Assembly (NCBI RefSeq): GCF_003944755.1
Contig: NZ_RWGU01000036.1
Span: 1-57,823, forward strand
Direction: 5' to 3'
DNA length: 57,823 nucleotides
Origin: Rhodovulum robiginosum
Lineage (GTDB): Bacteria; Pseudomonadota; Alphaproteobacteria; Rhodobacterales; Rhodobacteraceae
The stretch's first letter is position 1. Each line of letters opens with the position of its first letter. The notes beneath the pieces were generated by a model. It did not search any database. It worked only from the letters and a program-made list of their open reading frames with translations, and was not told the DNA's origin. Shown here in pieces: positions 1 to 57,823 of the stretch. The position numbers and the translations under genes were made by a program.

Positions 1-96
1 GGGCCGGGCGCGGGCTGGGGGGTCGGCGCCGGGGTGGGTGGCGCGGCGGGGCCGGGCGCGGGCTCGGGGGTCGGCGCCGGGGTGGGTTGCGGCTTC
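1..96. repeat. In-gene 48-bp imperfect tandem repeat (Pro/Ala-rich coding)
   Basis: Bases 1-48 and 49-96 are two 16-codon units. They match over the first ~39 bases with one mismatch and then diverge. The unit encodes a Pro/Ala-rich stretch of the ycjF-like protein. A second, shorter in-frame echo lies near 229-285. This is coding microsatellite-like expansion in a disordered region, not a separate element. Confidence 0.7.
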
Positions 97-380
97 GGAG
101 CCGTCTCGGGGGGCGGCTTGGGCGCGGGGTCGGGTGCGCGCCGCAGGATGCGGCGCTTTTGGGGCCGGGCCTCTTGCCCCGTGTCGGCGTCGGGTTCGCG
201 CCGCTCCGCGGGTGCCGGTGCCGCCGGGGCGGGCTTTGCCTCGGGCTCGGGCGTCGGGGCGGGCTTTGCCTCGGGCGCCGGCGCCGGCGCGGCCTCGGTG
301 TCCGCCTTTCGCCGGGCATCGCGCCCCGTCGGCCGCTCGGGCGTTTCGTCGAGGTCGAAGATCACGGGTCCGCGGGTCAT
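1..380 (-). CDS. YcjF-like (DUF697/TIGR01620) membrane protein, N-terminal part only
   Basis: Only the first ~126 codons are in the window; the gene runs off the left edge. The ATG at 380 overlaps the ycjX-like stop in an ATGA junction, so the two are translationally coupled. The protein opens with M-T-R-G-P-V-I-F-D-L-D-E, an opening I associate with alphaproteobacterial YcjF-type proteins. It then becomes a long Ala/Pro/Glu-rich disordered segment with imperfect repeats (P-A-P-T-P-E-P). The membrane domain that would define DUF697 lies outside the window, so the assignment depends on the coupling to ycjX and the conserved first dozen residues. Role unknown; the pair is usually linked to envelope stress. 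Confidence 0.6.
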   Translation of the reverse strand, partial: MTRGPVIFDLDETPERPTGRDARRKADTEAAPAPAPEAKPAPTPEPEAKPAPAAPAPAERREPDADTGQEARPQKRRILRRAPDPAPKPPPETAPKPQPTPAPTPEPAPGPAAPPTPAPTPQPAPG

Positions 381-1819
381 CTCAGCCGGTCCCCGAACAG
401 GAATTCCGCGGCCTTGTCCAGCCGGATATGCGGCGGGCCTTCGCCGGGGCGCAGGGTCAGCCGCGCGGGCGCGAAATGCATGATGTTGTAGTCGGCCTCG
501 AGCCAGCGCTCGGCGTTCTGCTGCACGTCCTCCAACAACACGGCGGGGTCCTCGGGCAACTCGCCGGGGTAGAGCGCGGCCTGCCGCCCGGTTTCGAGCA
601 GCGTGCCGCGCACGCAATCGAGCGGCTCGCCCTCGTGGGTGCGGGTCTCTTCCACCGTGGCGCGCAGCGCGGCGATGGCCATGGCCGCGGTGTCGGCACC
701 TGCGAAATCGGCCCGCCGGCGCGCGTCGCGCATCAGCGCCTGCATGATCGCGGTGAGCCGGGCGTGCTGGGAATGGTGCAGGTGGTCGGCCTTGGTGGCG
801 GCGAAGAGGATGCGTTCCACCCGCCTGCCGGTCAAAAGCGAGGTCAGCCACGCGTTGCGCCCGGGCCGGAAGGCGCCCAGGATCTCGGTCATCGCGCGGC
901 GCAGGTCGGCCACGGCGCGGGGGCCCGCATGGATGGCGCCCAGCGCGTCGATCAGCACCACCTGCCTGTCGATCCGAGCGAAATGTTCGCGGAAGAAGGG
1001 TTTGACCACCTCGCGCTGGTAGGCCTCGTAGCGGCGGTCCATCTCGCGCCAGAGACTGCCGCGCGGGGTCTGGCCGGGTTTGGGCAGCGGCGCGAAGGTC
1101 AGCACGGGCGAGCCCGCCAGATCGCCCGGCAGCAGGAACCGCCCCGGCGTGCAGTCGGAATACCCCGCCGCGCGGGCGGCGTGCAGGTAGCCGGTAAAGG
1201 CAGCCGACAGCGCCTGGACGGCGGGCTCTTCCAACTCGGCGGCCGGGTTGGTCTGGGATAGCTTTGCGCGGAACGCCTCGGAGCCGGGCCGCTCGTCGAG
1301 GCGCGCCAGCGTTTCCTCCGACCATTCGGCATAGCTCTTTTCCAGAAGCGACAGGTCCAGCAGCCACTCGCCCGGATAGTCGACGATGTCGAGATGCACC
1401 GTGCGCGGGCCCGTCACGCTGCCCAGCAGCCCCGCGGGCCGCACCCGGAGCGACAGCCGCAACTCAGACACCGCGCGGGTGGATTCGGGCCAGTGCGGGT
1501 TGGCGCCGGTCAGCGCCTGCAAGTGGTTTTCGTAATCGAAGCGCGGCACCGTGTCGTCGGGCTGGGGCTGCAGATAGGCCGCCTGGATCGCGCCGGCCGC
1601 CGCCGCGCGCAATTGCGGCATGCGCCCCCGCTCCATCAGGTTGGCGACCAGCGAGGTTATGAACACGGTCTTGCCCGCGCGCGACAGGCCGGTGACGCCC
1701 AGCCGGATCACCGGCTCCATGAAAGTCTCCGAGATCGACGACCCGATGGCCTCGACCCCGCGGGTCACCTCGTCTGCGAAATCGCCGATGCGCACATGTT
1801 CCTCCGCCGGCTGCGCCAT
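377..1819 (-). CDS. YcjX-like (DUF463) P-loop protein
   Basis: This 480-residue protein has a P-loop near its N terminus (G-L-S-R-A-G-K-T, about residues 44-51), followed by the motif L-V-A-N-L-M-E-R-G-R. This matches the YcjX/DUF463 family of predicted GTP- or ATP-binding proteins, whose usual length is ~460-490 residues. D-I-V-D-Y-P-G-E-W is the likely Walker B/switch II-like motif (DxxG-type). The start is ATG at 1819, with a divergent 80-bp gap to truA. The downstream ycjF-like gene overlaps by four bases, so they form an operon. In enterobacteria ycjX/ycjF are stress-inducible; the biochemical role is not established. Confidence 0.85.
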   Translation of the reverse strand: MAQPAEEHVRIGDFADEVTRGVEAIGSSISETFMEPVIRLGVTGLSRAGKTVFITSLVANLMERGRMPQLRAAAAGAIQAAYLQPQPDDTVPRFDYENHLQALTGANPHWPESTRAVSELRLSLRVRPAGLLGSVTGPRTVHLDIVDYPGEWLLDLSLLEKSYAEWSEETLARLDERPGSEAFRAKLSQTNPAAELEEPAVQALSAAFTGYLHAARAAGYSDCTPGRFLLPGDLAGSPVLTFAPLPKPGQTPRGSLWREMDRRYEAYQREVVKPFFREHFARIDRQVVLIDALGAIHAGPRAVADLRRAMTEILGAFRPGRNAWLTSLLTGRRVERILFAATKADHLHHSQHARLTAIMQALMRDARRRADFAGADTAAMAIAALRATVEETRTHEGEPLDCVRGTLLETGRQAALYPGELPEDPAVLLEDVQQNAERWLEADYNIMHFAPARLTLRPGEGPPHIRLDKAAEFLFGDRLR

Positions 1820-1899
1820 TCAGTTAATCACGACCAGCGCCGGCTGCCAGCCCCCACGCGGCCGATTGCGCCGGTCGCAATGTCGCGGTAACCGGGGCC

Positions 1900-2667
1900 A
1901 TGCCCCGCTATGCGCTGAAACTGGAATATGACGGCACACCCTTCGCGGGCTGGCAGCGCCAGGCCGATCAGCCCTCGGTGCAGGGCGCGGTCGAGGCCGC
2001 GCTGGCCCGGCTCGAAACGGGCGTGCCCTCGATCGCCGCGGCGGGGCGCACCGATGCCGGCGTGCATGCGCTGGGCCAGGTGGCCCATTGCGACCTCGCG
2101 CGCGACTGGGACCCGTTCCGACTGTCCGAGGCGTTGAACTACCACCTCAAACCCGCCCCGGTGGCCGTGCTCGCCGCCGCCCGTGTGGGCGAGGATTTCC
2201 ACGCGCGTTTCTCGGCCGTCGAGCGGCGCTATCTCTTCCGCCTGGTCAGCCGGCGCGCACCGATGACCCATCAGCGCGGGCTGGTCTGGCGGGTGCCCCA
2301 CCCGCTGGCGCTGGCACCGATGCAGGAGGCCGCGCGACACCTGACGGGCCGGCACGATTTCACCACCTTCCGCGCCTCGATCTGCCAGGCGGCCTCGCCG
2401 GTCAAGACGCTCGACGCGCTGGAGATCGAAGAGGTTTCGTTCCCCGGCGGCGCCGAGTTCCGCTTTTCCGTCCGCGCGCGCAGCTTTCTGCACAACCAGG
2501 TGCGCAGTTTCGTGGGCACACTGGAACGGGTGGGCGCCGGGGCCTGGGCGCCCGGCGACGTGAAGACCGCGCTAGAGGCCCGTGATCGCGCCGCCTGCGG
2601 TCCGGTCTGCCCCCCCGACGGGCTGTATCTGGAAAGCGTCGGCTACCCCGAAGACCCCTTCGCCTGA
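1900..2667 (+). CDS. truA: tRNA pseudouridine synthase A (TruA)
   Basis: TruA converts uridines 38-40 of the tRNA anticodon stem-loop to pseudouridine in the cytoplasm. The 255-residue length is normal. The catalytic motif G-R-T-D-A-G-V-H-A places the active-site Asp at residue 52. The early [14 protein letters not shown] and the late F-L-H-N-Q-V-R motifs are also family signatures. It starts at the ATG at 1900 and is transcribed divergently from the ycjX-like gene across ~80 bp. It is a core gene and marks the left border of the polysaccharide locus. Confidence 0.97.
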
Positions 2668-2788
2668 CCCCGGCTGCTGCAGGCGCGACACAATGGCCGA
2701 CACAAGGCCCAAGGCATCGCCTACGCGGTGGGCGCGGGCCGTGCCGCCTGCTAGGCTTTCCCCGATCAACCAATTCAAGCCCAAGTCA

Positions 2789-4045
2789 ATGAGTTATCCC
2801 GCAGCCCAAGCCCTGCCGCAGCCCGACCGCGTGGTCATCATCAACGATTCCGCAACCGCACAAGGCGGTTCGGCGGTGCTGGCGCTGTTGTTGGTCGAGC
2901 TTTTGCGCGCACGCGGGGTGCCTGTGACCTTCATCGCCGGCGACACTGGCGACAATCCGCGGCTGGCCGAGATCGGCGTCGATATCGTCGCCTTGGGAGA
3001 GGTGCCCCTGCTTGGCCGAGGCAAGCTGGAGGCGTTGCGCAAGGGCATCGACAATCCTGCCGCGCGCGAGATGGTCGCGCGCTTCGTCGCCGAGACCGAC
3101 ACGCCCGGCACGATCTATCATGTGCATTCCTGGGCGCAGATCTTTTCACCCTCGATCTTTTCGGCATTGGCCCCCGTCGCTGCGCGAACCGTCGTGCATG
3201 CCCATGACATGTTCCTGGCCTGTCCCAACGGGGTCTACATGGATTTTCACCACGGCCTGCACTGCACCCGCCGCCCGCTGAGCGCCGACTGCATCACGAC
3301 ACATTGCGACAAGCGGTCTTATCCGCAAAAGCTCTGGCGCGTCGCCAGGCAGGCTGCACTGTTTCGCCAGTTCGGCCAGGCGTTGCCCTGGGCCGGCATC
3401 GCCATGATTCACCCGGGCATGACCGAGCCATTGCAGCGCGCCGGTTATCCAGCAGAGCGGCTGGTCACGGTACGCAACCCCGCCTCGCCCTATACCGACC
3501 ATCGCATTCCGGCAGAAGAGAATGCCGGCGCGCTTTTCGTCGGGCGGGTCGAGCCCGACAAAGGCGTAGAAGACCTGATCGAGGCGGCCCGCGCCGTCGA
3601 CATGCCGGTCAGTGTGGTCGGAGAAGGGCCGCTGCGCGAAAGGCTGGCCGCGCAGCACCCCGAGGTAACCTTCGTCGGCTGGCAGGATCGCGCCGGCATC
3701 GCCCGCCAAGCCGCCCACGCGCGGGTGCTTGTCATGCCGTCGCGCTTTCCCGAGCCCTTCGGGCTGGTCGCGGCCGAGGCGCTGATGAGCGGGCTGCCGG
3801 TGATCGTGACCGAACTCTCGTTTCTGGTCGACGAGCTTCGCGCAGGGGACCTGGGGCTGACCTACCCGCCGCGGGACACGGCCGCGCTGGCCGCCTGCCT
3901 GCGCCAGATCAAGAACAAGCCCGTCGCAGAGATGCGGGCGCTCAGCGAACGCGCCCGCGCAGCCGAGATTGCCCTGAAACCCGATGGATGGGCCGACGCG
4001 GTGATGGCGCTCTACGGGAAAACGCTCGCGGCATCGGCGGCCTAA
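2789..4045 (+). CDS. GT4-family glycosyltransferase with four-cysteine insert
   Basis: A 418-residue GT-B fold glycosyltransferase, probably adding a sugar to a lipid-linked repeat unit at the cytoplasmic face of the inner membrane. The N-terminal domain has G-G-S-A-V-L-A near residue 26. The C-terminal domain has L-F-V-G-R-V-E-P-D-K-G (249-259) and the E-x7-E motif (E322, E330), which binds the nucleotide sugar. A segment at 139-174 carries four cysteines (145, 159, 168, 173) after H-A-H-D, a pattern I have seen in a GT4 subset and which could bind a metal. The frame stays open upstream to 2582 inside truA; I chose the ATG at 2789 because homology-like sequence begins there, although its ribosome binding site is weak. 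Confidence 0.85.
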   Translation: MSYPAAQALPQPDRVVIINDSATAQGGSAVLALLLVELLRARGVPVTFIAGDTGDNPRLAEIGVDIVALGEVPLLGRGKLEALRKGIDNPAAREMVARFVAETDTPGTIYHVHSWAQIFSPSIFSALAPVAARTVVHAHDMFLACPNGVYMDFHHGLHCTRRPLSADCITTHCDKRSYPQKLWRVARQAALFRQFGQALPWAGIAMIHPGMTEPLQRAGYPAERLVTVRNPASPYTDHRIPAEENAGALFVGRVEPDKGVEDLIEAARAVDMPVSVVGEGPLRERLAAQHPEVTFVGWQDRAGIARQAAHARVLVMPSRFPEPFGLVAAEALMSGLPVIVTELSFLVDELRAGDLGLTYPPRDTAALAACLRQIKNKPVAEMRALSERARAAEIALKPDGWADAVMALYGKTLAASAA

Positions 4046-4147
4046 CTGCGCAGTCCGTCGCGGGCAACCTTGCCGGCCACACCGCCGGGTCAACGAAGGG
4101 GGCGGCCCTCGGGCGGCCGGTCAGGGGATGGCGCCGCCTCCCCGCCC

Positions 4148-5035
4148 CTATCGCAGGTCCAAAACCCGTTCCGGCGCGATCCGGCCGCGCACGAGATCGC
4201 CGAGGGCCAGCAGATTGCCCCGCAACCGTCCCACGCGGTCGACCCAGGGTTCGGGCCATAGCGCCTTTGCCAGGTTGGCCGTTACATTCCTGCGCATCAT
4301 GCGCAGCGCCCTGTCGCGCCGCATGGTCCCCTTGCCGATGAGGTAAAGCGGGTTGGCGATCTGAGAGTAGCCCAGCAAGAGCCCCGTGCCGCGCCCTGTC
4401 TTGGTGCCCAGATGCACGCCGACCAACGCCTCGGCCCGGACGATCCGGCCATGCCGCGCCAGAAGGCGGCCGAAATCGACGTCTTCAAGCCAGCCATAAA
4501 ACGGCAATCGCTCATCGAATCGCAACCCTAGCGAGATCACCGGGTCGGCGCGCAACGACATGTTGCAGCCATAGCCGTTGTAGGTGTCGGTCAGCCCGTC
4601 GCCAGCGGGCCGCGCCGCATCGGCCAGTAACTTGAGCCCGTCCTCGAAGCTGAAACCAGGGCCGTTGATGCCGTCGGCCACCACCGTGCCCGTCAGCATC
4701 ACGATATCGGGGTGTTCTTCGTACAGGCGCAGCGTCTGGCGCAGATAATCAGGCGCCATCAGGAAATCATCGTCCAAAAACAAGAGGATGTCACCCGGCT
4801 CCAGGGCGTCGAGGACGCGGTTGCGCTGGCGCGTCAGGCCCTTGGGGCCGATCACTTCCCGCACCGGAAAGGGCAACGCATCATACCCGTTCGCCGGGGC
4901 GTCCTCGGGCGCGCCCAGACTGAGTATCACAAGGTCTGGAAGGCGGTCTTGCAGCGCGATGTGAGCCAGGCAATCGGCCAAAATACGCTCACGCCCGGTC
5001 GATGCGATTGCAAAAACTAGCCTCATTTTGGACAC
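4148..5035 (-). CDS. GT2-family glycosyltransferase
   Basis: A 295-residue GT-A fold transferase. Its N terminus (R-L-V-F-A-I-A-S-T-G-R) is followed by the metal-binding triad at D88-D89-D90 in L-L-F-L-D-D-D-F-L. Further on is Y-G-W-L-E-D-V-D-F-G, the acceptor/base region typical of GT2 enzymes of polysaccharide assembly. No membrane segment is obvious, so it should act as a soluble or peripheral enzyme on a lipid-linked intermediate. The start is a GTG at 5035; an in-frame ATG three codons later is an alternative. It points toward the GT4 gene (convergent) and may be transcribed with the exoY-like gene, which lies 276 bp upstream. Confidence 0.85.
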   Translation of the reverse strand: MSKMRLVFAIASTGRERILADCLAHIALQDRLPDLVILSLGAPEDAPANGYDALPFPVREVIGPKGLTRQRNRVLDALEPGDILLFLDDDFLMAPDYLRQTLRLYEEHPDIVMLTGTVVADGINGPGFSFEDGLKLLADAARPAGDGLTDTYNGYGCNMSLRADPVISLGLRFDERLPFYGWLEDVDFGRLLARHGRIVRAEALVGVHLGTKTGRGTGLLLGYSQIANPLYLIGKGTMRRDRALRMMRRNVTANLAKALWPEPWVDRVGRLRGNLLALGDLVRGRIAPERVLDLR

Positions 5036-5157
5036 ATTAGTAAGTCATTCATGTTTCGTGGTTCAAATGTCATTGGCCCGACCGAGGTCTCTGCCGATGA
5101 GATTGGTACGGGCGGGGCCACAGTCGATAAGCGCTTTGGGAACGGGATCGGGGCACA

Positions 5158-5301
5158 ATGCACAAAAACGCTGGGGCAGATATGTCGACGGACCCTTGCC
5201 GGCAAGTCGCAAACCAGATCGGCACGGCCACGGCCTGGCGTGTTGTCATCGCCGGCTGCGCGTTCACCTGGTTGGCGATCGTCGGCCTGGCGCTGACATG
5301 A
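5158..5301 (+). CDS. Possible small single-span membrane protein (47 aa)
   Basis: This short frame lies in the 276-bp gap between the GT2 and exoY-like genes, on the opposite strand. It encodes 47 residues: a polar N terminus of ~26 residues and one hydrophobic segment (about residues 27-46, starting W-R-V-V-I-A-G-C) ending two residues from the stop. Small one-span proteins beside sugar-phosphate transferase genes are plausible, but there is no recognised family and no clear ribosome binding site. An ATG at codon 9 is an alternative start. It could equally be chance coding in intergenic DNA. Confidence 0.3.
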   Translation: MHKNAGADMSTDPCRQVANQIGTATAWRVVIAGCAFTWLAIVGLALT

Positions 5302-5311
5302 GGCGTCATCG

Positions 5312-6031
5312 CTACCGTGCGCCGTCCTGCTTGAGCACGACCGACACAGTGCGCAGCACGATCTGCAGGTCTCGCAGGAACGTCCAGTTGCGGACATAGT
5401 CCACATCCATCGCCACACGCTCTTCAAAGGTGGTGTTGGAGCGTCCGCTGACCTGCCAGGCGCCTGTCACACCGGGCTTGACCGACATGTAATCCTGGAA
5501 ATTGCGGCCGTAGTAGACCGTTTCCTCCATGAGGATCGGACGCGGGCCGACGACCGACATATCGCCACGCAGCACGTTAAAGAACTGCGGCAACTCATCG
5601 AGGCTGGTCTTGCGCAGGATCTCCCCGACGCAACTGACCCGCGGGTCGTTGGTCAGCTTGCGCGACATGTTCCACTCTTGCCGCGCCACGGGATCGGTGC
5701 GAAGCAATTCCTCGAGACGCTCTTCGGCATCGCGGACCATGGTCCGGAACTTAAAGCAGCGGAACGGCCGACCGTTCCGTCCGATCCGCTCTTGCGCGAA
5801 GAACACGGGCCGTCCGTCGCTGATGATAAGCGACACCGTGATCAGAATGAAGAATGGCAGGAAAAACAATAGCGCCAGCGCAGCGAAGGCCCGGTCGAAG
5901 AGTTGCTTTTTTAACGGAACCCGGCGCGCTCGCCAGTTGTCTTGAAGTCGCAGCGCGCCTTGTGCATCACACACTCTGACGCCTGCGTCAAAATCAGATC
6001 GAAACATCATTGAACACACGTTGCTTAGCAA
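5312..6031 (-). CDS. exoY: ExoY-like undecaprenyl-phosphate sugar-phosphate transferase
   Basis: This is the likely priming enzyme of the polysaccharide: it would move a sugar 1-phosphate from a nucleotide sugar to undecaprenyl phosphate. The 239-residue length fits the short ExoY type, without the multi-span WcaJ/WbaP N-terminal domain. One membrane/re-entrant helix lies near residues 44-69. Family motifs are C-F-K-F-R-T-M-V, the T-S-L-D-E-L-P-Q-F-F-N-V-L region, G-D-M-S-V-V-G-P-R-P, and the C-terminal V-K-P-G-V-T-G-A-W-Q. The start could be the ATG at 6031 or the tandem Met codons eight and nine. A long, less G+C-rich leader (6032-6647) separates it from the next gene, so it probably has its own promoter. 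Confidence 0.9.
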   Translation of the reverse strand: MLSNVCSMMFRSDFDAGVRVCDAQGALRLQDNWRARRVPLKKQLFDRAFAALALLFFLPFFILITVSLIISDGRPVFFAQERIGRNGRPFRCFKFRTMVRDAEERLEELLRTDPVARQEWNMSRKLTNDPRVSCVGEILRKTSLDELPQFFNVLRGDMSVVGPRPILMEETVYYGRNFQDYMSVKPGVTGAWQVSGRSNTTFEERVAMDVDYVRNWTFLRDLQIVLRTVSVVLKQDGAR

Positions 6032-6647
6032 CGCCCCCAGCCAGCAAGTACTAGAATCGCATACGCCTCATCGTACACCTATTTGCAGTCCAATGCGTCG
6101 CAGTTTTTTGTTGCGAAACCAAGGATAGGTTGTTTCCGCACAACAACGCGGGACCGTGTCCCGCGCATGGTGAAGCAGCGGCAACTCTTGTCGAGGTGTG
6201 AACCGATTCTGTGGATGCCCCACCCTGCGGCATCGAACCCGCCATAACGGCCTCATGAGACCTAGAAACAGGGTGCATCCAGCGCATTGATTCAGTCTTC
6301 GGTTGATCAGGTCGCCAAATTGAACAACCTGACGCTTTTATTGTCGGTGACGTGGACGAGAGTTTCAAGCAGCATCTAAAGCCGCGCGAGGCGCGTGCCT
6401 GTCTTTTGCGTCCAACATCAAGGCACAATTGCCATTTCCGGGGTCAAATTTTTTTGAAAGCCGGGCCAGGACATTGCGTCTGGCTGGGAAGGACTGCGTC
6501 GATTTTGGAAACTATGCATCGGCGGCGCGCTCAGGGCTATGTGCCAGGCGCCCACGTCCAGCACCCGGTGAGTCGGCTCGACGGCGAAGCCGTTCCGCAG
6601 GACATCGCATCATTCCAAAGACTGGACCGCACCAGTCAACCGCGGCA
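6032..6647. other. 616-bp intergenic region upstream of exoY
   Basis: I see no convincing gene here. The region is clearly richer in A+T than its surroundings (for example around 6060-6160 and 6430-6480) and lies upstream of exoY and downstream of the Ldh2-type gene, both on the minus strand. It probably contains the exoY promoter and leader. A small inverted repeat, GTTGT-N6-ACAAC at 6129-6144, could be an operator. A 125-codon minus-strand frame (6051-6428) has no protein-like features and was not called. Confidence 0.5.
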
Positions 6648-7703
6648 TCAGACAGCCGGGCCCGAGCCCTGCCAGGGAACGTCGATGCCGAACCCGGCGG
6701 CCAGCTCCCGAAGCCCCGTCGAGGTCTTGGCTTCTAGCGAAATCCCGCGGTCCCGGTTTTCAGCCATCGCATTCCAGCGTGCCTCGCCGGGAAACCGCAC
6801 GCTGCCCGCCGGGCCCGAGCACGCAACCATGTCGGCCAGCACGTCCATCCGTTCGAAGAAGCTCTCGAGCGGCATCCATCTCGAGACATCCAGCGCCACG
6901 ATGAAATGGCCGCTGTTCCCCTGCCGCTCGAAATCCTTGTACATCGAGGCCACTTGGGAGGAAATGCCGGCCCCGGTGAGGACGCCGCTCAAGACTTCGA
7001 CCATCAGGGCCAGCCCGAATCCCTTTGCACCGCTCGCCGGCAGCAACGTCCCTTTCATGGCCTCGTTGGGGTCGGTCACCGGACGACCGCGATCGTCCAC
7101 CACCAACCCTTCGGGCAGGTCGAGACCATTTCGTTGGTACGCCCGCACGGTTGACCCGGCCAATCCCGCCGTCGACATGTCGACGATCAGCGAACGGCCA
7201 TCGCGCCCCGGTGCGCCGAAGCCGAAGGGATTGGTGCCCAGAACGGGCTTGTAGCCGCCCTCCGCAGCCACCTTGGGAAAGGAGTTGCTCAGAACGAGGC
7301 TGATCATCCCCGCCTCTGCGGCGCGGTTGATGTAATAGGCGCCCGTGCCGAAGAAATTGCTGCGCTGCACTCCGACGGCGCCCACACCGGTCGCGCGCGC
7401 CAATTCCACGGCGCGGTCCGTTGCGCGCGTACCAGCCACCTGCCCGAAGCCGTGGTCTGCATCCAGCAGCGCCGCCGACGGCGAAATCTCTTGCAGGTTC
7501 ATCTGCGCGGGCGTCCGGATCAGTCCGGCCTTTACCCTGCGCAGCAGAATGGGCAGCCTCTCGACCCCGTGATTGGCGCGGCCGGCGAGATCGTTCCATA
7601 GCAGGTTATCCGAGAGCACCTCCGCCTCGGCGCCATCGACGCCAGCGGCGCTCATAAGGGCATCCACGAAGCCGCGAAGGTCGGAAACTGCAACCCGCAG
7701 CAT
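6648..7703 (-). CDS. Ldh2/YlbC-type NAD(P)-dependent 2-oxoacid/imine reductase
   Basis: A 351-residue member of the malate/L-lactate dehydrogenase (Ldh_2) family, which includes malate, ureidoglycolate, 2,3-diketogulonate and Delta1-piperideine-2-carboxylate reductases. Visible motifs are N-H-G-V-E-R-L (44-50, with the conserved His45), D-A-D-H-G-F-G-Q (81-88), L-G-T-N-P-F-G-F (155-162) and V-D-M-S-T (174-178). The second usual His in the S-N-H-F-G-type motif is Phe117 here (S-N-F-F-G), which may change substrate. It is the last gene of a four-gene operon: its ATG lies three bases after the preceding ATP-grasp stop, with GGGGAA as ribosome binding site. In this context it probably reduces or oxidises a 2-oxo acid used by the ligases; substrate unknown. 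Confidence 0.85.
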   Translation of the reverse strand: MLRVAVSDLRGFVDALMSAAGVDGAEAEVLSDNLLWNDLAGRANHGVERLPILLRRVKAGLIRTPAQMNLQEISPSAALLDADHGFGQVAGTRATDRAVELARATGVGAVGVQRSNFFGTGAYYINRAAEAGMISLVLSNSFPKVAAEGGYKPVLGTNPFGFGAPGRDGRSLIVDMSTAGLAGSTVRAYQRNGLDLPEGLVVDDRGRPVTDPNEAMKGTLLPASGAKGFGLALMVEVLSGVLTGAGISSQVASMYKDFERQGNSGHFIVALDVSRWMPLESFFERMDVLADMVACSGPAGSVRFPGEARWNAMAENRDRGISLEAKTSTGLRELAAGFGIDVPWQGSGPAV

Positions 7704-7706
7704 CCT

Positions 7707-8924
7707 TCATTTCCCCAGACGCTTGAACGCGCGCCCGAACTCTTCGCGCAACCGTACCACCGTCGGCATCGGGTCCGTCAGGCTCAGGATGGGCAAGACC
7801 TTGCGCCCTGACATGAGGCTCTTGATCCAGCCAGGGAAGCTCAACTCGCCACGCTTGTTGAGCTCTCGAAAGGCGAGGAAGTCGCGCAGCGGGTTCCACA
7901 TGCGCACGTTCTCTTCGTACCCTGAAAAAGCGGGAACGTCCTGCCCAGTCTGTCTGCGATAGATCATTTCGTCGATCGGCAAACCGCCGGAAACCACCAT
8001 GCGATGTGCATCGGTGAATCTGGGATTGACCTCGATGACCTTCAGCTTGCCGTCACGCAGATCCCGCTTGAACTCGATATTGGCCATGCCACGCCACGGC
8101 ATTGAACCGAAGAATTTGCGGCCCGCCTCGGCGGTTTCGGGCAGCCATTTCGACTGATGATAACAGGCGCCGCCCCGATTGACCGGGTAGCGGCGAATAA
8201 TGCATTTGGTGTAGTGAAAAAGAGATTTTCCATCTTCGTCGATATAGGTGTAATAGCTGGACAAAAGGCTGTCAGGGCCCGGGACCATTTCCATTACCAT
8301 TACGTCGCAATTCGCGGCCTGGGCCAATTGAACCTTTTCAACCAGCTCTTCCCAATCGCTTTCGATGATAAAGAGCTTTCGGCCGAAGACCGGAATGAAG
8401 AGATGCGAATGGATGGGCTTCACCATCACCGGGAAGGATACGTCCTCCCGGATCTCTTCCAGTTTCTCGGCGCTGTCCACATCCCAGAAATTCGGCGTGG
8501 CCACCCCGGCCGCCCGCGCCCGTACCAGCGTGGCCCGCTTGTCCAGCATCTCGCGCCGCAAGGCGGGGTCGAACCCTTCCAGGAGATAGCGTTGCGAAAG
8601 CGCGGCATGGTTCGACGTGACGAATTCGATGGAGTCATCGCAAAGGGCAAAGATCAGGCTGCCCTCCAGTTCCGGCCTCGGCCTCTCCAGCAGCAACTCT
8701 CGCCAGAAGTCTTGAATCGAGCATTCGGCGGGTGCGCGAAACTTGCCATGGCAGTGGCGCGAATCCAGCGCCAGGCAGCCCGACTTTCCGGCGGCGCTGA
8801 CAGTGATTCCGACGCGGGCGAGGTTGCGGGCCAACGCCGCGCTGTTCGCCGCACCCCCAAGTATGAGCACCGGAGTCGATGTCTCCAGTTCCTGCGAGAT
8901 TTCATTTGCGGTGGACAGCTTCAA
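7707..8924 (-). CDS. ATP-grasp ligase (carboxylate-amine ligase-like, COG3919-like)
   Basis: A 405-residue ATP-grasp enzyme. The N-terminal Rossmann-like domain carries V-L-I-L-G-G-A-A-N-S (19-28). The ATP-grasp core has D-K-R-A-T-L-V (128-134), the ATP-binding lysine in V-M-V-K-P (169), E212 in V-M-E-M-V-P-G and the Mg-binding E298/N300 in V-I-E-V-N-P-R-F. Such enzymes activate a carboxylate as acyl phosphate and transfer it to an amine. The start is a TTG at 8924 that overlaps the previous gene's TGA (TTGA), with AGGGG ten bases upstream. No ATG lies nearby and the glycine loop starts within 25 residues, so the TTG is well supported. Substrates are unknown. Confidence 0.85.
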   Translation of the reverse strand: MKLSTANEISQELETSTPVLILGGAANSAALARNLARVGITVSAAGKSGCLALDSRHCHGKFRAPAECSIQDFWRELLLERPRPELEGSLIFALCDDSIEFVTSNHAALSQRYLLEGFDPALRREMLDKRATLVRARAAGVATPNFWDVDSAEKLEEIREDVSFPVMVKPIHSHLFIPVFGRKLFIIESDWEELVEKVQLAQAANCDVMVMEMVPGPDSLLSSYYTYIDEDGKSLFHYTKCIIRRYPVNRGGACYHQSKWLPETAEAGRKFFGSMPWRGMANIEFKRDLRDGKLKVIEVNPRFTDAHRMVVSGGLPIDEMIYRRQTGQDVPAFSGYEENVRMWNPLRDFLAFRELNKRGELSFPGWIKSLMSGRKVLPILSLTDPMPTVVRLREEFGRAFKRLGK

Positions 8925-10042
8925 ACCTTCATCACCCCTTGGCGGTTTTCGAACAGGTAGTGGAGAACCCTGGTGGCGACGGGCGTTGCCCTGGATCGGT
9001 CTGCCACAAGGTAATGATGGTGGATACCCGGCCCGACATTGACCTCATGAAACTGGACGCCGTTCGCGCCAAGGGGCGCCGAGATGTCGTCGGCGATGAT
9101 GTCCAGCCCAGCGAAACGGACCCCCAGATCCGTGACCAGTCTGGCGCCGGCCGATACGATATCGGGATGCAGATCGCCGGTGACCGTGTGGTTCTCTCGG
9201 TCGGCGTTTTCATTGATCGCGTGTTTCACGACGATCGGTTTGCCGGCCGGGATAGCTGCTGCGGGCTTCAGGCCCTGCGCCGACAAATGATGCAAAGCGT
9301 CCTGGTCAATTACAAGCGGGCTCAGCGCGGTGATCGGCCGCCTCGACAGGCGATTGGTGTTTTCCGTTTTGACAAGGGCGTGGATGGTGGAATGCCCATC
9401 GCCGCAGACCGTCGGCGGATCGCGGCGGACCGCATCCAGCAATTGACCGTCGAGATACAGCAAGCGGTAGCAACTGCCCGAAAGCATCGGCTCAGCCAAA
9501 AGCTCGGCGTTGAAGCTTGCCGCGTGCAACGCCGCGCGCAACAGCTCTCCCTGAGTGCGAATGCCAGTGGTCACCCCATTCCCCCCACCGGTTCCCGTGG
9601 CAGGTTTGACCACGATCGGTCCCGGCATCCGGGTGAGGAAGTCCCGCGCGCGGCCCAGCCGGTCGAGCGAGAACACGCAATGATCCGGCACGGAATAGCC
9701 CTTGTCCGAAAGCAATCGATAGGTGACCGCCTTGTGCGCCATGACCCGCGTGGTGATCACGTCATCCAACATAAGGTCGGAGTGCGAAACAAACGTCACA
9801 AGACCATTCAGGGAAATGCGCTTGAGCCCGCCAATGTCGCTGTAGTCTGCGCCCAGCTCTTGCGCGGCGTCCCGCCAGAGGGTCTCGTAGAATTCGTTGC
9901 GCAGCCGGCCGAACCGGCGCCGCTTCAGGACGCTGCGAAGATCGGCGAGTTTGAGTGCGCGACGTGCCATCCAGTCGAGGCGCTGACGCATTCGTCCGTC
10001 AAGGGAAACAGGGCCGCGCTTCGGCGCGGCGGCATCACTCAT
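8921..10042 (-). CDS. CphA/RimK-like ATP-grasp ligase
   Basis: A 373-residue ATP-grasp protein whose core resembles the ATP-grasp domain of cyanophycin synthetase. It has H-K-A-V-T-Y-R-L-L-S-D-K-G (103-115), V-V-K-P-A-T-G-T-G-G-G-N-G-V (144-157), H-T-V-T-G-D-L-H-P (285-293), A-G-L-D-I-I-A-D-D-I-S (311-321) and the metal ligands in E333-V-N335. It lacks the CphA N-terminal region and the Mur-ligase half, so it is a stand-alone amide or peptide ligase. The ATG at 10042 overlaps the RraA-like stop by eight bases; the frame runs open further upstream inside that gene but without protein-like sequence. It is followed by a coupled second ATP-grasp. Expected reaction: ATP-dependent joining of an acid to an amine. 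Confidence 0.85.
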   Translation of the reverse strand: MSDAAAPKRGPVSLDGRMRQRLDWMARRALKLADLRSVLKRRRFGRLRNEFYETLWRDAAQELGADYSDIGGLKRISLNGLVTFVSHSDLMLDDVITTRVMAHKAVTYRLLSDKGYSVPDHCVFSLDRLGRARDFLTRMPGPIVVKPATGTGGGNGVTTGIRTQGELLRAALHAASFNAELLAEPMLSGSCYRLLYLDGQLLDAVRRDPPTVCGDGHSTIHALVKTENTNRLSRRPITALSPLVIDQDALHHLSAQGLKPAAAIPAGKPIVVKHAINENADRENHTVTGDLHPDIVSAGARLVTDLGVRFAGLDIIADDISAPLGANGVQFHEVNVGPGIHHHYLVADRSRATPVATRVLHYLFENRQGVMKV

Positions 10043-10778
10043 CGAAGAGACACCCGTCCGCCGCCAGTTGCTTGTCAACCCACTCGTTCGAGAACACGCC
10101 ACGCTTCACGCTGTCAACGTAGGCCTCGAGTTGTTCGCGGTTGAGTTCGAGCCGCTCCAGCACATTCTCTGCCGCCCATTGCGGAACGACCACGACGCCG
10201 CTCGGGTCCGCCACAAGGATGTCGCCAGCCTGTACGACGATGCCGCCGGCGCTGATCGGATAGTTGATCTCGCCCGGACCGCGGTGAAGCGGGCCGAAGG
10301 GCGTGACGCCCTTGGCAAAGACCGGCAATCCGCATTCGGTGACGCCCGGCAGATCGCGGATCAACCCGTCGATGATGAAACCGGCAATGCCTCGGTGCCG
10401 CGCCTTGTTGGCCACAAGGTCACCGATCACCGCGGCACTCAGGCTCTGGCTGGCGTCGACGACAATAACATCGCCGGGTTCGGCGAGATCGAGCGCCTTG
10501 TGCACCATCAGGTTATCGCCTGGAAAGCACTTCACCGTCAGGGCCGGACCCCACAGCGGTTTGTCGTTCGCGAGATTATGGATCTCCCGCCCCATCGTGT
10601 ACATGCGATTCATCATGTCCGAAATATCCGGGGACTCGAACTGTCGCAGCCGGTCGACCAGCGACGGATTCGGCCGCTTGAAAGTGCGGCGCACCATGAA
10701 GCCGGGTCCGGGTCTCATTTCCGCGGATTTCGGCTTCTCTTTGCCGCGACGGCCTTCGCTCGTCGAAAGCTTTTCCAT
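10035..10778 (-). CDS. RraA-fold protein, 4-hydroxy-4-methyl-2-oxoglutarate aldolase-like
   Basis: A 247-residue member of the RraA/HMG aldolase superfamily. It carries the G-D-x20-R-D signature that binds the metal and substrate: G119-D120 and R141-D142, with S-A-A-V-I-G-D leading in and I-D-G-L-I-R-D closing. Members either cleave 4-hydroxy-2-oxo acids or decarboxylate oxaloacetate; RraA itself binds RNase E. The intact catalytic residues favour an enzyme. The first ~30 residues are basic and look like an added tail, so Met21 or Met28 could be used instead, but the ATG at 10778 has a good GGGGGG ribosome binding site. First gene of the operon; it may supply or consume a 2-oxo acid for the reductase at the operon's end. 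Confidence 0.85.
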   Translation of the reverse strand: MEKLSTSEGRRGKEKPKSAEMRPGPGFMVRRTFKRPNPSLVDRLRQFESPDISDMMNRMYTMGREIHNLANDKPLWGPALTVKCFPGDNLMVHKALDLAEPGDVIVVDASQSLSAAVIGDLVANKARHRGIAGFIIDGLIRDLPGVTECGLPVFAKGVTPFGPLHRGPGEINYPISAGGIVVQAGDILVADPSGVVVVPQWAAENVLERLELNREQLEAYVDSVKRGVFSNEWVDKQLAADGCLFDE

Positions 10779-11172
10779 CCCAGTGCCCCCCGTAAAAAAG
10801 CGATTCGTAATTTACTGTGACCGAAGGTAACCTGCGGCGTTTTGCGGTGTACAGGATTTCTGCCCGGTTGCCGGGCAGCAGTGGACAATCCACGCCCGAC
10901 GATGGGATCGTTATTTCTTCACGTACTATACCGCTGCAATATCGACAAAATTTCGTGCTTGGCGCATCCATGCCAGCAGGGCGTCACGGCGCTCTCCTCC
11001 TTGCGCAGACCGTCCGACGCGAGGCGCGCCTACGAAGCGGCGCGGCGTCAATCGCGTTCACGTCGATCAGGAGACGGGGCCGGCTCTGACGACTGGACAA
11101 CCACATCAATGCACCTCTAAACGCCTTTCGAAGATGTCAAGATACGGCGCGGTCGCAGTCGGGCCGGAGACG
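10779..11172. other. 394-bp intergenic region, promoter of the RraA/ATP-grasp operon
   Basis: No gene is visible. This region is upstream of the four-gene operon and downstream of the DCC/HTTM pair. An A+T-rich patch next to the operon (around 10796-10816) may hold the promoter, but I cannot assign clear -35 and -10 boxes. Short plus-strand frames here lack protein-like composition. Confidence 0.4.
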
Positions 11173-11595
11173 TCATTCCGGCCGGATTCGTTTGCGCCCC
11201 AATAGGCGGAGCGTCATGTTCCGGCCGGCGCGCAGCACCGGATACAGCACCGCTGCACGCGTCCTTGAACGAAACACCCATCCGTTGAAGCGGCTGATCG
11301 GCCCTGTCGCGGCACTGAGCAGCGCCAAGGCATGAATGCTGTCCTGGCCATGATAGAACTGGCCGGACAATTTGAGCACCATGCCCCCGTCGAGATCGAG
11401 CCCCTTGGCCATGACCTCGTCGAATTCCGGGCCGCCCTCGCGGGCATTTATCAGCCGCAGGGGACCGACGGCGTCGCGGATGCGCACCAGCGCCACATAC
11501 CGGCTGCAGAACGGGCAGTCGCCGTCGTATAGCAGCCAGTTATCCTCTCCGGCCGGCACCGCCTTGGCCGGATCGGGCATGTCTAGTGCAGACAA
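11173..11595 (-). CDS. DCC-family (DUF393) thiol-disulfide oxidoreductase-like protein
   Basis: A 140-residue protein with the family-defining motif Y-D-G-D-C-P-F-C (residues 23-30), giving a thioredoxin-like C-x-x-C pair preceded by Asp. The length is typical. Its start region overlaps the end of the HTTM gene by 13 bases, so the two are translationally coupled. DCC proteins are often found beside or fused to HTTM (vitamin K-dependent carboxylase-like) membrane proteins, where they may serve as the thiol redox partner; that role is inferred. The start could also be the internal Met at residue 6. Confidence 0.9.
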   Translation of the reverse strand: MSALDMPDPAKAVPAGEDNWLLYDGDCPFCSRYVALVRIRDAVGPLRLINAREGGPEFDEVMAKGLDLDGGMVLKLSGQFYHGQDSIHALALLSAATGPISRFNGWVFRSRTRAAVLYPVLRAGRNMTLRLLGRKRIRPE

Positions 11596-13061
11596 TAGGA
11601 CACCTCCCCTTTGAACACCGGGCGGAAATACCCGACCTTCTCAAGCAGCAGCGGCAGAGGGACATCCAGATTGGCATCGGCATTGTCCTCAGCGCCGCGC
11701 TTGAAGGTGCGCATCTCGCCATTGCGGAGATATGTAATCTCCAGGTCGGGGTCTTCCACTTCGTTGACGGCGCGACGGAGCTCGAAATAGGTGACGTAGA
11801 CATCGAACTCCTGGCCGACAAAGCCGTAGCGCGCCGGATGGGTCTTCAGCTTCAGGATCTCTTCGTTGTTGGAATCGACGACTTCGACCAGGTCGTCCTG
11901 GAAGTGGAACAGGGGCACAGCCGGCAACAGCAGGTGATTGTTCACCCCGCCTTCCGTGCGCATGTTGCTGTACATCGCAACGTTGTTTTCCGTCTTGAAG
12001 CCGATATAGGGCGACGCGGAGTTGAGCACGACAAGCGCAAAAAAGACCCACAGCACGCCGGGCTTGGCAGTCCACATCTCGGTCACGCCGGTGCCTGCAA
12101 ACAGGCCGTGACGCCAATGCTCACGAACGACCGCGAAGAGAATCGCGGCCGATGCCACGACCGTCCAGACCAGCCAGACAAGGCTTGGCTTCAACGGCAC
12201 GGCGCTTGCCAGCAACAGCCCGCTGCAGGCCGCAAAGGCCAACGGCGCAGGCGTCGAGGGCAGCAATTTCTCACGCAGCCTGTCGAGATATCCCGCACCG
12301 CTGCGAACGACCTCCACGAGGGACGGCATGGCCACAAGCATGTAGAGCGAGATCATGAAGGACGAGAACGGCCAGTGTCCCATCAGGCCCAGCAGGATGT
12401 GGAACGGCACGCCGAAGTAGAAAGCGACCAGCCGGGTCCGGCGAAACGCCAGCATGACCGGCAGCAGCGCTTCTGCGACCATGAAGAACCAGAAGAAGAA
12501 TTCGACGCTGGCCAGTGACAGGAATGGTGATATGTACGGCCGCTCTGCGTGGGCTTCTTCAATCATGCCGTACAGGCAACTGATACTGAGGTCGAAGAAC
12601 CCTGCATTCAGCTTCGATATGATGATCGAAAAGTACAAGAACGCGAAGATGGCGCCACATACCGGTGCGAATTTCTGGAACCAGGCATCGGCGATTTGTC
12701 GGTCGAACGGTTCTTTCGAACGCCAAAAGTGAAATGCGGTAAGACCGAGCGCTGCGAGCATGCATACCGACAAGAAGGTGTCGATAAAGATGTGGTTCAC
12801 GACGAACGGCCATTCCGACACGAAATATGCGATGCTCGAGACGATCATCGCCGCGAACAGCCAAATCCGGCCCGGAAACATGAACACGGCAATCGCCAGA
12901 GCCGCGAAAATATAGCCGAGGATCAGCCCGTCGACAGCCCAGTGGTAATAGAACACGAGCTGCACCATGCTCTGCGCGGCCCATGCGTGCGAAAAAATCG
13001 TTAAAGAATCAATCTTCGAGATGCCGGTGCGATTGTCCGGTAGAGTTCTTTGTTCATTCAT
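11583..13061 (-). CDS. HTTM-domain (vitamin K-dependent gamma-carboxylase-like) membrane protein
   Basis: A 492-residue integral membrane protein with about nine or ten hydrophobic segments. The HTTM-like core contains S-K-L-N-A-G-F-F and a later segment with A-E-A-L-L-P-V-M-L-A-F-R-R-T-R followed by P-F-H-I-L-L-G-L, as in the family. A soluble C-terminal domain of ~130 residues follows the last span. The start is the ATG at 13061; the frame extends to 13166 but that part is not protein-like. Base composition is unusual for the window: the 60 bases from 12601 hold only 28 G+C. This suggests acquisition from elsewhere. It is coupled to the DCC gene. Substrate unknown; HTTM proteins are thought to modify proteins or small molecules at the membrane. 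Confidence 0.8.
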   Translation of the reverse strand: MNEQRTLPDNRTGISKIDSLTIFSHAWAAQSMVQLVFYYHWAVDGLILGYIFAALAIAVFMFPGRIWLFAAMIVSSIAYFVSEWPFVVNHIFIDTFLSVCMLAALGLTAFHFWRSKEPFDRQIADAWFQKFAPVCGAIFAFLYFSIIISKLNAGFFDLSISCLYGMIEEAHAERPYISPFLSLASVEFFFWFFMVAEALLPVMLAFRRTRLVAFYFGVPFHILLGLMGHWPFSSFMISLYMLVAMPSLVEVVRSGAGYLDRLREKLLPSTPAPLAFAACSGLLLASAVPLKPSLVWLVWTVVASAAILFAVVREHWRHGLFAGTGVTEMWTAKPGVLWVFFALVVLNSASPYIGFKTENNVAMYSNMRTEGGVNNHLLLPAVPLFHFQDDLVEVVDSNNEEILKLKTHPARYGFVGQEFDVYVTYFELRRAVNEVEDPDLEITYLRNGEMRTFKRGAEDNADANLDVPLPLLLEKVGYFRPVFKGEVSYCLH

Positions 13062-13517
13062 GCTTTGTTCGCTCACAATAAATAAGAGCGCGAGCCGCTC
13101 ACACAACCATACAACACGCGTCAATTGTCCCTCGGCACATTCCAAGTGCCTAGGAAAAGCGTACATTACAGGTCTGGTAACGTCAATCGGATGCGGCAGC
13201 GGGCAGCCGCTCGGCCTGGAAGCCGCGCCGACAAGGTGGCTCTATCCAGAGATGAAACGCCGGTTGGCGTGCCCTCGGCCGCTCCTTGTGATCGAACCAC
13301 TTGAGAAAACGTAAATATCTTTTTGGAACAATGTCTTGGAAAGCGGCAACGGGTCCGTTTTTTGCCCGCAAGCCCACCTTGGGCGCCCTCTCCCGGATCG
13401 CCCGATGAAAGCCGGGCACAACCATTTGTTGCAATGGGTGCCGTGGCCTTGGTGGAATCGCGGGCGGACCCAATTCAATACCAACGCCGCCCAGGGATTG
13501 CACCGCCGATGTGTTAG
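13062..13517. other. 456-bp intergenic region upstream of HTTM gene
   Basis: No convincing gene. It separates the HTTM/DCC pair from the YdcF-like gene, both on the minus strand. A+T-rich patches occur at 13076-13090 and 13310-13335, so a promoter for the HTTM gene and the 3' end of the YdcF transcript probably lie here. Longer minus-strand frames (13183-13713) overlap the YdcF-like gene out of phase and were rejected. Confidence 0.4.
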
Positions 13518-14162
13518 CTACTCTATCATCCAGAGAAGTTCTTGCTGCGGCCAGCCTGCCGCGCTCAGCGCGGAGTAGGCGACAGCCCGGGCAATGTTTA
13601 CCGGCCACTTCACGGCCTCGCCCATCAGGTTGTCCCAATCCACCGGTTCGTCCTCGCCATCTGCGGCCACCAGGACAAAGTCGCTCATACCCGCCCAACG
13701 GAAACTCGCCCACGCGCGTGGAATGTGAAAACGGTCAGTCACGATGACCAGGTGGCCCGGAACGTTGTCGCCCATCGCCTGGCGCGAAAACAAGGCGTTC
13801 TGAAGGGTCGATCCGGATCGGCCCTCGACGAGGATCACCTCCGCAGGCACACCCGCATCGAGCGCGATTTCCTTCATGCCCTCAGCCATGCTATTCTGCC
13901 CGCCCCCGCCGCCCGAGAGCACGAGGCGCGGTGTGTCGCCCGCATTGGAGAGCTCGAAGTAGAGATCCACGCCGGCGCGCGTGCGCACCGCCGTCCGGCC
14001 GTTCCGCTGGGGCCCCACCGGACCTGACGAGAGCACCACGACCGCCCCCACTGGCCGTTTCACCGGCGCCTGTTTGTAAGTCTCCACATATACTCTTTGA
14101 ACACCGACCAAGAGCCCGAAGGCAACGATGGCGAAGACAATGAGTTTCCGCACGACACGCAT
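13518..14162 (-). CDS. YdcF-like (DUF218) membrane-anchored protein
   Basis: A 214-residue protein with one N-terminal membrane span (about residues 5-25), followed by a DUF218 domain: A-V-V-V-L-S-S-G-P-V near the start, L-V-L-S-G-G-G-G-G-Q in the centre, then V-E-G-R-S-G-S-T-L-Q-N-A and V-T-D-R-F-H-I-P-R-A. This pattern of glycine loop, E-x-x-S-x-x-T-x-x-N and a D-x-x-H-x-x-R element fits the ElyC/SanA/YdcF family, which is linked to envelope polysaccharide and peptidoglycan metabolism. The start is ATG at 14162 with GGGGG eight bases upstream; the frame is open to 14252 but the extension is poor. Divergent from the flippase gene. Confidence 0.85.
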   Translation of the reverse strand: MRVVRKLIVFAIVAFGLLVGVQRVYVETYKQAPVKRPVGAVVVLSSGPVGPQRNGRTAVRTRAGVDLYFELSNAGDTPRLVLSGGGGGQNSMAEGMKEIALDAGVPAEVILVEGRSGSTLQNALFSRQAMGDNVPGHLVIVTDRFHIPRAWASFRWAGMSDFVLVAADGEDEPVDWDNLMGEAVKWPVNIARAVAYSALSAAGWPQQELLWMIE

Positions 14163-14682
14163 TGGGCTGCCCCCGTCGAGTGATCCATCTCGAGAGTTAA
14201 CCCAGGACCGCCCGACGTGCCACCGAAGTGTTCTCGGCACCGCGGCCATCACTGACGAGGCCGGGCGTTGCGACGCGGGCCATCATGCGTTCGGGCATTT
14301 CTGCGCGCGTGACTGGTGGCGTGAAACCCTTCGCGCCATCCGCGCAACGGCGGCGTCTGCGGCCTGGAACAATCGCCGGTGATCGCCGTTTTCCTGCTTG
14401 CCGACACCGCCAATCGCTCCGTGCTGCCAGACCGGTCCGGTCGTAGTTCCGGCCCCTGCCGTGTCGCTGGAAACGCGCGGCGCAGCGAAGGACCGCCTGC
14501 CGGGCGCGGCCTTGCGCCGACACCGACGGCCGCGCGTATTCAGACCCGGCGCCGTTCTTGACTGCCATGTGAATTGCGTCTAACCGAAATTTTGAACGTG
14601 CTTCGCCGCGAGCTATGTGAGCTTTGTTTTGCTGTGGGGTGGCACTCTGCCCGCCCCCCGCGCGAAGGGACCGTGGACCTCC
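14163..14682. other. 520-bp divergent intergenic region (YdcF / flippase)
   Basis: No gene called. It must hold the promoters of the YdcF-like gene (minus) and the flippase gene (plus). A frame on the plus strand joins the flippase frame upstream to a GTG at 14617, but these residues are not transporter-like. I see no clear operator or RNA structure. Confidence 0.4.
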
Positions 14683-16098
14683 ATGTTGAAAAAGCTTGCC
14701 GAGCCTTTCGTCGTTGGTGTGAGCGCACGAATACTCGGGCAGGTGATCTCGTTCATTTCGGTCGCGGTTGCTTCGCGGTATCTCGACCTCGAAGTGTTCG
14801 GCACCTATGCGCTGGCCTGGGCCGCCGCGGTGATCGGCAACACCTTCATCTTCACCGGCTTTTATCAGGCACTCTTGCGCAGCAGGCGTTTCGTCGATGA
14901 CCGCGACACGCTGTTCTGGCTGAACGCAGCCGTCGGTGCACTCTGCATGGTTGTGATCGCGCTGTTCGGCCTCGGCGCCGGAGGGCTGCAAACGGCGCAG
15001 GGCTTTGCCCTGATCGCGCTCGCTCCGCTCCCATTTCTCCTCGTGCCGACCGCTTGGTGGGAGGCCCAACTCGTCCGCAAGAAGCGGGTACGCGCGGCCA
15101 GCCTCTACGTTCTCGTCGCTGAAGCAAGCGCATTGGCCATGACGATCGTCATGTTGCAGCGCGGCTGGGGAATAGAGGCCCTGATCGCGCCGCGCTATCT
15201 CTCTCTTCTGGTCGGGATAATCATAACAGGCGGGCTGGTGAAACGGCTGCCGCGGCTGCGGCTGCGGCGCGCGACGGCCAGTACAGCCTCGACGACGGCC
15301 TTTCCGCTATGGGGCACGACCTCCGTCCATCTGTTCACGAATTACGGCACCGATATCATCTTGGGGGCGTTCGCCTCTGCCTCGGTGATCGGGGCATATC
15401 GCGGCGGCGCGCGAATCGCGATGACCGCGTCCGATCTCGTCCTGCAGCCTCTTGGCGTACTCAGCTGGTCGAAATTCAGCAGGATCGAGAAGGAGGAGGT
15501 GGGCATTCGCCCGCTGCGCGATGCCTGGGTCGCCAACATGTCGATTGCCGCGGCAATCCTTTGGCCGATGAGCACAACCGTGGCGCTCCTGGCACCCGAG
15601 CTCGTCTCCACGATCCTCGACGAGACGTGGCTGCCAGCCGCGGGTGTTGTCTCGATCCTCTCGGTGTCGCGCGCAATCTCGTTTCTCAGCGCATTGCTGG
15701 AGCCAACGTTGATGACCACCGGACGGGGGCGGCACCAGTTCGCCATCCGGCTCTTGGGTGCGGGGACGCTGCTGCTGCTCTTGCTGATTTTCGCAAGATA
15801 CGGCGCAGAGGCCGCGGGCTATGCGCATCTCACGAGCTCGGCACTCGTCGCGGTGATCTCGATGACTGTCATGGTGCGGGCTCTCCACATGTCGTTTCGA
15901 CAGTTGATCGGAACCTTCGTGCCAGGCCTCGGGCTGGCGACCGCCATCGCGGCGGTGATCGTCGGAACGGAAATGTCACCCGATATTCTTGGCAACACCG
16001 CCGGTCTTGCCGCACAACTGGCCGCCGCAGCGGTGGTCTGGAGCCTCTTGATGCTGCTTTTTCTGAAACGGCGGGTGTTGGTGCTTCCGACGCCTTAG
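14683..16098 (+). CDS. Wzx-like polysaccharide flippase (MATE/MVF superfamily)
   Basis: A 471-residue, strongly hydrophobic protein with about twelve to fourteen membrane spans. The N terminus (A-R-I-L-G-Q-V-I-S-F) and the repeated two-bundle layout are typical of Wzx/RfbX flippases, which move undecaprenyl-linked repeat units across the inner membrane. The ATG at 14683 is chosen because membrane protein sequence starts immediately; the upstream GTG at 14617 would add 22 unlikely residues. AAGGGA lies about 13 bases upstream. It precedes the secreted glycosidase gene by ~100 bp on the same strand. With the Wzy- and Wzc-like genes it supports a Wzx/Wzy-dependent assembly route. Confidence 0.85.
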   Translation: MLKKLAEPFVVGVSARILGQVISFISVAVASRYLDLEVFGTYALAWAAAVIGNTFIFTGFYQALLRSRRFVDDRDTLFWLNAAVGALCMVVIALFGLGAGGLQTAQGFALIALAPLPFLLVPTAWWEAQLVRKKRVRAASLYVLVAEASALAMTIVMLQRGWGIEALIAPRYLSLLVGIIITGGLVKRLPRLRLRRATASTASTTAFPLWGTTSVHLFTNYGTDIILGAFASASVIGAYRGGARIAMTASDLVLQPLGVLSWSKFSRIEKEEVGIRPLRDAWVANMSIAAAILWPMSTTVALLAPELVSTILDETWLPAAGVVSILSVSRAISFLSALLEPTLMTTGRGRHQFAIRLLGAGTLLLLLLIFARYGAEAAGYAHLTSSALVAVISMTVMVRALHMSFRQLIGTFVPGLGLATAIAAVIVGTEMSPDILGNTAGLAAQLAAAAVVWSLLMLLFLKRRVLVLPTP

Positions 16099-16199
16099 GG
16101 CCGACGCGGCGGAAGATCGATCAAGATACGGTCAGGATGCCCGACGCCGCATCATTTGACTTTGGCAGGCAGCCCAACCTTGATAGGCTGCCCGGCAGG

Positions 16200-17840
16200 A
16201 TGGTCTGGATTTACCTTGTTGTTTTATCGATTGCGATGAGTGCCGCCGCTGCGTCGGCGCAGGGCACCGAGCAGCCTTTCCGGCTGGGCGTGCAGACCCA
16301 TTTCAAACAAGGCTGGGATGTTGGACTGATCGACACCGCCAAGGATCTGGGCGCCTACGCGGTGCGCGACGAAATAGACTGGGATACGGTCGAAACGACA
16401 CGCGGCGAATTCACGTTCGATGTCGCGGACAAATACATGCTTCCCATCATCGACGCGGGGCTCGTTCCTTTCATTGTCGTCAACGAGTCGAACCCGCTCT
16501 ACGACGATAAGAACTCGCCCTATACCGATGAAGGAAGAGAGGGCTTTGCCGCCTATATCAGCGCGATCCTGACACGTTACGGGGCCGACGCGGTGGCGAT
16601 CGAGATCGGCAACGAGGTGAACACCGAAAACTTCACCCGCGGGCCTTTCAGCGAAGACCGCCCCTTCTACTTTGCCAAGCTCGTGGCCGCCGTTGATGAA
16701 AGGCTCGCGCGCGATCATCCGGAGGCGCAGTTTTCCTGCTCGGGTGTCAACACGATCTCTCTGGGATTCCTGCGCGCGTTCTTCGAGCATGGCGGGCTTC
16801 AATCCTGCGACGCCATTTCGGTTCACCCCTACCGGGACAATCCGGACAGCCTGCCGTGGGAGCTACAGCGGCTGCAGGCGCTTATGCGCGAATTCGGCGG
16901 TGAGAAGCCGATCTACGTGACCGAGTTCGGAAACTGGTTCGAGGATCCGACGGATGCGCCGGGCTTCATGGTCAAGATGGTGAGTATCATGGCAGCCGCA
17001 GGCGTTGCCGAGGCCCATTGGTACGCGCTGCTGGATGAGCAGTGGTGGCCGAACATGGGGTTGTACGAACAGGGCGGCGACGTCGAGAAGCCCGCAGCGG
17101 CGGCCTTCCGTCTACTCCAGGACAAGCTCTTGCCGCTCGGCCGTGCCGCTTCGCGCAGCGACAATTCGGCCGTGCGCCTTTTCGAATTCGGAGAGGGCGG
17201 GCGCGGTTTCGTCGCCTGGGCAAGCGATGCTGCGATCGAAGTACAGGGCGACGCCACCTTTCTTGACATGCGGGGCGATGAGATCGCGCCGACAACGCGG
17301 CTGTCGGACGTACCGATCGTCATTCTCGGGGACGGTGTTTCGGTCAGCATAGTTGAAACGCCGGTCGTCGCAGACACCAAGTATCAGTTCAACAGCGCCC
17401 CCTGGACGTATTTCGCCCGGCGTCCGGTGAGGGGACTGACGCCTCTCGAAACCATCGACTGGAACTGGACCTCCTATGTCGGCGCTACGGACCTCAATCC
17501 GCTTCGCATCGGCGACAGGGGGGTCGTGACGGCAAGTTTCAACGACCGGCCATACCATGCCATCGAACGCTTCACGGCCTCCGAACCCGGGACCTACAGG
17601 GTTGAAGGCTGGTGGAAGGCATCGAAAGACAGCGAGCCCTCAAGGCTGATCATCCGCCACAACGGCACGATCTTGCGCGAAGTCGACAGGATTACCGACG
17701 AGGCGTTCATGCTGGGCGATCTGGAACTCGACCTCGCCGAAGGCGACACGCTGGACTTCGAGCTGGGTCCGGCCGAACCCGGCTGGACGACCTCGGCGCG
17801 GCGCAGGATCAGAGTGCTGCACGCGGATGGCGCGCGATAG
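16200..17840 (+). CDS. Secreted clan GH-A-like glycoside hydrolase
   Basis: A 546-residue protein with a clean signal peptide (M-V-W-I-Y-L-V-V-L-S and then A-A-A-A-S-A-Q-G, cleavage after about residue 21). The catalytic part (25-330) looks like a TIM barrel of clan GH-A: E-I-G-N-E (E139, acid/base) and Y-V-T-E-F-G (E242, nucleophile), with H-P-Y-R in between. The C-terminal ~200 residues look like beta-rich carbohydrate-binding domains. It probably trims or cuts the polysaccharide in the periplasm or outside. An upstream in-frame ATG at 16137 would hide the signal peptide, so I prefer 16200. It follows the flippase gene and is likely cotranscribed. Confidence 0.8.
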   Translation: MVWIYLVVLSIAMSAAAASAQGTEQPFRLGVQTHFKQGWDVGLIDTAKDLGAYAVRDEIDWDTVETTRGEFTFDVADKYMLPIIDAGLVPFIVVNESNPLYDDKNSPYTDEGREGFAAYISAILTRYGADAVAIEIGNEVNTENFTRGPFSEDRPFYFAKLVAAVDERLARDHPEAQFSCSGVNTISLGFLRAFFEHGGLQSCDAISVHPYRDNPDSLPWELQRLQALMREFGGEKPIYVTEFGNWFEDPTDAPGFMVKMVSIMAAAGVAEAHWYALLDEQWWPNMGLYEQGGDVEKPAAAAFRLLQDKLLPLGRAASRSDNSAVRLFEFGEGGRGFVAWASDAAIEVQGDATFLDMRGDEIAPTTRLSDVPIVILGDGVSVSIVETPVVADTKYQFNSAPWTYFARRPVRGLTPLETIDWNWTSYVGATDLNPLRIGDRGVVTASFNDRPYHAIERFTASEPGTYRVEGWWKASKDSEPSRLIIRHNGTILREVDRITDEAFMLGDLELDLAEGDTLDFELGPAEPGWTTSARRRIRVLHADGAR

Positions 17841-17914
17841 CCGGCCCCATACTCCTCCGATCGCCAGCGTGCGGAAGCCGCCCTTCGCCGGGCGCTTCCA
17901 ATGACAAGTGAAAA

Positions 17915-19666
17915 TCACCGCAATTGTCCGGCCAAATGATCGGCTAGGCGATGGGCGAAGGCCACGATCATAAGCGTCGAATTGGCATGACCGCTTGTCG
18001 GAAAGACAGACCCGCCGGCAACATAGAGCCCGTCACAGCCGAAGACCCTGCAATTCGCATCGACCACGCCGGTCGTCGGGGTCTCGGACATGCGTGTGGT
18101 TCCCGCCGTATGGGCCATGTCGATGATCGCCGCCGCCGCGCCGTCTTTTTGGGTCACCCATGGTTCGGCCACCGGTTTCGGCAAACCCGCCGCACCCAAG
18201 GACCGCTGCACGATCTCGGTCAAACGGATCAGCGTGCCGGTCTCCATCTCGCCCACCTTCCAGCGCACAGCCGGCAGTCGCATGCCGAAGCGGTCGGTCC
18301 GGTCTGACAGGTAGACGCGGTTGTCGCGGTCGGGCGCCTGTTCACAGATCGCATGGATGGGAAGGCCAACCAGCTTGTGCGGCACGCCGCCGGTCATGTA
18401 CTCCTCAACCGCCAGAGAGGGCCGGAAACGGATGATCTGATCGATCACAAATCGTGAAACGGGCTTGGGGAAATATTTGCTCTGAAAGGCCAGACGCCCC
18501 GCCCCTTTGGCGACAAGGCCCGGAGACTTGACGATCGCCATGACGTCGGAGGCGGGACTGCCGCTCTTGCGTTTCAGCAGCCTCTTGAAGGCGTCCCAGG
18601 GGTCGTCGGGGGCACGTTCACCGGGCATGAAGACAGCGCAGTTGAGCAGCTTTTCGGCCTCCTGCACCTGTTGCGTCGGCGCCAGCCCGCGCATGTACAT
18701 GTTCACGCCGGCTGCGGACTTGACCCCGAAGAAGCCGAACATTTCTGCCATCCGCACCACCGCGTCCGGTTCGAAATGCGCGACGACCGCGCTTGGATGA
18801 TCCATCAGGTAGCGCCCGACATTGCCATGCCGGTTCCCCACCCCATCGGGATGCGCCTCGGAGCGAGAATTCAGCAAAAGGCGCGCATTCTCGATCGCCG
18901 AGGCGGCCAGAACGACGGCCCGCGCCTCGATGATGTGCCGCCGGCCCGACATGTCGCCGGCCGCAACGCCGGTGGCACGACCACCCGAAGGGTCGGTCAG
19001 CACCTCCAGCACCGTTGCGCCGGTCAGCACGCGACAGTTTTCCGGAGGGTTGGCCAGAAACTCGGCGCCCACGCGCATGACGTCCATCGGGTCGATCGTC
19101 GACCTGGCGAACTGCCAGAAGAAAGACCCCATCACCGCGGGATCTGGGCGCGGTTCCGGCGGACGGCGGTGCATGACCTCCCACAAACCGTCGTCGTAGC
19201 AGTTGACCCCAAGGTTCAGCGAAGAGGCCGCCCGATCCAAATGCAACTCGATCTCATCACGACGAACCGGCCAGCCGCTATTTGGCACCCAGGGTCTTGC
19301 AGCGAAATCGATGGTGTCAAAAGCCGCCGACTTGCCCGCCCAAGCCGCGGTTGACCCGCCCAATGCGCGGCAGCGAACACCGAATGCCTGGCGGTCATTG
19401 CTCCAGAGCCGCGCCTGGGGTGCGTGAAACGTTTCTCGCCGGCGCAACTGCTCTGCCGTCCAGGCGTCAGGATCGCCGATGACCGTGTTCAGCTCTTCGG
19501 TCTCCGGCGCTTCCTGCAAGCGACCGCTTTCGAGGACCAACACATCGCGCCGGGTTCCGGCCAGCGCGCGCGCGACGGTCAGCCCGGCCGGCCCGCCACC
19601 GACGACAAGCACATCGCAGCGCAGCGTTCCGGCATCAGCCAGTGCCGCAAGCTCTTCGACGTTCAT
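17915..19666 (-). CDS. GMC-family FAD-dependent oxidoreductase
   Basis: A 583-residue glucose-methanol-choline type flavoprotein. The FAD dinucleotide motif is D-V-L-V-V-G-G-G-P-A-G (18-28). The C-terminal GMC domain has H-T-A-G-T-T-R-M, then D-G-L-Y-V-A-G-G-S-V-F-P-T-S-G and H-A-N-S-T-L. GMC enzymes oxidise alcohol groups, including sugars. The start is ATG at 19666 with GGGAG seven bases upstream; the frame extends to 20023 into the GT25 gene but that part is spurious. It is the last gene of a run DegT, GT25, GMC with gaps of ~60 bp. A role in oxidising a sugar residue or its precursor is inferred from context. Confidence 0.88.
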   Translation of the reverse strand: MNVEELAALADAGTLRCDVLVVGGGPAGLTVARALAGTRRDVLVLESGRLQEAPETEELNTVIGDPDAWTAEQLRRRETFHAPQARLWSNDRQAFGVRCRALGGSTAAWAGKSAAFDTIDFAARPWVPNSGWPVRRDEIELHLDRAASSLNLGVNCYDDGLWEVMHRRPPEPRPDPAVMGSFFWQFARSTIDPMDVMRVGAEFLANPPENCRVLTGATVLEVLTDPSGGRATGVAAGDMSGRRHIIEARAVVLAASAIENARLLLNSRSEAHPDGVGNRHGNVGRYLMDHPSAVVAHFEPDAVVRMAEMFGFFGVKSAAGVNMYMRGLAPTQQVQEAEKLLNCAVFMPGERAPDDPWDAFKRLLKRKSGSPASDVMAIVKSPGLVAKGAGRLAFQSKYFPKPVSRFVIDQIIRFRPSLAVEEYMTGGVPHKLVGLPIHAICEQAPDRDNRVYLSDRTDRFGMRLPAVRWKVGEMETGTLIRLTEIVQRSLGAAGLPKPVAEPWVTQKDGAAAAIIDMAHTAGTTRMSETPTTGVVDANCRVFGCDGLYVAGGSVFPTSGHANSTLMIVAFAHRLADHLAGQLR

Positions 19667-19733
19667 AGCCCAACTCCCGTCAACGGAGGCATACGCCGAA
19701 TGCGCGCCGGGTCTCCCAAAGCTCCGCCACCGG

Positions 19734-20528
19734 TCAACTCTCTTGCAAGTCCGCGTCTTGGATCTGTTTGAATACCATCGACGATTTCCGGAATTCCGCA
19801 TCCGCGTCCAAAAGTCTTCGGTTTTCACGCATTTTCGACAACCTTCTTCGGGCGCGATTGTACAGCCAGGCGCGCTTTTCTCCGCCGCTGAGGCCGCCGG
19901 GCTGGTGCATCGGAATCGAGGTTGACGAAAACCGTTCGATAACCGGAAAGGGGAACACCGCATAGATCGGCAGCCCGGTCTTCCAGAAATGGTCCATCTC
20001 CAGATCGACCGTCGCCTCGACACTTGTCATGCTGGCCACGAGCCGCCGCGCACCTTCCTTCGAGATCACATAGGCTTGCGCCCCTGCGGGGCTCGATTTG
20101 TAGCGTATGATCGACCGATCGTAGAAAAAGCCCAGACGAACCGCGTCTGCGTAATACATCCCGAAAAGACGGATGTAGTGGATCGCCTTCGCCTCGCAAA
20201 GATCGACCACAGCGCGTAGCGGGAAAGAAGCGTCGAAAATCACGTCGTCTTCGAAAACGAGGAGATAATCGGTCTGCCCCTGTTCCAGAAATCGCTGGAT
20301 CACGCTGAAATGGCTGGACCAGACTGCAAGTTCCGGAACCGACAGCGTTCGCCCGAACTTGCGTCGGATATGCGGCTCGTCATAGCTCAGCGCGGGATTG
20401 GCGAGACAGGTCTGGGCATCGAAAAACGACCACGGGATCGTCAGCCCGGAAAATTGGCCAAGTATCATCTGCCTTCGTTCGACGGCCTTTTCCAGGCTGA
20501 TCACGACGATTTCGATGCTGTTCGCCAT
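19734..20528 (-). CDS. GT25-family glycosyltransferase (LPS/EPS type)
   Basis: A 264-residue protein with the GT25 layout: an N-terminal I-E-I-V-V-I-S-L-E-K-A-V-E-R-R (5-19), the E-L-A-V-W-S-S-H region (66-73), and the metal-binding E93-D94-D95 in L-L-V-F-E-D-D-V. Family members add galactose or related sugars to lipopolysaccharide-type acceptors. The length is typical. It lies between the DegT aminotransferase (61-bp gap upstream) and the GMC oxidoreductase (67-bp gap downstream) on the same strand, so the three likely form one transcript dealing with one modified sugar. Confidence 0.88.
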   Translation of the reverse strand: MANSIEIVVISLEKAVERRQMILGQFSGLTIPWSFFDAQTCLANPALSYDEPHIRRKFGRTLSVPELAVWSSHFSVIQRFLEQGQTDYLLVFEDDVIFDASFPLRAVVDLCEAKAIHYIRLFGMYYADAVRLGFFYDRSIIRYKSSPAGAQAYVISKEGARRLVASMTSVEATVDLEMDHFWKTGLPIYAVFPFPVIERFSSTSIPMHQPGGLSGGEKRAWLYNRARRRLSKMRENRRLLDADAEFRKSSMVFKQIQDADLQES

Positions 20529-20589
20529 CGCTGCAACGTCTCGAGTTCAGAATGGCGGCTGGGCGGGCGGCAAAACCGTCCAGCCGGCC

Positions 20590-21765
20590 TTATGCATTCG
20601 CCACGGCCTGTGGCGCGGTCCGGCGATGGGCGGCCTGGCGCAGTACACGCTGCTGTAGCTTCATCACCGGCAGCGGGTATTGCGCCCCCAGCGAGACACG
20701 GCATGTCCGTGCGAGGATGTCCAGCGTGCGCTGGTAATCCTTGGTCTCGTAGGTGATTTCACGGTTGGCCCAGTTGTGCGGGTTCATCTTCGGATGAAAC
20801 GACCTCTTGGTCAGCACGGCTTCCCAATTGGTGAACACATGCCGCTCGGTCTCGAGCAGGCGTTCGGCTCCGCGGGTCTGTCCAAAGGCTTTGGCCTCTT
20901 CGGGGTCATCGAAGATCACACTGAGGCTCACCGCGTTTTCCGGATCGTTGTGCGGCGAGAGGCGGCAGTGGGGCAGGTTGGCAAAGGTTTCGGCCACCAT
21001 CGGGTGACGCGCGCGCAACCGGTTCAACAAAGGTTCGAGTTTTCCGAGCTGCGCATGCAGGACCGCACCGGTCAATTCGGACACGCGAAAATTCATGCCC
21101 GAGAACAGCGGCTCGTTGGTTCGCTCATGTCCGCGCATGAAGCTGCCCGGATCGTGGTACATGCGCGCCCGCACGAAGTAGCGTTCGTCACTGGTCAGGA
21201 CGGCCCCGCCCTCTCCGGACGTGATGTTCTTGAAATGGTTGAAGCTGAACGCGCCCAGATCCCCGATCGCGCCCACGCGCCGCCCCTTGTAGGTTACGCC
21301 GACACCCTGGCAGGCATCCTCGATCACGAGCAGATTGTGCCGGCGCGCGATGTCCATGATCGCGTCCATGTCGCAGACCAGATTCAGCATGTGAACCGGG
21401 ATGATCGCCTTGGTATAAGGCGTGATCTTCCGTTCGATGTCTGCGGGGTCGATCGTGAGGCTTTCGTCGATATTGACCAGGACCGGAACGGCGCCCACGG
21501 CCAGAGGGGCCAGCGCGGTCGCCACCCAGGTATAGGCCGGGACGAGAACCTCGTCGCCCGGCCCCACCCCCGCGGCGGCCAAAGCTGTGACAAGCGCGTT
21601 GGTGCCGCTGTTGACGGTCAGAACGTGCTCAGCGCCCGTCAGGCGCGACAGCCCGTCTTCGAAACGCCTCGTGTAGCCGGGCGCGTTCCCCGCATAGCGA
21701 AGCAACTGGCCGTTGGCCACTGTACGTCCGAGGGCAAAAAACTCACTAAAACCGACTCGCGGCAT
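20590..21765 (-). CDS. DegT/DnrJ/EryC1/StrS-family PLP sugar aminotransferase
   Basis: A 391-residue PLP enzyme. The cofactor lysine is K179 in G-A-F-S-F-N-H-F-K-N; the following S-G-E-G-G-A-V is the usual signature. V-N-S-G-T-N-A (51-57) and V-I-E-D-A-C-Q (147-153) bind the phosphate and pyridine ring. These enzymes make amino sugars from nucleotide-linked keto sugars, or in some members dehydrate them. The start at ATG 21765 has GGAGA about five bases upstream. It heads the DegT, GT25, GMC run, suggesting that the polymer carries an amino sugar. No matching dehydratase or epimerase is in the window, so the keto-sugar precursor must be made elsewhere. Confidence 0.92.
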   Translation of the reverse strand: MPRVGFSEFFALGRTVANGQLLRYAGNAPGYTRRFEDGLSRLTGAEHVLTVNSGTNALVTALAAAGVGPGDEVLVPAYTWVATALAPLAVGAVPVLVNIDESLTIDPADIERKITPYTKAIIPVHMLNLVCDMDAIMDIARRHNLLVIEDACQGVGVTYKGRRVGAIGDLGAFSFNHFKNITSGEGGAVLTSDERYFVRARMYHDPGSFMRGHERTNEPLFSGMNFRVSELTGAVLHAQLGKLEPLLNRLRARHPMVAETFANLPHCRLSPHNDPENAVSLSVIFDDPEEAKAFGQTRGAERLLETERHVFTNWEAVLTKRSFHPKMNPHNWANREITYETKDYQRTLDILARTCRVSLGAQYPLPVMKLQQRVLRQAAHRRTAPQAVANA

Positions 21766-22081
21766 GCTGTCTCCAATGTATGTCGTGAAAACCCGTGTCG
21801 CTTGCCCCCCGAATCGCTGGGGTATTCATAATCCTACCACTGAAGCATAAGTTTGGCCCCTGCCACGGAATTCCGCCACACTTCACCTGCTTGAAGGCCC
21901 CGGAATCTCTGCATCGGCCGCGTTCGCCGGCGCCCCGACACGCCAGCCGCTGACGTGACCCTCCCGAAAACCCCGCCGAAGGCGTAGCGCGGGCGTCGGT
22001 CTCGCCGCTCGTCGGCCTTCCCATCCATCCGAGGGCGCGCAACGACCGTTGTCGCGCGCGAAATGCCTGCCCGCGCAAATT
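21766..22081. other. 316-bp intergenic region upstream of DegT gene
   Basis: No gene visible. It lies between the end of the GINT1-like gene and the start of the DegT gene on the same strand. The A+T-richer patch at 21815-21855 is the likely promoter area for the DegT, GT25, GMC transcript. No inverted repeat with a T tract was seen. Confidence 0.4.
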
Positions 22082-23641
22082 TCACTCTCCACTCCAGTCG
22101 AACACGTACTGGCCCCCGGCGGCACTGAAATGGTGCAAGGCAATGCTGCCCGGTTTGTCTGCCGGGGTGAACTGCCTGAAGATCCGCTCTTCGTAGCCGG
22201 AATGGTCCAACCGCAGGATCTCCATGAGATTCAAGCCGTAGCCATAGACGCCAAAGCTGTTGTTCTGCGATGGCCGGAACAATCGCCCTTGATGGCGAAT
22301 GATGGCGCCGGCGTTGCGCGCCCTGTCCGCACCGAAGACCACCGGGTTGTCCTTATGCGGCGCAATCGATTTCAGGTCGGGGCCGTCCACGGCGAAAAGG
22401 TACAATTCGCTCGAATGATCCTGAAACGCGTAGTGCTCCGAGAGGTTCGTCAGCAACCACCACTGCCCGTCATCGGCACGAAACATGCTGGAATCAGCCA
22501 GGTACTGGCCTTCGAACGCCGTGGCATGCAACGTCCATTTGCTTGGAAAACCTGTCGCTCGCCAGACCTCAAGACGACGCGATTCCTGGGTTTCAGGGAT
22601 CATGTAAATCTCATCCCCGGTACTGAACACACATGGGAAAGACAAATGATAGGGGCATTTCAAGGCCACCTCGGACGGCCCCGCCTCGGCCCCTGAAAGT
22701 CGCGCGGCCTCTATCCAGCCTTGTCCTCCGTCGGCATTGGTGGCCTCGTAGAAAACCCACACGTCATCCTTGTGCTCGAACAGAAACGGATCGGCCATCA
22801 GATGCCGTCTTGCGGGCAGGTCTTCCGCGTTCGCCGGCTCGAAATCGAAGATATCGCCCTCACCGCGCGCGATGCGCCAGAATTGCCGCGCGCGGTTTCG
22901 GCGTTGGCGCAGGCTCTCCGACAGTTTGCGAACGGATTTCCGAAAGAAATCGGCCATATACGCGATTGTCGCGCTCATCCCCGGCGGCTCTGGCGCGGGC
23001 ATCGGCGCTGTGGCTTCCGGTGCAACGGCACGACCTTCGGCAAGCAAGCGGATTTCGTGCATCAGGAAAAGTACTGTCTTTTCAGCCACGAACGCCCCGT
23101 TCAGCACGGCGCCGGGCTTTGGGCTGTACCCCGTCTTGCGGCGCACAACTGGCAGCGGCTGCTTCGCGGTTCTGGCCGTGATCTCCACTTCGGTGCGCGG
23201 CTGCGCTCGCACCTCCGGCGCCGCGGCGAACGAGGTCGGGTCTGACGCCCCGGCATAGGACACCGCCCATTCCCCGTACCGGGCGCGGTCGAGCCCTGCC
23301 CGAGGCAGGCGACCGGCCCCCAACGCGACCGCAAGATCACATTGCCAATCGCCATGCTCCGGCTGAAATCGCGGCAAGCCCTCCAGCAACCGCCGCGCCG
23401 GTTCCGTGTCGTAGGGAAGTATACGGCTGCGAACCAGCAGGCGTTCAAACGACAAGACCGCACGCAGCGCCAGTGGAATTCCGGGCGTCTCTTGCGGACC
23501 GGCGCCGGCAACCCGACCCGCCAGTTCGATCCTGGGATCTGCGCCAAGTCGATCGATCAAAAGCGCCTGGCTGTCAGACAGGTCGTCACCGTCGCAGGTA
23601 ACCAGTACGAGACGCAACGGTCCTTGTGTGTGCTCGTTCAT
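22082..23641 (-). CDS. Protein with C-terminal GINT1-like beta-propeller domain; possible glycosyl/acyl transferase
   Basis: A 519-residue protein in two parts. Residues 275-519 have repeated W-V-F-Y-E, Y-M-I-P-E and W-W-L-L-T-N type strands, resembling the five-bladed propeller of bacterial and plant glucosamine inositolphosphorylceramide transferase-like proteins. Residues 10-200 start with L-V-L-V-T-C-D-G-D-D and may be a formyltransferase-like Rossmann domain, but I am not certain. A Pro/Ala linker at 205-222 separates them. The start is ATG at 23641; a longer frame to 23704 adds non-protein-like residues and the ribosome binding site is weak. It sits among polysaccharide genes and probably modifies or transfers a sugar; the exact reaction is not known. 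Confidence 0.65.
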   Translation of the reverse strand: MNEHTQGPLRLVLVTCDGDDLSDSQALLIDRLGADPRIELAGRVAGAGPQETPGIPLALRAVLSFERLLVRSRILPYDTEPARRLLEGLPRFQPEHGDWQCDLAVALGAGRLPRAGLDRARYGEWAVSYAGASDPTSFAAAPEVRAQPRTEVEITARTAKQPLPVVRRKTGYSPKPGAVLNGAFVAEKTVLFLMHEIRLLAEGRAVAPEATAPMPAPEPPGMSATIAYMADFFRKSVRKLSESLRQRRNRARQFWRIARGEGDIFDFEPANAEDLPARRHLMADPFLFEHKDDVWVFYEATNADGGQGWIEAARLSGAEAGPSEVALKCPYHLSFPCVFSTGDEIYMIPETQESRRLEVWRATGFPSKWTLHATAFEGQYLADSSMFRADDGQWWLLTNLSEHYAFQDHSSELYLFAVDGPDLKSIAPHKDNPVVFGADRARNAGAIIRHQGRLFRPSQNNSFGVYGYGLNLMEILRLDHSGYEERIFRQFTPADKPGSIALHHFSAAGGQYVFDWSGE

Positions 23642-24160
23642 ATCGTCAAACGGGCAAAGCCCACCTCTTGGGATCGGTACGTCGAACGGCGGTGCACCGC
23701 TCAATTCCGGGCCTCATCTGCATGGGCTGGTCCCAGCCATCGACGGCAAGATCCAAAGCGTCACGCTGAAAAAGCCCGGTCCGGTCAACAAAGCCATCCC
23801 TCGCAACCATTTCCCGCCGCCGCGGCATGAAAAGCGACGACTCGGGTCGAGTGTCTTGCGCCGACAACCCCGAAAGAGCAGACACCGAAACCCATTCCGA
23901 CAAGACCTTCAGCACCCGGCAAGACTTCATGAAATGAGGCTAGCATCAACATCCATGTGCCAGCGAGTCAATTGAGGACAAATGAAAAAGCGGCTGCTGG
24001 AGGCTGAGGTCCGCCCTATCAGTTGCATGGAAAGGTCGGCGCCAACGGCAGCGCGGGCGGTGTGGGTCGCAACGCGGATCTCCAGCCCGCAACGGGGCAT
24101 GCACGGGTATTTTCGCGCTTGGGTGGCTTCAAGTGGTGAACACCGGATCGCATCCCAGAT
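23642..24160. other. 519-bp intergenic region with one doubtful 94-codon frame
   Basis: No firm gene. A minus-strand frame at 23646-23930 (94 codons, ATG) ends five bases before the GINT1-like ATG. It opens with a mildly hydrophobic stretch and has no recognised domain or ribosome binding site. It may be a small gene, a decayed remnant or chance. The rest is unremarkable and should contain the GINT1-like promoter and the 3' end of the PPTase transcript. Confidence 0.35.
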
Positions 24161-24853
24161 CTACCCCAAGGGCGCCACCGGCCGCCGGCCTTCGCACCAG
24201 CGGAGCCGCACCGGGCGGCGGTGGTTTTCCACCGCCACCGCACCGAAAAGCCCAGGCCCCAGCGTCAGCGGCAAGAGCGCCCAGTCCTCGGCCGCGCCGC
24301 CGTCTATCCGCCTGACCGCCGCGGTCTCACCCAGGGTCACGTCGAAGCTGTCGAGCGGCATCGACAGCCCCGGCCCGCAGGCCTTGACCACAGCCTCTTT
24401 TCGGGTCCAGCAGCGAAAAAAGCCCGTCGCCCAGTCGCCCGGCGCAAAGCGGGAAAGTTCGGCCCTTTCGTCGGGCGAGAAAAAGCGGTCGGCAACGGCG
24501 GGATCGACCTGTCGGACGGCCTCGATATCGATGCCCAGCGCCACCTGCGCCTGCGTCACCGCAAGCGCGGCCCACCCCCCGGCATGGCTGAGGTTGAAGG
24601 CCGGCCCGGCCTCAAGCCCCGGCTTGCCCTGGGGATTGTAATGAAACCTCAGCGCCTCGGGCGCCCCGCCCACATAGCCCGCCAGGATCTCGCGCATGCG
24701 CCCGCGCGCGGCGCTGAAACGCGATCCGTGGCGCGGATGGACGAAACGGGCCGCGCGGGCCTGTTCCTCGGGCGCCAGACGCTTGGCCAGCCGGGCCGCC
24801 AGATCGGGCGGCGGGTCGAGCGCCCAGAGCCAGAGGTCGATTTCGACGGGCAT
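24161..24853 (-). CDS. Sfp-type 4'-phosphopantetheinyl transferase
   Basis: A 230-residue enzyme that moves the phosphopantetheine arm of CoA onto a serine of carrier proteins. Signature residues are F-N-L-S-H (87-90 area), the Mg-binding G-I-D-I-E (107-111) and F-R-C-W-T-R-K-E-A-V-V-K-A (146-158, with K152, E153 and K157). The length is typical of the Sfp/Gsp group. It starts 12 bases after the GT4 stop and is cotranscribed with it, although its chemistry has no obvious place in polysaccharide assembly. No NRPS or PKS is present in the window. The acyl carrier protein at 56720-56968 is one possible client. Confidence 0.92.
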   Translation of the reverse strand: MPVEIDLWLWALDPPPDLAARLAKRLAPEEQARAARFVHPRHGSRFSAARGRMREILAGYVGGAPEALRFHYNPQGKPGLEAGPAFNLSHAGGWAALAVTQAQVALGIDIEAVRQVDPAVADRFFSPDERAELSRFAPGDWATGFFRCWTRKEAVVKACGPGLSMPLDSFDVTLGETAAVRRIDGGAAEDWALLPLTLGPGLFGAVAVENHRRPVRLRWCEGRRPVAPLG

Positions 24854-24865
24854 TTGGCCCCGGCC

Positions 24866-26047
24866 TCAGCCGGTCTTGCGGCCTGGAGCGGCCTCCACCG
24901 CCCCCGGGGCCACGCCCTGCCCCGCCAGAAGCCGCAGGATGCCGGCGCGGAACGCCCCCTCATCGAACCGCGCGGCATGGGCGACCAGCGGCTCCGGCGG
25001 CAGACGGTCGAGCCCGGCGGCCTCGAACCGCGCGACCGCGTCGGTCAGCCCCTCGACGCTTTGTTCGCGGAACAAGAGCCCGGTCTCGCCGTCGCGCACG
25101 GTATCAAGCGCACCGCCCCGGCCATAGGCGATCACCGGCCGGCCCGAGGCCATGACCTCGACCGGAACGATGCCGAAATCCTCTTCGCCCGGGAAGATCA
25201 GCGCCTTGCAGCGCGCCATGTGATCCTTGAGCGTGGGAAACGGCACCTGGCCGAGGAAACGCACGTTGTCGCCCGCCTGCGCAGCCAGCGCCTTACGTGT
25301 CTTGTCCGGCCCGCCGATCACGACCAGTGGCTTGCCCATCCGGGTGAACGCCTCGACCGCCAGATCGGGCCGCTTGTAGGGCGCCAGTTCGCCGGCCCAG
25401 AGGTAGAAGTCGCCCACCTCGCCCGCGGCCACCGGGGCGAAATCGGCCACCGCCACGGGCGGGTGCACCACCTCGGCCTCGCGGCGCCAGTATTTGCGGA
25501 TGCGCGCGGCCACATGGCCGGAATTCGCGGCAAAGGCATCGACCCGTGCCGCCGAGGTCACGTCCCATTGCCGCAGCTCATGGGCGAGATAGGGCATCAG
25601 GGCACGTGTCAGCGCGCCCGCGCCGTCGCGGTAGACATGGTACTGGTCCCACAGATAGCGCATCGGCGAATGGCAATAGCACAGGTGCGGCGCGTCGGGG
25701 GGCGCGATCACACCCTTGGCCGGCCCGGCCTCGCTGGAGATCACCAGGTCGAACCCGGTCAGGTCGATCTCCTCCAGCGCGCGGGGCATCAGCGGCAGGT
25801 ATTTCTGGTAGAGTCGCGGCGCGAATGGCAGCCGGGCGATGCGGGTGGTGTGCACCTTGTGGGCGTTCAGCGCCGGGCTGATCCTGTCGGGCACATAGAC
25901 ATGGGTGAAAAGCTCGGCCTCGGGAAACATCCGGCAGAGCGCCTCGAGGACCTTCTCGCCGCCGCGCATACCCACCAGCCAGTAATGCACGATCGCCACC
26001 CGCGGACCCTTGCGCCGGGTCACGACAGCCGGCGCGGGCTCAGACAT
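24866..26047 (-). CDS. GT4-family glycosyltransferase
   Basis: A 393-residue GT-B glycosyltransferase. R-V-A-I-V-H-Y-W-L-V-G-M-R-G-G-E-K (16-32) forms the N-terminal glycine loop. W-A-G-E-L-A-P-Y-K-R-P-D (about 217-228) and the E-x7-E motif in G-E-E-D-F-G-I-V-P-V-E-V-M-A-S-G bind the nucleotide sugar. I-A-Y-G-R-G-G-A-L-D-T-V is a common motif of mannosyltransferase-like members. The start ATG at 26047 overlaps the Wzc-like stop by eight bases, so it is coupled to the copolymerase. The PPTase follows after 12 bases. Confidence 0.92.
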   Translation of the reverse strand: MSEPAPAVVTRRKGPRVAIVHYWLVGMRGGEKVLEALCRMFPEAELFTHVYVPDRISPALNAHKVHTTRIARLPFAPRLYQKYLPLMPRALEEIDLTGFDLVISSEAGPAKGVIAPPDAPHLCYCHSPMRYLWDQYHVYRDGAGALTRALMPYLAHELRQWDVTSAARVDAFAANSGHVAARIRKYWRREAEVVHPPVAVADFAPVAAGEVGDFYLWAGELAPYKRPDLAVEAFTRMGKPLVVIGGPDKTRKALAAQAGDNVRFLGQVPFPTLKDHMARCKALIFPGEEDFGIVPVEVMASGRPVIAYGRGGALDTVRDGETGLLFREQSVEGLTDAVARFEAAGLDRLPPEPLVAHAARFDEGAFRAGILRLLAGQGVAPGAVEAAPGRKTG

Positions 26048-28253
26048 TATAGACGTATTCCTTGGCGTAGGCGGCGGCGCTCTCCTTGGGGTCGATCATG
26101 GTCATTACCACGCCATCCACCTTGATCCCCATTTCGGAAAGGGCCGAAAGGCCCCGCTCGACATCCCCGCGGCGCGTCGAATCCCAGCGCACCAGATAAA
26201 CGGTCGTGTCCACCGCCTGCGCAAGCACCAGCGCATCGCTGACAGCCAAAAGGGCCGGCGCATCGACGAGCACAACGTCATAAGCCTTCTTGAGCTGCTT
26301 GATCGTCAGCTGCAGCCATTCGGCCGAAAGCTGGTCTGCCGCCAGCGGGTTCGCCGACGAGGCGGCCAGCACATCGAAACCGATTTCGGGATCGGAATGA
26401 ATCGCCTCGGACAACGAGCACCGGTCGGCCATGAAATCGGTCAGGTCGTGTTTGAAGGTCCAGCCGAACGCCTGCTGCATGGCCGAGCGGCGCAGGTCGC
26501 AATCGACGACGATCACCGACTTGCCGGCCATCACCGACATCTGCGCCAGCGCCACCGTGGTGGTCGTCTTGCCCTCGCCCGGCACCGAAGAGATCACCAG
26601 GATGCTTGGCCTCTGGACACACTTGCCCCGCATAAGAAGCGCTGTGCGCAAATGTCGGATACGTTCGGCGAAGATGCCGTAGGGCGCCTTGAGCAGGTGT
26701 TTGTATGCCGACAGGGGCGTGCGCAAGTTGCCCCGCGGGATCGAGGCCAGCACCGGCAGCCCGGTCTCGCGCTCCAACTGCCCCACCGAGCGGAAGGTGA
26801 TCGACGTGAGTTCGAGGAACAACACCAGCCCGATACCCAGGCCCAGCCCGGCCACGCCGCCCATCGCGGTCATCAGCTTCGGCCGCGGCGCCGAGGGCGA
26901 ACCCGGGATCTTGGCGCGCTCGATCAGCTTGGCATCGGGGGTTTGCAACTGTTCCTGGGTGCGCGTCTCGGTCAGGCGCGAGAGAAACTGTTCGTAGGTC
27001 TGCCGCGATGCCGCGGCACGGCGTTCCAGCTGGTTCAGGCCGATGGAGTTGCGCGAAAACTCGATCACCCGCCCTTCGAGCGTGTCGAGGCTTTCCTTCA
27101 TCGTGTTCTCGCGGATGCGGGCGATTTCCAGCTCGCTGCGGCGCTGATCGACGATCTTGCGCACTTCCCGCTCGATATCCGCGTCGACGCGTTCCAGTTC
27201 GTTGGCCAGCCGTTCGCGCTCGGGGTGGTTGACGCCGTATCGGTCGGCCCAGAGGGCATCGCGCCGCATCAGGCCCAGCCGCTCTTCGTTCAGCGTCTCC
27301 AGGACGGGCGAGGTCACGATGTTGCCCACCGCGGTGATGCCATCATCGGCGATGGTGCTGGTAATCTGGGAATACCGCGCCTCGGCGGCCACACGGTCGG
27401 CCCGGGCGAGCATGAGCTGGTTGTTGATCTCGGCCAGTTGCAGCGACGCGGTGTCGAGGCTTCCGCCCTCCATCATCAGGCTGTTGGCGCGGTACTCGGC
27501 GACGGCGGCCTCGTCCACCTCGACCTCGTCGCGCAACTCTTCGACCCGCTGTTCGATCCAGGCGGTGGCCTGCTCGGCGGTATTGCGTCGCCCGTCGAGC
27601 TGCTGGGCGATGTACTCGTCCACCAGTTTATTGGCCAGCTGCATCGCCAGCAGCGGGCTTTCGTTTTCCACGCGGATGCCGATGACGTAGGATTCGCCTT
27701 CTCGATAGACCGCCAGGTTGCGCCTTACGGCCCAGATCAGCCGTTCCATCCGCGCCTCTTCGGGGGTCATCAGGGCCGGACCCTCGGGCGCGGGCTCAGG
27801 CCGGAAATCGGCCACCAGCGCCTTGATCTGCTCCTTGGCCCTGTCAGCCAGCGAGGGCGGCGCGTTGGCCGGGTCCATCGCCTCCAGCCGCTCGAAGCCG
27901 ATCTCGCGGATAACCCGCTCGACCAGCACATTCGACTTCAGGACGGACACCTCGCTGTTGACCACCTGTTCGCTGAGATCGAGTTCGGCCACCACCGCGT
28001 CATCCGCAATCACGCGCGACTTGCGCGGGTCGAGCATGATCTTGGCGACCGAGGTGTAGACAGGCGGCACCTGGCTGACCATCACAGCGGACAGCACCGT
28101 TCCAATCACCATGCAAGCGATCATGATCCACTTGCGGCGCCACAACATGCGGAACAACTCGCGCAAATCGACAGCGTCCGAATCTGACGGATTCGAACCA
28201 CCGCCGCGCCCGAAGCGCATCCCTAGATTATGTGTCGGATGAATGCTGTTCAT
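26040..28253 (-). CDS. Wzc-like polysaccharide copolymerase with BY-kinase domain
   Basis: A 737-residue inner-membrane protein that would control chain length and export. A Wzz domain (about 28-130) starts with a membrane span (43-63) and is followed by a long periplasmic coiled-coil (200-430) and a second span (460-482). The cytoplasmic tyrosine-kinase domain has Walker A S-V-P-G-E-G-K-T (556-563), Walker A' V-V-D-C-D-L-R (582-588) and Walker B V-L-V-D-A-P. The tail holds three tyrosines in the last nine residues, shorter than the classic Tyr cluster. ATG 28253 has GAGG ten bases upstream; Met12 is an alternative. It lies 203 bp after the Wzy-like gene. Confidence 0.93.
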   Translation of the reverse strand: MNSIHPTHNLGMRFGRGGGSNPSDSDAVDLRELFRMLWRRKWIMIACMVIGTVLSAVMVSQVPPVYTSVAKIMLDPRKSRVIADDAVVAELDLSEQVVNSEVSVLKSNVLVERVIREIGFERLEAMDPANAPPSLADRAKEQIKALVADFRPEPAPEGPALMTPEEARMERLIWAVRRNLAVYREGESYVIGIRVENESPLLAMQLANKLVDEYIAQQLDGRRNTAEQATAWIEQRVEELRDEVEVDEAAVAEYRANSLMMEGGSLDTASLQLAEINNQLMLARADRVAAEARYSQITSTIADDGITAVGNIVTSPVLETLNEERLGLMRRDALWADRYGVNHPERERLANELERVDADIEREVRKIVDQRRSELEIARIRENTMKESLDTLEGRVIEFSRNSIGLNQLERRAAASRQTYEQFLSRLTETRTQEQLQTPDAKLIERAKIPGSPSAPRPKLMTAMGGVAGLGLGIGLVLFLELTSITFRSVGQLERETGLPVLASIPRGNLRTPLSAYKHLLKAPYGIFAERIRHLRTALLMRGKCVQRPSILVISSVPGEGKTTTTVALAQMSVMAGKSVIVVDCDLRRSAMQQAFGWTFKHDLTDFMADRCSLSEAIHSDPEIGFDVLAASSANPLAADQLSAEWLQLTIKQLKKAYDVVLVDAPALLAVSDALVLAQAVDTTVYLVRWDSTRRGDVERGLSALSEMGIKVDGVVMTMIDPKESAAAYAKEYVYNV

Positions 28254-28456
28254 CTTTCAAAGACCTCGAGACTCGGCGTTGTTCCCCCGGGGCATACGAG
28301 GCCACCATCCCGGACGATGGAAAAACGCACCGCACTCGCGCCGGGCAGAAATACAATTACAAATTCCATGCGCTCGTGGAAGTTTTGCCCAAATATCGCC
28401 GTTTTTATACCTCCTCGCTACCACAATTGCCGATCAAGCGCGTCATTTCTCCACGA

Positions 28457-29866
28457 TCAAGTAACAATCGCCTCAGTCCGCGTCCGGGCGAGGGCTTGCG
28501 ATTCGAGCATTCCGCCCCGCGACAGCCCGGCCAGCAACCCGGCGATGGCGAAGAAGAAAAGCCCCAGGTCAGGCGTCGACCCCGTCAGCAGCGCCGATAA
28601 GAACAACGCCAGGGCCCCCGCCTTGAGCGAGCGAATCACCACGTCGCGCTCGGCAAGGCCGGTGCGCGCCGGCGCGCTGGCGAGTTTTCCCAGGAAAGCC
28701 AGGTACAGCGTCGTGCCGATTAAACCGAAACTGCCGAGACAGGCCAGCAACCAATTCGAGGCGCGCATACTGCCCAGCCCGGCGCCCATAAGCGAGGTTT
28801 CGACAAAGTTCCGGAATGCCTGATCGTTCCAACTCATTCGCTCGATCCCGGAGTCGCTTTCGAGCTTTGTAAAGAGGACCCCGTCGAGGTAATCCGTCAC
28901 TGGATTAACCAGTTCATAGGCGCCGAAAAGCGTCAGCGTACCCAGCCAGACCACCACCAGCGCCACCGACGCCAGACCCGCCGAGCGGCGTGGAATCGCG
29001 CGCAGCCCGCTGCGCATCGCCGAAAGGCCCAAAAAAGTGATGCCGAAGGCCGCAGCCGCCACGTAGGCCGAGGACGAGGTCGAGCGCAGTAGCGCCAACG
29101 TGCTGAAGGCAAAGCACCACCCCGCCAGGCGCGAGCGTCGCAAGACCAAATACTGCAGCCAGAACGCAAACAGCCCAAGCGTGTAGCCGCCGTAGGCCGA
29201 GGCCTCTGGGAAACCGCCGACCATTCGCTTGATCCCGGCCATTCGGCTTTCGGAGAGGATGGAATAATTGGCCGTCCGGATCGGGTCGAGCAGCACCTCC
29301 AGCCCTGCCGCTGCACTCAACACATCGGCCCAGCCCAACGCCACGTGAACGCCTGTTGCCAGCGTCACGGCCGCCAACACCGGGCCCGGATCCGGCCGGC
29401 GCACCGTGATGGTGACCAGCGCAAAAAAGGTGAAGGCGCCCAACATCATGCGAAACAGCTGGGTAAGATTGCCGTTGGTCGGCCTCAGCGGCAAAGAGAT
29501 TATCCCGCGGTCGCCCCGAGAAAGGCTGAACACATCGGTCTGCCCCTGGAAGAGCCGCGGAAAGGCCAGCGCCGCCACCACCGAGAAAAGCGCGAGAAAC
29601 AAGAGATAAAAGCCCGGCTGACCGGGCCGCATCGTGCCCGCCATCCGAGAAAGACCCCCCGGTGCCAGCAACACGAGCGTAAACAAGGTCAATGCCGCGA
29701 TGTCGGTGACAAGAATCGAGGCCCCGCCCAATGCGGGCAGATTGAACGCCGCCGCCGCACCCAACGGTGTAAGTGCCAGCAAGACCGCCCGCCCCCGCGC
29801 CGTTCCTCGCGCGACGAGCATCACCATCGCCAGAAGCGCCAGGATTGTACTCGGAACGATCTCCAT
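28457..29866 (-). CDS. Wzy-like O-antigen/EPS polymerase
   Basis: A 469-residue protein with about ten to twelve membrane spans and one larger periplasmic loop before the C-terminal spans. The F-P-E-A-S-A-Y-G-G-Y-T-L-G region and later S-L-M-G-A-G-L-G-S-M-R-A-S-N match the loosely conserved O-antigen ligase/polymerase (Wzy_C-like) pattern. It would join lipid-linked repeat units in the periplasm. Starts at ATG 29866; the next gene on the strand, the Wzc-like copolymerase, begins 203 bp later. Sequence conservation in this family is low, so the polymerase role relies on topology and context. Confidence 0.8.
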   Translation of the reverse strand: MEIVPSTILALLAMVMLVARGTARGRAVLLALTPLGAAAAFNLPALGGASILVTDIAALTLFTLVLLAPGGLSRMAGTMRPGQPGFYLLFLALFSVVAALAFPRLFQGQTDVFSLSRGDRGIISLPLRPTNGNLTQLFRMMLGAFTFFALVTITVRRPDPGPVLAAVTLATGVHVALGWADVLSAAAGLEVLLDPIRTANYSILSESRMAGIKRMVGGFPEASAYGGYTLGLFAFWLQYLVLRRSRLAGWCFAFSTLALLRSTSSSAYVAAAAFGITFLGLSAMRSGLRAIPRRSAGLASVALVVVWLGTLTLFGAYELVNPVTDYLDGVLFTKLESDSGIERMSWNDQAFRNFVETSLMGAGLGSMRASNWLLACLGSFGLIGTTLYLAFLGKLASAPARTGLAERDVVIRSLKAGALALFLSALLTGSTPDLGLFFFAIAGLLAGLSRGGMLESQALARTRTEAIVT

Positions 29867-30172
29867 ATGCCGGTTCAGCCGCCTGGGTTAGGGTCACCCC
29901 GACGCGGGGCCGGACCACAATACCGGCAGCTTGTGGCGAGTCGAGGCCCGATCTCCGACGGTTTCGTGACAGCGCCATATCGACGGGCCCTTCCGCCCTT
30001 TGCGTGCGTCACTACCGAGAAACGGGTCCAGGGCGGGCGCTTGCGGCTTCTCAGCCTGCTCTTCTCGCGCGGCCAGGCGGCAATCTGCCCCGGCTCACTT
30101 GAGGCAACGGGGCTTTGTTGATAGCGCTTTCTGCACCCCGGCGCGCGGCGCCCCGTCGAAAGGCCCACCCCC
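29867..30172. other. 306-bp divergent intergenic region (Wzy / aroQ)
   Basis: No gene. It marks the right border of the polysaccharide locus and separates divergent wzy-like and aroQ genes, so both promoters lie here. A GAAAGG ribosome binding site for aroQ is at 30157-30162. No palindrome or terminator is evident. Confidence 0.45.
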
Positions 30173-30610
30173 GTGACCAAGACAGTTTTCATCCTCAACG
30201 GTCCCAACCTCAACCTGCTGGGCCAGCGCCAGCCCGAGATCTACGGCCGCGAAACGCTGGCCGATATCGAAACCGCCTGCGCCGAGGTGGCCGCCGATCT
30301 CGGCCTGGCGACGCGGTTTTTCCAGTCGAACCTGGAGGGCGAGATCGTCGAGCAGGTGCACGCCGCCCGCGCCGAGGCCGCGGGCATCGTCATCAACCCG
30401 GCCGCCTACACGCATACCTCGGTGGCGATCCTCGACGCGCTCAAGGCGTTTGACGGGCCGGTGATCGAGGTGCACCTATCGAACGTGCACAAGCGCGAGG
30501 CGTTCCGCCATCACTCTTACGTCTCGCTGCGCGCCGACGGTGTCATCGCCGGCTGCGGCAGCCAGGGTTACCTGCTGGCATTGCAACGGCTGTCCGCGCT
30601 GCTGAGCTGA
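30173..30610 (+). CDS. aroQ: Type II 3-dehydroquinate dehydratase
   Basis: The third step of the shikimate pathway: 3-dehydroquinate to 3-dehydroshikimate. The 145-residue length is standard. Type II signatures are all present: [14 protein letters not shown] (8-21) with R19, the catalytic Y24, [10 protein letters not shown] (74-83) with H81, and I-E-V-H-L-S-N (98-104) with H101. The start is GTG at 30173, the only codon that gives the conserved N terminus, with GAAAGG about ten bases upstream. The FAD-linked dehydrogenase follows on the same strand after 57 bp. Confidence 0.97.
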
Positions 30611-30667
30611 GCGCGGACGAGCCGACAGGCCGGGCGACGCGGCGGCCCGCACCCGGGGAGGCACGAG

Positions 30668-32041
30668 ATGAGTATCGACAAGGCCATAGGCGCGCTCGGG
30701 CAGGTGCTGGGCGGGCGGCTGACCACCAGCGCGGCCGAACGCGACAGCCACGCCGCGAACGAGACCCATTTTCCACCCGCGCCGCCCGACGCGGTCGCCT
30801 ATCCAGAAACCGCTGCCGAGGTCTCGGCCATCCTGGGGATTTGCAGCGCCCATGGCTGCCCGGTGACGGCGCGCGGGGCGGGCAGCGCGCTGGAGGGGCA
30901 CCACCTGCCGATCCGGGGCGGGATCAGCCTGGACATGTCGCGGATGGATCGGCTGTTGCAGGTAAATGCCGAAGACATGGACGCCGTTGTCCAGCCCGGC
31001 CTGACGCGAGAGGCGCTGAACCAGGAACTGCGCGCGACGGGCCTGTTCTTCCCGGTCGATCCCGGCGCCAATGCCACGCTGGGCGGCATGGCCGCGACGC
31101 GGGCGAGCGGCACCACCGCCGTGCGCTACGGCACGATGCGCGACAACGTTCTGGCGCTCGAGGCCGTGCTGGCCGACGGGCGCATCATCCGCACCGGCAG
31201 CCGGGCGCGCAAATCCTCGGCGGGCTATGACCTCACCCGGCTGCTGATCGGCTCGGAGGGCACGCTTGCAGTCATCACCGAACTCACCCTGCGCCTGCAC
31301 GGCCAGCCCGAGGCGGTGTCGGCCGCCACCTGCCGCTTTCCCGACGCCGAGGCGGCGGTAGGCACGGTGATCGCCACCATCCAGATGGGCCTGCCCATGG
31401 CGCGGATCGAATTGGTGGACGAGGTGATGGTCAAGGGGTTCAACCTGTTCCACGGCTCGGCCCTGCCCGAGGCGCCGCATCTTTTCGTCGAATTCCACGG
31501 CTCGCCCGCGGGCGTGGCCGAACAGGCCGAAAGCTTCGGCACGCTGGCGCGCGAATACGGCGCCGAGGGCTTCGCCTGGGCCGACCGGCCCGAAGACCGC
31601 ACCGCGCTCTGGGCGATGCGGCACAAGGCCCATTACGCCACCGGCGCGCTTGAGCCCGGCAAGCGAACGCTGGCCACCGATGTCTGCGTGCCGATTTCGG
31701 CCCTTGCCGAGGCGCTGCGCACCGCCCAGGCCGACAGCCGCGACCTTGGGCTGACCGCGCCCATCGTGGGGCATGTGGGCGACGGCAATTTCCATTGCGG
31801 CGTGCGGGTCGACCCCGCCGATACGGCCGAGATGGACCGCGCGGCCGAATTCACCGCGCGGCTCGCGCGGACCGCGCTGGCGCTCGGTGGCACGGTGACA
31901 GGCGAACACGGGGTGGGCCTGGGCAAGATCAAGTTCATGGAGGCCGAACACGGCCCGGCCCTGTGGGCGATGCGTGCCCTGAAAGACGCGCTGGACCCCG
32001 GCAACATCCTCAATCCCGGCAAGATGCTGCCACCGGCCTAG
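30668..32041 (+). CDS. FAD-binding D-lactate/glycolate dehydrogenase-type oxidase
   Basis: A 457-residue flavoenzyme of the GlcD/Dld group that oxidises D-2-hydroxy acids. The FAD_binding_4 (PCMH) domain spans about 36-210, with T-A-R-G-A-G-S-A-L-E-G (67-77), P-G-A-N-A-T-L-G-G-M (132-141) and L-I-G-S-E-G-T-L-A (213-221). The C-terminal domain has V-G-H-V-G-D-G-N-F-H and T-G-E-H-G-V-G, the metal/substrate region seen in D-lactate dehydrogenases. GGGGAGG lies seven bases before the ATG. It may be cotranscribed with aroQ but has no functional link to it. Confidence 0.93.
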   Translation: MSIDKAIGALGQVLGGRLTTSAAERDSHAANETHFPPAPPDAVAYPETAAEVSAILGICSAHGCPVTARGAGSALEGHHLPIRGGISLDMSRMDRLLQVNAEDMDAVVQPGLTREALNQELRATGLFFPVDPGANATLGGMAATRASGTTAVRYGTMRDNVLALEAVLADGRIIRTGSRARKSSAGYDLTRLLIGSEGTLAVITELTLRLHGQPEAVSAATCRFPDAEAAVGTVIATIQMGLPMARIELVDEVMVKGFNLFHGSALPEAPHLFVEFHGSPAGVAEQAESFGTLAREYGAEGFAWADRPEDRTALWAMRHKAHYATGALEPGKRTLATDVCVPISALAEALRTAQADSRDLGLTAPIVGHVGDGNFHCGVRVDPADTAEMDRAAEFTARLARTALALGGTVTGEHGVGLGKIKFMEAEHGPALWAMRALKDALDPGNILNPGKMLPPA

Positions 32042-32135
32042 GCAGCGGCGCCTCAGGTTCCCGAATTAATCCCGCGCCGCGTAGCTGCCCGACATTGGCA
32101 ACGCCCCTCCAGCCGGGGCATGAGATTTCACTTCC

Positions 32136-32176
32136 AAAAAAAAACCGCGGGCCTGCCAAGCCCGGCCTCACCCGCG
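32136..32176 (-). terminator. Intrinsic terminator for the amidotransferase/M20 operon
   Basis: Read on the minus strand, a CGCGGG...CCCGCG stem enclosing a smaller GCC/GGC stem is followed at once by G and a run of nine T (plus-strand A tract at 32136-32144). It lies ~30 bp after the amidotransferase stop codon, exactly where this operon should end. Confidence 0.8.
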
Positions 32177-32205
32177 CCGATGACTGTTGCGCCCGTGGCG
32201 CCCGG

Positions 32206-32946
32206 TCAATCCCGCGCGTAGCGTGCCACGAAGTTGCGCAGGATGCGCTCGGGCCAGGTCACGTCTGCCGCGCGGCACATCGCGATCAGGGCATCCGCCG
32301 TGTCGGGCGGGAAATAACCGCGGTGGCGGTAGATGCGGATGCGCGTCTCGAACCCGGCGCTGTCGGCCTCGGGATGGAACTGGGTGGCATAGACGTTCGC
32401 CCCGTGGCGGATCATCTGGTAGGGGCAGGCGCGCGAGGCGACCAGGTGCGCGCAGCCCGCGGGCACCTCCTGCGCGGCCTCCTTGTGCCCGACGAAAGCG
32501 GTAAAGCGCTCGGGAAATCCGTCGAGCAGCGGGTCGGCGCGGCCCGCCTCGGTCAACGTGCAGTCCGAGGTGCCCACCGGCTCGCCATAGCGGCGCTTCG
32601 AGACCTCGGCGCCCAGGTGATGCGTCAGCACGCCGATGCCGTAGCAGCACCCCAGAAACGGAAAGTCGCGCCCGGTGATGGCCGGCATCAGCCCCAGCGC
32701 GGCGGTCTCGATCTGCGCTTCCACCGCGCTTTTCGCCTCGGGCGGGTCCGACACGCAGCCCGGGCCGCCGCCGACGATAACGCCGGAATAGGCGTCGAGG
32801 TCGAGCTCGGCCGGGATCGGCGCCTGGTCCAGCCGTATGCGGTGGGCGTCGCCCTCGTCGAGCCCGCCCTTTCGCAGGATCGCGGCGAACTCGTCGTCCG
32901 AAGCCTCGGTCTCGGGGCGAAGCTGGAGGATCAGAAACGGCTTCAT
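32206..32946 (-). CDS. Class I glutamine amidotransferase-like protein
   Basis: A 246-residue stand-alone GATase1 domain. The nucleophile is C101 in F-L-G-C-C-Y-G-I-G and the dyad is H191/E193 in A-T-Q-F-H-P-E, so the catalytic triad is intact. There is no synthetase domain, so it may hydrolyse gamma-glutamyl compounds (PuuD-like) or supply ammonia to a partner. The ATG at 32946 gives the conserved M-K-P-F-L-I-L-Q-L start; the frame is open to 33036 but the extra residues are not protein-like. It follows the M20 gene by 47 bp on the same strand and ends at a strong terminator, so the three hydrolase genes likely form one operon. Confidence 0.88.
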   Translation of the reverse strand: MKPFLILQLRPETEASDDEFAAILRKGGLDEGDAHRIRLDQAPIPAELDLDAYSGVIVGGGPGCVSDPPEAKSAVEAQIETAALGLMPAITGRDFPFLGCCYGIGVLTHHLGAEVSKRRYGEPVGTSDCTLTEAGRADPLLDGFPERFTAFVGHKEAAQEVPAGCAHLVASRACPYQMIRHGANVYATQFHPEADSAGFETRIRIYRHRGYFPPDTADALIAMCRAADVTWPERILRNFVARYARD

Positions 32947-32993
32947 CGCGCCCTCATGCCCCGGCCCCGCGGCCCCGTCAATGCGGCGCCGGA

Positions 32994-34160
32994 TCAGGCC
33001 GCCGGCATCCGGGTCTCGACCATCTCGGCGAACCACGAACAGCCGAAGGGAATCGCCTCGTCGTCGAAATTGTATTCCGGGTGGTGCACCGACGCGGTGT
33101 CGCCGTTGCCCACGAAGATATAGGCGCCGGGGCGTTCGTTCAGCATGAAGCTGAAATCCTCGCCGCCCATCAGCGGCGGGGTGTCGGGGTTGACCTGCCC
33201 CGAGATCTTTTCGGCCACCTGAATGGCAAACTCGGTCTGGTCGTCGGCGTTTTCGGTCACCGGGTAGCCGCGGTGATAGATGACATCCGCCCTCGCGCCG
33301 AAGGCCACCGCGGTGTTCTCTACCACCGCCTTCAGCCGCGTCTCGGCAAAGCTGCGCACATCGTCCTCCAGCGTGCGCACCGTGCCGCGCAGCAGCACGG
33401 TCTGGGGGATGACGTTATGCGCCTCGCTCTCGGTGCGGAAGGTGCAGACCGAGACGACTACCTGTTTCAGCGGGTCCACGTTGCGCGAGGCGATCGACTG
33501 CAGCGCGACCACGATATGGCTGGCCACCAGCGTGGTGTCGATGCATTCATGGGGCTTGGCCGCGTGGCCGCCCTTGCCGGTGACGGTGATCTCGAACTCG
33601 TCGGCGGCGGCCATGATCGGCCCGGGCCGGATCGCGAAACTGCCCACTGGCAGGCCGGGGCTGTTGTGCATGCCGTAGACCTCGTCGATGCCGAAACGGT
33701 CCATCATGCCGTCCTCGCACATCGCGCGGCCGCCCGCGCCACCCTCTTCGGCGGGCTGGAAGATCACCACCGCCGTGCCGTCGAAATTACGGGTCTCGGC
33801 CAGGTATTTGGCCGCGCCCAGCAGCATCGCGGTATGCCCGTCATGGCCGCAGGCATGCATCTTGCCGTGGTTTTTCGAGGCATAATCCAGCCCGGTCGCC
33901 TCGATGATCGGCAGTGCGTCCATGTCGGCGCGCAGACCGATCGCCCGGCCCTTGCTGTCGGACTTGCCCCTGATGACACCGACCACGCCGGAACGTCCGA
34001 TGCCCTCGACCACCTCGTCGCAGCCGAACGCCCGCAGCCGGTCGGCCACCAGCGCCGAGGTGCGCGGCAGGTCGTACAGCAGCTCGGGATGTTCGTGCAT
34101 GTCCCGCCGCCAGGCGGCGATTTCGTCCTGCAGCTCGGCAAAGCGGTTCTTGACGGGCAT
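32994..34160 (-). CDS. M20-family amidohydrolase (hippurate/N-acyl amino acid hydrolase-like)
   Basis: A 388-residue metallohydrolase of the AbgB/HipO group. Metal ligands are visible in L-R-A-D-M-D-A-L-P (76-84), H-A-C-G-H-D-G-H-T (102-110) and Q-P-A-E-E-G-G (134-140); M-G-G-E-D-F-S near the C terminus is typical. It releases amino acids from N-acyl or similar amides in the cytoplasm. It lies six bases after the ArgE-like gene and 47 bp before the amidotransferase. A divergent peptide-type ABC importer starts ~1.4 kb away, so an imported N-acylated amino acid, peptide or opine is the likely substrate class. Confidence 0.92.
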   Translation of the reverse strand: MPVKNRFAELQDEIAAWRRDMHEHPELLYDLPRTSALVADRLRAFGCDEVVEGIGRSGVVGVIRGKSDSKGRAIGLRADMDALPIIEATGLDYASKNHGKMHACGHDGHTAMLLGAAKYLAETRNFDGTAVVIFQPAEEGGAGGRAMCEDGMMDRFGIDEVYGMHNSPGLPVGSFAIRPGPIMAAADEFEITVTGKGGHAAKPHECIDTTLVASHIVVALQSIASRNVDPLKQVVVSVCTFRTESEAHNVIPQTVLLRGTVRTLEDDVRSFAETRLKAVVENTAVAFGARADVIYHRGYPVTENADDQTEFAIQVAEKISGQVNPDTPPLMGGEDFSFMLNERPGAYIFVGNGDTASVHHPEYNFDDEAIPFGCSWFAEMVETRMPAA

Positions 34161-34166
34161 CGGCTG

Positions 34167-35333
34167 TCACTCCTTGAGATGGTCCAGCAGGCGGGCCATG
34201 AAGGCCTCGCCGGCGCGGAACTGGTCGAGCGTGATATATTCATCGGGCTGGTGCGCCTGGGCGATATCGCCTGGGCCGCAGATCACGGTGGAATAGCCGC
34301 CGCCCTGGAACTGCCCGGCCTCGGTGGCGTAGGCGACCGCGTGCGTGGCGTTGTCGCCGGTCAGCCGCCGTGTCAGCGCCTCGGCCGCGCCCTCCTGTTC
34401 GGGCAACAGCGGCGGGACGAAAAAGATATCTTCGACCTCGATGCGCGCCTCGGGGCGAACGGCCTGCATCGCGGCCTCGATGCGGCGGACCTCGTCGAGA
34501 TAGGTGTCGCGCCAGTCCTCCATCGGCTCGCTCGGCACGCAGCGGATATCGAGTGGAAAGCTGCAGTCGGCGGCGGTGATGTTATGCGCGGTGCCGCCGG
34601 CGATCTGGCCCACATGGAGCGTGGTCCAGGGCGGGTCGAACAGCGCGTCCGCGCCGCTCGCGGTCTTGGCGCGGTTGGCCTCGTTCTGGTCGTTGATCCA
34701 CATCACCAACCGCGCGGCCTCCATCACCGCCGACACGCCCGTGTGCAGGATCGATGAATGCACCTCGACCCCCTTCAGGCGGGTGCGAAAGCCGATATTG
34801 CCCTTCTGCCCGGTGACCACCTGCATCATCGAAGGCTCGCCCACGATGGCGATCTCGGCCATTGGAAAGCCCGCCTCGCGCATATGGGCGATCATCGGCG
34901 GCGCGCCGACGCAGCCGATTTCCTCGTCGCGGGACAGCGCCAGTTGCAGCGGGCGCGCCACGCCCAGCGCCTGCGCGCGCACGAGCGCCCAGATCGCCAG
35001 CGCATCGAACCCTTTCATGTCGCAGGTGCCCCGGCCATAGAGCCGCCCGTCGCGCTCGGTCACCTCGAACGGGTCAGAGGCCCAATTCTGACCGTCGACC
35101 GGCACCACGTCGCTATGGCCCGACAACAGCACGCCGCCGGGCGCTTTCGGTCCCACGTGGGCGTAAAGGCTGGCCTTGTCGCCGGCATCGTTGGGCACAC
35201 GCGTCACTGCGATGCCATGCTCGGCCAGGTACCCCTCGACCCAATCGACCAGCGCGAGGTTGCTATCGCGGCTGACCGTGGGGAAAGACACAAGCTTTTC
35301 AACAAGATGACGCGGCGTCAGCTCAGCGCCCAT
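34167..35333 (-). CDS. argE: Acetylornithine deacetylase-like M20 peptidase
   Basis: A 388-residue ArgE/DapE-type enzyme. Motifs: L-S-G-H-S-D-V-V-P-V-D-G (69-80, with the first metal His and Asp), G-R-G-T-C-D-M-K-G-F (98-107), D-E-E-I-G-C-V-G (136-143) and the dimerisation H-S-S region. ArgE removes the acetyl group from N-acetylornithine, but placement beside a second M20 enzyme and a peptide importer makes a catabolic deacylase equally likely. ATG 35333 is the first gene of a minus-strand operon divergent from the ABC importer (234 bp between). Confidence 0.85.
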   Translation of the reverse strand: MGAELTPRHLVEKLVSFPTVSRDSNLALVDWVEGYLAEHGIAVTRVPNDAGDKASLYAHVGPKAPGGVLLSGHSDVVPVDGQNWASDPFEVTERDGRLYGRGTCDMKGFDALAIWALVRAQALGVARPLQLALSRDEEIGCVGAPPMIAHMREAGFPMAEIAIVGEPSMMQVVTGQKGNIGFRTRLKGVEVHSSILHTGVSAVMEAARLVMWINDQNEANRAKTASGADALFDPPWTTLHVGQIAGGTAHNITAADCSFPLDIRCVPSEPMEDWRDTYLDEVRRIEAAMQAVRPEARIEVEDIFFVPPLLPEQEGAAEALTRRLTGDNATHAVAYATEAGQFQGGGYSTVICGPGDIAQAHQPDEYITLDQFRAGEAFMARLLDHLKE

Positions 35334-35567
35334 CGGAGATATCCCGTTCTAGCATGGGCTGAAGGTGATGCGGCGGGCAGCAGAGGTCAAGCCGCAATGC
35401 CCAAGCTATCAACGCCGCGCCGACCGGTCCGGCCGAGCTGAGGCGATGCGCGCAGGAAAAGGTTGCCGGGTGGGTTTTTCGTGATAACAATTTTTTTAAT
35501 CCCTGCGGGCCGGACGGCTTTGACGCAGGTAAAAAAGGCCGAAAGAATTCTGCTTCAGGGAGTTTCC
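35334..35567. promoter_or_regulatory. Divergent promoter region between hydrolase operon and ABC importer
   Basis: A 234-bp gap. The importer side has A/T-rich patches at 35475-35500 and 35529-35535, with TTGCCG (35463-35468) and TAACAA (35485-35490) spaced by 16 bases as a weak promoter candidate. CAGGGAG precedes the importer ATG. Divergent layout suggests joint control of uptake and hydrolysis; no regulator gene is nearby. Confidence 0.4.
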
Positions 35568-36572
35568 ATGCCCGATGGGGCGGCGCCCGTCCTCGATGTG
35601 AGGGACCTGCAGACCGTCTTCCGCACCCGCACGGGCGAGGTGCATGCGGTCAATTCCGTCAGTTTTCATCTCCAACCGGGCGAGCTTTTGGGCGTCGTTG
35701 GCGAGAGCGGCTCGGGCAAGTCGGTGACGATGATGTCGCTGATCGGGCTGTTGCCCTCGCCGCCGGCCGAGGTGCGCGCAGGCCGCGTGGAATTCGGCGG
35801 ACGCGACCTGTTGAAGGTGCGCGAGAAAGAGTTGCGCGCACTGCGCGGGGCGCGCATCGGCTTTGTCTTCCAGGACCCGATGACCAGCCTCAACCCGGTC
35901 TTTACCGTGGGCTACCAGCTACGCGAGCCGTTACGAAAGCACATGGGCATGGACAAGTCCGCCGCCCACAAACGCGCAGTCGAGTTGATGGACCTGGTGG
36001 GCATCCCCGACGCCGACCGGCGGCTGGAGGATTACCCGCACCAGTTTTCCGGCGGCATGCGCCAGCGGGTGATGATCGCGATCGCACTGGCCTGCGATCC
36101 GGAGGTGCTGATCGCGGATGAGCCCACGACGGCGCTGGATGTCACCATCCAGGCGCAAATCCTCGAACTGATGAAGGAGTTGCGACAGCGCCTCGGCATG
36201 GCGGTGATCTGGATCACGCACGATCTGGGGGTGATCGCGGGCATCGCCGACCGGGTGATCGTGATGTATGGCGGCCAGGTGGTGGAACAGGCCCCGGTGA
36301 AGGAGCTCTTCGCCAATCCGCAGCACCCCTATACCCGCGCGCTGTTGCAGACCGTGCCGCACCTGGAAGGCGCGCGCGCACCCCGGCTGAAGGTGATCGA
36401 GGGCCAGCCGCCCGTGCTGTCGGCGCCGCCGCGCGCCTGCCCCTTCCGTGCCCGCTGCAGCCATGCCTTCGACCGTTGCGCACGGGAAAACCCGGCCCGC
36501 GTGCCCGTTGGCCCAGGTCACGACGCCGCCTGTTTCTGGGATGCCGAGCGAGAGGCCCCGCGCGATGTTTGA
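35568..36572 (+). CDS. Peptide/opine ABC transporter ATP-binding protein (OppD/DppD type)
   Basis: A 334-residue ABC ATPase. Walker A is G-E-S-G-S-G-K-S (45-52); the signature is F-S-G-G-M-R-Q-R-V; Walker B leads into A-D-E-P-T-T-A-L-D. The C-terminal oligopeptide-transport extension includes [14 protein letters not shown], the four-cysteine iron-sulfur-like motif of this subfamily. The ATG at 35568 has CAGGGAG upstream; the frame opens earlier at 35463 but without conserved residues. First gene of a five-gene importer. Overlaps the second ATPase gene by eight bases. Confidence 0.93.
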
Positions 36573-37626
36573 TGCCCCCCGCCGCAAGCTGGTCGAGGTC
36601 AACGGCCTTAAGATGTATTTCCCGATCCATGGCGGCATCCTGCGCCGCCGGTTGGGCGAGGTGCGCGCCGTCGACGATGTTAGCTTTGACATCTACGAGG
36701 GCGAGACGCTGGGGCTGGTTGGCGAATCCGGCTGCGGAAAATCGACCTGCGGCCGGGCGGTGCTCAGGCTTTACGACATCACCGAGGGTTCGATCCGCAT
36801 CGACGGCGAAGAGATAGGCGATGCCGGGTACAAGCTCTTGCGCGCCAGGCGGCCCAAGATGCAGATGGTGTTCCAGGACCCGCAGGCCAGCCTCAACCCG
36901 CGCATGACCGTCGCCCGCATCATCGGCGAGCCGCTGGACGAGCACACGGCCCTGTCGAAACCCGAAAAGCTGGACCGCATCTACGAGTTGATGGACGCGG
37001 TGGGGCTGAACCGCAACTTTGCCAACCGCTACCCGCACGAGTTTTCCGGCGGCCAGCGCCAGCGGATCGGCATCGCCCGCGCGCTGGCGCTGAACCCCAA
37101 ATTCATCGTCTGCGACGAGCCCATCGCCGCGCTCGACGTCTCGATCCAGGCGCAGGTGGTCAACCTGCTGGAGGATCTGCAGTCGAAATTCGGCCTGACC
37201 TACCTGTTCATCAGCCACGATCTGTCGATGGTGCGCCATATCGCGACGCGCGTGGCGGTGATGTACCTGGGCAAGGTGGTGGAGCTTGCGCCGCGCGACG
37301 CGCTTTATGGCGCGCCGATGCATCCCTACACCCAGGCGCTCTTGTCGGCCGTGCCCGAGCCCGACCCCAATATCGAGACCCGCCGCGAGCACATCATCCT
37401 CAAGGGCGACGTTCCCTCGCCCGCCAACCCGCCCAAGGGCTGCAATTTCAGCACCCGCTGCCCGCAGGTGATGGATATCTGCCGCCAGATCGACCCCGAA
37501 TTCCGCGAGGTGGTCCCGGGCCACTATGCCGCCTGCCACCTGCACGACATTCAACAAACCCGGACCGCCGGCGAACCGGCGGCGCAAGAGGTAAGTCCGA
37601 GCGACCAACAAGGAGAGGTAACATGA
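36565..37626 (+). CDS. Peptide/opine ABC transporter ATP-binding protein (OppF/DppF type)
   Basis: A 353-residue ABC ATPase partnering the previous one. Walker A is G-E-S-G-C-G-K-S; the signature is [18 protein letters not shown] is Walker B plus D-loop. The C-terminal extension carries C-N-F-S-T-R-C-P and a later C-R-Q and C-H, as in OppF. The tail is ~20 residues longer than the last conserved Cys and reads into the binding-protein gene, overlapping its ATG by ATGA. An upstream in-frame ATG at 36541 is an alternative start; I chose 36565 for its overlap coupling with the first ATPase. Confidence 0.93.
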
Positions 37627-39320
37627 AACTGAGACACGCGCTTCTGGGCGCCGCCGCGACGCTGGCCTTCGCGCCCGCCGCGATGGCCGAGCGGGGCAGC
37701 GACGGCCAGGTGAACATCATCTACTGGCAGGCGCCCTCGACGATGAATCCCTATCTCTCGGGCGGCACCAAGGACCTGGAGGCGGCGAGCCTCGTGCTAG
37801 AGCCGCTTGCCCGCTACGACCAGGACGGCAACATGGTGCCGTGGCTGGCCGAAACGATCCCGACCGTCGAAAACGGCGGGGTGACCGAAGACCTGACCTC
37901 GATCACCTGGAAACTGAAGCCGGGGCTGAAATGGGCCGATGGCTCGCCAGTCACCTCGGCCGACGTGAAATTTTCGTGGGAATACTGCACCGCCGAGGGC
38001 GGCGGCTGCGCCCAGTCGGAGAAATACAACGACGTCGTTGATGTCGAGACGCCCGACGAGCTGACCGTCATCGTCAGGTTCGGCGTGGCCAAGCCGTTCC
38101 CCTACGGCCCCTTCGTGGGTGCGCAGGCGCCGGTCATCCAGGCCGCGCAATTCGCCGAGTGCCTGGGCGCCAAGGCGCCCGAATGCACCGACGCCAACTT
38201 CAAACCGCAGGGCACCGGCCCCTTCACCGTGGTCGATTTCCGGCCCAATGACGTGATCCAGCTGGAGGCCAACCCCAACTACCGCGACCCCGAAAAGCCC
38301 GCTTTCGCCTCTGTCCTGTTCAAGGGCGGCGGCGACGCGACGGCGGCCGGCCGTTCGGTGCTGGAAACCAGCGAGTTCGACTATGCGTGGAACCTGCAAC
38401 TGGCGCCCGATGTTCTGGCCAACATGGTGTCGGCCGGCAATGGCAAGATCGTGTCGGGCTTCGGCACGCTGGTCGAGCGGATCCTGATCAACATGACCGA
38501 TCCCTCGCCCGAACTGGGCGACCGCCGCTCGACCGTCGATACACCGCACCCCTTCCTGACCGACATGGCGGTGCGCCAGGCGCTGTCGATGGCCATCGAC
38601 CGCGAGCTTCTGGTGGAAATCGGGTATGGCGACGCCGGCCGGCCCACGTGCAACGTGCTGCCCGCGCCGGAAATCTACAAGTCCACCGCCAACGACGGCT
38701 GCCTGGTGCAGGATATCGAGCGCGCCAAGGCACTGCTGGACGAGGCCGGCTGGGTGCCCGGCCCCGACGGCGTGCGCGCCAAGGACGGCGTCCGGCTGAG
38801 CCTGCTCTACCAGACCTCGACCAACGCCGTGCGCCAGGACTTTCAGGCCCTGATCAAGCAGTGGTGGGAGGAAATCGGGGTCGAGACCGAGCTGCGCAAC
38901 ATCGACGCCAGCGTGTTCTTCGGCGGCGATCCGGGCAGCCCGGACACGTTCCAGAAGTTCTACGCCGACGTGGAAATGTACGCCAACAACTTCGACGGAA
39001 CCGACCCGGAATCCTACATGGCCAACTGGCTGTGCAAGGAAATCCCCAGCCCCGAGACCCAGTGGCAGGGCAACAACATCAACCGCTACTGCTCTGAGGC
39101 CTATGACGCGCTGGTGGCCGAGATGGCCGTGACCGGCGCTCTGGAAGAGCGTGCCGAGCTGGCCAAGGCGATGAACGACATGCTGATGCAGGAATACGTG
39201 ATCCTGCCTCTGGTCGACCGCGGCCGCGTGTCGGCGCATTCCAACACGCTGGGCGGTGTCGTGCTGAACACCTGGGACAGCGAGCTTTGGAACGTGGCCG
39301 ACTGGTACCGCATCGAGTGA
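37623..39320 (+). CDS. Periplasmic peptide/opine-binding protein (SBP family 5)
   Basis: A 565-residue binding protein with a signal peptide (cleavage after A-M-A, about residue 22). The mature start, [15 protein letters not shown], and the [14 protein letters not shown] motif (about 96-109) are hallmarks of family 5 (OppA/DppA) proteins. Four or more cysteines in the mature part could form disulfides. An unusually strong AAGGAGAGGT ribosome binding site sits inside the end of the preceding gene, in line with the need for excess binding protein. A stable hairpin follows its stop codon. Confidence 0.93.
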
Positions 39321-39326
39321 ACCTTC

Positions 39327-39350
39327 GGGGCGCCCCGACCGGGGCGCCCC
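39327..39350 (+). other. Intercistronic stem-loop after the binding-protein gene
   Basis: Two copies of the self-complementary GGGGCGCCCC at 39327-39336 and 39341-39350 can form a ten-base-pair stem with a four-base loop (GACC). There is no T tract, so it is not a simple terminator. Such hairpins after binding-protein genes usually protect the upstream mRNA from 3' exonucleases and lower expression of the permeases. Confidence 0.7.
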
Positions 39351-39381
39351 GCCCCAGACTTCTGACCCGAGGCGCCGCAAG

Positions 39382-40392
39382 ATGCTCACTTACACGATCC
39401 GCCGTCTGCTGATCGCGATACCGACGCTTTTGTTCATCAGTCTGATCATCTTTCTGGTGGTCACGCTGGCCCCCAGCGACCCCACCGCCAACCTGCCGCT
39501 GTCCATCCCGTCCGAGGTGCGCGCGCAGATCCGCGAATCGCTGGGGCTGAACGAGCCGTTGTTGGTGCGTTACCTGCTGTGGCTCCGGCAATTTTTCGTC
39601 TACGAACCGCTCCACATACTGGACCAGGCGTTTGGCTGGTCGCTGGCCACCGACGACATGCAGCGCATCCTCAGCTGGCAAACGCGCAGCCCCGTGGCCG
39701 ATTTGATCGTGCAGCGCATGCCGCAGACATTGTGGGTGGTGGGCACGTCCTACATCATCGGCGTGCTGATCGCGCTGCCCATCGGCATCGTCTCGGCCTA
39801 CCGGCAATATAGCTGGTTCGACCAGGTGGGCACCTTCGTGTCGATGGCGGGCTTTTCGGTTCCGACCTTCTTTACCGGGGTGCTGCTGATCGTGATCTTC
39901 TCGGTCCAGCTCGGCTGGTTCCCCTCGATCTACGACACCACGCACGAGGTGACCGACCTCGCCAGTTTCTGGGTTCAGGTCAAGCAGATGATCATGCCGG
40001 TGGCGGTGCTGGCGCTCTACAACGCCGCGCAGATCAGCCGCTTCATGCGCGCCTCGATGCTGGACAACCTCAACCAGGACTACGTGCGCACCGCGCGGGC
40101 CAAGGGGCTGAGCGAACAGGTTGTCGTGCTGGTCCACGTCCTAAGGAACTCGATGATCCCGGTGGTCACCGTCATAGCACTGGGGGTGCCCACGGTTTTC
40201 GGCGGCGCGATCATCACCGAGCAGGTGTTCAAGGTGAACGGTATCGGGCAGCTCCTGATCATCGCCATCCAGGGCGGCGACGTGCCCACGGTGCAGACGC
40301 TGACCTTCATCTTCGCGGTCCTGATCGTGCTTTTCAACCTGGTCGCCGATGTCCTCTACGGCCTGCTCGACCCGAGGATCCGCTATGACTGA
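39382..40392 (+). CDS. Peptide/opine ABC transporter permease (DppB type)
   Basis: A 336-residue inner-membrane permease with about six spans: the first at 7-30 and a large periplasmic loop before the second. The loop that contacts the ATPase is the EAA-type motif R-T-A-R-A-K-G-L-S-E followed by V-L-R-N-S-M-I-P-V. The N-terminal M-L-T-Y-T-I-R-R-L-L-I-A-I-P-T is the common DppB start. The periplasmic loop is somewhat longer than average for DppB (about residues 60-115). The stop overlaps the next permease by eight bases. Confidence 0.93.
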   Translation: MLTYTIRRLLIAIPTLLFISLIIFLVVTLAPSDPTANLPLSIPSEVRAQIRESLGLNEPLLVRYLLWLRQFFVYEPLHILDQAFGWSLATDDMQRILSWQTRSPVADLIVQRMPQTLWVVGTSYIIGVLIALPIGIVSAYRQYSWFDQVGTFVSMAGFSVPTFFTGVLLIVIFSVQLGWFPSIYDTTHEVTDLASFWVQVKQMIMPVAVLALYNAAQISRFMRASMLDNLNQDYVRTARAKGLSEQVVVLVHVLRNSMIPVVTVIALGVPTVFGGAIITEQVFKVNGIGQLLIIAIQGGDVPTVQTLTFIFAVLIVLFNLVADVLYGLLDPRIRYD

Positions 40393-41302
40393 CATGCCCG
40401 TGGAAGAGACCGAGATCATCCGCCCGCCGCGCAACCAGTGGCTGGACGTCTGGGACCAGTTCAAGACCCACAAGGGCGCGCTGATGGGGGCCGCGTTTTT
40501 CGTCTTCATCCTGCTGGCGGTGACCATCGGCCCGCTGATCTGGACGATCGACCCGACCTATATCGACATCCGCGCCCGCAATCAGGGCCCGAGCCTCGGC
40601 CACCCCTTCGGCACCGACCAACTGGGCCGCGACACGCTGGCCCGGATGCTTTCCGGCGGGCAGGTCTCGGTGGCCGTGGGCGTGGCGGCGATGGCACTGT
40701 CGCTGGTCGTGGGCACGTTCATCGGCGTGCTCGCGGGCTATTTCAGGCGGCTGGACGGCATTCTGATGCGGCTGACCGACCTCTTTCTCGCGCTGCCGCT
40801 GCTGCCGCTGCTGTTGGTCATCATCATGCTGTTCCGCGATGCCTTGCGGTCGGCCTTCGGCCCCGAGGGCGGCATCTTCATCCTGATCGTGGGGGTGATC
40901 GGGATCACCTCGTGGATGCAGACCGCGCGGATCGTGCGCGGCGACGTTCTGGCACTGAAAGAGCGCGAATTCGTCCTGGCGGCGCGGTCCATCGGCACGC
41001 CTTCGCATCGGATGATCACCCGGCACGTGTTACCCAACGTGCTGTCGCCGATCATGGTCTCGGCCACGCTGGGGATCGCCAACGCGATTATTACCGAAAG
41101 CGCGCTGTCGTTCCTCGGCCTCGGCTTTCCATCGGACTTTCCCACCTGGGGGCGGCTTTTGTTCGACTCCACCGATTACCTGCAGCAATACCCCGAGCGC
41201 GTGATCTGGCCGGGCCTCGCGATCTCGCTGACGGTGCTGAGCGTCAATTACATGGGCGACGGGTTGCGCGATGCGCTCGACCCGCGAATCCGGGGGCGCT
41301 GA
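40385..41302 (+). CDS. Peptide/opine ABC transporter permease (DppC type)
   Basis: A 305-residue permease, last gene of the importer. It has the DppC N-terminal span (about 32-55), F-G-T-D-Q-L-G-R-D-T-L-A-R (the universal DppC/OppC motif) and the EAA loop A-A-R-S-I-G-T-P-S followed by H-V-L-P-N-V-L-S-P. The start ATG at 40385 overlaps the DppB-type stop; an earlier in-frame Met at 40349 is inside that gene. No terminator with a T tract is seen in the following 250 bp. Confidence 0.93.
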   Translation: MTDMPVEETEIIRPPRNQWLDVWDQFKTHKGALMGAAFFVFILLAVTIGPLIWTIDPTYIDIRARNQGPSLGHPFGTDQLGRDTLARMLSGGQVSVAVGVAAMALSLVVGTFIGVLAGYFRRLDGILMRLTDLFLALPLLPLLLVIIMLFRDALRSAFGPEGGIFILIVGVIGITSWMQTARIVRGDVLALKEREFVLAARSIGTPSHRMITRHVLPNVLSPIMVSATLGIANAIITESALSFLGLGFPSDFPTWGRLLFDSTDYLQQYPERVIWPGLAISLTVLSVNYMGDGLRDALDPRIRGR

Positions 41303-41556
41303 AGCGCGCGGGCCAAGCGCGTGCGCGACCCGGGATGGCGGCCCGCGGCCCGACCGGGAATAAGAACGATCACCTCCGTTCCGCGCCGGGTGCAGAACGC
41401 CGGTGCCGCAGGCGCGGCGCTGTCGAAACCGGTGTTTTCACCACGCATAACCGCCCCGAACATCGGTCTCACCGGCCGCCGCCGCCTGCCCGGCGCCGGG
41501 CTTGATCGCCGCCCCGGTCTGGCGCAACAGGGCGCTATATCCAAGGAGACGCGCCC

Positions 41557-42633
41557 ATGTTCGAAAGTTTCGGCTTCGAGAACTTAACCGCCCCGCAGGC
41601 GGCCCCCTGGCTGGGGCTCATGATCGGTCTCGCCTTCGGGCTTTTGGCCGAGCTGACCGGGCTGTGCTTTCGCCGCGCCGTCACTGGCCGCGCAGAGACG
41701 CGCCGCCCGGCCCTGGGGCTGTGGATGGCCGCGCTCGGCACCGCCGTGCTGGGCACCCAGGGCGCGGCCATTGCCGGGCTGGTCGATTTTGGCGGGCACC
41801 GCTTTCTTGCCAGCGACCTGCCGGTTCTGGCGATCCTGGCCGGTGGCGCGATGTTCGGCGCGGGCATGGTGCTGGCGCGCGGATGCCTCTCGCGGCTGAC
41901 CGTGCTGACCGGCAGCGGCAATCTGCGGGCGGCGCTCGTCCTGCTCGTCGCCGCGCTGGTGGCCCATGCCACCCTGAAGGGCGTCCTGGCGCCCCTGCGC
42001 GTCGCGCTGTCTGATGTCACCCTGCCCCTCGGGGGCAGCCTTGCCGCCCTGCCGGGCGGGGCGCTGACATGGGCGGCCCTGATCGCGGCCGGCGCTTTCG
42101 CGCTGGCCTGCTGCTCGGGCGCGGGTCGGGGCCGGCTGGCGCTGGCGGCGCTTTTGGGTCTTTTGGTGCCCGCCGCCTGGCTCGGCACGGGCTTTCTTCT
42201 CTATGACGATTTCGACCCGATCCCGCTGGCCGGCCTGGCCTTCACCGGGCCCGCGGCCGAAACCCTCTTCTGGTCGGCGGCCTCGACCGCCATCGCGCCG
42301 GGGTTCGGCGTGGGGCTGATCGGCGGGGTGGTCGCGGGCGCGGCGGCCTCGGCGCTGGCCGCCGGCCGGTTCCGCTGGCAGAGCTTCGAAGGCCCGGGCC
42401 AGACCGGTCGCTACCTGGCGGGCGCCGTGCTGATGGGCACGGGCGGGGTACTGGCCGGCGGCTGCACCGTGGGCGCGGGGCTGGCGGGCATCCCGACGCT
42501 GGGCGTCTCGACCATCCTGGCCGTTCTGGCCATCGCCGGCGGCGCGCTGGCCACCGAGACCGCCCTCAATGGTCGATCTCGCGTCGGATACGCCGGATCA
42601 TCAGCCAGACAAGAAGCACCACAAAGGGGGTGA
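41557..42633 (+). CDS. YeeE/YedE-family (DUF395) transporter, possible thiosulfate/sulfur uptake
   Basis: A 358-residue protein with about nine or ten membrane spans. The conserved cysteine motifs of the YeeE/TsuA family are present: M-V-L-A-R-G-C-L-S-R (about 109-118) and L-A-G-G-C-T-V-G-A-G in the second half, plus an early T-G-L-C-F-R-R-A. TsuA members import thiosulfate through these cysteines, so a sulfur role is likely. AAGGAGA precedes the ATG. The last 68 bp overlap, tail to tail, the DUF3422 gene, so the final ~20 residues are constrained by two coding frames. Confidence 0.88.
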   Translation: MFESFGFENLTAPQAAPWLGLMIGLAFGLLAELTGLCFRRAVTGRAETRRPALGLWMAALGTAVLGTQGAAIAGLVDFGGHRFLASDLPVLAILAGGAMFGAGMVLARGCLSRLTVLTGSGNLRAALVLLVAALVAHATLKGVLAPLRVALSDVTLPLGGSLAALPGGALTWAALIAAGAFALACCSGAGRGRLALAALLGLLVPAAWLGTGFLLYDDFDPIPLAGLAFTGPAAETLFWSAASTAIAPGFGVGLIGGVVAGAAASALAAGRFRWQSFEGPGQTGRYLAGAVLMGTGGVLAGGCTVGAGLAGIPTLGVSTILAVLAIAGGALATETALNGRSRVGYAGSSARQEAPQRG

Positions 42634-43852
42634 TCGCCGCGGTCAGGATGCCCTTGCTCAGCCCCAATGGGTCGGCCAGCGGGTAGACCACGTAGGACGC
42701 CAGGCTGACCGCGTAATAGCTGATCGCAACCACCGACAAGCCCTCGACGGTGCGTTGCAGGCGCAGCTGCATGTCGGCCCGCTTGTCCATGCTGGCCAGC
42801 AGCTTCTGGTTCTGCGCCGAGCGTTCCACGTCGACCTGCGTGCGCAGCAGGTTCGCCGCGCGGGCCCCGCGGTCGGTCATCGCGTGCAGCCGCAATTCGG
42901 TCGATTTAACGGTGCGCATCGCCGGGTCGTAGCGGCGCATCATGAATTCGCGGAAGGTCTGGCGATGCTCAAATCGCACCTCGCGCAGCACCTCGATTCG
43001 CTGGTGCACGATCGCCTCGTAGGCCGAGGTCGCGGAAAACCGGAAGGCAGACTGTGCCGACAGGTTTTCCAGCTCGGCCGAGATGGCCAGCAGGCCCTTC
43101 AGCGTCTCTTCGGGCTGGCGCCCGCCGGTCGTCATCTCGCCCACGAGGTCGGTCAGCTCGGGGTCGAGTTCGGCGATGCGCGCCGACAGCTGCTGCGCGC
43201 GCGGCAGGCCCAGCATCGACATCGCCTTGTAGGTCTCGATCTCGCTGACCCGCTGCACGATCCGGCCGACGCGCCTTTCGCCCGCGCCGGGGCGCACGAA
43301 AAGCGCGAACCGCATGTGCCCGGCGCTGTCGATCCGGAAATCGGTGGCCATCACCGCGCAATCGTCGAGAATCGACGAACAGGCCAGGCTGTCGGGGGCG
43401 AACCAGTCGGCAAGGCGCCGGTTGATATCCTCCTTGGCTTCTTTCAGCTGCTCGACCCGGATCAGGGCCGAGGTCAGCCGGGACCCCGGCGCCTTGGCGA
43501 GCCAGTCTTCGGGAAACACCTCGAACGCCGCCGAGTCGAAGGGGCGCTCGCCCACGCCGGGAATAAAGATCGTGTAGGTCACGAACTCGGCATGGGATTC
43601 CCACTTGATCTTGTGCCGACCCATCGGGCCGAAGAAATGGGTCGCGCCGGGCTTGGGGTGCTGGGCGCCAAACCTGTCGAGCAAATCCAGCAGGTGCGCG
43701 CGATCGATGTTGCGGTCGCGGTTGACCGCGTCGCGCGGCGGCTTGATCGCCAGATAGGCCGCGTGGCAGGGCGGCGCGATCGCCGGGAAAGGCCGCGCGT
43801 GCAATTCGTTCGTCAGGATGTAGCGCAGCGGGTGGTCTTCGATGGGGCTCAT
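42566..43852 (-). CDS. DUF3422 family membrane protein
   Basis: A 428-residue protein with the DUF3422 opening (P-L-R-Y-I-L-T-N-E-L-H-A-R-P-F-P) and two C-terminal membrane spans (about 368-390 and 398-418) after a long helical soluble part. The family is widespread in alphaproteobacteria and has no assigned function; the helical region before the spans resembles CorA-like or other membrane-anchored coils only in outline. ATG 43852. Its 3' end overlaps the YedE-type gene by 68 bp on the opposite strand. Confidence 0.9.
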   Translation of the reverse strand: MSPIEDHPLRYILTNELHARPFPAIAPPCHAAYLAIKPPRDAVNRDRNIDRAHLLDLLDRFGAQHPKPGATHFFGPMGRHKIKWESHAEFVTYTIFIPGVGERPFDSAAFEVFPEDWLAKAPGSRLTSALIRVEQLKEAKEDINRRLADWFAPDSLACSSILDDCAVMATDFRIDSAGHMRFALFVRPGAGERRVGRIVQRVSEIETYKAMSMLGLPRAQQLSARIAELDPELTDLVGEMTTGGRQPEETLKGLLAISAELENLSAQSAFRFSATSAYEAIVHQRIEVLREVRFEHRQTFREFMMRRYDPAMRTVKSTELRLHAMTDRGARAANLLRTQVDVERSAQNQKLLASMDKRADMQLRLQRTVEGLSVVAISYYAVSLASYVVYPLADPLGLSKGILTAAITPFVVLLVWLMIRRIRREIDH

Positions 43853-43935
43853 GTGGGGCGCGGCCTTTTCGGGGGTCTTGTTCCTGTCCTAGCGCATGCG
43901 CGGCATTTGTAAACGCGGCAGCATGGCGGGGCGGG

Positions 43936-44322
43936 TCAGGCCGCGCCGGGCAGCCGCGCGGTGACCTCGATCTCGATTTTCATCTCGGGTTCCTGCAACG
44001 CGGCGACCAGCATCGTGGACGCGGGCCGGGCGCGGGCGAAGGCGCGCGAGACCACCGGCCAGCAAGGCGGCCAGTCGTCTCGGTCGGGCAGGATAAATCG
44101 CACGCGCACCACGTCGTCGAGCCCGGCACCGGCCTCTTTCAAGGCGCCCTCGATGGTGGACAGCGCGTTGGCGCATTGCACGGCCGCATCGGCGGGCATT
44201 TTCATGGTGGAATAGTCGTAGCCCGTGGTGCCCGCGACGAACACCCAGCCGTCACAAACGACGGCCCGGGAATAGCCGATCTTCTCCTCGAAGGGCGAGC
44301 CGGTCGAGATCAGGCGGCGCAT
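43936..44322 (-). CDS. RidA/YjgF-family protein
   Basis: A 128-residue protein of the Rid family. It has G-Y-S-R-A-V-V-C-D-G-W-V-F-V-A-G-T-T-G near the N terminus and R-P-A-S-T-M-L-V (about residues 97-104), which carries the Arg that binds the carboxylate of 2-imino/enamino acids in RidA. The closing E-I-E-V-T-A is typical. RidA hydrolyses reactive 2-aminoacrylate-type intermediates; some members differ in substrate. The ATG at 44322 follows the clpX stop by seven bases with GAGG in the gap, so it is coupled to clpX. Confidence 0.9.
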   Translation of the reverse strand: MRRLISTGSPFEEKIGYSRAVVCDGWVFVAGTTGYDYSTMKMPADAAVQCANALSTIEGALKEAGAGLDDVVRVRFILPDRDDWPPCWPVVSRAFARARPASTMLVAALQEPEMKIEIEVTARLPGAA

Positions 44323-44329
44323 GGCGACC

Positions 44330-45592
<1,263 letters not shown>

Positions 45593-45749
45593 CTCGATCC
45601 TCTAGGGCTTGTCGTTCGGACACCGGGCTGGGCCGGGCGCAGCGCGCATACTGAGCGCCACCCTTCCGGCCAGCCTAGGGCAGGTGTTTTCCGGGCACAA
45701 CGCCAAATTCCGGTTTCGGCACCGGGCGCTGTCAGGTGTTGCCGCGCGT

Positions 45750-46382
45750 TCAGCTTTCGCCTTCGGCAGCGGCGCCGCGGGTTTCGACGATCTCGTCGAT
45801 CAGGCCCCATTTCTTGGCGGTCTCGGGGTCCATGAAATTGTCGCGCTCCAGCGCGTCTACAACGGTCTCGATGTCCTGCCCGGTATGCTTGACGTAGATC
45901 TGGTTCAGCCGGTCCTTCAGCTTTTGCGTCTCCTGGGCGTGGATCATGATGTCGGTCGCCTGGCCCTGGTAGCCGCCCGAGGGCTGGTGCACCATGATGC
46001 GCGAATTGGGTAGCGAAAAGCGCGTGCCGGGCGCGCCCGCGGCCAGCAGAAGCGACCCCATCGAGGCCGCCTGCCCCACCACCAGCGTCGAGACCTTGGG
46101 CTTGATGTATTGCATCGTGTCGTAGATCGACAGACCGCTGGTCACCACGCCGCCGGGGCTGTTGATGTACATCGAGATGTCTTTCGTCGGGTTTTCCGCC
46201 TCGAGGTGCAAAAGCTGGGCGACGATCAGGCTGGACATGCCGTCATGCACCGGCCCGGTGATGAAGATGATCCGCTCTTTCAACAGGCGCGAGAAGATGT
46301 CGTAGGCCCGCTCGCCGCGCGAGGTCTGCTCGACCACCATCGGCACGAGGTTGTTCATGAAATGCTCGTAAGGGTCGTTCAT
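45750..46382 (-). CDS. clpP: ClpP protease subunit
   Basis: A 210-residue serine protease that forms the tetradecameric chamber with ClpX. The triad is S107 (in Q-A-A-S-M-G-S), H132 (in M-V-H-Q-P-S-G-G) and D181 (in R-D-N-F-M-D). The opening resembles other alphaproteobacterial ClpP sequences, with a short N-terminal propeptide-like part. Transcribed toward clpX; a 158-bp gap leaves room for a second promoter for clpX. Divergent from the photolyase-like gene. Confidence 0.98.
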
Positions 46383-46549
46383 GTGCGCCTGCCTTCAGAT
46401 ATGTGGGGGGCGGCCTGCCCCCTTGGGTTCGAAAGAGTCTTAGTTGTGCGTCCGGGGCGCTGCAAGGGCGGCCCGGCGGTTTCCTTGCTCGCTTGACCCG
46501 AGCGGGCCGCGCCATAGCTTGCCGCGCACCCTTGCGCCGGAGCCCGCCG

Positions 46550-47785
46550 ATGCCGCCCGCCTTTGCGCCCACCCGCGCCGCCGCGCTCGACCGGCTCAAG
46601 GCGTTCGTGCCGAAAGCGGGCCGCGCCTATGCCGCGCGGCGGAACTACGACCTCGGGCCCGAGGGGCACGCCGATGTCTCGACGCTGTCGCCCTGGCTGC
46701 GCCATCGGGCCGTCACCGAAGAGGAGGTGCTGCGCGCCGTGCTGGCCCGCCACAGCGCGCAGGCGTCCGGGAAATTCGTGCAGGAGGTGTTTTGGCGGAC
46801 CTACTGGAAAGGCTGGCTGGAGATGCGGCCCGCGGTTTGGGCCGACTACCGCCGCGGCCTGCGCCACGCGGTGAACCGGGTGCAGACAGAGGCCGGGCTG
46901 CGCCGGGCTTGGGAAGACGCCTGTACCGGCGCAACGGGCATCGCGGCCTTCGACCATTGGGCGCGTGAACTGACCGAGACCGGGTATCTGCACAATCACG
47001 CGCGCATGTGGGCGGCCTCGATCTGGATTTTCACCCTGCGCCTGCCCTGGGAATTGGGAGCCGATTTCTTCCTGCGCCACCTGCTCGATGGCGACCCGGC
47101 CTCGAACACGCTGTCCTGGCGTTGGGTGGCCGGGCTGCAAACGCACGGCAAGCATTACCTCGCCCGACCCGACAATATCGCGCGCTACACCGAAGGCCGG
47201 TTCCGTCCGGGGGCCGAACTGGCGACCGGCGCCGCACCGCTCGACGGGCCGCCGCACCCGCCCCGGCAGGCCGCACCGGTCCCCGCACCGCTGCCCGCCG
47301 AAACCCCCATCGGGCTTTTGCTGACCGAAGAGGATCTTTCGCCCGGCTGGCTGCTGGCCGAGGGGCTGACGCCGCGCGCCAGCGCCGTTCTGCTATCGCC
47401 CGCAGGGCGGTCGCCGCTGGCGGTGGCCTCGGCGGTCGAGGGCTTTACCAAGGCGCTGGCCGAGGATGCGGTCGCACGCCACGCCGGCCGGCTGGGCGCC
47501 CTCGGCCCGGTGACCGACGACCCGGCAGAGATCGCCCGCTGGGCGCGGCAGGAAAAGCTGGCGGGCCTCGTCACCCCTTACGCCCCCGTCGGCCCCGTCG
47601 CCGCCGCGCTGGACCGGCTGGAACAGGACGGCATCGCGCTGCACCGTGCGCTGCGCGCTTTCGATGCGCGCGCCTGGCCCCACGCCACGCACGGCTTTTT
47701 CCGCTTCAAGGACAGGATACCCGATCTCGTCGATGCGCTTGGGCTGGCCGACCGGCCGTCCCAGCCCGAGCCCCGGCTGATCTGA
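46550..47785 (+). CDS. Photolyase/cryptochrome-like FAD-binding protein with permuted domains
   Basis: A 411-residue protein. Residues 45-215 match the helical FAD-binding domain of photolyases: L-S-P-W-L-R-H-R (46-53), F-V-Q-E-V-F-W-R-T-Y-W (76-86), G-Y-L-H-N-H-A-R-M-W-A-A-S (145-157) and L-L-D-G-D-P-A-S-N-T-L-S-W-R-W (178-192). The usual N-terminal antenna domain is missing from the front. Instead, residues ~255-411 look like an alpha/beta domain ending H-G-F-F-R-F-K-D-R-I-P, which resembles the antenna domain. The start at ATG 46550 is preferred; a longer frame to 46403 adds no antenna-like sequence. DNA repair by light is possible but not shown. Confidence 0.8.
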   Translation: MPPAFAPTRAAALDRLKAFVPKAGRAYAARRNYDLGPEGHADVSTLSPWLRHRAVTEEEVLRAVLARHSAQASGKFVQEVFWRTYWKGWLEMRPAVWADYRRGLRHAVNRVQTEAGLRRAWEDACTGATGIAAFDHWARELTETGYLHNHARMWAASIWIFTLRLPWELGADFFLRHLLDGDPASNTLSWRWVAGLQTHGKHYLARPDNIARYTEGRFRPGAELATGAAPLDGPPHPPRQAAPVPAPLPAETPIGLLLTEEDLSPGWLLAEGLTPRASAVLLSPAGRSPLAVASAVEGFTKALAEDAVARHAGRLGALGPVTDDPAEIARWARQEKLAGLVTPYAPVGPVAAALDRLEQDGIALHRALRAFDARAWPHATHGFFRFKDRIPDLVDALGLADRPSQPEPRLI

Positions 47786-47792
47786 GCGCCCG

Positions 47793-47820
47793 GCCCTCAA
47801 CCCGAGGGCGGGCTTTTCTT
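47793..47820 (+). terminator. Intrinsic terminator after the photolyase-like gene
   Basis: GCCCTC (47793-47798), loop AACCC, GAGGGC (47804-47809), then GGGC and TTTTCTT on the plus strand. It lies a few bases after the photolyase-like stop and overlaps the last codons of the convergent MarR gene. Confidence 0.6.
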
Positions 47821-48282
47821 GATGTCGCCCAAATCCAGCACCGGCGAGGCGTCGAGATTGCCGGCGTTCAGCAATCCGGCCACTCGCTCCAGCGCGGCGA
47901 CGATCATCGCCTGTTCCCAGTCGGGCAATTTGTCGAACGCCTCGACATAGCGGTCGTGCAGCGGATCGGGCGCGCGTTCGATCGCCTCGCGCCCCGCGTC
48001 CGAGATCAGGATGTTCATCTGCCGCCGATCGGTCTGCGACCGGTGCCGCTCGACCAGCCCCTTGGCCACCAGCCGGTCGATCAGCGTGGTCATCGTCGCC
48101 TGCGAAACGCCCATGCGCGAGGCGATGGCCTTGGGCGTGCTGATTCCCGTTTCGGCCACGATCTGAAGCACGCGAATCTGTACCGCGGTCAGCCCCGCGG
48201 CCTTGGCCAGTTCACGGCCGTAAAGCTCGGTCGCGCGCAGGATGCGCCGCAACGCGATCAAGCTGATATCCGAGCGTTTCAC
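47797..48282 (-). CDS. ectR: MarR-family regulator, probable EctR-type repressor of ectoine synthesis
   Basis: A 161-residue winged-helix regulator. The DNA-binding part runs from about residue 33 to 100: L-T-A-V-Q-I-R-V-L (31-39), the recognition region S-R-M-G-V-S-Q-A-T-M-T-T-L-I-D-R-L (56-72) and the wing ending D-R-R-Q-M-N-I. It is divergent from ectA across 264 bp. EctR (methylotrophs) and CosR (Vibrio) are MarR proteins that repress ectoine genes at low salt, so position and family both support that role; the symbol reflects this inference. A palindrome over the ectA promoter is its likely operator. Confidence 0.85.
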   Translation of the reverse strand: MKRSDISLIALRRILRATELYGRELAKAAGLTAVQIRVLQIVAETGISTPKAIASRMGVSQATMTTLIDRLVAKGLVERHRSQTDRRQMNILISDAGREAIERAPDPLHDRYVEAFDKLPDWEQAMIVAALERVAGLLNAGNLDASPVLDLGDIKKSPPSG

Positions 48283-48472
48283 CTCATCACCTCGTCCCGT
48301 TGCCGGAGATTGCTCTCCCCATTCCCTAAATCCTTCGGTTGCGCAAGAACTTACAGTTAGCGAGTCGAATATAACCCGAACGAAATTCAGGTAAAAAGTT
48401 AATGACGTCAGCGCAGCGCTGCCCGAATATGTTCATATTTTCATCAGATGACCATTTTTTTCGCCCAAGAAC

Positions 48473-48500
48473 TTAGCCTCTTGAAACTTATGAAGGCTAA
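48473..48500. promoter_or_regulatory. Inverted repeat over the ectA -35 box, candidate EctR operator
   Basis: TTAGCCT (48473-48479) and AGGCTAA (48494-48500) are perfect seven-base inverted arms 14 bases apart, so their centres are 21 bp (two helical turns) apart. The -35 hexamer lies between the arms, so a bound dimer would block RNA polymerase. A nearby direct repeat CAAGAACTTA (48344-48353 and 48466-48475) may add to control. Confidence 0.55.
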
Positions 48501-48509
48501 CTATATATC
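48481..48509 (+). promoter_or_regulatory. Probable sigma-70 promoter of ectABC-ask
   Basis: TTGAAA (48481-48486), 17-bp spacer, TATATC (48504-48509). Predicted transcript start is near 48516, leaving a ~30-base leader before the ectA ATG at 48547, with AGGAAG as ribosome binding site. Confidence 0.6.
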
Positions 48510-48546
48510 AGTGCCAACCAGAGCAGTGGACAGGAAGATCAAGCCG

Positions 48547-49074
48547 ATGACCACCCTTTCGACCGCCCAGGCGGGCAAAATTGCATTCAGAATGCCGACC
48601 GGCGAAGACGGTTCTGCCGTGTGGTCGCTCGTGCGCGATTGCAAGCCGCTCGACGAAAACTCGATGTACTGCAACCTTATCCAGTGCGACCATTTCCGCG
48701 ACACCTGCATCGTCGCCGAGATGGACGGCGATATCGTGGGCTGGATCTCGGCCTACGTTCTGCCGAACGATCCCGAAACGTTGTTCGTGTGGCAGGTCGC
48801 CGTGTCGGACAAGGCCCGCGGCCACGGCCTGGGCCGGCGCATGCTGGCCGAGCTGCTGGAACGCGACACCTGTGCCGAGGTGTTCCGCCTGAAAACGACG
48901 ATCACCCGCGACAACGAGGCATCCTGGGGCCTGTTCAAGAGTTTCGCCCGCCGCCTCGGCGCGCGGCTCGAGCACGACGCGCATTTCACCCGCGATGCTC
49001 ATTTCGAAGGCCGCCATGATACCGAATACATGGTGACCATCACCCTGGCCGAAGAGTTGCGCCTGGCCGCCTAA
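48547..49074 (+). CDS. ectA: L-2,4-diaminobutyrate N-gamma-acetyltransferase
   Basis: EctA acetylates 2,4-diaminobutyrate, the second ectoine step. A 175-residue GNAT protein with the acetyl-CoA loop in K-A-R-G-H-G-L-G-R-R-M-L (about 91-102) and the EctA-specific D-E-N-S-M-Y-C-N-L-I-Q region (34-47). H-F-T-R-D-A-H-F-E near the C terminus is also conserved. The frame is open to 48448 but I chose the ATG at 48547 because it follows the predicted promoter and has AGGAAG about ten bases upstream. First gene of the operon; ectB begins 50 bp later. Confidence 0.95.
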   Translation: MTTLSTAQAGKIAFRMPTGEDGSAVWSLVRDCKPLDENSMYCNLIQCDHFRDTCIVAEMDGDIVGWISAYVLPNDPETLFVWQVAVSDKARGHGLGRRMLAELLERDTCAEVFRLKTTITRDNEASWGLFKSFARRLGARLEHDAHFTRDAHFEGRHDTEYMVTITLAEELRLAA

Positions 49075-49123
49075 CGGGCCTGCCATCATGCTCCGACGTT
49101 CACAGACACCAAAGGACTTTAAA

Positions 49124-50416
49124 ATGTCGACTGCCAAGACAGCCGAACACGACATCTATGCGCGCCGTGAATCCGAGGTGCGCAGCTATTGCCGCAGCTT
49201 TCCGGTGAGCTTCACCAAGGCTCAGGGCAGCACGCTGACCGATGCCGAGGGGCGCGATTACATCGACTTTCTCTCGGGCTGCTCGACGCTGAACTACGGT
49301 CATAACGACCCCGACATGAAGGCCGCGCTGATCGAGCATATCTCGCGCGACGGCATCGCGCACGGTCTGGACATGCATACCGACGCCAAGGCCGCCTTCC
49401 TCGAAAGCTTCGAGCATCACGTGCTGCGCCCCCGCGGCATGGAACACCGCGTCATGATGACCGGCCCCACCGGCACCAACGCGGTGGAGGCGGCGATCAA
49501 GCTGGCCCGCAAGGTAACCGGCCGCACGAACGTGATCTCTTTCACCAACGGATTTCATGGCATGACGCTGGGCGCGCTGGCGCTGACCGGCAACCATGGC
49601 AAGCGCGCGGGCGCCGGCGGCGTTTCGCTGAACGACGTGACCCGCATGCCCTACGAGGGCGCGCTGGGCGAGGATGTCGACACGCTGGCCTATATCGAGA
49701 CCATGCTGAACAACCCCTCCTCGGGCATCGAGCCCGCCGCGGCCTTCGTGGTGGAACTGGTGCAGGGCGAAGGTGGGCTCAACGCCGCCTCGGCCGAATG
49801 GGTGCAGGGGCTGGCGCAGATCGCCAAGGACCACGGCGCGCTGCTGATCGTCGACGACATCCAGGCGGGCATGGGCCGCACCGGCAGCTTCTTCAGCTTC
49901 GACCACATGGGCGTCGAGCCCGACATGGTGACGCTGGCGAAATCGCTCTCGGGCTTCGGCCTGCCCTTTGCCTGCGTGCTGATCCGCCCCGAGCACGACA
50001 TCTGGAAGCCGGCCGAGCACAACGGCACCTTCCGCGGCAACACCCATGCCTTCGTGACCGCCAAGGTCGCGCTCGAGAAATTCTGGGCCGATGACCGGCT
50101 GCGCAACCAGATCGCCCTGAAATCCCAGGTTCTGGAAGAACGCCTTCACATCATCGCCGAACGCATTGGTGGCGCCCGGATCAAGGGCCGCGGCATGATG
50201 CGCGGGGTCGACGTGGGCTCGGGCGAGCTGGCCGGCCGGATCTGCGCCGAATGCTTCGACAAGGGCCTGATCATCGAAACGTCGGGCGCCGACGACGAAG
50301 TGGTGAAGGTGCTGGCACCGCTCACCACGCCGATGGAGCAATTCAAAGAGGGTCTCGACATCCTCGACCGCGCCGTGGAGGCGCTGGTCCCCCAACCAAT
50401 GATGGCTGCGGAGTAA
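49124..50416 (+). CDS. ectB: Diaminobutyrate-2-oxoglutarate aminotransferase
   Basis: EctB makes L-2,4-diaminobutyrate from aspartate semialdehyde and glutamate. A 430-residue class III PLP aminotransferase: G-P-T-G-T-N-A (114-120) binds the phosphate, D244-D245-I-Q the pyridine nitrogen, and K273 in L-A-K-S-L-S-G-F-G is the PLP lysine. The ATG at 49124 has AAAGGA six bases upstream; an earlier in-frame ATG (49088) is unlikely. ectC starts four bases after the stop. Confidence 0.97.
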
Positions 50417-50420
50417 CCCA

Positions 50421-50816
50421 ATGATCGTACGCGACTTCAACAAGCTGAAAGACACCAACCGCGCGGTTTCCGACGCGCAATGGACGTCGGTCAGGATGCT
50501 GCTCGCAGATGACGGAATGGGTTTTTCCTTCCACATCACCACGCTTTACGCCGGGTCCGAGCATACCTTTCACTACAAGCACCATTTCGAGAGCGTCTAT
50601 TGCATCTCGGGCCGCGGCGCGATCACCGACCTCGCTTCGGGCGAGACGTTCGAGATCAAGCCCGGCGTGATGTATGCGCTCGACCAGCACGACAAGCACA
50701 CGCTGCGGGCCGACGAAGACCTCGTGATGGCCTGCTGCTTCAATCCGCCGGTGACCGGCACCGAGGTGCACCGCGAGGACGGCTCCTACGCCCCCGCCGA
50801 CACCGCCGCGGAATAA
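50421..50816 (+). CDS. ectC: L-ectoine synthase
   Basis: EctC closes the ring of N-gamma-acetyl-diaminobutyrate to ectoine. The 131-residue cupin starts with the conserved M-I-V-R-D-F. Iron-ligand region: [14 protein letters not shown] (about 51-64) and the second cupin motif with D-K-H-T-L-R-A. GGAGT lies a few bases upstream of the ATG. No ectD (hydroxylase) is in the operon, so ectoine rather than 5-hydroxyectoine is the direct product here. Confidence 0.97.
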
Positions 50817-50857
50817 TCTCTCAAAGAGGCGCCCCCGGGGCCAACCCGGGCGGCGAC

Positions 50858-52297
50858 ATGACAGTGACCAAGCAATTCCACACCGTCGAGAAGATCGGCG
50901 GCACCTCCATGAGCCGCCTGCACGAGCTCTCTGAAACGCTGTTCATCGGCGACCGAGAGGGCGACGACCTTTACGGCCGCATCTTCGTGGTGTCGGCCTT
51001 CAGCGGCGTAACCAACCTGCTTCTTGAACACAAGAAGTCGGGCGAGCCCGGCGTCTATGCATTGTTTTCCAACGCCGATAACGAGCTTGGCTGGTCGGAC
51101 AAGCTCAACGACGTGGCCGCGGCCATGCGCGAGGCGCACGCAGAGGTGCTGGACCACCCCGGCGACGTCGCCGCCGCCGACGATTTCGTGCGCGAGCGGA
51201 TCGAGGGCGCGCGGTCCTGCCTGATCGACCTGCAAAGGCTCTGCTCCTACGGGCATTTCCGCCTTTCGCAGCATATGGCGGTCATCCGCGAGTTGCTGTC
51301 GGGGCTGGGCGAGGCCCACTCGGCCTTCGTCACCGCCACGCTGTTGCGCCGGTTCGGCGTCGACGCGCGCTTCGTCGACCTCTCGGGCTGGCGCGACGAG
51401 GGTGAATACAGCCTCGAGGACCGGATCGTCGCCGGCCTGCGCGACGTTGACCTGACCCGCGAAATGCCGATCGTGACCGGCTATGCCCAGTGCACCGAAG
51501 GGCTGATGAACGAGTTCGACCGCGGCTATTCCGAGGTGACGTTTTCCAAGATCGCGGCACTGACCGGCGCCGGCGAGGCGATCATCCACAAGGAGTTCCA
51601 CCTCTCCTCGGCCGACCCCAAGACGGTGGGCGCCGAGAACGTGGTCAAGCTCGGGCACACCAACTATGATGTGGCCGACCAACTGTCGAACATGGGCATG
51701 GAGGCGGTGCACCCCAAGGCCGCCAAGATGTTGCGCCAGGCGGGCATCCCGCTGCGCGTCACCAACGCGTTCGAGCCACATGACCCCGGCACGCTGATCG
51801 ACGAGACCGCGGCCGAGACGCCCCGGGTCGAGATGATCACCGGGCTCGGCGTCTACGCGCTCGAGCTTTTCGAACAGGACATGGTGGGCGTAAAGGGCTA
51901 CGACACCGCGATCCTGAACGTGCTGACGCGCCACAAGGTGCGGATCGTGGCCAAGACCTCGAACGCCAACACGATCACCCACTACCTCGATGCGCCGCTG
52001 AAATCGGTGCGCAGGGTCGAACGCGACCTCGAAGAGCTCTACCCCACCGCCAGCCTGAGCGCGCGCAACCTCGCCGTGGTGGCCGCGATCGGGCGCGATC
52101 TGTCGGGGCTCAAGGTGCTCTCGCGCGGGCTTGCCGCGCTCGAGGCGGCGGATATCGACCTGGTCGCGCTGCAGCAGACCACCCGCGATGTCGACGCGCA
52201 ATTCGTCGTCCCGCGCGAACGCATGGATGACGCGATCCGCGCGCTGCACGGCGTGCTGGTGGAAGAACGAAAGACCGCCCCGCGCCTGGCCGCCTGA
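50858..52297 (+). CDS. ask: Ectoine-linked aspartate kinase (Ask_Ect)
   Basis: Aspartate kinase supplies aspartyl phosphate for the ectoine branch. A 479-residue protein with the kinase opening V-E-K-I-G-G-T-S-M (10-18), F-S-G-V-T-N near residue 49, the later G-Y-A-Q-C-T-E-G and the K-E-F-H-L-S-S-A-D-P motif. Two C-terminal ACT-type regulatory domains follow (about 330-479). The Ask_Ect subgroup is tied to ectoine operons and is less sensitive to feedback by lysine or threonine. ATG 50858 lies 41 bp after ectC. It completes the standard ectABC-ask layout. Confidence 0.95.
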   Translation: MTVTKQFHTVEKIGGTSMSRLHELSETLFIGDREGDDLYGRIFVVSAFSGVTNLLLEHKKSGEPGVYALFSNADNELGWSDKLNDVAAAMREAHAEVLDHPGDVAAADDFVRERIEGARSCLIDLQRLCSYGHFRLSQHMAVIRELLSGLGEAHSAFVTATLLRRFGVDARFVDLSGWRDEGEYSLEDRIVAGLRDVDLTREMPIVTGYAQCTEGLMNEFDRGYSEVTFSKIAALTGAGEAIIHKEFHLSSADPKTVGAENVVKLGHTNYDVADQLSNMGMEAVHPKAAKMLRQAGIPLRVTNAFEPHDPGTLIDETAAETPRVEMITGLGVYALELFEQDMVGVKGYDTAILNVLTRHKVRIVAKTSNANTITHYLDAPLKSVRRVERDLEELYPTASLSARNLAVVAAIGRDLSGLKVLSRGLAALEAADIDLVALQQTTRDVDAQFVVPRERMDDAIRALHGVLVEERKTAPRLAA

Positions 52298-52390
52298 GGC
52301 CGGGCGCGCCCGCTCCCGGCCCGCGCGGGCGTGTTGCCCGCCTGGCCGGACTTGGGCCCGGCGCGCCCGCTGGGCGGACGCGCGCCTCCG

Positions 52391-52415
52391 GCGGGGATAT
52401 TTGCAGCCAGAAGAA
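52391..52415 (+). repeat. Dispersed intergenic repeat, copy A (degenerate)
   Basis: Contains GGGGATATTT and CCAGAAGAA, a degenerate version of the pattern GGGTATTTCGRCCAAGAAGAAG found in copies B and C. Confidence 0.5.
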
Positions 52416-52451
52416 AATGAGCGCTCTGCGAGGATAGGCGAAGTCCGCCCG

Positions 52452-52483
52452 CTGCTTCTTCTTGGCCGAAATACCCAAATCCG
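52452..52483 (-). repeat. Dispersed intergenic repeat, copy B
   Basis: On the minus strand it reads GGGTATTTCGGCC followed by AAGAAGAAGC. It faces copy A and matches copy C closely across ~28 bases. Confidence 0.65.
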
Positions 52484-52606
52484 CCCTTACCACCCGCCGC
52501 ACGTCACCATAACGCGCCAGTCACGCTGTTTTTCATCACAACGGTTTCGTTTCCGCCGGAAGATTGGGCATAACCGCGGCAGGAGTTTCGCAAGGAGACC
52601 TGCCCG

Positions 52607-53812
52607 ATGCGCGCATTCGCCCGACTCTTCGCCCTCATCTCGCTCGCCCTGCCCGCCTGGGCCGACCCCGACCCGGCCGACTGGCCCGCCGTCCTCGACG
52701 AAGCGCGCGGCCAGACCGTCTATTGGAACGCCTGGGGCGGGGCGACGGCCACGAACGAGTTCATCCGCTGGGCCGGGCGGCAGGCGAATGAACGCTTAGG
52801 CGTCACCGTCGAGCATGTGAAGCTGGCCGACACCGGCGACGCGGTCAGCCGGGTTCTGGCCGAGAAGAGCGCCGGCAAGGATACCGGCGGCGCGATTGAC
52901 CTGATCTGGATCAACGGGGCCAATTTTGCCGCGATGAAGGAGGCCGGGCTGCTCTACGGGCCCTGGGCCGAGGAGTTGCCCAACTGGGCCTATGTCGATG
53001 TCGCGGGCAAACCCGCCGTGGTCTCGGATTTCACAGTGCCCACCGAGGGGCTGGAAAGCCCCTGGGCGATGGCGCAGGTGGTGTTCTATTACGACACCGC
53101 CCGGCTGGCAGAGCCGCCCCGCACGATGCCGGCGTTGCTGGAATGGGCGCGGGCGACCCCCGGGCGCTTCACCTACCCACAGCCGCCCGATTTCCTGGGC
53201 ACCACCTTTCTGAAACAGGCACTTTACGGGCTGGCCGATGACCCCGCGATCCTGCAAGGCCCGGCGGAGGGCGCCGATTACGACGCGGTCACCGCGCCGC
53301 TTTGGGCGTTTCTCGACGATCTCACGCCGCATCTGTGGCGACAGGGGCGGGCCTATCCGCAGACCGGCCCGCGACAATTGCAGCTGATGGCCGATGGCGA
53401 GATCGACCTCGCGATTTCGTTTTCACCCGGCGAGGCCTCGACGGCCATTGCCAATGGTCAATTGCCCGACACGGTACGCACCTATGTGCTGGAGGGCGGC
53501 ACGATCGGCAACGCCAGCTTCGTGGCGATCCCCTACAACGCGACGGCCAAGGCCGGTGCCATGGTGCTGGCCAATTTCCTGCTGTCGCCCGAGGCGCAGG
53601 CCCGCGCGCAGGACCCGGCCGTATTGGGCTACGGCACGGTGCTGGATCTCGACAGGCTGAGCCCGCAGGACCGTGCGCGGTTCGACGCGCTGGAGCTGGG
53701 CATCGCCACGCTCGCGCCCGAGGAACTGGGCCCGGCCCTGCCCGAGCCGCACCCCTCGTGGACGACCCGCATCGCCGCGGACTGGACCGCGCGCTACGGC
53801 ACCGGCGACTGA
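52607..53812 (+). CDS. ynjB: YnjB-like ABC transporter substrate-binding protein
   Basis: A 401-residue periplasmic binding protein with a signal peptide (cleaved after A-W-A, about residue 19). T-V-Y-W-N-A-W-G-G-A-T-A-T-N (37-50) and L-I-W-I-N-G-A-N-F (98-106) are characteristic of the YnjB group of the thiamine/iron-type binding proteins. Length and gene order with a double permease and a small ATPase match enterobacterial ynjBCD. The ligand is not known; proposals for the family include thiamine-like compounds. A strong AAGGAGA ribosome binding site precedes the ATG. Confidence 0.88.
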   Translation: MRAFARLFALISLALPAWADPDPADWPAVLDEARGQTVYWNAWGGATATNEFIRWAGRQANERLGVTVEHVKLADTGDAVSRVLAEKSAGKDTGGAIDLIWINGANFAAMKEAGLLYGPWAEELPNWAYVDVAGKPAVVSDFTVPTEGLESPWAMAQVVFYYDTARLAEPPRTMPALLEWARATPGRFTYPQPPDFLGTTFLKQALYGLADDPAILQGPAEGADYDAVTAPLWAFLDDLTPHLWRQGRAYPQTGPRQLQLMADGEIDLAISFSPGEASTAIANGQLPDTVRTYVLEGGTIGNASFVAIPYNATAKAGAMVLANFLLSPEAQARAQDPAVLGYGTVLDLDRLSPQDRARFDALELGIATLAPEELGPALPEPHPSWTTRIAADWTARYGTGD

Positions 53813-53817
53813 GGCCG

Positions 53818-55503
53818 ATGCGCCCCTTGCGCCTGGCCCCGGCGCTGACGCTCGCCCTGATGCTGGGGCCGGTTCTGGCCGGGCTGGTCGGCACGCTGCT
53901 GCCGGCCATCGGGGTGTTGCCGGCGCTGGGCGGCAGCACGCCCGGACTGGGGCCGCTGAAGGCGCTGGCGGGCTGGCCGGGGCTGGCCGGGGCGCTCTGG
54001 CTGTCGGTGGTGCCGGGGCTGGCGGCCACGGCGCTGTCGCTGGGTATCGTCACGCTTTTCGTCGCCGGCTGGCAGGGCGGCCGGGCCTTCGCCGCGCTGG
54101 AACGCGCGCTTGCGCCGCTTCTGGCGGTGCCCCATGCGGCGGCGGCTTTCGGCCTTGCCTTCCTGATCGCGCCCTCCGGCTGGATCGCGCGGGCGCTGTC
54201 GCCCTGGGCCACCGGCTGGATGCGCCCGCCGGACCTTCTGATCGTGCAGGATCCCTGGGGCCTGGCCATGGTGATGGGCTTGGTGGCCAAGGAGGTGCCG
54301 TTCCTGTTCCTGATGACCCTGGCCGCCCTGCCCCAGGCCCGGCCCGCGCAGCGGCTGACCCTGGCGCGCGCGCTGGGCTACGGCAGGGTGACCGGCTGGC
54401 TGAAGGCGGTCTTTCCGGCGGTCTACGCACAGGTGCGCCTGCCGGTCTACGCCGTGCTGGCCTATTCGATGACGGTGGTCGACGTTGCGATCATCCTCGG
54501 GCCGGGCACGCCGCCGCCGCTGGCGGTGCAGGTGGTGCGCTGGATGGCCGACCCCGACCTTTCGCTGCGCTTTCTGGCGGCGGCGGGGGCGGCGGCGCAA
54601 CTGGCGCTGGTGATCGCGGCACTGGGCCTTTGGCGCCTGGGCGAGCTGGGCCTGGGCGCGCTCGGCCGGCGCTGGGCCGAGGCCGGGCGACGGCGCCACG
54701 GCGAGGGGGCGTTGCAGGCCGCGGGGCTGGCCCTGGCAACGCTGTCGGCGCTGGCGGTGATCGGCGGGCTTTTGGGGCTGGCGGTCTGGTCGGTGGCCGG
54801 TTTCTGGGGCTTTCCCGACATCCTGCCCGACGCCCTCAGCACGAAAAGCTGGCTGCGCCACGCCCCGGCGCTGGCCGGCCCAACCGTTGAGACGATCGTG
54901 ATCGCGGCAGCGGCCACGGGCATGGCGCTGGCGCTGACCGTCGCCTGCCTGGAGGCCGAGCACCGCTTCGGCCTCAGCCCGGGCGCACGCAGCCTGTGGC
55001 TGTTGTACCTGCCGCTGCTGGTGCCACAGGTGGCGTTCCTGCCGGGATTGCAGACCTTTGCGCTGGTCGCCGGCGCCGATATGGGGCGCGGCGCGGTGAT
55101 CTTGGGCCACCTGGTCTTCGTGCTGCCCTATGTCTTTCTGTCGCTGGCGGCGCCCTGGCGGGCCTGGGACGCGCGCCACGCCCAGGTGGCCGCGGCACTG
55201 GGGGCGGGCCCGGCCCGCGTGCTGTGGACGGTGCGGCTGCCGATGCTGCTGGCGCCGCTGCTGACAGCGGCGGCGGTCGGCTGTGCGGTCTCGGTGGGGC
55301 AATACCTGCCCACGCTCCTGATCGGGGCGGGCCGGGTGCAGACGCTGACGACCGAAGCGGTGGCGTTGGCCTCGGGCGGGGACCGGCGGATCATCGGGGT
55401 GACGGCGCTGGCACAGACCGCGCTGGCCGCCGCGGGCTTTGCGCTGGCGCTGGCCGCGCCGAGGCTGGTCTGGCGCAACCGGCGGGCCTTGAGGGGGGCG
55501 TGA
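53818..55503 (+). CDS. ynjC: YnjC-like fused ABC transporter permease
   Basis: A 561-residue protein with about twelve membrane spans, formed by two permease units in one chain. The first EAA loop is R-A-L-G-Y-G-R-V-T-G-W-L-K; the second is A-A-L-G-A-G-P-A-R-V-L-W-T-V. This tandem layout is that of the FbpB/ThiP/YnjC type permeases. The ATG at 53818 lies five bases after the ynjB stop with GAGG in the gap. The stop overlaps the ATPase start (TGATG). Extremely G+C-rich, in line with its neighbours. Confidence 0.88.
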   Translation: MRPLRLAPALTLALMLGPVLAGLVGTLLPAIGVLPALGGSTPGLGPLKALAGWPGLAGALWLSVVPGLAATALSLGIVTLFVAGWQGGRAFAALERALAPLLAVPHAAAAFGLAFLIAPSGWIARALSPWATGWMRPPDLLIVQDPWGLAMVMGLVAKEVPFLFLMTLAALPQARPAQRLTLARALGYGRVTGWLKAVFPAVYAQVRLPVYAVLAYSMTVVDVAIILGPGTPPPLAVQVVRWMADPDLSLRFLAAAGAAAQLALVIAALGLWRLGELGLGALGRRWAEAGRRRHGEGALQAAGLALATLSALAVIGGLLGLAVWSVAGFWGFPDILPDALSTKSWLRHAPALAGPTVETIVIAAAATGMALALTVACLEAEHRFGLSPGARSLWLLYLPLLVPQVAFLPGLQTFALVAGADMGRGAVILGHLVFVLPYVFLSLAAPWRAWDARHAQVAAALGAGPARVLWTVRLPMLLAPLLTAAAVGCAVSVGQYLPTLLIGAGRVQTLTTEAVALASGGDRRIIGVTALAQTALAAAGFALALAAPRLVWRNRRALRGA

Positions 55504-56141
55504 TGCAAGAAGACGGGTTGGCACTGGACAGGCTGGAAGTCTGGCACGGCGACGCGCCCCTGGTCGCGCTCGACGCCCATGTGGCGCCGGGCGAGGTGCT
55601 GAGCGTTATGGGCCCCTCGGGATCGGGCAAATCCACGCTGCTGGCCGCGATCATCGGCACGCTGGCGCCGGCGTTTCGCGTGCGGGGGCACATCCGGCTG
55701 GACGGGCGCGAGATCGGCGCGCTGCCGCCCGAGGCGCGGCGGGTGGGCATCCTGTTTCAGGAAGAGCTGCTGTTCCCGCATCTCTCGGTCGCCGGCAATC
55801 TCGGCTTCGGGCTGCCGCCCTCGGTGCGGGGCCGCGCGGAGCGGGCGGCACGGATCGAGGCCGCGCTCGACGAGATCGGGCTTGCGGGCTTTGGTCCGCG
55901 CGACCCCGATACGCTGTCGGGCGGGCAAAAGGCGCGGGTGGCGCTGATGCGCATGCTGCTGGCCGAGCCGCGCGCGCTGCTGCTGGACGAGCCGTTTTCC
56001 CGGCTGGACGCGGGGCGGCGCGACCAGATGCGGCGGCTGGTCTTCGCGCGCGCGGCGGCGCGGGGCCTGCCGGTGCTGCTGGTCACCCACGACCGCGAGG
56101 ACGCGGCAGCCGCCGGCGGGCGCGTCATCGAACTGGGCTGA
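55503..56141 (+). CDS. ynjD: YnjD-like ABC transporter ATP-binding protein
   Basis: A 212-residue ABC ATPase: Walker A G-P-S-G-S-G-K-S-T (37-45), Q-loop F-Q-E-E-L-L-F-P-H, signature L-S-G-G-Q-K-A-R-V, Walker B A-L-L-L-D-E-P-F, and H-loop V-T-H-D. It is short, without the C-terminal regulatory domain of PotA/CysA ATPases, as in YnjD. Translation is coupled to the permease through a one-base overlap. The operon ends before the repeat copy C. Confidence 0.9.
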   Translation: MQEDGLALDRLEVWHGDAPLVALDAHVAPGEVLSVMGPSGSGKSTLLAAIIGTLAPAFRVRGHIRLDGREIGALPPEARRVGILFQEELLFPHLSVAGNLGFGLPPSVRGRAERAARIEAALDEIGLAGFGPRDPDTLSGGQKARVALMRMLLAEPRALLLDEPFSRLDAGRRDQMRRLVFARAAARGLPVLLVTHDREDAAAAGGRVIELG

Positions 56142-56173
56142 GACCCGGCGACGGCGCGGGACCGGCGACGGCC

Positions 56174-56203
56174 GAATCCGGGTATTTCGACCAAGAAGAA
56201 GCG
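56174..56203 (+). repeat. Dispersed intergenic repeat, copy C
   Basis: Reads GGGTATTTCGACC then AAGAAGAAGC, in the short gap between the convergent ynjD and channel genes. It matches the minus-strand reading of copy B (52452-52483). Confidence 0.65.
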
Positions 56204-56233
56204 GCGCGCGGGGATCGCGTCACGCGCGCGCCC

Positions 56234-56677
56234 TTACCGCTCGTCGACCACGCCGCGCACCTGTTCCGACCGCACCCGGCGCAGCGCCTCGACCAGCAGC
56301 GCGGTGAAAAGCCCGATGTTCAACAGCCCGTTGGCCGCGGTCAGGCCGCCGAGGATGCGCCATTCCATCGGCAGCAGAACATCGCCGAAGCCCAGCGTCG
56401 TGAAGGCGACGATCGAGAAATACGCGGCCGGTTCCAGCGCGTCGAACACGCCCAGAGCCACGAAGGCGAAGGCCCAGACCCAGACCGACAGCGTCAGCAC
56501 CCCAAGCACCATCAGCACCGCCGCCACCAGCACCAGCACCAGCTTGGGCGGGTGCGGACGGCGGATCAGCCAAGGGCTGGCCCAGGTCACCAACGTCTCC
56601 GACAGCCAGAAGGCCAACGCGGCGATGACGACGGTGGCAAGGATCAGGACGGCACCGATGGCGATTTGCGTGATCAT
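56234..56677 (-). CDS. Two-TM potassium-channel-like protein
   Basis: A 147-residue membrane protein with hydrophobic segments at about 5-25, 46-76, and 113-131. Between the last two lies a pore loop with T-T-L-G-F-G-D (93-99), close to the K+ selectivity filter T-V-G-Y-G-D, in the Ion_trans_2 family. The extra N-terminal span gives three hydrophobic segments in total. No cytoplasmic RCK or cyclic-nucleotide domain is attached. It converges with ynjD and may take part in ion balance; the family assignment is firmer than the ion specificity. Confidence 0.8.
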   Translation of the reverse strand: MITQIAIGAVLILATVVIAALAFWLSETLVTWASPWLIRRPHPPKLVLVLVAAVLMVLGVLTLSVWVWAFAFVALGVFDALEPAAYFSIVAFTTLGFGDVLLPMEWRILGGLTAANGLLNIGLFTALLVEALRRVRSEQVRGVVDER

Positions 56678-56719
56678 GGCCCGAGATGTCCCAAGAAGCG
56701 CGCGCCGCGTCCAGCCCGC

Positions 56720-56968
56720 TCAGGCCCCCAGCCGCCCCTTGAGATAGGGCACGGCCAGGTTGACGGTCGCGATTTGCGGATAGTCGGGCTCGGGGATGTC
56801 GACGCCCAGCGCCTTGTGCAGCGCGGCGACGAGGTTGAGTACATCCATCGAATCGAGCTCCAGATCGTCCTGGATATGATCGTCGCCGCCCACATCGGCG
56901 GCGTCGATATCGGGCGCCACGTCGGTGAGGCAGCCAAGATAGGCGGTACGGATCTCATCTTCGGTCAT
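56720..56968 (-). CDS. Acyl carrier protein
   Basis: An 82-residue carrier protein. The phosphopantetheine site is S40 in L-E-L-D-S-M-D-V, followed by the helix L-N-L-V-A-A-L-H-K. It is not the housekeeping AcpP: it has V-A-P-D-I-D-A-A-D-V before the site and lacks the fatty-acid gene neighbours. The ATG at 56968 overlaps the E2 stop by four bases (ATGA), so it is made together with the 2-oxoacid dehydrogenase component. An acyl group formed by that complex may be passed to this protein; this is inference. Confidence 0.9.
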   Translation of the reverse strand: MTEDEIRTAYLGCLTDVAPDIDAADVGGDDHIQDDLELDSMDVLNLVAALHKALGVDIPEPDYPQIATVNLAVPYLKGRLGA

Positions 56969-57823
56969 AGGGCCTCCGGGGATTGCAGCAATCGGTCGAT
57001 CTCGACCAGGAAACGGGCGCCGAGCCTGCCGTCGCTGGCGCGGTGGTCGGCGGCGAGCGAGACGGTGACGGTTTCGCGCAAGGCAACCTCGGTGCCCAGC
57101 GCCACGGGCCGGGGCATGGGCGTGCCGAAACCGACGAGCGCCACCTGCGGCGGGTAGATGATGCCCGCCATCGCCTCGACCCCCTTCTCGCCGAGGCTGG
57201 AGAGCGTGATCGTTCCCATGGTCATTTCCGACGACCGCAGCCGCCCGGCGCGGGTGCGGGCCACCACGTCGCGGATCGCGTCCATCATCGCGTCGAGGCT
57301 CAGGGTTTCGGCATCGAGGATCGCGGGGGCGATCAGCCCGCCGCCGCGGAGCGAAACGGCCATGCCGAGATGCACGGCGTCGGATTTCTCGAACCCCTCG
57401 GACCCGTAGTGGCCGTTCACCATCTTGGACGACGCGGCGGCCAGCGCCGTCGCCTTGGCCAGAAGCGCGCCCATCAGCAGGCGCTTTTCTGGGGGGCGGC
57501 CGGCATTGGTCTCGGCCACCCAGTCGGTCGCGGCTTGCAGGTCGATCTTGTGAAACAGGTAGTAATGCGGAATTTCGCGCTTCGACTTGGCCATGGCCGC
57601 GGCAATGGCCTTGCGCATCTCGGTCATGCGGTCGGCAGGTTTGGCCGCGGCCTTCGTCGCAGGTCTCGCCGGCGCTGGCCCCTCGACATCGGCCAGCACG
57701 ATGGCGCCGCCTGGGCCGGTGCCCTTCACCGTGGCCAGATCGAGCCCCAGCTCGGCCGCCCGCGCCCGCGCGGCGGGCGAAGCGGCAAGGCCCGTCACGG
57801 CGGCAGGCGCCGGCGCGGGGGCC
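56965..57823 (-). CDS. 2-oxoacid dehydrogenase E2 (dihydrolipoyl acyltransferase), C-terminal part
   Basis: The gene enters from beyond the right edge, so its N-terminal lipoyl domain is not seen. The visible ~286 residues begin in an Ala/Pro linker, then the E3/E1-binding domain (A-S-P-A-A-R-A-R-A-A-E-L-G-L-D, then G-T-G-P-G-G), another Ala-rich linker and the catalytic domain with R-K-A-I-A-A-A-M and the active-site H-R-A-S-D-G near the C terminus. It belongs to the E2 family of pyruvate, branched-chain or acetoin dehydrogenases; which one cannot be told. A GTG at 57798 is an internal Val codon, not a start. It is followed by an overlapping acyl carrier protein gene. Confidence 0.88.
   Translation of the reverse strand, partial: APAPAPAAVTGLAASPAARARAAELGLDLATVKGTGPGGAIVLADVEGPAPARPATKAAAKPADRMTEMRKAIAAAMAKSKREIPHYYLFHKIDLQAATDWVAETNAGRPPEKRLLMGALLAKATALAAASSKMVNGHYGSEGFEKSDAVHLGMAVSLRGGGLIAPAILDAETLSLDAMMDAIRDVVARTRAGRLRSSEMTMGTITLSSLGEKGVEAMAGIIYPPQVALVGFGTPMPRPVALGTEVALRETVTVSLAADHRASDGRLGARFLVEIDRLLQSPEAL

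Follow-up and report, generated by a model that had tools for sequence, protein, structure and literature searches.

An amide-forming ATP-grasp enzyme in a polysaccharide setting has a precedent in Campylobacter jejuni, where Cj1438 carries a TupA-like ATP-grasp domain that is reported to amidate capsular glucuronate (PMC11800379). In that case the carboxylate of glucuronate is the target, the domain belongs to a glycosyltransferase protein, and the available text names no RraA, no Ldh2 and no second ATP-grasp enzyme. The locus described here lies in a stretch of Rhodovulum robiginosum DNA of 57,823 nucleotides (contig NZ_RWGU01000036.1; "the window") and is likened to Cj1438 by function and locus, not by sequence: both have ATP-grasp enzymes in a polysaccharide setting and, putatively in our case, an amide with a polysaccharide constituent. 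A second group for comparison comprises the RraA-Ldh2-Fe-ADH-ALDH operons of Paracoccus versutus pTAV1, Aminobacter, Azospirillum and Mesobacillus, in which an RraA gene is directly followed by an Ldh2 gene, with 42-46% (RraA) and 33-37% (Ldh2) identity to the window proteins. Read from their gene content these operons are catabolic-looking; they differ from the present locus in lacking ATP-grasp genes, in carrying dehydrogenases, regulators and (three of the four) TRAP transporters, and in keeping a catalytic histidine in Ldh2. The enzyme families in our locus are known and their combination is apparently undescribed; a full-text literature search, with subscription papers mostly outside its coverage, found no description of the four-gene cassette.

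The cassette occupies the reverse strand and begins with the gene for an RraA-fold, class II pyruvate-aldolase-like protein of 247 amino acids (RraA; 10778-10035). It is followed by two ATP-grasp ligase genes, AG1 (10042-8921; 373 amino acids) and AG2 (8924-7707; 405 amino acids from a TTG start), and by the gene for an Ldh2-fold, NAD(P)H-dependent reductase-like protein of 351 amino acids (Ldh2; 7703-6648). The open reading frame of AG1 as listed extends to 10102, but translation probably starts at 10042 (MSDAA...), because in the orthologues, too, a start codon opening an MTD... sequence falls at this place; from this start follows the 8-base overlap of RraA and AG1, ATGAGTGA. AG1 and AG2 overlap by 4 bases, and a 3-base gap separates AG2 from Ldh2, so that the preliminary description of four genes in one direction with overlaps or gaps of 8 bases or less holds. 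Downstream of the cassette, on the same strand, are genes for a WbaP-type undecaprenyl-phosphate sugar transferase (5312..6031; PF02397, 8e-66) and a GT2 glycosyltransferase (4148..5035; PF00535, 2e-6).

The RraA protein matches PF03737 (5e-46), and its top match in the PDB, although distant (7.5e-27, 97 bits over 180 residues), is the HMG/CHA aldolase 3noj. Residues D102 and D124 of 3noj define the aldolase motif D102-x20-R123-D124. Counted on the alignment, D102, R123, D124, N71 and H75 of 3noj correspond to D120, R141, D142, N89 and H93 of the window protein, whereas T145 and K147 are not kept; R141, D142, N89 and H93 are present in all 30 distinct RraA sequences aligned. Of these positions, the available part of the source on HMG/CHA aldolase names R123, N71 and H75 (PMC5065237). 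The protein is not classed as a CHA aldolase because it scores 123.2 bits against the NCBIfam model ligK_PcmE (cut-off 304.5), and its best model, the unnamed subfamily PRK06201, gives 229.3 bits, slightly under the cut-off of 231. Regulation of RNase E as the main role of RraA was rejected, the aldolase residues being present and the score with the NCBIfam model RraA_entero (42 bits) lying below its cut-off of 241.

AG1 is a relative of the ATP-grasp portion of cyanophycin synthetase, with an NCBIfam match of 1.7e-41 (residues 115-387 of the longer reading frame) and PDB matches to 7ta5 (3e-25) and 7lg5 (6e-22). The second part of cyanophycin synthetase is Mur-ligase-like. AG1 shares the ATP-grasp core with cyanophycin synthetase and N-acetylglutaminylglutamine synthetase, but stands alone without a second part; with the full-length cyanophycin synthetase models its scores, 139 and 142 bits, come from a single part (cut-offs 850 and 877). 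Apart from its orthologues, its best partial matches in other genomes are 34% identical over about 270 residues, and its structure model is poor (mean pLDDT 43). Sequence comparison assigns AG2, which is carboxylate-amine-ligase-like, only weakly to the ATP-grasp superfamily. It gave weak profile matches to the PRK12767 (CPSase-like) and VanA (D-Ala-D-Lac ligase) models (4e-7 to 1e-6), VanA again in a profile-based search (8e-9), and 19.6 bits with PF02222 (cut-off 27), and its Shimia orthologue gave 20.7 bits with PF02786 (cut-off 19.8). In the Foldseek results for AG2, ATP-grasp enzymes rank first (TM about 0.33), which we take to mean "ATP-grasp" and nothing narrower because the model is of low confidence (mean pLDDT 50); its first row, the L-amino acid ligase 3vot, is a hint at most.

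Ldh2 clearly belongs to its family (PF02615, Ldh_2; 2e-99, 333 bits against a cut-off of 38.8), and scores 225.5 bits with the L-sulfolactate dehydrogenase model NF040650, well below its cut-off of 500. In AllD, His44 and His116 are called invariant and the H116A mutant is inactive, as stated in the available part of the source (PMC3527362). The preliminary description had all four proteins carrying their key catalytic motifs; for Ldh2 this fails, since the histidine matching AllD His116 is replaced by phenylalanine (Phe117). In each of the three cassette Ldh2 proteins, those of the window, Actibacterium sp. MT2.3-13A and Rhodobacteraceae bacterium CCMM004, the AllD residues Ser43, Tyr52 and His116 are replaced by Asn, Leu and Phe. 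His116 is not invariant across the family, because Asn takes its place in 11 of 39 other sequences and His stands in the remaining 28, among the best matches listed (loci L044-L130; BLASTP E ≤1e-15, at least 75% of the query; duplicates and the window copy L111 counted once), a sample that leans to strong matches. The cassette proteins do retain His44 and Arg48, as well as Thr, Pro and Lys at the cofactor site. As His116 is lost and H116A of AllD is inactive, the cassette protein may have no dehydrogenase function; it is nevertheless still under selection, because these positions are kept and dN/dS between the window and Actibacterium is 0.20.

All four genes are contiguous and in identical order in Actibacterium (proteins 76-85% identical to those of the window; overlaps of 8 and 4, then a gap of 3, as in the window) and in strain CCMM004 (46-65% identical; overlaps of 8, 4 and 4). 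AG1 is 78% and about 46-47% identical, and AG2 85% and 58% identical, to the respective orthologues. In Shimia abyssi only the RraA-AG2 pair is found, with AG2 46% identical, and AG1 and Ldh2 are missing. Across the four genes dN/dS between the window and Actibacterium is 0.10-0.20, indicating purifying selection. Since the order is identical in three genomes, a chance grouping of neighbours was rejected. The preliminary description had counted it as a sign of chance if the four genes were rarely together in relatives. The cassette is indeed rare: the 16 genomes from the window's genus include one with the AG2 clade. However, among the AG2-clade loci (identity at least 46%, n=4 with the window) AG2 adjoins RraA in all four, and three have all the cassette genes side by side. 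The genome scan for AG2, based on two exact peptide patterns, is not exhaustive; from its results a Prevotella locus was left out (24% identity over 141 residues). Pattern scans with AG1 as single protein gave no match in genome_contigs and viral_contigs, which does not imply absence: Actibacterium and CCMM004, both from genome_contigs, carry AG1, so that true carriers were missed. A scan of viral_contigs with the A2 query also gave no match.

The four AG2-clade loci lie inside or beside polysaccharide clusters, each with WbaP-type transferase and GT4 homologues nearby, and this supports a functional unit tied to such clusters. Homologues of the window's own WbaP-type transferase are found near the cassette genes in the other three loci, and those of its GT2 glycosyltransferase in Actibacterium and CCMM004, with none in Shimia. 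An AT3-SGNH acyltransferase is present in Actibacterium and CCMM004. The Shimia pair has Wzx, WbaP and a pyruvyltransferase nearby; upstream of it lie genes for an aminotransferase and a PF13480 GNAT, as though the 2-oxo group were dealt with differently in this locus. The loci do not share a source of the amine, the DegT aminotransferase of the window having no match inside the other three (roughly 21 kb each). A motif search for ACP-like short reading frames as PPTase partners found none.

We consider the cassette an accessory, probably exchangeable part of surface-polysaccharide synthesis that would make a non-sugar acid, join it by amide bonds and decorate the polysaccharide, a reading that could equally well prove right or wrong. 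RraA, given its residues, would act as a class II pyruvate aldolase, joining pyruvate to an oxo acid in an aldol condensation that gives a 4-hydroxy-2-oxo acid. AG2 and AG1, as expected of their family, would convert carboxylates via acyl phosphates to amide bonds, one of them probably to the amine of a sugar or amino acid. Ldh2 would reduce a leftover 2-oxo or cyclic imine group; without His116 and with His44, it may resemble the imine reductase DpkA more than a hydroxy-acid dehydrogenase. The product would then decorate the polysaccharide whose synthesis the adjacent genes encode, as the four loci suggest. Weighing against this reading are the catabolic-looking operons in which RraA-Ldh2 pairs were seen elsewhere, the lost His116, the inconstant source of the amine, the weak placement of AG2, and the regulator and transporter of CCMM004 and the Acetoanaerobium locus described below. 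Of the preliminary reading, a hydroxy- or amino-acid conjugate, the functional unit and the polysaccharide link stand, and the intact Ldh2 motifs do not. The fully specified form, an undescribed decoration with a pyruvate-aldol acid from RraA, two ATP-grasp joins, a His116-less Ldh2 as imine reductase (acting, for example, on a cyclic imino acid) and a cassette swapped between loci, is in our judgement unlikely. Surface decorations bear on phage contact, adhesion and polymer properties. If true, the decoration reading would add a new pathway for a non-sugar substituent of bacterial polysaccharides, place RraA-fold and Ldh2-fold proteins, which are often found in catabolic operons, in a biosynthetic role, and define an Ldh2 subgroup without the catalytic histidine.

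It is possible, although somewhat unlikely, that the product is a free small molecule, peptide-like or a hydroxy-acid conjugate, and that the cassette merely sits at the edge of polysaccharide clusters. Two successive ATP-grasp ligases are known from small-conjugate pathways, in CCMM004 an AraC-type regulator gene lies directly upstream of RraA, with a peptide-type ABC transporter beyond it, and two other Rhodobacterales genomes have a distinct set that combines Ldh2 and ATP-grasp genes with those for a lyase and a cyclase. However, the cassette contains no transporter or export gene, all four AG2-clade loci have the polysaccharide setting, and in Shimia the RraA-AG2 pair persists alone beside Wzx and WbaP.

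Degradation or salvage, in which Ldh2 would make a 4-hydroxy-2-oxo acid for RraA to cleave and the ligases would process the products, is suggested by the RraA-then-Ldh2 opening of the four Fe-ADH/ALDH operons, but we regard it as highly improbable. Fe-ADH, ALDH and uptake genes are absent from the ten window proteins between 4148 and 15069 (Pfam scan), and no aromatic-degradation genes were found among the neighbouring window genes scanned. In trees, the cassette versions of RraA and of Ldh2 stand apart as distinct clades, each on a long stem, the cassette Ldh2 has lost the histidine that the four operon relatives keep, and ATP-spending ligases fit breakdown poorly. The three replaced AllD positions could also mean that Ldh2, and perhaps RraA, has another role with the same fold (binding or different chemistry) beside ordinary amidation by AG1 and AG2; this we hold improbable in view of the positions kept in Ldh2, its dN/dS and the intact aldolase residues of RraA.

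More distant AG2 relatives were matched in 74 plasmid records, of which six loci were inspected. The locus in Acetoanaerobium has a MurE-like ligase and a racemase adjacent to the ATP-grasp gene and no glycosyltransferase among the reading frames read. In the other five, glycosyltransferase genes lie beside the ATP-grasp gene, and two of these have the order PIG-L deacetylase, GT4, ATP-grasp and kinase/phosphotransferase, a gene order that would fit acylation of a freed sugar amine.

The preliminary description placed four open reading frames, all in one direction, at 6648-10778, and these are indeed present there on the minus strand: RraA (10778-10035; PF03737, 5e-46), the ATP-grasp ligases AG1 and AG2, and Ldh2 (7703-6648; PF02615, 2e-99). 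The NCBIfam match of AG1 is to cyanophycin synthetase, over its ATP-grasp part (1.7e-41), and AG2 gives weak matches to CPSase-like and D-Ala-D-Lac ligase models (NCBIfam). The close packing also claimed for them, with overlaps or gaps of 8 bases or less, holds when AG1 is started at 10042: RraA and AG1 then overlap by 8 bases and AG1 and AG2 by 4, and 3 bases separate AG2 from Ldh2.

Genome contigs were scanned with a pair of AG2 proteins, and three of the four loci obtained proved to be orthologues: those of Actibacterium sp. MT2.3-13A, Rhodobacteraceae bacterium CCMM004 and Shimia abyssi. The fourth, from a Prevotella MAG (L100), is only 24% identical over 141 residues and was set aside. 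In Actibacterium and CCMM004 all four genes are contiguous in the window's order, and the junctions recur. Identities to the window proteins are 84% (RraA), 78% (AG1), 85% (AG2) and 76% (Ldh2) in Actibacterium, and 65, 46, 58 and 59%, respectively, in CCMM004; dN/dS values between the window and Actibacterium are 0.11, 0.19, 0.10 and 0.20 in the same order. When 292 genomes of the order were searched with RraA (E up to 1e-38), 17 had matches, the window's own included, and every non-window match was 37–43% identical except that of S. abyssi (59%), where an AG2 orthologue (46%) adjoins RraA and is followed by Wzx and WbaP. Neither Ldh2 nor AG1 was present in the 60 kb around this Shimia pair. 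In phylogenetic trees, the cassette RraA (four of 30 rows) and the cassette Ldh2 (three of 42 rows) each form a clade of their own with support of 100/100, and the two clades branch alike; the positions of these clades inside their families were not used, because the tree tool gave a long-branch warning.

Within the window's genus the AG2 profile matched one genome of 16, and within that of Shimia one of 25; in an order sample that evidently did not include S. abyssi it matched two of 235, the second match being a distant relative (G218). The single AG2 protein matched two of 385 genomes in a class sample, the second (G635) at 29%. AG1 matches occurred in 41 of the 292 order genomes, the window's own included, those outside the window being partial and at best 34% identical. 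Given these low counts, the cassette is accessory. Its proteins are 76–85% identical between the window and Actibacterium, compared with 62% for the nearby WbaP, 56% for GT2 and 43% for GT4a, though GT4b reaches 80%; this is compatible with, without proving, exchange of the cassette between clusters.

In the window the cassette lies in a polysaccharide cluster with WbaP, GT2, a DegT aminotransferase, glycosyltransferases and Wzz/tyrosine kinase genes. All three orthologous loci have WbaP and GT4a homologues no more than 10 kb from cassette genes, and the cluster gene order is not the same among the four. An AT3-SGNH acyltransferase convergent to Ldh2 is common to Actibacterium and CCMM004. Between the cassette and DUF218 (11173-13166), a DCC1-like protein adjoins a 527-aa membrane-type protein that has no Pfam match and reads as HTTM-like; neither has a match in the three loci. 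The cluster also contains a 4'-phosphopantetheinyl transferase gene (24161-24853), and a motif scan of the window found no short ACP-like ORF. Past the cluster, at 32206-42633, are genes for a GATase, two M20 peptidases, an oligopeptide ABC transporter and a Sulf_transp protein.

Counted on the alignment, D102, R123, D124, N71 and H75 of the P. putida HMG/CHA aldolase (3noj) correspond to D120, R141, D142, N89 and H93 of the window RraA; D102 and D124 have a metal-binding role. T145 and K147 of 3noj are not conserved. Of 30 RraA sequences, five have Asp at position 120 (the four of cassette type and one more), 23 have Glu and two have Gly. R123, N71 and H75 are named in the study of that enzyme, according to which most homologues carry one of two metal-binding/catalysis motifs and are thus likely class II pyruvate aldolases (PMC5065237).

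In the Ldh2-family reference AllD, His116 is the proposed base, neither the H116A nor the R48A variant is active, and Ser43 and Tyr52 hold His44 and His116 (PMC3527362). The Ldh2 proteins of the window, Actibacterium and CCMM004 keep His44 and Arg48, and have Phe, Asn and Leu at positions 116, 43 and 52. Since position 116 is His in 28 and Asn in 11 of 39 other sequences, and Phe in none, loss of His116 is not peculiar to the cassette, and Phe is. Because one assignment for DpkA has the His44 equivalent as the acid (PMC3527362), we propose that the cassette Ldh2 may be an imine reductase.

The composition of the cassette agrees with a route in which RraA would yield an aldol product bearing a 2-oxo group, Ldh2 would carry out a reduction, AG1 and AG2 would form amide bonds, and the product would be delivered to the local polysaccharide. 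In Shimia, overlapping aminotransferase and GNAT genes lie immediately upstream of RraA, and this gene order suggests that the aminotransferase could transaminate the 2-oxo group. Full-text searches of openly licensed papers listed none that, by title and abstract opening, deals with the four-gene set, and a description may exist elsewhere; these searches gave no paper combining ATP-grasp with polysaccharide and RraA, or ATP-grasp with Ldh2. The nearest precedent, an amidoligase of the ATP-grasp type encoded in a capsule locus, is given by PMC11800379.

Among the best plasmid matches, Paracoccus versutus, Aminobacter, Azospirillum and Mesobacillus have neighbouring RraA and Ldh2 genes with Fe-ADH and ALDH genes after them. 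In Sinorhizobium, RraA and Ldh2 are separated by about 3 kb that includes tricarboxylate-type transporter genes. Thus, both families also act together in catabolic-looking operons; the cassette has two ligases between RraA and Ldh2. A separate conserved set occurs in two Rhodobacterales genomes (L090 7665-15869, G058:C13; L133 11339-3135, G225:C25), and comprises a 296-aa protein without Pfam match, an Ldh2 whose His116 position is Asn, an ATP-grasp of L-amino-acid-ligase type, a Lyase_1/ADSL_C protein, a PF04199 cyclase and an 829-aa protein without Pfam match. Its proteins are 60–86% identical between the two genomes, with Ldh2 outside the direct comparison, and the G058 Ldh2 is the strongest non-window Ldh2 match in the 292 genomes.

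Seventy-four plasmid records (20 listed) carry distant relatives of AG2, and six loci were examined. Glycosyltransferase genes adjoin the ATP-grasp gene in five of these (Pacificitalea, Cytobacillus, Azospirillum, Priestia and Bradyrhizobium), and in Acetoanaerobium it is flanked by genes for a MurE-like ligase and for a racemase, both named from their translations. The Cytobacillus and Priestia plasmids share the order PIG-L deacetylase, GT4, AG2-like ATP-grasp and kinase/phosphotransferase (L046 3780-8014 and L048 3815-8009, respectively). This order calls to mind mycothiol synthesis, in which an amino sugar is transferred, its amine is freed and an acid is ligated onto that amine, and is possibly a sugar-amine acylation set. 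In G218, the distant AG2 relative (L135 9421-13452, G218:C12) lies within a 937-aa ORF that has a long C-terminal part, and a second AG2-like ATP-grasp (22% identity over 231 residues) follows this ORF, near a polysaccharide flippase gene.
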